Shown here piece by piece: positions 1 to 41,923 of a stretch of DNA of 41,923 nucleotides. The stretch is from Pinguiococcus pyrenoidosus. Its lineage: Eukaryota > Sar > Pinguiophyceae > Pinguiochrysidales > Pinguiochrysidaceae. Within the stretch, counting starts at the first letter, position 1. Every line of letters starts with the position of its first letter. The translations under genes and the position numbers were made by a program. The stretch spans positions 1-41,923 of the forward strand of contig JAAMXY010000681.1 of the NCBI GenBank assembly GCA_019677205.1, written 5' to 3'. Under the pieces are notes generated by a model that ran no database searches, was not told where the DNA came from, and worked only from the letters and a program-made list of their open reading frames with translations.

Positions 1-227
1 CAGTCGCACACACAGGTGCGCACGAGGGCTTCTGCGCCTGTGCTACAGCCGATCTCGGGCGAATCGTGGATTCGGCCAAATCGCGGAAACCTCTGTTGTT
101 TCCATCCTTCAGCGCCGAGGCGGGAGTGCCGAAGTGCTCAGCCAGTCACGTCCACCACCCCTTGTGAGTGCTGTTCCAGAGCGGGAGAACAGGCCGCGGA
201 GTGCGCCGGCGCTGCGCCGACTTGGAC

Positions 228-818
228 ATGCCTTTGCGCCAGTGGTTTCCGAATCAGCCGCTCGTGCTGCTCCGAGGTGAGGCATTGCCGCGCGGACGCG
301 GCGGTCTCGTGGCGCGCTGACGGGGGTCTCCTCAGCGCCGTGCCGGCGGACGATGACGGCGGAGTTTAAAGTCGCGCGCAACATGGCCAAGCCCGACATC
401 AAAGAGTACCTGCAGAAGGTTTGTCGCGGCTTGTCGGGCGCTTGGCTCGGGCTCTGGACGGGAGAAGTGACAAAACCGCGCGACCGCAGATCTACAGGAT
501 TCCCGTGGTGCGCGTGGCCACCGCCAACATGACTGGCAAGACGCGGCGCATCGTCGATTACCGGGGCAAGCAGCACTCCATCAAGCGGCCAGACTACAAG
601 AAGGTGCGTGCGTGCTGGCCAAGATCAGAGCTAGCGCAAGGCGGCGGCCTGACCCCCGGCGCTCGACTTGGCTTGGAACGTGGCCGCAGGCGTGGGTGCA
701 GATCGAGACGGTGCCAGAGGAGCACTTTGCTCTCTTTGAGCAGTGGAACGAGGAGCGGGACAAGATCGTCGCGGCCTCCGCGAGGGACCTCGGCATCCGG
801 CGAATAGATGGGCACTAG
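228..818 (+). CDS. Mitochondrial large-subunit ribosomal protein uL23m
   Basis: Four exons (228-276, 336-418, 490-603, 690-818) join to 375 nt, 124 aa, with GT-AG introns of 59, 71 and 86 nt. The product starts MPLRQWFPNQPLVLLR, followed by KVARNMAKPDIKEYLQKIY, VPVVRV-like and IKRPDYKKAWVQI segments, in the order typical of mitochondrial L23: the WFPN strand, the N-M-x-K-x-D-I-x-x-Y-L helix, then the K-K-x-D-Y-K strand. uL23 binds 23S-type rRNA near the exit tunnel, so the site of action is the mitochondrial matrix. The acceptor at 689 is chosen over 701 because it restores AWVQI after YKK. The ATG at 228 gives the conserved WFPN start. No separate presequence is evident. Stop is TAG at 816-818. 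The preceding 227 bases show no supportable gene. Confidence 0.88.
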
Positions 819-855
819 CGGCAGAGAGCTTTCGACCTCCAAAGACAAACAAAGT

Positions 856-945
856 ATGATGGTAGAGCGCGCGTCGCGTGCACTGGCCGGGCTCCTGGCC
901 GGGGTCGTCTTGATCATCGCGCTAGTTCGAACTCGCCACTGGTAA
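856..945 (+). CDS. Possible 29-aa single-pass membrane microprotein (doubtful)
   Basis: A short ORF with two adjacent ATGs (856, 859) ends at TAA 943-945. It encodes a basic start, a continuous hydrophobic stretch (LAGLLAGVVLIIALV) and a basic end (RTRHW), the shape of a minimal membrane anchor. It lies just downstream of the uL23m stop and overlaps, antisense, the last codons of the cyclo-ligase gene. GC-rich reverse-complement bias can create such ORFs by chance. No splice or promoter evidence supports it. Confidence 0.12.
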   Translation: MMVERASRALAGLLAGVVLIIALVRTRHW

Positions 946-1769
946 AACTCTCCTCCGGCGTGACCACCGCGTCCAACACTTGGTCGTGCTCTTCCGTGGG
1001 GATCTCTTCTACCAGCTGGAAGTCAAGGCCCACGCCGATCTTGAGCGGCGGAGGCAGCTCCAGCGCCGCCCTCGCGTCCGTCAAGCTTTGCAGAAACGTA
1101 TCGTAGTAGCCCTTGCCGTGCCCCAGTCTTCGGCACTTCCGGTCAAAGGCGACCCCAGGCACCACAACTACGTCCAGCAGGGGCGCCAATCTACCCAAGA
1201 GCTGCTCCCGATCGACATCCGGCTCCACGACGGGCTCCGGGATGTTCCACCGGTTCCGCGGGAAGCTGCGGATCTCCTCAAATCCCCCTGCGAATCGCGC
1301 TGCCTTAGATGGACGGCATCCTCGGCCGATCAGTTCCCCTGCGTCGACTTCAAGCGCAAGGCTCACCTGTGATGGGAACCATGAGCATGTCAAAGCGCTC
1401 TCGCCCGGTCACTTTCGGAACGCACACAAGTCTCTCTTTCTCGTCCGCCTGCGCTTCTTCAAGCGTGGCGGCGTCGTATCGCTCTGAGAACAAGCCCTCC
1501 AGCAGCTCCCGCGTCTGCAGCTCCTTCGGCATGCTCAGGTACGCGCAGACGCCCCGCGCGCGCCTCACCGCTTCCAACTCCAGCACCTTGTGACAGACCA
1601 CCGCGCTGAGCTCGCCGATGGCCACCTCGCTGCTCTCCGCGAAAGCGCTGCGGATGGACTTCCGCAGCGCCGCCTTCTGCTGCAGCAGCTCTGCTGCGAG
1701 AGCCATGCCGTCCACGCGGCCAAACGCTCCCGCGACGGCGAGCGAAGCGCACAGCGCAGTGCGTCGCAT
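914..1769 (-). CDS. 5-formyltetrahydrofolate cyclo-ligase (MTHFS)
   Basis: Two exons (1769-1367 and 1287-914 on the minus strand) are separated by a 79-nt GT-AG intron and join to 777 nt, 258 aa. The enzyme converts 5-formyl-THF plus ATP to 5,10-methenyl-THF in one-carbon metabolism. Evidence is the N-terminal K-x-x-L-R-K-x-I-R helix (QQKAALRKSIR), the middle W-N-I-P-E-P segment (RNRWNIPEPV) and the family signature GHGKGYYDTFL preceded by VVPGVAFD. An internal ATG at 1706 gives a 237-aa form (MALAAELLQQ) closer to the usual family length. The extra 21 residues (MRRTALCASL...) are basic and hydroxylated enough to be an organelle leader. The gene is convergent with uL23m, with only 95 bp between stops. 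Confidence 0.9.
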
Positions 1770-2222
1770 CGGAGGTTCCTCCCAATCCTCCGCCGCCGAA
1801 AGGCGTTACGTAATTTTGAAATTGTATAGTGTTGAACATTCGCTGAGGAAAAAGATCCGATCACTGGATATTTTGAAGCGCAAAGCACACCTGGAGGCGG
1901 TTGGAACCCGGGGTTTCACCCCGTTCAAAGGGCCCAACTCCGGGAAGCGGTCACATGCATCTCGTATAGATCCCCCGCGTATATCTGCGTCCGTCGCCTC
2001 TCTATTTACCTTCAACTCAAGATCAGCGAGGACGTGCCGGGTGGAACAAGTTGAATCGCTCCCAGGTCACCATTTCAGAATCATCTTAAATTTATCGTAT
2101 TATTCAGACGAGAGATACGATACTACAAAATTTGAAACGAACGCAGGAACTGCGCCGTCCGTGTCGCAAGACTCCGGGCGGGCGGCTCCGCGCCACTTGT
2201 ATCTCCAGTCCAAGACGCCACC
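1770..2222. promoter_or_regulatory. Divergent intergenic region, AT-richer than genes
   Basis: This 453-bp spacer separates the start of the cyclo-ligase gene (minus) from the start of the SAP-like protein gene (plus), so it should hold both promoters. Composition falls sharply toward A+T around 1805-1850 and 2085-2140. No convincing TATA box or named operator could be assigned. Open frames crossing it look like chance. Confidence 0.4.
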
Positions 2223-4573
2223 ATGCGCGTCACTGCGGTGCTTGCGGTCCTGGGCGTCTGGCTGCCATGCGTAAGTGTCTCGCTCTCCGCCTGCGTGCGC
2301 TCCAGCAGTCCGAATTCTGAAGTGCGTGTTGTGCTGCCATTGTACAGGGCTTCGCGTGGTATCTCAGCAACGCCGGCGTGATGAAAACCGTCGCCAAGGG
2401 CGTCCTGAGCTCCGCAGTCGCCTTCCAGACCCTCAACGTGGCAGACACCGACTGGTCCAGGCTGGAAGAGCGCTTGCTTGCGCCGACTCCCCCAGTGGAA
2501 CTGGACGCACCCAAAGCGAAGGAGAGCGCCGTCCCCCTGCCGACAGCGCCGGAGCCTCCGGCGGCCAAAGAGGTCCCTCCCCCTCCGGACGCGCCTGCCG
2601 CCCCCAGTGTGGCGCAGGTGGCGCAGGTGGCGCAGGGCAATGCGGAGGAAGACGCTGCGAAGCCGCCGCCGCCGCCCAGACTTGCAACTTCCAGGCCCGC
2701 AGAGCCCGTGAAGACGGAGCAGACGCGCGTGGATGGGCCGCCCAAGCGAGAAGTCACGAGCATGGAAGCGCTCGCGATCAAGATGGGACTTGAGCTGGAC
2801 GACGGAGCGCCGTCCGCTCTCCTGGGCGGGCTAAGGTACTTGAGAGGATGTTGAAGACGAGCTGATCCCAACCTCCAACTCCAACTCAAAGCATCAAACG
2901 ATGAATGCCGCAGGAAGAAAGCGTCGGAGCAGTTGTCCACGATGCGAGATGGCCTTCAAGTCCCCGAGGGTGGGTCCCTTGAGCGGTTCTTCCCCATTCC
3001 CAAGCAGACGGAAGCCCAAGAGTTCGGTACGTTCGTCGGACGGCTGCAAAACACGGCCTCGGACGTTTTGGGGTGTTCCGTTGTTGCCTTTTCCTTGCTT
3101 TTTGCATTTGGCTTGCTGGACGAAGGTGCGGATGCCGGTGCTGATGCGGCTCCCAAAACATTGGTACAGGGGAAAGGCTCAGGGACAGCGTCGCCTATCT
3201 CAGTAGCCAGAGCTCCGAAGAGCGGATAGCGACGGTGCTGGCCGCACTCAAGCAGGCGCCGGCCGGCTTCGAGGCGTGGTGGCAGGGTCTCACCCAGGAA
3301 CAAAAGCTGGGCGTCACCAGCGCTGCGGGTGTCGGCCTGTTGATTCTGGGCGGCAGTGCCACCACGGTTGCGGAAGAGGGGGGAGTCCAGAGAGCGGCCG
3401 ACAAGAAGGTCGCGAGGGAACTTGCTGCGAAGCAGAAAGCCGAGGAACTGGCCAAGTCCGAGGAAATGGCCAAGGAGTCTGCCGCAGCCCAGCAGGTTGT
3501 CGTTGAGGACATTCGCGCAAGAGTCGCTGGAACAAGCATCGCGACGATACCCGAGTCCACCTCTACGGAGAGCCTGGCCAAGGTGAGTCGCGGCCTTCGA
3601 GCTCCCCCCTGCCCAGAAGCGGTATTCCCATTCGGCCATACACACGTCTCACTCTCTTGCCATCCGCTCCTCTGGGCAGAGGTTCTACAACGAACAGGTG
3701 GACGAGCTTCACAAGGTCATCGAATCCGTGCAGCAAGAACTGGCTCAGCAGCGGGAGCAGACGGTGCAGGCGCTTGCCGCGCTGCAAGAGGAACGCTCGC
3801 AGCGGGAAGCCCTCTTGATTGAGCTCGAATACCTCAAGAAAGACTTGCTGAGCGCGCGCGTCGACACCGGCTTCAAAGCAGCTGGCACCGTGTCAACGAT
3901 GACGGCAACTCCGATAGTGGAACCAAAGCCAAATGCACCCCTCGGGCCGTTCGCTCAGCTCGTGGAAGAGGCGGCGAAGTTCTCGGGAGAGCCTGGCGTG
4001 CTGGAGGTCGTAGAGCAGCAAGACGCGGGCGCAGAGGCAGCACCGGTTGCCGATGGTGCAAAGGCCGTGAAGCCTGAGACAGCATCGCCAAAGGCAAAGG
4101 AGGAGGTGTATTTGAATGGGTCTGGCCCGTTGGCGCCAGAGAAGGAGGTTCCCGAGGTGGCGGAGGCCGGGCAGGTGGATGCTGCTCCCCCGGCCCCGAA
4201 GGCGGCGAAGGGCAAGGCGAAGAATGCGAAAGCGAAGTCGGCGCCCGCCAAGAAGAAGAGTAAGAAGAGCGAGCCGGAGACGATGGAAGCCGAGGCAGCG
4301 CTGGAAAGAGCTTCCGTGGCGGTGGCAGAGGTGGTTGCTGAGGATTCGAATTCAGTTGTTGTAGAGAGCGACCCCCTCCCGGCGGAACCAATCAGCGAGA
4401 TGGAAGTTGAAGATGATGCATGGAAAGCGCTGCCGCCGTCAAAGATGAAGAGAAAGACGGTGGCGGAGCTGCAGGAGTTCCTTGCCATCCGGGGCATCGA
4501 CACCATCGGGGAGGGGGGCAAGGCGTTGCGCAAACCCGAGTTGCTGGAGCTCGTCGCTGAGTACTTGGCTTAG
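2223..4573 (+). CDS. Leader + membrane + coiled-coil protein with C-terminal SAP-like domain
   Basis: Five exons (2223-2270, 2348-2835, 2914-3026, 3170-3582, 3680-4573) join to 1956 nt, 651 aa, with introns of 77, 78, 143 and 97 nt and every phase matching. The N-terminus (MRVTAVLAVLGVWLPC then GFAWYL) reads as a signal peptide followed by an aromatic residue, as in bipartite plastid leaders of secondary algae. A Pro/Ala-rich stretch follows (about 75-150). About residues 262-284 form a glycine-rich hydrophobic segment (GVTSAAGVGLLILGG), probably membrane-spanning. Lys/Glu/Ala-rich helix (about 290-350) and coiled coil (355-400) come next, then an Ala/Lys-rich basic tract (about 530-555). The last 45 residues (KTVAELQEFLAIRGID ... 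LRKPELLELVAEYLA) resemble a SAP/HeH helix-extension-helix, a fold often binding DNA or RNA. No orthologue is recognised. Plastid or organelle nucleoid anchoring is inference only. Confidence 0.75.
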
Positions 4574-4630
4574 AAATCGCGTGGATGTCTGGTTTGTTGT
4601 GTGCGTCGACGTACGCAAATCTGATGCTCA

Positions 4631-4670
4631 GAGCAGAGCAGAGCAGAGCAGCGCAGAGCAGAGCAGAGCA
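4631..4670. repeat. (GAGCA)8 pentanucleotide microsatellite
   Basis: Eight tandem copies of GAGCA, the fifth carrying one A-to-C change. The array begins 57 bp after the stop of the SAP-like gene and lies in the 249-bp convergent spacer before the CHAT gene's stop, so it is probably in one or both 3' UTRs. Confidence 0.9.
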
Positions 4671-4822
4671 TTCGCTGTGAACTGGAGACTTGGGGCTGTG
4701 GCTCTCCAAAGGATGCATCCTGTCAATATACAAACGGCGTTTCTTGTGTCAAATCGTCGGCCAGTCTGCAGGGCACTCTGCCGGCCCGTTCGCCTCGGGC
4801 TCCATCGGGACGAACCCGTCCC

Positions 4823-7230
4823 TCATGCGTCGTCAAAGATCGGATCTGTCGGCAGGGCATAGCCCGGTCCCGCATACACCTGCGTCCAAAAGCCCGACTC
4901 CTGACGCACGAAGGCTGCCAGCGATGCGTAGTACCTGGTGCCATCTTTGTCGAGCGCGCGCCCGTCATCAAGAATCCGAACCGGAACTTGGTGGATCGCG
5001 CCGTCCTTCTTGAAGCAAACAACAAAATGCCCTGCAAGGCTCTCGGACAGGCGGATCAAGAACGTCCTATCTTCGCAGCCTGTTGTCGTCCGTTAACCAT
5101 TAGGCAGGCAGGCAATCGACAAGAGGCTGCTCGGTCGAGGGAGAGGACCTACCTGACAAAGCTACGGACGCTTCTCCGCCGCTCACGAGGCCGAGGATGG
5201 CATAGGGGTCCCCTGGGGCAGCCCTCCGGGTGGTGCGACGATTCCAGAGCGACTTGTTCACTATCAAGATTCGCAGGAAGTGCGCAAACCAATTGCAGAA
5301 AAACGTGAGGCTCTCGCGATCCAGCGACGGAGCCCGGCCATTCCAGATCTTGGCGCTGCTCCGCAGGAACGTCAAGTCCTGTGGGCTCAGAGGCCGAGTG
5401 CTGATCGCGGTCAAGCTCGTGTACCCTCCGCTGCCGCCGCTTGCTGACTCCCCCTCCAGCCGGACGTAGTTATCGTACCGGCGCTGGACCAGCATGTTGA
5501 ACCGATCCCACCCTTGCTCTTCGCTCCCCCTAGCCACGGTGTCCAAGACCTCGTCGACGAGCTCGTTGAGACTGAATCGCTTGCCAAGGTCCCCTGCATC
5601 TACGCCTTCTACGCTCGAGTTGGTCGCAGGAGTCGCCTGCGGCGGTGCCGGCGGGAAGCTGGGGCCCACGGGAAGCGGAACCACGTTCTCGACGGCGGCG
5701 GCCGTGAGCAGCTCGGACTTGGCGACATGGGCCTTCTCGAGGATCTGGTCGCGATCGTGATAGAGGTGCCTGGAGGCACAGAGATTCGCGATCTTCTCGA
5801 TGAGCGAGGGGTTCCCGTCCGTGGACATGACGACGGGATTGTTCGCCAGCGCCATCTTCCAGTTTCCCTCGTACAGCCCTCCTGTCCCGTCCAGGACTTC
5901 GTCCGTGCCGAGCCCGAGTCGCGGCAGCAGCTTGCTGAAGAGCAGGCCCGCGTCTTGGGCCTTGAGCGGGCCTACGCGCACGATCTTGATGCGGTCCAGA
6001 TCCGGGTGCCGATGCGCCGTGACGATGAGCTTGCTGCCTCTCTCCATCTTCGCCTGCAGGCAGCGCAGGAAGGGGATGAATTGCGCGCCTCGTCGCTCCG
6101 CCCAGAGGTCGCAGTTGTCCAGCAGGACCGCGACGCGACCGGCGGTGCCCTGTACGCTGCTCGCCAGCTTGCTGACGATCCGATCGACGAGCGCGTTCTC
6201 CTCGTACGGCTCCCTCGGGACGCCGAAGGCGTCGCTGAAAGCCGAGACCACGTCCGCATGCCCGTAGAAGTAGTAGCTGCAGTCGATCTGCACGATTTCC
6301 TGGATCTGGGCCCTGGCCGATGCGTAGCGCAGGGCGCAGAGCGCCACCTGCGACTTGCCGATGCCCTGGTAGGTACCCGAGTCCCCGGACACGACGATGG
6401 TGTTCACGTCCGGATTCATGAGGTGACTGTACGCCTCCTGCACCTCCACGGCCCTGCCGATGAACGGGGAGCACACGTTGATCTTTGGCTTCGGCAGCGC
6501 GGCCACTTCGCAGGAGCCACTATCCAGTGGCGTCAGAAGCGTGGCGCGGTTGGCCTCGTCCGCCTCGTTCATGAGGAGGTCAAACTTGCCCGCTTCCAAG
6601 TGGCCGCCGTCCTCATCGCGCACGCGGTCGCGCGCTCTCTCGAAGGCCTCCCGCACCTGAACCCCGCGCACGAGCTCCTGGTAGAAAGTCTGCGCGAAGT
6701 CGCGCGCGGCGATGTCCCCGACCTCGCAAGTGCTGCGCACGTGCACGACGTACTTCACGCCGCCCTCGAAGAACGCTCTGGCCACCGCTTCCGAGCGACA
6801 CGCACTGCAGACCACCACCTCGGGCTTGCAGTCTCGTCGCTGAAGGCGCTCCGTGATGGTCTGCGGCGCCATCAGCTTGGCCAGGCCGTCTTCCTGTGAG
6901 GAGAACCATAGAAGATCCAATGGTTTGAACCAACGTCGCGACAAAAAATGGCGGGAAAGTCGCGGTGCGTCTCACCTCCAGCACCAGGCCTTCGTCCTCC
7001 CCGTGACCTGTGAAGTGCAGGATCCGCGAGTTGAAGGCCAACTGGAACTTCTCGTTGCTGGCGTAGTCCCAAGTGACCCGCAATGCCACTCTCCCTCTCT
7101 GCAGACAGCGAAACAGGTCTTCTCTCTCCTCTTCGTAGCTCAGTTCCTGGAGGGCCTCCAGCGTGCCATCCGCGCGCTTTCGGCACAGAGGCATAGACAC
7201 CAGATGCGCCATTTCCGCGAACTCCGCCAT
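4823..7230 (-). CDS. CHAT protease - STAND NTPase - STAT-type linker-SH2 protein
   Basis: Three exons (7230-6976, 6893-5153, 5079-4823) join to 2253 nt, 750 aa, with introns of 82 and 73 nt. Residues about 8-180 are a CHAT (caspase-HetF-associated) domain: ILHFTGHGEDEG supplies the GHG His76 and VVVCSACRSE supplies Cys117. The first intron falls between these two catalytic motifs. About 225-470 are a STAND/NB-ARC-like NTPase: a P-loop ending GIGKSQVAL (Lys265), a Walker B strand VAVLLDNCD (338-346), a sensor-like GSKLIVTAHRHPDL (371-384) and GNPSLIEKIANL (445-456). After a Pro-rich linker, about 590-750 match a STAT-type linker plus SH2: FFCNWFAHFL, then LWN, AILGLVSGGEA and FLIRLSES, with the phosphotyrosine-binding Arg at 675. 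No TPR, WD40 or LRR repeats are present. The likely role is a cytosolic phosphotyrosine-responsive signalling or cell-death protease switch. Domain calls are strong; the role is inference. Confidence 0.85.
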
Positions 7231-7845
7231 CGTCCGACGCGCGCTTCTCGCCCGAAGGACTTCAGCTCAAAGATGGACTCCGGAAATCCGCCTCCTGTAC
7301 AGCTTTGGAGTGGAAAGAGCGCCTCAGAAGTCGCACCACTCCTTTCTCGAAGGAGATGCGGAGCCGATGGAGTGTGATGCAGGCGATTTGGAATACAGCT
7401 ACGAGACAGACGTGCGGCGCAAAGCGGCGCATCTCGGGCATAGCGGGCTGGCGGCGTCGGAACACGCGTAGTTAGGTCACCCAAAGGGTTTTTGGAGGAC
7501 TAGACCAATGATGCATCGTGACCCGTTGAAGGCTGGCGAACCGTAAGGGTTCTCCGCCGTAGCTAGATATCATTGGACAATGTCGAACAAGTTGGTGGGG
7601 CCATTTTTGGGTATGCTTGCCCATAATTCGCCGTATTTAGATATTCACTTTTCATGAAAGCGAACGGCTCCTTCATGTATAAGTGGCTCAAGGTCCATAG
7701 GCGACGTCACGAACAACGATCCGCCTTAACTTCCCCATCTACGCGATAGGGACTCTCCAGAGTCGATTTCAAAGGCCTTTTTGTTCCAAGAAGCGCAGTT
7801 CTCAAAGAGCCTTTGCGCGACGCCGGAGGGGCGAGAGGCCATCGC
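7231..7845. promoter_or_regulatory. Shared 615-bp divergent promoter region
   Basis: This spacer lies between the start codons of the CHAT-STAND-SH2 gene (leftward) and the giant repeat-protein gene (rightward). It contains an AT-rich patch around 7620-7690, including TATAAG at 7678-7683, about 165 bp before the rightward ATG. That TATA-like match is weak evidence alone. No repeats or palindromes of note were seen. The ORFs that cross it are short and featureless. Confidence 0.35.
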
Positions 7846-10800
7846 ATGACTCTCCTGGCTCTGCTTGGCCTCTGGTGCCTGCTTGCCAAGGCGGCAGGCC
7901 CGCCGCCGCTCCTGCAGGTGCCGCAGGCAGGGCCGATTGCCGAGGACGAAGTGGCGACCATCTCCGGCACCTTGCTGTCCGCCGACGCCGGCCTCGTGGG
8001 CACCACTGCCGAAGCCTTTCTCGAGGTACGTTGCCTATCTCGACTATGGCAGATTCTTGACGAGACTCAAGATCCGCCTGGGATGCTCAGGTGCAGCTGC
8101 GATGCTCCAATGGCAGCCTGCGGCTGCCGCGATGGCAGGGCCTGCGCGTGCGCCAGGGCGACATCCGAAGCTTTTCCAACATACTGGCCTTTCAGGTAGA
8201 GCTCCGTTAGTGCTTGGTGACCCCGAAGGGCGCAGCTGACGTGAGATGGACGTAGGCCAGCGTCGCAGCTGCACGCCGCGCTCTCTTTGATATTGACTAT
8301 CTCGGCGAGCCACACTTTCACGGCCACGATGAAGTGCAGATCAGCGTCAGCCTGGGCTCGGATATCCAGGTCTCCACCTCCAAGACCATCGCTTTGGCTG
8401 TGGCGCCGAGAAATGATCCGCCGCGGCTCCAGCTGGCGCACGACGCCTCGCTTCGTACGGAAGAAGACGCCCCATACGTGTTTGCCTTTGAGCCTTTCTC
8501 CGACGCCGACGCAAATGCCAGTGCAGTTTATGAAATGCAAATAAACGCGACGTCAGGGGTGGTGAGGCTCGACAGAGCTGCTCTGCGACACTTTGCGTCC
8601 ATCAATGTGTCGACGCCGGAGGCACAGTCGTCGCTGGCATTCGAAGCGACTTTCGATGCGATGGCTGCCGCTCTGGATGGACACGTTTCTCTGACCCCCT
8701 TTCCGGATTTTAGCGGTATCGCGACAGTCAACTTTACTGTGACAGAGCTAGGGGCGGCTGAGGCCCAGTCCGTGTCTCTCTGCACCAACATTGAGGTTCG
8801 TGGCCCAGACCAGACTTTGATGCAGCTTCGAAGGGCTTTGCCGGGTCCCTTACCTCTGATGCAACTCTTCTGTGAAGGTGACGCCGAAGGTCGACGTTCC
8901 CCTCCTGCGCGTCCCAGAGCAGCTGAGCTGTGCTCAGGGGAGCCAAATTCAGGTCGACGGTGTTAATACATCCAGCCCAGACACCTCCGCTGTGTACAGC
9001 GTCGACGTCTGCAGCGACGCTGGCAGCGTTGAGGTCAACAAGTTCTTTCGCTCGGACAACTACATCCACTCCCCGCGGTATGGCAGTGTGCGACTCAGCA
9101 GGCCCTCCTCGCATTGCCTAAAGCTGGAAGGCCCGACGCCGTCGCTGAACTTGCTGCTGGCGTCCCTGCGCTACTCGGCGCCGATGGGCACCCGCGGCGA
9201 CACGATCCGATACCTCGTTTGCTTCGACGACTGCGCCATCCGTGTCGATGCCACTACCGAGGTTGTCATTGAGCTTCTGAACTCTCCTCCCACCTTACGA
9301 GTCCGTACGATTCAGTTGAAGGTGCTGGAGGATCAGGAGCTTCGCATGCAGGAGTTGGGCCTGACGCTCGCTGATCCGACCCCCAATGGCCGAGGGCTGC
9401 TGCGCCTTGCCTTCCACGCCAGCAGCGGCGACTTTGTCGCCAGTAATTCGGACGATGCGGAGATTATTCTGCATCAACTGTCCGGCGCTGACGCAGTGGT
9501 CGAGGGCTTACCAGGAGACCTGGAGCGCTACGTGCGGAAGCATCTCGTGTTCCAACCGCCGGTGGACCAAAACGTGCTTTCAATCGGCGTCGTCCAGGTG
9601 ACCGTGCATGCCGGTGACGAAGGCGGCGCCGAGACCGAAGCGAGTGTGAAGCTGGAGATCCTTCCCGTCGACGACCCACCAAGTCTCAGTCTACCCCCAG
9701 AAGCGCAGCGCGAAGTCGTGAAAGAAGACACGGAGGTTAAGCTGATGCGGAGTGGAACCCTGACCCACCCGGACGACGTCGACGGGCCGAAGCGCCTTCG
9801 CTTCGCCGCGACGTGCCGCCACGGGCGCCTCTATTTCACCGAGCCACGAGGTTTCCATTACCTCACGGACACCGGAAGCAACGTGGTTGTCGCCGCAGCA
9901 ACAGCCACCCTTCAAGAGGCTTTTGCAGATGGCATCTTCCGATATCACCCTGATGCGGACTTTGCCGGCCTCGACAAGGTGGACCTGAGTCTCTCCGATG
10001 AGTTCACGACAAGCTCACTGTCGCTCTCGGTAGAAGTGATTGCGGTGAACGACCCGCCGAGAATCGTCCTGCCCGACAGCTTCAGCGTTCAAGGCGACGA
10101 TGAGTTCGTCCGCGTCTCCGGCGTGGCCGTGGAGGATCCTGAGGTCGCTGCGGATCCACGGACGACTGTGAGAGTGGCAATCGCCGCATCCACTGGGCGC
10201 ATCCGAATCGAGGGAAACTCCCACATCGTCTTCGACCTGGGCACAAGTGGCGCCTTCGCGACCAGTCTTGTGGTCACGGGGCCCATCGCGGAAGTGAACC
10301 TGGCGCTTCCCACGCTGGAGTACTCGCCCGCTGCGGATTCTGATGGCGACGGTTTCCTTGCGATCGAGGCGAGCGACCAGGGCGTCTTTGGTGACGGCGG
10401 CGTTCAGAAAACGAGTTCGACTTTAAAGTTCGCCGTCTTGCGGCGTCCCGTGGTCACCAAGGTATCGGCGACGCCTAGCATGAACATCTCCAGCACGGAC
10501 GCCCTGTCCATTGGCATGCTTGGCGTCAGCGTCGCCTCGTCGGAAGATGTCGCAGAGCTGCGTATCGAGTGCAAGAGTTGTGTCCTAAGCTTGGACGCCA
10601 AGAAGAGCTACTTGGCGTCTTCGACCATCATCCTCAAGCAGCCAACCGATACGATGATGAGCATCAAAAGTACGCCCGAGTCGCTGGCCTTTGCGATTGA
10701 GGAGATGATCTTCTACGGGGTCGACACCTCCCCTGATCCCTACCCTGTTTCCGATGTCGTCGTTTTTTCTTTGGGTAGCTCGCAAGCGACCACCGCTGTC

Positions 10801-13800
10801 AGTTTTGTATACGCGGGCAGCGTCACCGTCGAGGCGAGCCCGTTGACTGTCGAGTGCGTCGAGGACACCGTTTGCAGCGGCCTGGAGTTTCGCGTTGAAG
10901 ACCCTTACTCCCCCACCACGACGCTTTACTCGTGCACCGTGGTGGATGCGGCTGCTCTCGGGACGTTGCATCTGAGGAGCGGGCTCGACCTCGAAGTTGG
11001 TGGCAACGGTACCAACGCCGTACAGATTCGCGGCCTTCGTGGGGACCTCAACGCCGCGATTGAAGGACTGAGCTACGCCCCGCACGACAACATCAATGGG
11101 ATAGTCGTCATATCCTTCAACGTGACGAATGGACGCTCGTCTGCGTCAGGCAGAAACATTCTGCGTGTGGCTCCCGTTGACGCTCCGCCCAAACTACGCA
11201 TACAAGACACAGTCTTCTCCACGGACGAAGACATGGAACTGCAGCTTTCCGGCATACTGCTAGAGGGCGAGGACGACCTGGTTGTGGAGGTGTCCCTGCA
11301 GGTTTCGCATGGTGCTCTCCGCGCCGAGGAAGCTGCGTATCTGACTTTGACCGAGTCCGGCGAGCAGGGCTCCCTGTCGCTTCGCGGGCGAGAGCGGCAT
11401 CTTCGTTCCTCGCTTGGCTCCTTGGTGTACCAGCCGGACCCCGGCTTCTCCGGCGATGAGGCACTGAGCATCATGCTGGTCGAGACCGGAGAGACTGCAA
11501 CCGTGAAGATCAAAGTTGCGAAAGTTGATGACCCGCCGCAGATCCTCCTGCCAAACGTTGACTTTGTACTGGAGATGACAGAAGATACGCCGGTGACGCT
11601 TTCCGGGACGCGAATCTCCGATCCCGACACCACGGAGCTAAGCGTCGAGGTCCGCCTACATGAGGGACTGGAGCGCGTCGCGGTCTTGAATACGCCGACT
11701 TGTCGTTCGCTGCAGTTGTCGTCCGCAGAGGAGAAAGCGGCAACCGTTTTGGGGTCGCCAGATGACTTGAACATCGCCATGGATTGCATCTCGATCGTAC
11801 CGGAAGCCAACTTCAACTCAGAAGCAAGTGGCGCAGGAAACCTTTCGCTCCGCGTGTGCGATACGCCGAACCGCTGCGTCGACAAGAGCTTGGTCGTGAT
11901 CATACGTGGGGTGGACGATGTTGCGTCCTTGACACTCCGTGCTCTCGGCGCGCGAAGCGTTCCTTTTGGGGAAGAACTAGATGTGGGATGCATCGGCGTT
12001 TCGGACGAAGCAGACGCCCTCAGGTGGCAGCTGTACAAAGTGCGAGTGACAGCCACATCGGGGCAGCTCCTCCTCAAGACGTCAAGCGGCCTCCGGCTGG
12101 TGGAGCCACTTGAAGGGGCGGGAGCCGTCCTCGAGGTCGACGGGCCGCTCGCCCGCATCAACACTGCTTTGGCGACGCTCACCTTCCGCGCGGAAGATGC
12201 CTCTCCTGGTCGCGCCACTGTCACCGTCCAGCTTTCCGAGGAGAACGACGAAGTTTTCATCCTGGTCGACACCAAGAGCTTTACCGTTGATGTGCTTTAC
12301 CCCAAAGCATTCCGCTTTGCGGACGTTGGCCACGAAGTCGAGGTCAACGAAGATGACAGCCTCCGCCTGGATTTCTTGGCAATGGAGGACGGTGGAATAG
12401 GCTTCGATCCTGTCCCGGTGACGATTGACGTGGAATGCCAGAGGGGGACCTTCTCGCTTCGACCCGGGGGTATCGTCGAGACCAGCGAATTGGAAGCGTC
12501 CTCCAGGTCGCTTCGGTTTCGTGGGCTGCGCGCGGACTTTTCCTCCCAGATGGCAAGGGCCAGCTACCACCCGGATCCAGAAATGAATGGCGTCGATCGA
12601 ATCTCCGTCCTGGATCGGTTGCATCCGCAGGTGGCCTTGCTTGAGATACCCACAAGAGTCAGGGCAGTGAATGATGCACCCAGCATCTCATTGAGTGTCG
12701 GAGAGGAACTTCGCGTTTTGCGCACTTCTTTGCCGACTTTGATAGCCGTGTCTGTTTCGGACGTCGACGCGAGCGACGGCTGCACATCGACGCCGATCTC
12801 GGACTTGGGCTTCTTGCAAGTCGATGTGAGCGTCCGCGACGGCGACATCCGACTCTTCAGTGAGATGGACGTCTTCCAGATTCTCAACGCAACCACCAAG
12901 TCGATTCGCGTGAAGCTGCGAGCGGGATCCGACCAACCCCTTCGGATCTGGTACGCCAGGCATGTTCCTGACGGCACGCCAGCGGGGATCTCAGCCATTC
13001 CAATTGACACTCTGAATGCGACGGTCCACGACCTTGGCAACTGCGGCGCCGGTGGGGCCATGACGCAGCGTGCAACGACGTCCATCCAAATCGAAAAGGA
13101 GCTCGCGAATCCGGTCGTCAACATTTCTGTGCCCAATGCGCTGGTTAACGTTCCGGAAGAAGGGGCTATGAAGCTTGACGCCTTCGGGGTGAGCCAAGCT
13201 GGAGCGTCCGCCCACGATGTCATATTGCTCACGCTGGTCGCCAGTCACGGCTCCTTTCAAGTCCGAGACGGCTCCTCTGCTGCGCCGCTGCTCCAAGTGG
13301 TTCACGTGAACGAGACCACACTTCGCGCACAAGTGGCTCTCGGTGGCGCCCATGAAGCGTTGGCCGCTATAGACTACTTGCCTTGTCCAGATTTCTTCGG
13401 CGTGTGGCCCATCAACGACGCAGCTGCTCAAGCGGCCATCTCTCGCATCGGCAGTCTGCCCGATTTGGAGAGAATCGAGCTGCTGGTTACGGGAGTTGGG
13501 AACAAGACAGGAAGGGGGAGCCTCTTCGTTACTGTCGAGCCCGTCCCAGACGCACCGACGATCGTGGTCGACCCGATGCTGCCAGTGGAGTACTCTTCGA
13601 GTCTGGAAGTTCTCCACGTAGCCGATGCTGACGCGCAGCCATGGATGGACGTCCGCGTCCTTCTCGCCCTCGGCGCGGAGAAGGGAGAGGTTCTCGTGGA
13701 CGCCGTCGAGAGTCTTAAGCTCGGCGTCGCCTTGCAGAACCAGTCTTCCTTGAGCTTCTCCGACCCAAAGGTGTCTCATCACCAGGTCATCGAAGGTGCC

Positions 13801-16800
13801 GTGGATGCCGTCAACCTCGTTCTCAGTCGCGTCGCAAGGTATGTGGCTGCGGTACCGTCGACGCCAAGGGATGTGATGCATCTCAAGCTTGTCGACGCGG
13901 ATGGACTCAGTGTCGAGTCGACCTTTGAGATTGACATTGCGGCTCCCGTGGATGCGTTCCTGCTGGAAGTTGAGGCTTCGCGCGTCCTTTCTGTTGAAGA
14001 CGAGGCGGCAATGCTGCCAAGCGTTCGAGTCGTTGCGGCTGACCCCTCGTCGCATGGGATTTTGACGCTTGCGGCAGAGCATGGCGACCTCTTCTTTCGT
14101 GAACAGCCCCTTGCGGCCGTGGCGGAGCCCGTCTACGAGTATCGCCTCATGCTCAAGGGAGTGCTGCCTTCGAACGAAGTGCCAGAGAAGCACCTTCTCA
14201 GGCTGACTACTTCCTTCGCCAGCGAAAGCCAACAGATCGATGTGACGGACAGTTCGGGAGTGGACACGGCCTATACAACGCTGGATGTGACCATCTCCCA
14301 GATGTTTGATGGGGAGACTTGGGAGACCTCTTTCTCCCTTGCAGATGCCTCGACTTGCGTGGAGAGTCTTGCGGCTGCTCTACAGGCTTTCCCATGGATT
14401 TCCCGGGTACAGGTGGTGGACAATATGCCATCCCTCGCTTCTTCCGATACATCGCCATGGTCCACGAGAAGTCTCCGTGTAGACTTCGTGGCAAACGGTG
14501 GCAATCTCGAGGAAATGCAAATCACGTCCTTTGACGCCGTCGGCGGTGCCGGGACGAGCATTCAGGTCACGACCAAGCGCGATGGCACGCGACACGACGC
14601 AGTCTACGTCGTGCGGCTGACTTCCCAAGAGGTGCTCACTGCTGGGAGCTTCCGACTCGTGATTCCGACGGTCGGACCAGCTCAAACCGCGGCCGCGAGG
14701 TCCACGGGTTTCCTGCCGCACAACACCTCCGCAGCAGATATGCAACAGGCGATCAATGGCCTCGGGGTCGGATACGTCATGGTCGGGCGGGATCAAGGTA
14801 CCAAGGGCGCCACGGACTACGTCTTTCGACTGACCTTTGCCGGGGACGTCGACACGAGAGCGGAGCCGGTGGTGACTTGGCTTGGAGGCCGCTCCAAGGA
14901 TGTCGCGTATGCGCAGCAGTGTGCTGCTTGCGCACCGTTTACCCGAGCTGATGGGTCCCAGGTGAATGTGGCAGTCTCTGTGACGCTGGGTGCCACAAGG
15001 AGCGGCAGCGTACCTTATGATCAAAAGGCCCGGTTCGTGCTCGACTTTGGGGACGGCGGCGTCGCATCCATTCCATGGCGGGCTTCGCCCAGCCAGCTCA
15101 AGGCTGCCATCGAGGCACAGACCGCTTACAGCGACGTGGACGTCTTCTCTCTCCGCGATGGTGATGGTGGGGGCGTCCAGTACACCATTACGTACAATCA
15201 TCCCGGGAAGGCTGGCGTGATCGTGCCGAGCTTGGCGGCATCGTCCCTTGCGGACGGCGAGTTTCTTTCGGCAGATCGGCTCACTCACGGCGCGTATCGA
15301 CAGAGGGGCTCCTACAACCTCGGCGTGGGGCATCTTCTGGGGAACACAGCCTTGACACTCACGGAAGACATACCTTTTGACGCCAGTCCTCGAGCAGTGG
15401 AGAGCAGCCTCAATCAGGCTCTGCGAGAAAGAGGCAGCGACGCTGTCTCCCAGGTAAGAAACATCGACAAGGAAGACGGCTCCCGAGAGCTGCGGATCCG
15501 CTTCGAAAAGCCATCCGCGCTGAAAGGGCGAGTGGAAGCCCTCGGCCTCAGCCTGGAGGTGGCGACGAAGTCCGAGTTCATATCGATCGCTGCAGCGAGG
15601 CATGAACCCTACGACCCTGCGCGGTCGCCCAGAGCCGCGCTCGTCTTCGAGGCAGAGCTGCCGCCGACGATCAACGAAACTCAGCTGCTGAGGTGCCAGC
15701 TGGGGAGCTCAGAAAATGGCACCGAGTGGTTCCGACTGGGGTTCTGGGGCCTGTGGACGTCGACGATCTCGTTGACGGCAGCAGTGGTCCCCGAAGCTCT
15801 TCCGCCGTGTTCGCCGAGACCAGCGGGTATCGATGAATCGTCTCCGTGTGCCGGCGACGGCAGCACCTTGCTGGAGATTCTCCAGGCCGCCGCCTTCCTT
15901 GGAAACATCAGCGTTCGCAGCAGCACACTACCCATGACAAGCGTCTGCGGCGTCGGCGCACCGCAAGAGATCGAGATCGACTTCCTACAGCCGTCCGGGA
16001 ATGCGGGTACCGCGTCGTCCATTTCTGAGCTGCTGCTCCTTGGTGACGTACCTCGCTTAGACGCGATGACTTCTGCGGGAGTCACCGATACGGTAATAGA
16101 GGTAGAGGAGCGGCAGAAGGGCTCGCATCCCCTCGCTCGGGAGATCCAAACGATCCGTATTGCATTCTCTGGGGCCAACGGCGGTGACCACGTCAGTGGG
16201 CATTTTCGGCTCGTGTATGATGACCCAGAGAGACATGAAGTGCTCGAGACCGAGGCGATCAGCGTCGCGGCTCGTCCAGAGGCGATCGAGGATGCATTGG
16301 AAGCCTTGTCCATCTTTTCCGACGTCCGGGCCTTCCTCGTTGACGAAGACCCGGCATCGGGCTCGCGGCTCTATGCCGTCGCCTTCGGGTGCGAGTGGAC
16401 CGACACCAGCTGCGACTGCAGGCAGAACGTCAACTTCCATAGCTTCTTTGATGACGACGGCGAGTACATGACGTATAACAGCCTCCAAGTCAAGTCAGAT
16501 CAGGTCAAAGACGGCGACGTCGTCCTCGATTCCGTGCGAAGCGGGACGCTCGGAATTCAGGGCTCCGTGGACATCTCAATCAGTGGACTCTACGGTGAGC
16601 CCCTGCGGGAGATTCGTCGCTTGGCCGTCTGCACGAGCCGGGTGGATGTCATCTCGACCACTGGCGTGAAAGCGGCGTCGGTGACGAGGAGCGCAGCAGA
16701 TCGAAAGTTTCGCCAGTACTGGATCCTCAGCCTTGACGCGGGCGAGGAGCTGTCTGCCACCAACGCGCGTCTCTGGGGGTCGCAATCCTTGTGCGCCTTC

Positions 16801-19800
16801 CCCACAGTGGGCTCGGACCTCTCGGAGGAGACCCATTGCGACTTCCCCTTTGTGACCGGCGATGGTATGCTTCACTACTCCTGTGTGGGTGCGGGGAGCA
16901 CTCCTTTTTGCCTGGCACGAGGTGGAGCAACTTGGGGACGCTGCGGCGTCTGCACATCGTCGACGAGACCGACGTTCTGGGCAGGCCAGCTTCGCGGTAG
17001 CATCTCTCTCCTTGGAACGAGCGACGAGCTGACGCAGGCAGTGGAAAAGCTCATGTACCTTCCGTGGCCAGACTGGAATTCCCTCTGGCACGGCGCAGAT
17101 CGTCTTCGTCTGCTCCTCCGCTCTTCCGACCGTTCCTTGGTGGCGTCGAAGACGATTCTTTTCAGCGTGGCAGCGACCGATGAATCCCTCAGAGTTCTCG
17201 GCCCGGGCTACCTTCGGACCAATGAAGATAGCAGCCTTGGATTGGGAGCGCTGCAGGTGGAAGACCCCGACGGCGCCTTCGTGACGGCGTTCTGGCAGGA
17301 GAAGTATGTCTCGCTCAAGGTGGAAGCCCAGCTTGGTACGCTCGAAACAGCAACCTACGCGCCCGTCGAGTTACTCAGCGCAAGGGCGGCGCCGACGCTG
17401 GAGGCAAGAGGAACCGTGCAGCACGTCAATCAATTCCTCAGGTCGATCATCTACTCTCCTGTGCCCAACTGGCACTCGCAGTGGAAAGGCGGAGAGGAGG
17501 CGCAGCTGGTCTACCTTGGTCCCGACGGCTTCGCCAAGGAGACCGAGCAGCTTCTCCTGCTACAGGCGGCGGCGGCCGAGGTCCTGACAGGGACATACAA
17601 GCTCGGACTGTCCTGCGCAGCCTTTGCATCCGGGACGCCGGGGCTCAACTTGACAGGCGTCGTCGAGACTTCCGCAGCCATTCCAGCGAGCGCGAATCCG
17701 CGCAGCCATCTGCAGCAGCTTCTGGACGCCTGTTCACAGCGCGTGTCGGACTACCTTATGACGCTCGTTGACACGCAGCTCGAAAACCCCTTTGCGCTGG
17801 CGAGCGTCGTGGTAACGCCGTGGCTCGACACGATGAAGCTGCTGACGTCGTACCAGCTGAGCTTCCGAGGCTCGCCACTCGATCTCAGCACGTTGGTCGT
17901 GAAGGACAATTCGGTGTCCGACGGATTCAGTAGTGTGGACGTCTCCGTGCGCAACATCCGAAACGGAGGCGGCGAACTGTATGGCTCCTTCGCTTTGACC
18001 TATGACGGCGAGTCCACCGCGCCCGTCTCGGTCTCGGCGGATGTAGCTGAAGTTGAAGCGGAGTTGCTTAAGTTTCAAGGCATCAGGTCCGTATCTGTTC
18101 GGGATGTCAGTTCTTCGGCCCAGCGAGCCTTCCAGGTCCGCTTCTACAGCAGTCGATCTACGTCTTCGACGTATCCCATGATAGTCGTCGACGAGGGTTC
18201 CTTGCGCGTGCGAGGCGTTGGCTACGAGGCACGGCGCAAGACCCTCGTCAGCCGGCGGCGATCTGCAGCTCCCACCCTTGACGTGATCAGTGTCTCCGTT
18301 GCAGACCTCGAGGGTCAGCGGCGTGAAACTCTGTTCGTGGTAGAGGTGGAAGTCACTCCGACAAGAGATCTTCCGAGGGTGTCGATGCGTTCCTTCAGCC
18401 CCATTGACGAAGACAGCGTCCTGTCCCTGCGCGGAATGCTCCGCCTCGACGACCCCGACGCCGAAGATGACCCATCAGCGAAAGTGAGCCTTCGCTTACA
18501 GGTTACCTCCGCCGCGTTTCGCGTCGGTGCCGAGGAGATTCCGCCAGACGCAGAGATAGATTGCGACCACTGCTCGAGCGGAACTCTAATGGTCGTAGGT
18601 TCGTGGAGCTCCATGCGAGCCATCTTCAACACCGCGAAAGACGAAGGGCTGGAGGTCTGGATTCATCCTGAGGCAGACTTCTTCGGCAGCCTGCACTTCA
18701 CGGCGACGTACGCCGACCCTTCTGGCTTTTCCGTTTCCACCGAAGACCTGATCTTCGTGGATCAGGTGGCCGATCCACCGCTGTTGTCTCTCAGCAATTC
18801 AAGCCTGCAGTGTGACCCCATGACTTCCTGTGGCCTCGGAAGCATTGCGGTTGGTGACAGGGACAACGCAGAGTGGGAGCAACTCTCTGTCGAGATCTTC
18901 ATCGAGGACGGGGCGCCGGAGAGCGCGGTGCTTGAATGGCCAGATGAAGTTCGCTCGCCGTATCCTTATGACCTGAGGCCCACGAGTTTCCGTTTCCTCG
19001 GGAGCGCCGAAGAGGCTTCGCAGGTGTTGAGCACCCTCACCGTTCGCACCACCTCATTGGACGTTGGAGCTGCCGTCATCTCCATCGTCGTCAAAGACTC
19101 GACGGAGCTTGAGGCGAGGGAGAGCGTTGAAACGGTCTTTGCCGTCTTGTCGTTCCGGCCAGCAATTCGCCTTCCAAACGACCTTGGTGTCGTCAGCGAG
19201 GCGAGTCAGATGCTCGAAGAGGACTCCGAGCTGCTGCTGCAAGGCACGGCGATCGAAGGTGTCCTGGACGACGCATGGATGCTGAATGTCACCATCAAAT
19301 GTGTTCACGGGACTTTTGCGCTAGTCGGCGATCCAAAACCTTCCCGGGCACGCCGCGAACACTCGGTCACAGGGAGGCGGGCGGTCGTCAACGCCAAAAT
19401 CCGTTCCATGCTGTACAAGCCGGACGAGAACTTTCACGGCGCTGACAGACTCGTCATCATGGTCGAACGAGCGACCGAGGACCTTCTCACTGCTGGTCTC
19501 GAGCCGCATCTCGCCACCATCCACGTGGGTGTACTGAGCGTCAACGATCCGCCAACGCTCGTGAAGCAAGGTAAGAACGCCTTGCGAAGAATTGCCTGTG
19601 GCGCCTTGGAGCTACTGATGAAACATGCCTGCAAAGGACCAGAAACCCCGATCCAGGTGCCCAAGCGCATATCCGACCGCAGCACGGGCCACAGGCTGGG
19701 CACAATTCTTTTGGTCTCGGATGTCGACAGCCCAGCCCATGCTCTCCTCAGGATCGAGGTGACAGCTCAAGAAGGCTTGCTGCGAGTCGACACCTCCGAG

Positions 19801-22800
19801 CCTTCCTTGCACCTGTACTTTCAGGGCAACAGGTACGCATGGTACAGATCGGAGCTTGCGACTAAGAACTCCAGCTTGCGCTCATTCGCATGCGGACAAA
19901 ACAGGACTGCGGAAGATCCGTTCATGAAGTCAGTGGTGTTTCGTGCGGTGGAAGCCGAGGCCACCGAGGCTCTCTCGAGGGTTCTCTACCTCCCAAGGAA
20001 GTTCTTTGTAGGAGCAGACACGCTGACCTACGCCGTCCGTGGCGACGTGCTGAATGGAGACCACCCTGGCAATATCGCCTCCGAGAGCATCCAGCTTGAG
20101 GTCGTCGACACCTTCGCCCCTCCGGAGCTGCTGACTTCGTCGAACTCGTCCGTCCTTCAAGGTCGCGAGGATGAGAGGATTGCCCTTCCGTCTCTCCACG
20201 TCGCACTGGACCCGGGCTCCGCGGGGGTGAAGCTTCGCGCGGAAGCCGACCACGGGGAAGTCCTCGAGAGTACACCCTTCGGCGCTGGAGGTCTTTTGAC
20301 GACAGAAGCAAGCGACGAGGAGGCGGCTTCGGTGTGGGCCTGGGAATTCCAAGGCTCTCCGAGCGACTTCGCGTCCACGATCCATTTCGACTTCGTGCCC
20401 GCGGCAGACTTTCACGGAGTCGCGCGAATAGTCTTCCGCCTGCAGGCGAAGAGCGCAAGAGACGGCCCGTACACTGGGGACGCGGAAGCGGAGTTTTACG
20501 TCTTCCTTTCCGACGTCAACGATCCTCCGTCGATTGCCCTCGCCGCCCAAGAGGTCTTGCTGGCTCCTGGGGTTCCTCTTGCACTAGGTAGCTTGCTTGC
20601 CGTCGACGACATCGACGCGGACGACGCACACGAAGCCGATCTTGTGTTAGAGCTGCTAAGCGACGGTGGTTCGTTTCACGTCGACATCGCTCCTGTGAGC
20701 TTCGGACAGAGTGGCTTGGGAAGCAGTTCCGCCTCGATCATGGCGCCACTGCGCAACCTACAGGCTTTGCTTAGCACGGCTTCGCTCTCCTTCTTGGTCT
20801 CCGAGGGATCATTGCCGACGTTTGTGAAGGCCACTCTCACTGATGGAGGCAGCGTAGCTGCTAAAGAAGGCATCTCCGTTAGCGAGCGGGTCGAAGTCTT
20901 TGTCGAGGGTGGAGCTCAACGTGCGCCAAACGCGTCGGTCTCTTGCTCCCCCTTCTGGTTGCAGCTTCGGGAAGGAGGCGATGTTCCACTCTCAGGCTGC
21001 CAGATCAAGTGCGCCCCGTCCACGGCGGACGAAACCGAGGCGTTCGAGCTGGAAGTAAGGGCGGCTCTCAGCGAAGGTGTTGCGTCTGCGGCAGGAGATC
21101 TTGGGGAGGATGTCGAGCTACACAGCGTCGAGGCACGAACTGCGCGCTTCACTGGGACTTGTCAAGCTCTGTCCAGCACGCTACGTCAAGTAACGTGGAC
21201 ACCGGCCAAGGACTTCAGCGGGCGCGAGACGCTTAGCCTCAGCATCCGCAGAGCTTCAGATGCGGCCGGTGATGGTTTTGACCTGGTGGTGGACGTGGAG
21301 GCCGTGAACGACGCCCCTGTCTTGTTTGCTCCGGCCCGGTCCGTCTCCACAAAGGTCAACACGACCGCGGAGCTGCCGAGAATGTACGTGACGGATGTCG
21401 ACGCCGTCGGACAGGTTCTGGAGATGCGTTTCGATTCGCAAGTGGGATCTATCGTGGTCTCCAAGTGTCCCCCCGGCGTTCTGATTCATGTCGATAGCGA
21501 CGGCATCTCTGAAATCTTCACCGCCCGCGGGATTCCGAGTCGGCTCAACAGTCTATTGCAGAACGTGGCCTTCGCCCCTGCGGCGGCTTTCGTAGGAAGC
21601 GTAAGACTATGCAAACAGCCTTGGTGGTGGCGTATGCAACTGGTGCTGATGCGTCTCGGTCGCTCTCTTCGTCTCTGAATCCTTCGCAACAGGCATCCAT
21701 CAACTGCACCGTCGACGACCTTGGGCACTCAGGAGTGGGACCGGCACTCAGCAGCAGCGTCGAGCTTCACGTGGACGTGGTGGGCGTGCCGGGCGCGCCG
21801 CAGCCGATCTTTCTCGGACCGAGGCCCTTTCTTTTGGAGGTCGACGAGGGTTCCTCGGTCCCGCTGGCGTCCCTGCTTGCCTTCGACGGCGTCCGCACCT
21901 TGGCTGAGATACTTAGTGTCGAGGTACGATTCTCAGGCCCATGTCCTCGTGGATCTCGTTGCATTCACGACCAATTTCTTGAGCAGGTTCTGGTGGCTCG
22001 GATCGTGTCCATCTCAAGCGTCGGTAGCGTCGTCAGTTGGGAAAAGACCGCCGGCAATGTCACGTGCGAGGGCGCCGCGGCCGATCCACACAGACTGCTC
22101 TGTGATGAGTACCGTTCTACGGGGCCTGCACACGAGCTGATACAGAGCACGCATACGACGATTGTGGCATTCCGCGAAGGACACGAGGACTACAACGGCG
22201 TCTTCTCCATGAAGTGTAGCGTCCACGATGCCGGCGGAAACAGCGTGACAAGAGAAGCTTGGGTCCGCGTGCTGCCAAAGGCAGACGCGCTCGTTCTGGC
22301 CATGACGCCCCCGTCGGAGTTGAGCATAAAGGAAGACGGTGTCGTACAACTCGGCAAGAGCCTGATCATCGAAGATCCTGATGAAGTTTCTGGGGCGCCC
22401 GCCGGACCGCAAACCGATATGCCTGACAAGCAGGTTCTCTTCTCTGTACGAGCCGACGTCCCCGACGTGGTGACAACCTTTGCCCGCCATCCTGCGGAGC
22501 TGAGGCGCTCGTCCTCTGCCTTTGAGACGACCTTCTCGGGTTCGGCTTCGATTTTCAAAGGCGCCGTGCAAGAGCTCACGCTCCGTCCCCCGCCAACCTT
22601 CTCTGGGCGCATTTCTGTGGAGCTGACCCTGACATCGTTCGTTGCCGATGGGACCCGGAGGTTGCACCCTGCTTCGACGGCCAGCTGTGTTGTCACTGTC
22701 GAGGCCAGGAATCGCGCGCCACGTCCGGTGATGGACGGCCTCGACGTGGAGGAGGCGGAAGACGACGAGGATCCTGCTCTGCACGTCATCGGCTTGAGAG

Positions 22801-25800
22801 TTGAGGATGCCGATTGTTTGCGGGATCCTGAAGTCGTGCTTTTCGGGATGCTCACCGTGGACAACGGACGGCTCGTTGCTCTGCACAACTCGACTGAAGC
22901 CAGGGTTTCGAGCGAGTCCGGCGTCTTGAGCGTGCGCGGAACCTGCAAGGGCGTCAACGAGGTTCTAGCTCACCTCGTCTACGAGCCGCTCTCCGCGCAA
23001 GTTGCGCCGGACATCCTCACCGTCGAGGTTTCCGACGGGGAAGCTTCCGCGACTTCGTCTATGCCGTTAACTATTGCGTCGAGTTTCCGACCGAGCGTGG
23101 CGTTCGAGAGTCAAAGAATCACGGCCACCGAAGATGAGTGGACTCCGCTTGGAAACGTCGACATTGGTGCAACGCGTGGATCAAGGCATCTCGACGCTGC
23201 CGTCGACGCCAGCGTCTACGTAGCTTACGGAGGACAGCTGGAGGTCCAGAAGATAGCCGTCTCAGGCAGTGTCAGTCACACGGTGCACCACGTGCGTACT
23301 TTGGCATCTTCTGGTCGCATCTCCGGCACTTTCGTGTTGTCCTTGGATCTGAGTGCCTATGGCCTGTCCATGATGTCTACGAGCCCGATCCAGTGGGACG
23401 CGATTCCCACCCCTGACGAGACTCGCGATGGCGCTAGCTTGGGCAGCGACAGCGGCGAGTCGGTGCACGAGAAGCTGGAGGAGGGTTTCATCGACCTGGA
23501 GGAGCTGGGTGTTGCAATCGTCGAAGTCACCCGCACGTCTCTTCCCGATGAAGTTGGGGGCTTCACCTGGCGAATCACATTCTCCAACGCACCCTACGAC
23601 TTCCCGTCGACAGCAGCTGCGTCGCTGCTTACGGGAGCTGCGGACGCCGACGTTGTGGCCTTCATCGCGCAGCCGGGCAATCTGGTGTCGGGTACCTTCG
23701 CTTTGTCGCTGGGCACGACACGGACGCCGCCCCTCCCATCCGACGCGACCGCCCAGCAAATGCAATCTGCTTTGGAGGGTCTCGATGCCATCGAGGTGGT
23801 CGGGGTATCACGAAGCGCGGAAGACGCGGTCAGAGGCAGTGTGTACCTGTGCACTTTCTTCGCGAATCGGGCTTACACCCACGACGCCTACAGCCTGCAA
23901 GCGCGCCACTTTGACGACACCGCCTCCGCTCCCGACACCGTTCGAGGGATGGCGTCCGTACCGCTCCTGGCACCGGAAGACGCTGGTCTCACAGGAGTCG
24001 GGGCGCGCGTGGCGACGGAAGTGGTCGAAACGAGCCAAGGGTATGTCTCCACTTATGCATTGGAAGTGAGCGCCGTGTACATTGCTCCGAGCTTCCGCGT
24101 CCGACTCCGCGCTACCTCGACGCTGTCGGCCGTCTCGGGATTCTTCCGGCTCGCGGTCGACACCTCCGCCGTTGACGCAGACAGGCTGGGAGGAATGAAC
24201 GGCAGACGACACCTGAGCTCGCCGATCTACGACGGGACGGTCGCGCGCAGCGCCGACGAAGCACCCCTCTCGGACCAGAGCTTTGAGCTTGGCACCAGGG
24301 ACACGGAAAGTTTCGAGAGTATCTCTCTTGAGCTCTTCAACGGCTTGGTGCGGCAGAAGAGCGACTTTGCTCTCTCTGTGACGAGGACGGAGGACACGAC
24401 GAACGAGGAGGTGCTCTGGGAGTTCTCGGTCGAGAACTGCCCGTTCTGGCTACCGCCCCTCCTCGCCATCGATCAGACGTCCCTTGCGGGCGCCACGGCG
24501 GCGATTGAGGTGACGCAGCGCACAAACCAGGTTGCCGGTGGCTTCCGGATCAAGTTCCCAGACCCCCTGGATCCAGAGAATGCAACCGTGTCCACCAAGA
24601 GCATGCCATTCGACGTAGCGCCGGCGACGCTGGAAGCGGAGATGATGTCGCTGGACATTTTCAACGATTCCGTTGTATTCATCGACGGCAGATCGGAAGC
24701 ACAGAGCAGGAATCGCCACACCTTGGTGGTAGTGGCGGGCGGTGGCGCGGATCTTGTCAATGGACGGCGATTCTTCCTGGGCTTCCTCGCCGAGCCAAAG
24801 GCGAACGTCTTGCGAGGCATGTATGCAGACGGGAGCGACCTCTCCGGCGTCGGAGCCTTTGCAAATCTTCGCGGTCTTCGAGCTTCACCAAGAGACGGAA
24901 CAGGGGAAGCGGCTTTGCTCGGACTGGGGGGCTGCGGAGGCATTGAAGTTCACAGCGAGATGATCAGCATGCGGGAGGTGACCCCAGCACGAGGCACCGA
25001 CCCCTGGCATTCATTCCTACGGGCGTTCGACACAAAAGAAGCGCTTCGCCTTCGAGGCTTCGCGAGTGCCGTATCAGACTGCCTGTCTCGTCTGTACCTT
25101 CTGCCGCCGCAGCACCACCACGGAGATCTTTTGGTGTACGTAGACGTCAAGGACTTGACGGCAGAAGCAGGTCGCGGAACCTCCTTGAACGGAGCTCTGG
25201 CCTCCAGCGACGTCCAGCGCGTCACCGTCAAGCCAGCACAGGACGCACCGATCTTACGCTATTGCGACCTGGAGGTGGCGAGGGTCAGCGGAGGCGCTCA
25301 GGACGGAGATTCAGGATCTTCGGGTGCCGTGCACGTGAGTACCCAAGAGGACGTGGGAATCGCGCTGGGCCTGCGATCAAACTGCCCCGTGGCGAGCGTG
25401 AGAGGGCTCCATCTGGACTCTCCGGATGCACACGCTCAAGTTTTCAACGTCAGCGTTCGCGCCCTTCACGGCGGTCTCTCAGTTCCACCACTGTCGCTCC
25501 AAGGTGGAAGCCTTCGCTTCGGCGGCAGTCTGTACGCCACGAACAAGGACTTCTTGAGCTATCTCCAATACATTCCAGCGCTCCACTTCCACGGGCTTGA
25601 CTCCATCGTGGTAGCCGTCGAGCCCGGAGCCGCCTTCGTGCTCGCGGTGGATGTTTTACCTGTACAAGACCCGGCTATCATCCGAGCGCCCAGCGAAGCA
25701 GTGCTGAACGAAGATGAACAGCATTTGCTATCGGGAGTCACAGTGGAGGACCCAGACGGCCCCGTGAACGCCCATGACTACTTGAGGCTGACGGCAACAG

Positions 25801-28800
25801 TTCAGGTGGGAACGCTGTTAATTGCTCACGCCAACCTACGCGGATCCTTGTCGCTCGTAGCAGCTCAGGAGCCGACTGGGGCTTCCGCCACGCAACAAGG
25901 CAAATCCCTACAGCTCGTGGGATGCTTGGAAGACATCAACGTGGCGCTGGAGACCCTTGCTTACTCGCCGCCCGAGGACTACAATGGTTTTGACATAGCC
26001 ACCCTCCATCTTCGAGACGGTGCCTTCGAAGACGAGGCCACGGTGGTCTTACGCGTCCTGCCAGTGAGAGACGTGCCGGAGATCATGGCGGAGATGCCGC
26101 AGCCCATGATTGCGTTCGAGGACGTGATGGGCGTCATCGGTGCGGATCCCACTGGCGAGATGGACGAGTCTTTGGATATGACAGGCAGCCTGCTCTCGAT
26201 CACGCCAATCTGGCTGCGAGACAGAGACGTCAACGGCAGCCGGAACTTGAGTGAGGAAAGCTTCCGAACCGTGGTGCCCGTGCAGATTCCTTTCTCCGAC
26301 ACCGCTGCGTTCATGCGAGACTATCCCGATCTCGGTCCGAGAGCCTTCACCCCAGATGACACGCTTCAGGTGGACGTCTTGGTGAATCGCGGCAGGGTCA
26401 TGCTGGCGGACTCTTCTCCGGAGGGTGTGGATGTTTTGAGAGAGACGCCCGCCGCCAACTGTAGCGTGCCCTCGAGGCTGACCCTCAACGGAACGGCGGA
26501 CGCTCTGAACTTGGCGCTGAGCAACGTGCGGTACAGGGCCTGCCCCAACTTTAACAGCGCCGGGAACGCTATGCCATGGACGGCGCCGGCGAAGGTGCCG
26601 GAGCTCGATGGGATCACTATCACTGTGCGAGACGACACGGGACTCTCAACGACGCAGACCCTCGCAGTCCACGTGGTGCCGTTGAACGATGCTCCGCACA
26701 TCGCAGTGGAGGGCGCGATCCTGAGCAACAGCGTCGACGGCAGCGGCCTACACCATCGCATCGACTCGGTGCCAACTCTCGTCGTGAAAGAGGACGAACC
26801 GGCCTACGTCCCCGAGGTTTCCATTCACGATGTGGACGTCCTCGAGACCAAGCCGTTCCTGGAGGACAGCGCCTTCTACGCGAATCTGTCGTTCCTCGAG
26901 AAGGATGACTCCTTTAGCTCACTGATGCTGACGTTGCGGGTGGAGAGCGGCAGCATATGCTTGGCCAGAGGCGCGCCGGTCTTGCGTTTCATCTCTCGTT
27001 CATGCGGCGATGGCTGCAGCTGCGGCCGCACCGCATTGCAATTCACGGTCGCTGGCGCGCACATCCAGCACGTGCTCCGCGACATGTACTACGTGCCACG
27101 TCTCCACTTCTTCGGCAACGATTCTCTCACGATCCGCGTGTCGGATCAAGGGAACAGCGGGATCTCGGTTTCGTGCGTCGACCCGTACTTCTACACGCTG
27201 GAGGCGAATGAGAATCTCACAAGCTTCTTGTCTGCCGAGAACATTCTCGCAGGCTCGGTGTTTGTGGACGGCAGCGACGCGTATGACGAGGGCTATGCAG
27301 AGGATTGCTCCGGGGTGGAGTTGGTAGACGCGCTCGTCCTCCGCATGGAGGTAGTCCCGGAGCCGGACTTGCCGGAGATCGTGCTTCGCGAGGCCTTCTA
27401 CGCGATGGAAGAGGACTCCACCATCGAGATCACCGGGCTGCACGTGCTGGACTCGGATGACGAGCTCTTTGTCGGGATCAGCGGCGAGCCGGACCTCCAG
27501 CAGTTCCCACCAGCAAGCATTGATATCCCGTTCACAGAGACCGCTGCGCGATTCGAGAACGTGACGGATGGCAGTCTTCTTCATCCCACCTTATCTCAAC
27601 TGGACCCGAGCATCACTTCTGACGAGACTCGCTTCATCAGGGTGCTCATCCTTAGTCCACGCGGAGTTGTGACCCCTGTAAGAACGACAAGCATTGAGAT
27701 GCGAAGGGGAGTTCTAGAGGCAAGTCTGGAGCATGCCGGAGGCAACTACTTGGAGCTGCGAGGCCACTATCTGTACGTGAGCGAAGTCACGTCGAGGCTG
27801 CTGTACACTTCGGAGACGGACTGGTGGAATGACGACGGCGCCATGGACAAGATGGAGATCTTCGTCACGAACGTCGACACTCACTTTACGAGTTCCCCAC
27901 TGGACGGGCATCACTTCCGTACCGCCACAATCGGCATCCACGTGCGCGGAGTCAACGACGATCCGATCATACGCTCTTCTGCCAACTTCACAACGCTCGC
28001 TGCGGAGCTTGCGCCGGTTGCGGTAGCGAACTTCTCCGAAGCCGAGTATCCCGGCAAGCTCGTCGTGGACGAAGACCAGGAACTGGCCATCAAAGGCATG
28101 TCAATCAGCGACGTGGACGTTCGTAGCCAGGAGCACGACCACGCAGACATGGAGCTGACGATCTCTGCCACGAACGGCATCATCCGCATCGTCGACTGGG
28201 CCGACTCCTACGCGTATCCAGACGTGACCAAGAAGGGTCATGCCGATCGTGTCCTACGGCTGAGAGGAGATCTGCGCAGCCTCAACGTCGCACTTTCGAC
28301 CCTGTCGTATCTGCCTGCTGCAGACTACTTCGGCCCCGAGCTCATCAGTATCCGGGCTGACGACCTTGGCGGCGGCACAGACGTCTTTGCGATGCCCGTC
28401 TGGGTGACGCCCGTCGACGACGCTCCGTCGATTGATCCACTGGAATCGGCCGTCGTCGCCGACGAAGATGCATCCATTGCGTTTCCTCCCATGGACATCA
28501 AGGATCCGGACGACGACATCTTGCTGCTCACCTTCACGGTGGAGCGAGGGGCACTGAACGCAGGAAGCGACATCCCCAACGCAAACTTCTCCGTCGGCGA
28601 TGGAAAAGGCGACAACAAGCTCGAGCTGCTCTTGCCGACCTCGGAGGTCCCCGTTTTCATGGCCTCGCTTCTGTATACCACCCCGAGGGACTTCGCCACA
28701 GCCGCCGGGGCGGTCGCGGACACGATTACGCTCGTCGTGCGCGACAGCGTGGACGAGCCCGCCTCCAGACTGACAACCACCGCCAGGGTGCAAGTCTTCG

Positions 28801-31800
28801 TCAGCGTCGGGCCGAATGATGCCCCTCAAGTGCATCGGAGCGGGAGAGCTTCGTCGGCCTTGAGCGCCAGGGAAGATGAAGAGATCTTCGTTGAAACCGT
28901 GCAAGTCTCCGACAGTGACGTCGGAGCGGTGCCATCTGGGTTCCTCACTCTCCGGCTTTCCTGCAGCAACGGGACTCTGCGCATCCCCGGCCACGCTCTA
29001 CTCGGGGCAACCATCGAGGTGACGGCTCCACACTGGGCACCAGAATCGCGGGGCGACTGGGGGTCAAGTCTGCGGATCGCTGGCCGTGTAGACCAGCTCA
29101 ACGGCGCGCTGGCTTCGCTTCGATACCGTGGAGCACCGAACTGGCACGGCGAGGACCTGATCGACGTCGTCGTGAGCGACAATGGCTACACCGGAGCTGG
29201 CGGCCCCCTGACCGGCCGGGCTTCCGTGGAAGTTGCAGTCAGTGGCGAGCGGGATCCGCCAGTCCTGCGGCACCGCACCAACGCCTTCGAGTGCCTGGAG
29301 GACGGCTTCTTGCATCTGGCGGATATTCACATGTTCGACGCGGACGACTTTGGGGACGAGATGGGCGTCATCGTGACCAGGAGTGTCCTGGAGGGCGCGT
29401 GGCTCAGAGGTGGACCGAATGCATACGACGCATACCCCAGCAACTTCGACAACATCGTCAACTACGACAACGCAGCCTATTTCAACGACTCTTCATACTT
29501 CGGCAACGACTTCACCGTCGACTACGGCGACGCCGAGATCGCGGGCATGCTAGAGCGCTTCAGCGTCGAGATCCGTGCAAAGCACGGCGCAGTCCGCCTC
29601 GGTCCTGTCATCGGAATCAGCTACGTAGACGGCACCGCTGCGCCGATCGGCGGACCTGACGGCGCCGTTCTCCCAGCTATCCCCCCGGAGGTCAATCTGA
29701 CGTCGCAGCAGCCTTTTCGGTCAGTCACCGTGTCCGGGAATCAGTTCCGCGTGAACGATATGCTGCGCCACCTTCTGTACTCGCCTCCGGCGAACTTCAA
29801 CACGGACCTGGCCCGCGAGGCCGACGTCGTAACGACGACCGTGACGGACGCAAGACATCCGTCGGATGCGGACCAGTTGGAGATCGTGGTGACGGTCTTG
29901 CCAACTGCAGACTCGCCGGTTCTGTCCACCGCGTCGGAGGAGCCGCACCCGTGGCTGCCTACGGCGGATGCGCTCAGCTACAGGCGTGTCCGAGTCCCGC
30001 CGGCGTCGGCTGTCGAGGACACGCCAGCACAGCTGGCGGCGGTGTCCCTTCGAGACGTCGNNNNNNNNNCCTCGAAACAAGTAGAGGGCCGCGCGCAAAC
30101 CTGACCATCCACTGCGACCTGCCAAGCTGCAACGCGCTGCTCTCCGGGATGACCTTCCAGCCGAACATCGACTACTTCGGCGCAGAGGCCGGCCTCTATA
30201 TCCACGTGCAGCGCCAAACGCGCTTCGATGACCTCTTCATTCCCATCCACGTTCATCCCGAGAACGACGGCCCACAGATCGCGACGCCCTCGACGGCCGT
30301 TCTCGTAACCTTGCTGGAGGGGCAGCGAACCGGACTGAGGGGCGCCTCCTTCCAGAGCGCGCTTCTATCGGGGAGCGCCAGGGACATGGCAGAGTCGATG
30401 CCGAGGTTGCGGCGCTCCGAGGTCGTGCGCCCAGCGCAAGACTCTGGAGAGTGGGGCGATGGCGCGGACTACCGCGACGTCGAAGTCCGCGCCGAGGCTC
30501 GTCTTCCCCGTGATTTCCTCGTCTTCAATGACCTCCTGTACTTCACCGCCGAGGACGACGCACACGGACGCGAGCTGTGGCGCACCGATGGCTCCCGCAG
30601 CGGCACCGTCCTGGTGAAGGACATCTTGCCAGGCCCGGCCAGCTCGGCTCCGTCCGAGCTGGTCGTTCACGCGGGAAGAGTATACTTCCAGGCTGACGGC
30701 ATCGACGTCTCGTGGATGCTACCTTCGCACCGCAGCGACCAGTGCGGCGGCCTGCGGCGCAGCGGGCTGAGTCCTCATGTCTACTACGCCGTCGCCGCGA
30801 GCAACACTTGGGATCGGCGGAGATCGTACGACTGCCCGAAAGGGTCTCACTGGGCGGCGCAGCGGGAAGTCGAGCACGTCTTCATGCTCCGCTCCGACGC
30901 CAGCGTGGCGCAGGGCTCCCTGTACTTTGACCGCTGCGGCTGGAGCGGCTACGACTTCGATGGCATCCGCAGGGTGAAGTTCCGCTTCCGCGACTCCGTG
31001 GAGACCGGCGCCTACAAGCACGCCGGGCGGCCCGAAGCTTCGCTTCCGCTGTACGACGCCGATTCCACGGCGGATTTCGCAGGCGTCATCTGTGTGTCCG
31101 ACGGCGTGTATCGGCCCCACAGCGTCTACGGCGCCGAGCTCTGGAGCTCCGACGGCACCGCCGCCGGCACCATGCGCGTCGCGGACGTGACCAAGGAGCA
31201 GGGGCTGTCGTCCAGGCCGTCCAGCCTGGCATCTTTTCGGGGCGCCCTGTACTTTGCTGCTACCGACCCAGTGGTGGGCGAAGAGATGTTCGTCCACCGC
31301 GGTGCGTCCGGCGCGGAACTCGTGGCGGACCTTCGCTGGGGATCGGCTTCCTCCTCGCCGGCGTCCTTGACCCCAGCGCTGAACCACCTCTTCTTCACTG
31401 CCTCCTTGCCTGCCTTCGGCCGGGAGCTCTGGTGCCTCGACGAGAACGACGAGGTGGAACTCGTCGCAGACTTGAGCGTCGCGCCGGGTGTCGGCTCGGA
31501 GCCGGGGGATCTCGTGGCGAGCCCCGCGGGAACACAGGTCTTCTTCAGCGCCGACGACGGCGTGCACGGCCGGGAGCTTTGGCTCTCGGACGGCACCGAG
31601 GCGGGCACTCGCCTCGTCGCGGACGTCCATCCGGGCCCGGGTGCTTCCCGTCCGGCGCATCTCACGTTCTTCAACGGCAAGCTCTTCTTCCAGGCCGACG
31701 ACGGCGTCCACGGCGCGGAATTGTGGTGCTACGACGACACCAGCGGCGTGGCGCGAATGCTGAAGAGCCTTCGCGCTGGCAGCCTGGGATCCTCGCCAGC

Positions 31801-33058
31801 GTACTTTCAGGTCTTCACCCCGAGGGCCGCAGGCTTTGCGACGCCCAGAGCGCCGCTCCTGGTGTTCCTCGCGTCCGACGGCCGCATGGACGCGGTGAAC
31901 CCACGCCTGGGCGTCGAGAGTCCCTCGCGGGGCTTCCGCGGCTACCAGCTATGGTTGTCCGACGGCAGCGAGCCGGGCACGCGGCGCGCCTTCCAGGACA
32001 CCGACGCAGACGTGGCCGCGACGCTTGACGAGGACGCCGTGTCGCTGGCCGTCTACGACCACTCCCTGTACTACGCCGGCGTCGAGCCGGACGCCCAAGT
32101 CCTTTGGGAGCCGGCCGTTTCCGCAGACCAGAACGTGGAAGTCAGCCGCGGATTCAACCAGGCCGTGGCGATCTATGACGCCGACGCATACGCCGCAACG
32201 GAGGCGGCGTCGTACACTTTGGAGGTCTCGTGCGCCAGATGCTTGCTGTTCGTCCGGCCGCACGAGTCTCTTGAGGAAGCCGCTGTGAGCGGCGACGTCG
32301 GTGTTGCCAACCGCTCTTTGACTTTCACAGGTTCGCTGGAGGCCATCAACACGGCGATGCGCACCTTGGAGCTGGAGGCTCCCGCCGGATCTCAGGGCCA
32401 CGACGCGGTTCACTTCCGGGTGGTCGACAGCGCGCTGCCATGCCTGACCATGCCCAGTCTCCAGCTGGACACCTTGCACAGCCACGACGGCGAGGTGGAC
32501 TTGGAGACCCGCCTGCGGCATCTGCAGAGGACGGCGAAGATCAGAGGCGACGTCGAGATGTGCACCGGCGGCGCCGTCGCTCTCCCCGCGGAAGCGAGCG
32601 TTGGCGTCTTCGTTGCTCAGCTGAATCATCCGCCAACGATCCACTTAGGCGCTCAGATCGTCAACTGCACCATCGACGAGGTGACGCCGCTGTCGTCCTG
32701 GGTGTCCGTGGCGGACCCGGACTCGCAGGAGACGCGGAGCGTCAGCCCCAACAGCGAGGCCTTCGACGCTCTGCTAACCATGACGCTGCGGCCAAAGAGC
32801 GGCAGGATCAAGGGCCCGCCCAGCAGTCGCGTGGCGATGCTCCAGGGCACGCGGCAGTGGGATCGCGAGATCGTCGTCGCTGGCCCCGTCCCCGCGCTGA
32901 ACTGGTGGCTGCACCATCTGCAGTACTGGTGCCAAGCGCTCGACGGATGTGACGCCGCCCAAGACGACGAGATCTTCCTCCATCTGGACGACAACGGCTA
33001 CACCGGCCGAGGAGGAGCGCAGCAGAGCTCCACGACGCTGAGAGTGGATCTCAGCTGA
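7846..33058 (+). CDS. Giant secreted cadherin/CSPG-like repeat protein with ELWxxDGT C-terminal domain
   Basis: Exons are 7846-8025, 8091-8195, 8256-8795, 8878-21600 and 21693-33058, with introns of 65, 60, 82 and 92 nt, all phase 0. Two further likely in-frame introns and a 9-N gap lie inside. The product is about 8,300 aa. It opens with a signal peptide (MTLLALLGLWCLLAKAAG) and has no later membrane segment, so secretion is expected. The bulk is 38-40 beta-sandwich repeats of about 100-200 aa. Each starts near N-D-P-P or N-D-A-P, has an E-D-x-x-x-x-L turn and a D-P-D or D-V-D calcium-type motif, and ends L-N-x-A-L-x-x-L-x-Y-x-P-x-x-x-F-x-G. This resembles Cadherin_5, tandem-95 and CSPG repeats. 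Inserted modules are listed separately. Its likely place is the extracellular matrix or cell covering. No named orthologue can be given, and transcript data are needed to exclude further small introns. Confidence 0.8.
8256..14300 (+). repeat. First block of cadherin/CSPG-like protein repeats
   Basis: This encodes about a dozen tandem beta-sandwich units. Boundaries are visible at translated strings such as RNDPPRLQL, DDPPSLSLPP, NDPPRIVLPD, DAPPKLRIQ, DDPPQILLP, NDAPSISLS and DAPTIVVD. Units differ strongly at nucleotide level, so this is an old protein-level repeat, not a recent DNA tandem array. Confidence 0.75.
14308..16600 (+). repeat. Inserted block of 'GxF-L ... A-L-x-x-L' modules (first)
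   Basis: This part of the giant protein departs from the cadherin-like pattern. It contains modules reading roughly G-x-F-x-L-x-[YV] then a T/S-x-x-[IL]-P-x-x-[AT] turn, a short helix with A-[LI]-x-x-L and a V-x-V strand. Examples are TAGSFRLVIPT with DMQQAINGLG, FVLDFGDG with QLKAAIEAQ, and VSGHFRLVYDD with AIEDALEAL. Similar units recur at 17960-18200 (YGSFALTYDG). I have no family name for them. Confidence 0.5.
16833..16955 (+). other. Fibronectin type II-like (kringle-like) module in the giant protein
   Basis: The translation runs C-D-F-P-F, then a glycine turn, Y-S-C, A-G-S-T-P-F-C, and A-T-W-G-R-C. The four-cysteine order and the FPF after the first Cys match fibronectin type II (FN2) domains. 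The canonical W-C is F-C here and one loop is a residue longer. FN2 domains bind collagen-like or glycan ligands in animals. The ligand here is unknown. It lies at roughly residues 2928-2968. Confidence 0.5.
19571..19636 (+). other. Probable in-frame 66-nt intron inside the giant gene
   Basis: GTAAGA at 19571 and AAAG at 19633-19636 bound 66 nt with a plausible branch sequence (CTACTGATG at 19612-19620). Removing it joins VNDPPTLVKQ to GPETPIQVPK and deletes an unusual Cys/Leu-rich stretch unlike the surrounding repeat. Because 66 is divisible by three and holds no stop, the reading frame is open either way. Confidence 0.6.
21924..21986 (+). other. Possible in-frame 63-nt intron inside the giant gene
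   Basis: GTACGA follows a GAG codon at 21921-21923 and the stretch ends GAGCAG at 21981-21986. Removal joins ILSVE to VLVARIVS and restores a beta-strand pattern, deleting a Cys-Pro-Arg-rich insertion. The length is a multiple of three with no stop, so frame gives no proof. Confidence 0.45.
23260..24800 (+). repeat. Second block of 'GxF-L ... A-L-x-x-L' modules
   Basis: The same non-cadherin module as at 14308-16600 recurs: ISGTFVLSLDLS, VSGTFALSLGTT with TAQQMQSALEGLDAI, VSGFFRLAVDTS, and VAGGFRIKFPDP with TLEAEMMSLDIF. It again sits inside the cadherin-like array, flanked by ordinary repeats on both sides. Confidence 0.5.
29418..29545 (+). other. Asn/Tyr/Asp/Phe-rich low-complexity insert in the giant protein
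   Basis: Within one cadherin-like unit the translation becomes rich in N, Y, D and F (for example NFDNIVNYDNAAYFNDSSYF). It lacks the hydrophobic alternation of the flanking strands. The unit resumes at MLERFSVEIRAKHGAV, so this is an enlarged loop between two strands. Confidence 0.6.
30061..30069. other. Assembly gap (9 N) inside the giant gene
   Basis: Nine Ns interrupt a cadherin-like repeat just after its conserved E-D and R-D-V-D motifs. Coding resumes in a different frame (LETSRGPRANLTIH) part-way through the same repeat type. Compared with neighbouring units, the strand region between the D-V-D motif and the N-L-T-I strand is missing, so the true gap is probably far longer than 9 nt and not a multiple-of-three match to the Ns. 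Confidence 0.85.
30520..32010 (+). repeat. ELWxxDGT repeat region, about seven copies
   Basis: Translated copies include ELWRTDGSRSGTVLVKDI, ELWSSDGTAAGTMRVADV, ELWCLDENDEVELVADL, ELWLSDGTEAGTRLVADV, ELWCYDDTSGVARML and QLWLSDGSEPGTRR, plus a degenerate MFVHRGASGAELVADL. Between them run L-F-F-x-A-x-D-G-V-H-G-type strands. ELWxxDGT repeats are known from large bacterial and protist surface proteins. A beta-propeller with these as blades is inference. Confidence 0.8.
30713..31115 (+). other. Cys/Trp-rich insertion between ELWxxDGT repeats 1 and 2
   Basis: About 130 residues separate the first two ELWxxDGT copies. Landmarks are HRSDQCGGLRRSG, VYYAVAASNTWD, DCPKGSHWAA, LYFDRCGWSGYDFDG, VKFRFRDS and DFAGVICVSDG. 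Four or five cysteines and conserved-looking C-P-x-G-x-H-W and C-G-W-S-G-Y motifs suggest a folded disulphide domain. I do not recognise its family name. Confidence 0.55.
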
Positions 33059-33620
33059 GTGGAGAGGGCGCGCGCACGCGCGCGCGTGGGGTACTTTCAG
33101 AACTTTCAAGATCCAGTTCAAATTTTGAGGGTTGAAGTGTTGGATCATAAGGAATACGGATGACGATTAACATTTTAATTTGTCTCTCAAACGTAAGAAT
33201 CCTTTGGCGGACGCGACACCGGCAGCATCGCGACACCTGACTTGCCGATTTTCTGAGAAGCAGCTGGAGCCAACGGGAACCTGGAAGGCAAAATTGTTTG
33301 ACCAATCAGGAAGCGGTGCTGACCAATCGCAGCCTGGATGCATGTAGGAGTGTTCACCAACGGGATTCTCTTCGCCAATCGAGGCAGCATATCAAACTTT
33401 TTCACCAGCGCATCCTTATCAAAAATATAATATAAAATCTTAAAGGCACGTCGAATTATTTCAAAAGCCTGAAGAACACTGCTCCAGGTATTCCACCGTC
33501 CTCCCTACCGGGCCCGGTTTCCCGCCTTTTTTCGACGGGACGCGCTTCAAATTAGCTCCTACCGTGTCACTTGCGCGACGCCCCTTGGAGACAAGGGGCA
33601 GCGGAAGCTGCTGCGCCACG
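33059..33620. other. Intergenic spacer after the giant gene
   Basis: A 562-bp non-coding stretch between two plus-strand genes. It starts with an alternating CG tract, then becomes AT-rich, notably at 33110-33185 and 33415-33470. It should hold the 3' UTR of the giant gene and the promoter of the copper ATPase gene. No gene or named element was seen. Confidence 0.5.
33068..33088. repeat. 21-nt alternating purine-pyrimidine (CG-rich) tract
   Basis: A perfect alternation, mostly CG with one CA and one TG step, begins 10 bp after the giant gene's stop codon. Such tracts can form left-handed DNA. Confidence 0.8.
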
Positions 33621-36600
33621 ATGGCGCTCCTGGCGAGCACACCGGACGTGTGCTTAAAGGTCGGCGGCCTGATGTGCTACAAAAGGTGCGTCTGCCGCGC
33701 TCCGCTCGATTTTCGGTCCAAGACCCCAGCTCAAACTGCTTGGACAATCAGCTGCGGCCGTACGGTGGAGAGCGCGCTCAGGAAGGTCGTCGGCGTGGAG
33801 GAAGCGCGGGTGGTCTACGAGCTGGAGTTGGCGTGCATTTGGGGCACCACGGATGTCGCTTCGCTTATTGACGCCGTGGAGTGCGTGGGCTTCGACGCCG
33901 AGGAAGGCTCGTGCGCCGCGCTCCAGCTCATGCCTGCTGTGGTCCTGCGTGTGCCTGACATGATGTGCATGAAGAGCTGCGGTAAGCTTGGGAGGCGTCT
34001 TCGAGACGTGGGAACGATTCGAACTCGGAGTAACGCCACCCACGGCTCGTGCAGGAACGATGATCCAGACGGCGCTCATGCAGCTGGCGAAGACCATCGA
34101 GGTCCAGATTGACGTGCCCGCCAAGCTTGTGAGGATATTCGGAGCAGTGTACCCGGATGAGTGCATCCAGGTCCTCGATGCCGTGGGGTTCGAGGCGTCG
34201 CAGGTCCAAAACGGAGGCCAGCAGCCCGCCAAGGGGGAGGTGGACCCCCTTGTGGATGCCCACGTGGATGAGGAGGAGCAGCGGATGGAAGAGAGCGCCG
34301 GTGAAGACTCCTTTGTGCTCGAAATCCGTGGAATGAGCTGCGCGAGCTGTACCTCCAAGGTGGAGCGTGCCTTGCGCGAGCTGGAGGGCGTCCGAGACGC
34401 CTCGGTCAGCCTCGCGCTCTCGCGAGCAGGTACGCTAGGGGGCACGATGCCAGGGCACCCCTTTCTTTGAAAAGGCGCTCACGGCGGGTGCGCCTTTGCC
34501 TGTGCAGTTGTTTACATCGACGAGGCAAATTTGAGTACGATGGCTTCCGGCGATGTCATCATCCGCGCGACCGAAATGGTGACGGACCTGGGATACGAAG
34601 CGGAGTGCCTGACGAACGTGGACTTCGCCGACATGGGGAGCAAGGCCTCTGCGGAGGATATCGCAAAGACGCAGCGGATGCTGACCATTGCGGTGGTCTG
34701 CACGCTGCCGCTGCTGCTGGTGCACCTGGACTGGTATCCGCCGTCGATGAAACGACCGATGGACATCTTTGGATTCCATGTGCACAAGCAGATCGTCCTC
34801 CTCTTCCTCCTGGCGACCCCGGTGCAGTTCATCGTGGGCTCGAGGTTCTATAGAAACGCCTGGAAGAATCTGCAGCACGGGGGGATGGGCATGGATCTGC
34901 TGGTCGTCGTGGGCACTTCCCTCATCTACATGTACTCCACCTGCCTCCTTGTCTACGCGGGCTGCGTCGGGCGGGACTTGGCTCCCCATCATGTTTTCTT
35001 CGAGGCCTCCGCGATGTTGATAACCTTCATCACCCTGGGCAAGTACTTGGAGGCGCGGGCCAAGGCGCACACGACCAAGTCCATCACCAGCCTCCTTAGC
35101 TTCCAGGTGCGCTTCCGCTCTCCGTCCTCCGTCATACGTCATACGTCATACGTCATACGTCAGGCGCCAGGCGCCAGGCGCCAGACGTCGACTTCGCCAG
35201 TGCCGTGCTAATCTGTGCTAATCAGTCCTTCCCTCTGGATTCATCATTTCAGCCTCGAAGCGTCTTTCGGGTCGACCCCGCAACCCGTGAGGAGACCGAG
35301 ATCCAGATCTCGGATTTGAAGCGAGGCGACCTCGTCCGAGTTCCGCCGGGGGCGCGGCTGCCATGCGATGGCGTGGTGGAGGAAGGGTCCAGCTACGTCG
35401 ACGAGAGCGCAATCACCGGGGAATCCATGCCTGAGCGGAAGGGGAAGGGCCTCTCCGTGTTTGGCTGCACGATCAACCAGCACGGGACGCTGTTTGTCAG
35501 GGCCACGGAGGTCGGATCGAAGAGCCTAATTGCGCAGATCGTCAAGCTGGTCAGCGAAGCGCAGATGGCGAAAGCTCCGATCCAGGACTTCGCGGACCGC
35601 GCAGCTGGCTACTTTACTCCTGCCATCCTCTTCATCGCGCTCCTCACGTTCGTGGTCTGGTTTTCGTTGGCTCTCGCCGGTTGCGTTCCGAAGCAGTGGA
35701 TGGAGGACGACCAAGACGATCCATTCCTCTTCTCTCTGCTCTTCGCCATCAGCGTCGTGGGTAAGCGCCTCGTGGATGGCGCATTTCCTTTTTGGCGAAT
35801 GAAGGCTCCCCTAACGATTCTCCCCGTTCCCAAAAGTGATCGCTTGCCCGTGCACGCTTGGATTGGCAACCCCGACAGCGGTGATGGTCGGCACGGGCGT
35901 CGCCGCGCGGAACGGAGTGCTCATCAAGGGCGGCGACGCCCTCGAGCTCCTGTCGAAGGCCAAGGCGATGATCCTCGACAAGACGGGCACGCTTACCTCT
36001 GGGCGGCCCGTGGTGGTGGAGCTTGCAACGCCCGAAGAGCTCATGAACGGCAGTGAAAGTCCAGCAACAGGCGTGAGGAAGGCCCGCGTAAGAAGCATGC
36101 GTACCCTGTCGATGTTCCTCGCGGTGCAAGCTAATCTTCGGGACCGTTCACCAGGCTCTGAGGACGGCCCTGGCAGTGGAGAGATACTCCGAGCACCCGC
36201 TGGCTCATGCAGTTCGGGTGTACGCCAGCTCCTATGGAGTTGGCCTCGTCGACGAAGACGGCCAGAACTGCGGGATTGGCGAGGACAGCTTTGCGGCTGA
36301 ACCTGGCTTTGGTGTCATGGGACGGCGCGTGCACGACGGTGTGGCCGTCTGCTGTGGCAACGAAGCGCTGATGGATAGATACAACATCGACGTCCCCGAT
36401 GAGGTTGTCCAGCATCTGGGCAAGCTTCGTCGGAGCGGCATGACCTCGGTTTGCATCGCGGAGGAGAAGGCGGGGCTGCTCGGCGTGATCGCCATCGCCG
36501 ACCCGGTCAAGGCGGATGCGGAGCGCGCCGTGGCCGCGCTCCGCAAGGCTGGCGTGCACCTGTACATGTGCACCGGGGATCATGAAGCGGTTGCGATCGA

Positions 36601-37409
36601 CGTCGCCGAGAAGGTCGGGATCGACGCGAACAACGTCTTCTCCGGCTGCCTCCCACCTGACAAGCTCCAGGTCATTAAGAACCTGCAGGGCACGCATGGC
36701 GTGGTGGCGATGGTACGTCGTTGTCTTCGGGACCTGCGGTGCTGGTGACCGTGGCGGTGGGACTGGGTGCACCTATCGGAGCTGTCTCCTGACGCCACCT
36801 CGCTGCACAGGTCGGAGATGGCATCAATGACGCGCCGCCCTTGGCCCAGGCCGACGTGGGCGTCGCCATCGGCGCCGGCACGGCCGTCGCGATCGACGCG
36901 GCCAGCGTCATCCTCATCCGCGACAAGCTGACGGACCTGGTCGCCGCGCTGCACCTGAGCCAGACGGTGTATCGGCGCATCCAGCTCAACTTCGCGTTCG
37001 CGGTGTTCTACAACATCATTGGGGTGCCGCTGGCGTGCGGCTTGTTCTATCCGCTGATGCGATTCCGCCTGCCGGCCGCCTACGCAGGTAACGCTTTCGT
37101 CTTCCCACGGTGTGTTTGGTCTGCGGCGGCCCCAGACCCTGACATCAACGCTCTCGGCGGCTTCTTGCAGGGCTGGCGATGTCCATGAGCTCGGTGCTTG
37201 TGGTGTGCAGCAGCTTGCTCCTGCATTCGTATCAGTCTCCGGCCGTGCTCCCGAACGGAGACCTGCAGGTGCCGGGCGTGGTGAAGTATCTGCTGTGCGC
37301 GGCGGGTTGGCTGTTGCCGGGCAAGGTCGCCACGGAGGCGATGGCACAACTCAGCACCGCCCGACGAAACGGATACTCCCACCTGCCAACGGAGGCGGAA
37401 GAGAGCTAG
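33621..37409 (+). CDS. P1B-type copper-transporting ATPase with three HMA domains
   Basis: Nine exons (33621-33685, 33752-33981, 34055-34429, 34508-35106, 35253-35760, 35837-36072, 36131-36712, 36811-37087, 37171-37409) join to 3111 nt, 1036 aa. It pumps Cu(I) across a membrane using ATP. HMA 1 (metal site C19/C23, GLMCYKSCG) and HMA 2 (C94/C98, MMCMKSCG) have CxxxC. HMA 3 (C194/C197, GMSCASC) is classical. Transmembrane helices follow from about 240. Landmarks are TGES (478-481), the CPC copper site (596-598, VIACPCTLG), phosphorylation site DKTGTLT (Asp640), SEHPL (691-695), TGDH in place of TGDN, and GDGINDAPP (867-875). The last helices have YNIIGVP and MSMSSV as in copper pumps. Introns are 58-146 nt. 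The 58-nt intron (36073-36130) could instead begin at 36088 (43 nt), also in phase. Golgi, vesicular or plastid location cannot be told. Confidence 0.93.
35130..35187. repeat. Period-7 tandem repeat switching motif, in an ATPase intron
   Basis: Inside the 146-nt intron 35107-35252, four copies of CGTCATA (35130-35157) are followed directly by three copies of CAGGCGC (35161-35181). Both units are 7 bp, and the switch occurs at a shared CGTCA/CA boundary. Confidence 0.85.
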
Positions 37410-38582
37410 GAGCCGTGCCTCGCACGAGAGGTCTGCTTGCGGATCCTCGCCTCCGTGCAGTGCAGTTTTGCGTCTGCTTGCAGTTTTGCGTCTGCTTGCA
37501 GTTCTGCGTCGTGATCCGCTTGGGTGTTCATAGAGTAGAGAGTCTTCGAACGAATGCGTGCATGTAGAGGGTCTTCTAACCAACGCGAGGAAGTGTGGTA
37601 ACGCAAGGAAGTGTGGTGGTGGGGTGTGTGCTTGTGGTGGTGTGTGTGCCTGTGTATGCGCATGAATAGCCGGCGAAGAGAAGCGAGGAAGTGTGCCACT
37701 AGAGAAGATGGCCGTGAGTGAGACAGGATCAAGTAACGCCTTCATCGGCCCGATGCTCGGTGCGCCGCGGCCGCCCTAGAGTAGCGCCACACGCTTCGAT
37801 TACTTTGGCGCACGGCTTCCGCGTTGGCGCACCGGTCCAAGTTCAAGTGAAGACGTCCCAAGTACGCACGCCCTGCGCACGAGGGGCCGCGACCAAAGCA
37901 AACCAGAAACTCCCATTTTGATGCGGCGCTGTCAGGAGGTGTGCGACGCCGCCAGATCTTTTGCGGAGCGCCTCCGGTACCGGCACGCGGCGCTGACACC
38001 CAGCAGCCAAGTGCGTTGGAAGGCGCCGGCGAATAGGCGTACACTCTGGAGCAGAGGCTGAGCGGGAAGGACCTCTCGTCGAATGAGAAGGGGCGAGAGG
38101 GGAGTGGTTCCAGCCTAACGTCGAGCTGGCTGGCCGTGATTGGGTGAATAAATAAAACGCGGCAGGAGTACCAATGAAACGCTGATGGAACGCGAGAGTT
38201 GAGAAACCGTGATGCCCACACGACGCGCTCGCGCATGTCAGCCATAGGATGGTCCGGATCGTCGACTCGGACTTGGCATCCTCCTCCATATTTTCGTACG
38301 CATGCGACCGTTTGGATCCTTGGCGTTGTACTCGGTTTCTCATTTCCAAACCACCTCTTCCTATGCCGAATGAAATTCGTGGCTGATCCGCTCTGAAACC
38401 GTGAGATCTGACTTTCTCCAACAGACGCGCGAAGGCGGCGTGAAGACCCGGCGCGGTCTAGTCAATATTATGCGCTTTTGAGCTTTTTTTTCCTCCGCAG
38501 CGGCCGTTGCTGTTCGGACGACGGCACTCTCTCAGCTCGCTTGCGCGGCCCCTCGCCGCTCGTTGCTTCACGCGCCTCCGCC
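37410..38582. other. Intergenic spacer between the copper ATPase and MAP kinase genes
   Basis: A 1.17-kb stretch without a supportable gene. It has a GT-rich section (37595-37660) and an 18-bp tandem repeat near its left end. Overlapping AATAAA hexamers sit at 38147-38156, about 740 bp after the ATPase stop, which is far for a poly(A) signal. T-rich sequence (38478-38495) precedes the kinase start. The ORFs here are short and low in similarity to anything I know. Confidence 0.5.
37461..37511. repeat. 18-bp tandem repeat, nearly three copies
   Basis: Two identical 18-bp copies (37461-37478, 37479-37496) and a diverging third (37497-37511), 52 bp after the ATPase stop and probably in its 3' UTR. 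Confidence 0.9.
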
Positions 38583-39948
38583 ATGGCTTTCCCCCCGCGC
38601 ATCCGGCGCGACTACTACACGTGCCACGTTGGGCGCGAGACCTTCCACATCGACCGGCGCTACCGCGGCCTGGCGCCGGTCGGGGACGGAAGTTACGGCT
38701 TCGTGTGCAGCGCGGACGACGTCGTCGCCAACCGCCGCGTCGCCATCAAGAAGGTCGCCAACGTGTTCGACGACCTCGTGGATGCCAAGCGCATCCTGCG
38801 CGAGATCAAGCTGCTGCGGCATCTGCACGGGCAGACCAACCTGCCCGAGTTCTACGATCTTCTGTGCTATCCGCACGATACGCCGCGCTTCCGGGACATC
38901 TACATTGTCACGAGCCTCTACGAGTCGGATATGGACCGCATCATCAACTCCGAGCAGGACCTGAGCCCGCAGCACCACTCGTACTTCCTCTATCAGGTGC
39001 GAAGCGACGGTCCGCGGTGACGAAGATCGGAGATCCGCGGCTCAAGCCTCTCTGCTCTGCTTAGATCCTCTGCGGTTTGAAATGCATCCTGGACGCCGGC
39101 ATCTACCACCGCGACCTCAAGCCCGGAAACCTGCTGGTCAACAGGTGAGACCACAGCCGACGCTCTGATGCATCCAGATGGCCGATGCTGAGCGGAGCGT
39201 TTCGCCCCTCCCAGCAACTGCGATCTTTGCATCTGCGACTTCGGACTGGCGAGAGGCGCTCCGACCGAGGCCATGCCGCTCATCACCGAGTACGTCGTGA
39301 CCCGCTGGTATCGCGCGCCGGAGCTGCTCTGCGACGCGACCACCTACGACGGATCGGTGGACATCTGGAGCGTTGGCTGCATCTTCGCAGAGATGATGCT
39401 CCGGTCGCCCATCTTCCAGGGCGAGAACCCCGAGCACCAGCTCGCGCTCATCGTCAGCGCGCTTGGACGACCCGACCTGAACCGCTGTCAGTGGGCGCTG
39501 GAGAACAGCAGCGAAGAAGTCCGACAAATCCTCTCCCGAGGCCCGGAGCGGCCAGCGCCCCTGGAGACCTTCTTCCCCGCGGATACGGACCCGCAGGCGA
39601 TCGACCTTCTCACCAGGATGCTCCGCTTCGACCGCAACGAGCGCATCACGGTGGAAGAGGCCATGGAGCACCCGTTTGTGGAGCATCTGCACAGGTAGGT
39701 CGCGGGATTCATCACGCCGGCTGCCTCGCGGGAGCCCAGCTAAGCAGTTCTCCAGGGCCATGCCGGAGCTGCCCCGCGTCCAGCGCTTCGACGGGTCCTT
39801 CGAAAGCATGTACGCCGACCGCCAGGGCGTCATCCCGCAGGAGCATCTCCAGCTTCTGATGTACAGCGAGATGCTGGCGGTCGCCAGCGAGCTTGATCCG
39901 GAGGCCATCGGTACTTTCCTCCGCCAAGCTTTGAATACGGGGCACTAG
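38583..39948 (+). CDS. ERK-like MAP kinase (TEY type)
   Basis: Four exons (38583-38996, 39065-39144, 39215-39694, 39756-39948) join to 1167 nt, 388 aa, with introns of 68, 70 and 61 nt. It is a Ser/Thr kinase, activated by dual phosphorylation in a MAPK cascade, acting in cytosol and nucleus. Visible motifs are the glycine loop GDGSYGFV (34-41), VAIKK with Lys56, the alpha-C REIKLL with Glu74, catalytic loop HRDLKPGN (153-160), DFGLA (173-177), activation loop TEYVVTRWYRAPE with Thr189 and Tyr191, DIWSVGCIFAEM and the MAPK-specific insert. The C-terminal extension (VQRFDG ... HLQLLMYSEML) matches the usual wrap-around helix and is short, so no extra domain is attached. The ATG at 38583 is the first in frame. 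Every catalytic residue is present. Confidence 0.94.
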
Positions 39949-40973
39949 GCTCCCGAAGCCGGTGCCACGAAGGGGGGATGCGCTCACCTTGGTATGTCGT
40001 TTGATGCTCCGCACAGTGCTTCCTGGGACACGGGGCTTACACCAGGGGGCGGATCCCCTCGTAGACAGCCTGATCGATGATATGAGCAGGTTCTTGACAA
40101 CGGTAGACAACAAGGACCCCCGCCGCCGCCCGGGCGACGCGGCAGGTACGCGCCGCCGCATCCCCGCTCCACGAAAGTCGATCGTTGCGTGACGAGGTGC
40201 TTTCATGTAGATTACAAGGCGGAGATGGCCGACGCGAAGGCCGATGATTACGATGCTACGATGTATGATGGTACCATCGGATCCAAGTGAGCAGCAGCCT
40301 GCTTCAGCCCAGCTACGGGCTTTGCTGCCGAGAGAGGGAAAGCCCTTCTTGATCTTATCAGTGAGCGTGCTCGCTGGTGCCTCAGCCTGCCTGATCGGTT
40401 GATCAATGGACTGCGGTTGCCGAGCTGGAGCGGCGCGATGTTTGTTGCTGTGCCAATGTCCCTACTTTTGAGATAGAGTTCCTTGGAGGCTCCTTCTTGG
40501 TTGCTTTTTGTGAAGGTCACGACTCCAGGACTAGACACTTGCCGATACAGGAAGAAAACACAAAGACGCAGAGGGATGGTAGCCTTGTCCTGGAGGCGAG
40601 ATGGTGCGCAGGCATCATCAAAACGGTTGATTTATTTTTAGTTCGATTTTCACTTGATTTTGATTTATTTTGATTTGGCTTGGCTTGGCTTGGCTTGGCT
40701 TGGCTTGGCTTGGTCTGAATGGATTTGATGCCATTTGGTTCGACCCGATGGGTGGCCTGATCGAGCTTGACCGTCTCGTGCGACTCGCGCAGCTTCGGGA
40801 GACTCCACGGCGAAGCGCCGCGTCATGCTGGCTTCACAAACTGGCGGACCGAGGCGCGGCCGTCTTTTCGCTTATGGCAATCCTCGTGCGCTCATGTCTC
40901 TCATGCTCTAAAGCGCACTCTTCATTTTGGTGCAAATCAGCCATTGCTAACCTACTTGCCCTCGTTGCCAGAA
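39949..40973. other. Intergenic spacer, about 1 kb, convergent gene ends
   Basis: The stretch lies between the kinase stop and the stop of the next, leftward gene, so it mainly holds 3' UTRs. It contains AT-rich sequence at 40620-40675 and a pentanucleotide array. Minus-strand AATAAA hexamers at 40631-40636 and 40664-40669 lie about 305-345 nt beyond the leftward gene's stop and could be its poly(A) signals. No gene is supported. Confidence 0.45.
40675..40713. repeat. (TTGGC)7 pentanucleotide microsatellite
   Basis: Seven exact tandem copies of TTGGC followed by a partial copy. It forces the Trp-Leu-Gly-Leu-Ala repeat seen in one spurious open frame. Confidence 0.95.
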
Positions 40974-41923
40974 CTATGACCGCGGAGCTTGACGAGGGAA
41001 GGTCCATCTCCTACCTCGACCTCTGGCAAGGCGGAGTCCCCTGTTTGACTCGCCAGCCGCAGTGTTCCTGACGCTAAATAGTCTTAAATCACCGCTTCCC
41101 CTCGGTTGCGCGCTGTTCAGCTGCGCACCTGGTCCCTGCCCGAAGTCGCCCTGGTGGTCGTCTGCCGCTCCCTCGGCGGTGTACTGCTGCACGGGGTTCC
41201 CCTCGGGGCCGGGAAAGCCCAGCTCAGGAGGCGGCCGCTGAAACGGAACGAAGACCCGTTCACCGTCGTCATTGAAGTAGAAGAGCTTCTTCTCCGACAC
41301 GGGAACGTCGTCGGCCGTGTCGTCAACGGTCGCACCCTCGTCGGTTCCAGCAGGCACGTCGGGCGCGAGGTCGATGAGAGATTGGAACTCCCCAGCAGAC
41401 CTCCTTCCAGCGAGGGCAGCGGCCCGAAACGACTCCTCTTCATCCATGGTCAAGGAGTCCCACGAGGCCGAGGGCGCGGCCTTCTCGGCCTCCGCGTTGA
41501 AGGACTCCGCAATCGCATTCAGAGAGGTGACAACTGGATCCGCGGAGACGGCGCGCGCTTCCGGAGGCTCTCCATCCGACTGTGGGGAAGCCGGGGGAGC
41601 CATGTTGATCAGCGACATGATCTCATCGACCTCCTGTGCATCAGCCCCCCGAGCGGCTGCATTTTTGAAGAGCGCAAGCTCAGCATCCATCAAGTCGTCG
41701 CGTACTGTTTTTTTTTTGTCACAAGGCAGCAACTGTGAATCAGTCCATCGAAAGCAAGATAGCAATCATGTCCACCGAGGCGCCCACTTACGTTTGCCTT
41801 CCGCGCGAAATTTGTCTCCGTATGCGCCTGACAGATTGCCCAGGTCCCGATTGGACGCCCTGCTGTTTGTGAACTTCTGGGTGTCATGTCGCTGCCGCAA
41901 GATGTCGCCGTACGGGTCACTCT
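40974..41923 (-). CDS. Unrecognised acidic protein, 5' end outside the window
   Basis: Two exons are visible (beyond 41923 to 41792, and 41704-40974) separated by an 87-nt intron with a clear GTAAGT donor. The join gives 287 codons ending TAG at 40974-40976. The N-terminal part begins SDPYGDILRQRHDTQKF and continues NLSGAYGDKFRAEGK, then a helical RDDLMDAELALFKNAA. The middle is acidic and rich in Ala, Glu, Asp and Pro with two similar short segments (DEIMSLINMAP and GEFQSLIDLAP). A conserved-looking KKLFYFNDDGERVFVPFQRP follows. The last 60 residues are Gly/Arg/Gln-rich and may be wrong if a further intron exists. The acceptor follows a run of A, not pyrimidines, which weakens that junction. 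No family was recognised. Confidence 0.55.

Follow-up and report, generated by a model that had tools for sequence, protein, structure and literature searches.

A predicted CHAT-STAND protein with a C-terminal STAT-type linker-SH2 domain in the alga Pinguiococcus pyrenoidosus

Results

Gene model and coding evidence

Pinguiococcus pyrenoidosus is a marine, golden-brown pinguiophyte alga belonging to the ochrophyte stramenopiles. The stretch analysed here (C271:1-41923, all 41,923 nucleotides of which are referred to as the window) is part of a 23.7-Mb assembly of 768 contigs. On its minus strand the window carries a three-exon gene (Table 1) whose predicted product combines a CHAT domain, a STAND-type NTPase and an SH2 domain preceded by a STAT-like linker. 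A GAGCA-type short repeat array (window 4626-4670) separates the 3′ end of this gene from a neighboring plus-strand frame. Two very long, overlapping plus-strand frames at 8860-21678 (4272 aa) and 21513-30104 (2863 aa) carry bacterial-type cadherin/Ig repeats (Cadherin_4, Big_9) and may together form a single giant surface protein whose intron would lie where they overlap.

The 750-residue join proposed in the original prediction was re-derived, and coding potential was evaluated using a codon-usage score whose training set was a single long frame from the window, itself presumed to be coding. Scores in the proposed frame were positive for all three exons (0.24, 0.29 and 0.26 for exons 1, 2 and 3), and the remaining two same-strand frames scored below zero in each exon. 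Some antisense frames gave weakly positive scores, with a maximum of 0.11 over the exons and 0.14 for the antisense frame at 5448-6899, as did two of the six intron frames (0.15 in intron 1 and 0.07 in intron 2). When the letters of exon 2 were shuffled, none of 2000 shuffles was free of stop codons. A chance open frame is ruled out by the codon scores and the exon 2 shuffles. The splicing pattern can be compared with EukProt model P0001, labelled Pinguiococcus pyrenoidosus, which is 100% identical across 74% of the 750-aa product and has the identical exon 2/3 junction; this model starts at residue 193, within exon 2. At the other junction, the CHAT half encoded by exon 1 aligns across the splice site with uninterrupted frames on C210, C93 and C407, with GHG and the cysteine conserved.

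Table 1. Features of the CHAT-STAND-linker-SH2 gene (window coordinates)
Feature	Position	Strand	Extent	Evidence or remark
Full CDS, ATG to stop	4823..7230	-	750 aa, 3 exons	
Exon 1	6976..7230	-	residues 1-85	CHAT N-terminal half; codon score; Pfam CHAT match crosses junction
Intron 1	6894..6975	-	82 nt	GT-AG, phase 0
Exon 2	5153..6893	-	residues 86-665 and first base of 666	CHAT Cys half, NTPase, linker
Intron 2	5080..5152	-	73 nt	GT-AG; in-frame stop inside; spliced out in P0001
Exon 3	4823..5079	-		bulk of SH2 domain and C-terminus
CHAT domain	6606..7131	-	residues 34-181, intron 1 inside	Pfam PF12770, E 1.1e-11
His76 of CHAT dyad (FTGHG)	7003..7005	-		GHG kept in C210, C93, C407
Cys117 of CHAT dyad (CSAC)	6798..6800	-		Cys kept in P0002, C210, C93, C407, C90
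STAND-type NTPase core	6066..6464	-	residues 229-361	AAA_16, below cut-off
P-loop GDSGTYQGIGKS, four-residue insert	6351..6386	-		alignment with relatives
Walker B-like VLLDNCD	6108..6128	-	residues 341-347	
STAT-like linker	5198..5396	-	about residues 585-651	
SH2 domain	4907..5192	-	residues 653-723, intron 2 inside	Pfam PF00017, E 3.2e-5
Arg675 of FLIRLSES, expected phosphotyrosine-binding arginine	5051..5053	-		kept in 3/3 proteins aligned

CHAT domain and NTPase

The CHAT match scored 45.2 bits against a curated PF12770 cut-off of 24, and Peptidase_C14 also matched within the same stretch, under its cut-off (E 0.058). Both residues of the catalytic dyad claimed in the original prediction, His76 and Cys117, are where it had placed them. 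The frames of P0002, a EukProt relative described below, and of C90 do not reach the His76 position. The His-Cys pair is thus intact in the window protein, and the domain is predicted to be a cysteine protease of the caspase/separase-like kind. A search for gasdermins (PF04598) gave no match in this genome, using a model that in our judgement may well miss non-animal gasdermins.

The NTPase had been described as STAND/NB-ARC-like, and the first half of that description fits better than the second. In the window protein AAA_16 reached only 17.8 bits (E 0.005) against a cut-off of 32.6, and every listed NTPase model was likewise under cut-off in C93 and C407. The relatives were clearer, with AAA_16 at 37.6 and NACHT at 36.1 bits in C210, AAA_22 at 30.0 bits in P0002 (cut-off 27) and AAA_16 at 34.3 bits in C90 (cut-off 32.6), all above their cut-offs. 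The best models in C210 and P0002 are thus AAA_16, AAA_22 and NACHT, and NB-ARC, which attained at most 14.3 bits (in P0002) and stayed under cut-off, is an imprecise label. The alignment revealed a Walker B-like strand across the proteins (LLDNCD/ILDDCD/ILDGMD) and a GNP motif in the window protein, P0002 and C210, which together we take to be marks of STAND NTPases. The P-loop is another matter. It reads GDSGTYQGIGKS in the window protein versus GPLGIGKS in P0002, and the insert is absent from all five relatives aligned. Since the insert breaks the usual G-x4-GK[ST] pattern, the NTPase of the window copy may be altered or dead.

SH2 domain and STAT-type linker

The SH2 domain exceeded the Pfam cut-off of 21 bits in the window protein (24.4), C210 (26) and P0002 (29.6), and the arginine that the original prediction had assigned to phosphotyrosine binding was found at residue 675 in FLIRLSES. 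Arg675, Ser677 and Glu678, together with Cys117 of the CHAT domain, are invariant among these three proteins. Phosphotyrosine binding by the SH2 domain of the window protein is a prediction from conserved residues.

To what extent the domain is of STAT type, as originally claimed, depended on the query. A profile built from the linker-SH2 regions of the window protein, P0002 and C210 was searched against solved chains, and its top match was Dictyostelium STATa (E 5.2e-9). STATs made up eight of the best 60 of 284 matches; all eight STAT alignments start in the linker (profile positions 57-61), and none of the other 52 starts before position 118. With C210 removed, STATa again ranked first (3.9e-4) and was the sole STAT among the best 60 of 114 matches. 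P0002 used alone also found STATa as its best match (E 2.2e-4), with STATs in 11 of 27 rows, and matched one solved CHAT protein as well (8tl0, 0.0053). Profile-profile comparison with hhalign, using STAT segments picked since STATa was the best match, gave a score of 83 (E 7e-14) for the linker-SH2, and SHP2 SH2 segments scored 44, although the SHP2 profile is built from two sequences of another length that have no linker, so that the two scores are not strictly comparable. The linker by itself scored 22.7 against the STAT segments (probability 24%) and 21.6 in a repeat run (probability 15%), a value reached by none of 100 column shuffles (maximum 10.4).

The STAT relationship was not recovered from the window linker-SH2 sequence alone, which gave weak SH2 matches (best E 0.016) and no STAT among the best 60 of 66, nor from the linker profile alone, which gave no PDB match with an E-value of 10 or less. 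Pfam likewise returned no linker match for these proteins at E up to 10. The latter says little, because the STATa linker is itself matched by Pfam solely via EF-hand_12. Judged from the profiles, P0002 and hhalign, the linker-SH2 of these proteins is closest in sequence to that of STATs.

Relatives with the same domain order

C210 (L012:2492-5866, minus strand) encodes CHAT, AAA_16, NACHT and SH2 in the same order within one open frame of 1125 codons. All four matches were above cut-off: CHAT at 21-236 (8.1e-12), AAA_16 at 348-540 (4.2e-9), NACHT (7.5e-9) and SH2 at 941-979 (9.9e-6). Its SH2 domain is split by ~110 low-complexity residues, and the Pfam match covers only profile positions 6-45 of 77. 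In view of this single-frame paralogue, wrongly joined neighboring genes were rejected as the source of the architecture.

The second relative, P0002, is a 664-aa protein that bears the name of an MMETSP transcript and belongs to a two-member cluster drawn from JGI and MMETSP. It is 40% identical to the window protein over 87% of the query and contains the CHAT Cys half, AAA_22 and SH2, all above cut-off; the deposited ORF begins downstream of the CHAT His half. Within this genome it matches the window gene best (43%), so it derives from a different organism or a gene that this assembly lacks. P0002 continues ungapped across the exon 2/3 junction, and since it carries a transcript name, this speaks against separate messages for the NTPase and the SH2 domain.

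A domain search on the 750-aa join, which had been suggested as a check, confirmed CHAT and SH2 above cut-off but not AAA_16, which stayed below. The original claim that the three domains lie in one protein nevertheless gains from the Pfam scores of the relatives, the single frame of C210 and the extent of P0002. Taken together, these sequence comparisons support a predicted fusion of CHAT, a STAND-type NTPase and a STAT-type linker-SH2 in one polypeptide.

Shared-word searches of a large protein set (with 8000 candidates scored for two of the queries) listed two, one and four proteins and no further CHAT-plus-SH2 protein among them; the linker-SH2 query returned only itself and missed even P0001. 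Two short patterns gave 67 matches and no relatives in viral contigs. In a scan of genome_contigs for a prokaryotic gene of this architecture, two short patterns gave 354 matches and one relative, a cyanobacterial (Trichormus) protein similar over residues 64-169 only. The CHAT part of this protein (Trichormus sp. NMC-1, L018:390-3488, plus strand) is 37% identical in the best segment and, by eye, has NAYYS at the second catalytic position where the window protein has SACRS; because of this, it looks protease-dead. A known anti-phage defence protein was also considered and rejected: PADLOC gave only marginal matches (best E 8.6e-5) for four of the six proteins given, a set that did not include the 750-aa join, and its SAVED_CHAT value for P0002 was 0.0014. 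The NCBIfam search gave P0002 two matches far under cut-off, the other two proteins searched had none, and Rfam returned no matches.

SH2, CHAT and phosphotyrosine signalling in the genome

An exon-by-exon search with PF00017, which yields a lower bound, identified at least four SH2 sites in the genome, namely the window gene, C210, C138 and C168. Two of these four detected sites are in CHAT-STAND proteins. The C138 site lies in a frame resembling SPT6 by eye. The C168 site (L014:3-1475, minus strand) is near a contig end, and its frame has no second Pfam domain with an E-value of 0.1 or less. The one STAT model searched against the genome, the STAT_alpha coiled coil, gave two matches, neither above cut-off.

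PF12770 gave 18 matches on 16 contigs, and the CHAT frames were scanned on 14 of these (all except C620 and C253). Five proteins have an N-terminal CHAT followed by an NTPase: the window protein, C210, C93, C407 and C90. SH2 is present in two of the five, and the C93, C407 and C90 frames show none. In C93 (L015:4279-8073, minus strand) LRR matches precede the CHAT domain and an nSTAND-like NTPase follows, an unusual order in which both the LRR and the NTPase matches are under cut-off. The nine further CHAT frames comprised one separase, six TPR-CHAT proteins and two with CHAT alone, of which the one on C349 extends to the end of its contig.

Of 203 candidates for the kinase model PF07714, 141 were scored, and at least 101 matches had E-values of 1e-20 or lower. 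Motifs were inspected in 100 of the 101, the match on C129 being left out: 94 have a Ser/Thr-type loop, five have no motif in the fragment and one has a tyrosine-kinase signature. Allowing frames with up to two stops changed these counts to 95, 4 and 1, and no match had both motifs together. The single tyrosine-kinase-like domain (C14:15292-15900, minus strand, within C14:11500-19500) contains HRDLACRNLL and GPVRWEAPES, and its best 60 of 952 PDB matches are tyrosine kinases (an EGFR entry, DDR1/2, ROR, Trk, ITK and others) with the exception of two plant CTR1 rows. The tyrosine phosphatase model PF00102 gave four partial matches (best 3.5e-6). Together, the tyrosine-kinase-like domain and the phosphatase matches make a minimal phosphotyrosine circuit plausible, and the presence of the former makes a switch triggered by tyrosine phosphorylation more plausible. 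According to the available part of the Acanthamoeba genome paper, Dictyostelium kinases of the tyrosine-phosphorylating kind are more TKL-like, and about half of the SH2 proteins of Acanthamoeba share architectures with Dictyostelium, STATs included (PMC4053784).

Discussion

Our studies describe a predicted protein in which an N-terminal effector, a central STAND NTPase and a C-terminal SH2 domain follow one another, the last probably in the role of sensor. In STAND receptors this C-terminal place is usually taken by repeats. Pfam found no C-terminal LRR, WD40, TPR or ANK repeats in the window protein at E up to 1. Based on these observations, we propose, with a probability of roughly 55%, that the window protein is a single-chain receptor of NLR layout in which an SH2 domain replaces the repeat sensor and a CHAT protease is gated by phosphotyrosine. 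A tyrosine-phosphorylated partner would bind the SH2 domain via Arg675, and this binding would release an autoinhibited state. The NTPase would then oligomerise and cluster the CHAT domains, allowing neighboring CHAT domains to be activated and to cleave a substrate, and the cleaved substrate could start a stress, death or defence response. Every step of this scheme, from autoinhibition and its trigger through NTPase-driven assembly and proteolysis to the substrate and the biological role, is our inference from domain order and conserved residues.

The nearest known systems each share part of this layout. Fungal NLR-like sensors with a CHAT domain have been counted among the proteins that control gasdermins; they likewise use CHAT as the effector of a eukaryotic STAND/NLR-type receptor, however, their repeats are WD40, ANK or TPR (PMC12881547, available part), where the window protein has SH2. 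SH2 is mentioned nowhere in that text. The TPR-CHAT proteins, which include Craspase, also contain the CHAT protease domain (PMC9729208, available part). In contrast to the window protein, the six of the nine further CHAT-type frames of this genome that have TPRs place CHAT C-terminally, behind the TPRs. Proteins of the NCOA6-clade with TRADD-N belong to a family linked to death and immunity and have variable C-termini in which SH2 or caspase domains may be found, but the two occur there as alternatives alongside TRADD-N; a CHAT-STAND-SH2 chain is not described in the available part of that report, where CHAT is absent as a whole word (PMC8195603). As for the STATs themselves, both Dictyostelium STATa and the animal proteins have a collinear linker and SH2 with an FLxRxSE strand. 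They differ in possessing coiled-coil and DNA-binding domains, neither of which was detected by Pfam in the window protein, and a conserved tyrosine in the C-terminal tail, which is not kept here (the window protein has Tyr734 and Tyr739, and P0002 has no tyrosine after the SH2 domain).

The SH2 domain might instead serve as an adaptor that targets, or recruits substrates to, a CHAT-STAND protein that is always competent or otherwise activated. In that case the trigger would be sensed by another element, such as the NTPase or a partner. SH2 domains are mostly adaptors, and C93, C407 and C90 demonstrate that a CHAT-NTPase core can occur without one. Nevertheless, the domain sits at the C-terminus, the usual place of the STAND sensor, and the linker is kept beside it in the window protein, C210 and P0002. 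A kept linker suggests that the SH2 domain would be packed against something, as it is in STATs, rather than being a free adaptor. We regard an adaptor role as unlikely, though it deserves serious attention.

A catalytically dead or switch-dead scaffold, whose degenerate NTPase makes it a decoy or regulator of its paralogues, appears improbable to us. The P-loop insert, found in the window protein alone among the six aligned, and the AAA_16 score under cut-off would fit such a role, but the His/Cys dyad, the Walker B-like strand and the GNP motif have all been kept, and the codon statistics are those of a maintained reading frame. Slightly more doubtful still is that the SH2 domain reads some other phosphorylated or an unphosphorylated ligand, like some divergent SH2 folds. 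A single tyrosine-kinase signature among 100 kinase matches examined would agree with this, as would the SPT6-looking frame with an SH2 domain, SPT6-type SH2 domains being readers of other phosphosites. Against it, the FLIRLSES strand is intact, its R, S and E are invariant in three proteins, and the domain is closest to that of STATs, which bind phosphotyrosine. Finally, a gene-model artefact in which neighboring genes were falsely joined is very improbable, since the two introns deduced from sequence and the start of P0001 within exon 2 are outweighed by the same domain order in single-frame C210, by a transcript-set relative (P0002) covering the CHAT Cys half through SH2 and by positive codon scores in all three exons.

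Returning to the phosphotyrosine-gated protease, we tentatively extend this reading to a small family of algal receptors that may couple phosphotyrosine reading to a caspase-like protease via an NLR-type switch, with a STAT-type linker-SH2 as the sensor; we hold this wider proposal with somewhat less confidence than an even chance. NLR-like proteins with CHAT are known, as are STAT-type SH2 domains, and joining the two is new as far as we are aware. We know of no other combination of CHAT with a STAT-type SH2 domain, and 'CHAT domain' and 'SH2 domain' occurred together in no paper found by a literature search that most subscription papers lay outside.

In conclusion, these proteins present a STAT-type linker-SH2 occurring outside a STAT. 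If the family reading is true, the linker-SH2 module would be mobile and used outside transcription. Since two of the four SH2 sites detected, itself a lower bound, are in CHAT-STAND proteins, such proteins may be a main outlet of phosphotyrosine signalling in this genome. Two signalling systems usually thought of as separate, one reading phosphotyrosine and the other activating a caspase-like protease in the manner of an NLR, would then be united in a single-celled photosynthetic stramenopile, providing a testable route by which a kinase signal could lead to regulated proteolysis or death in a unicellular alga.
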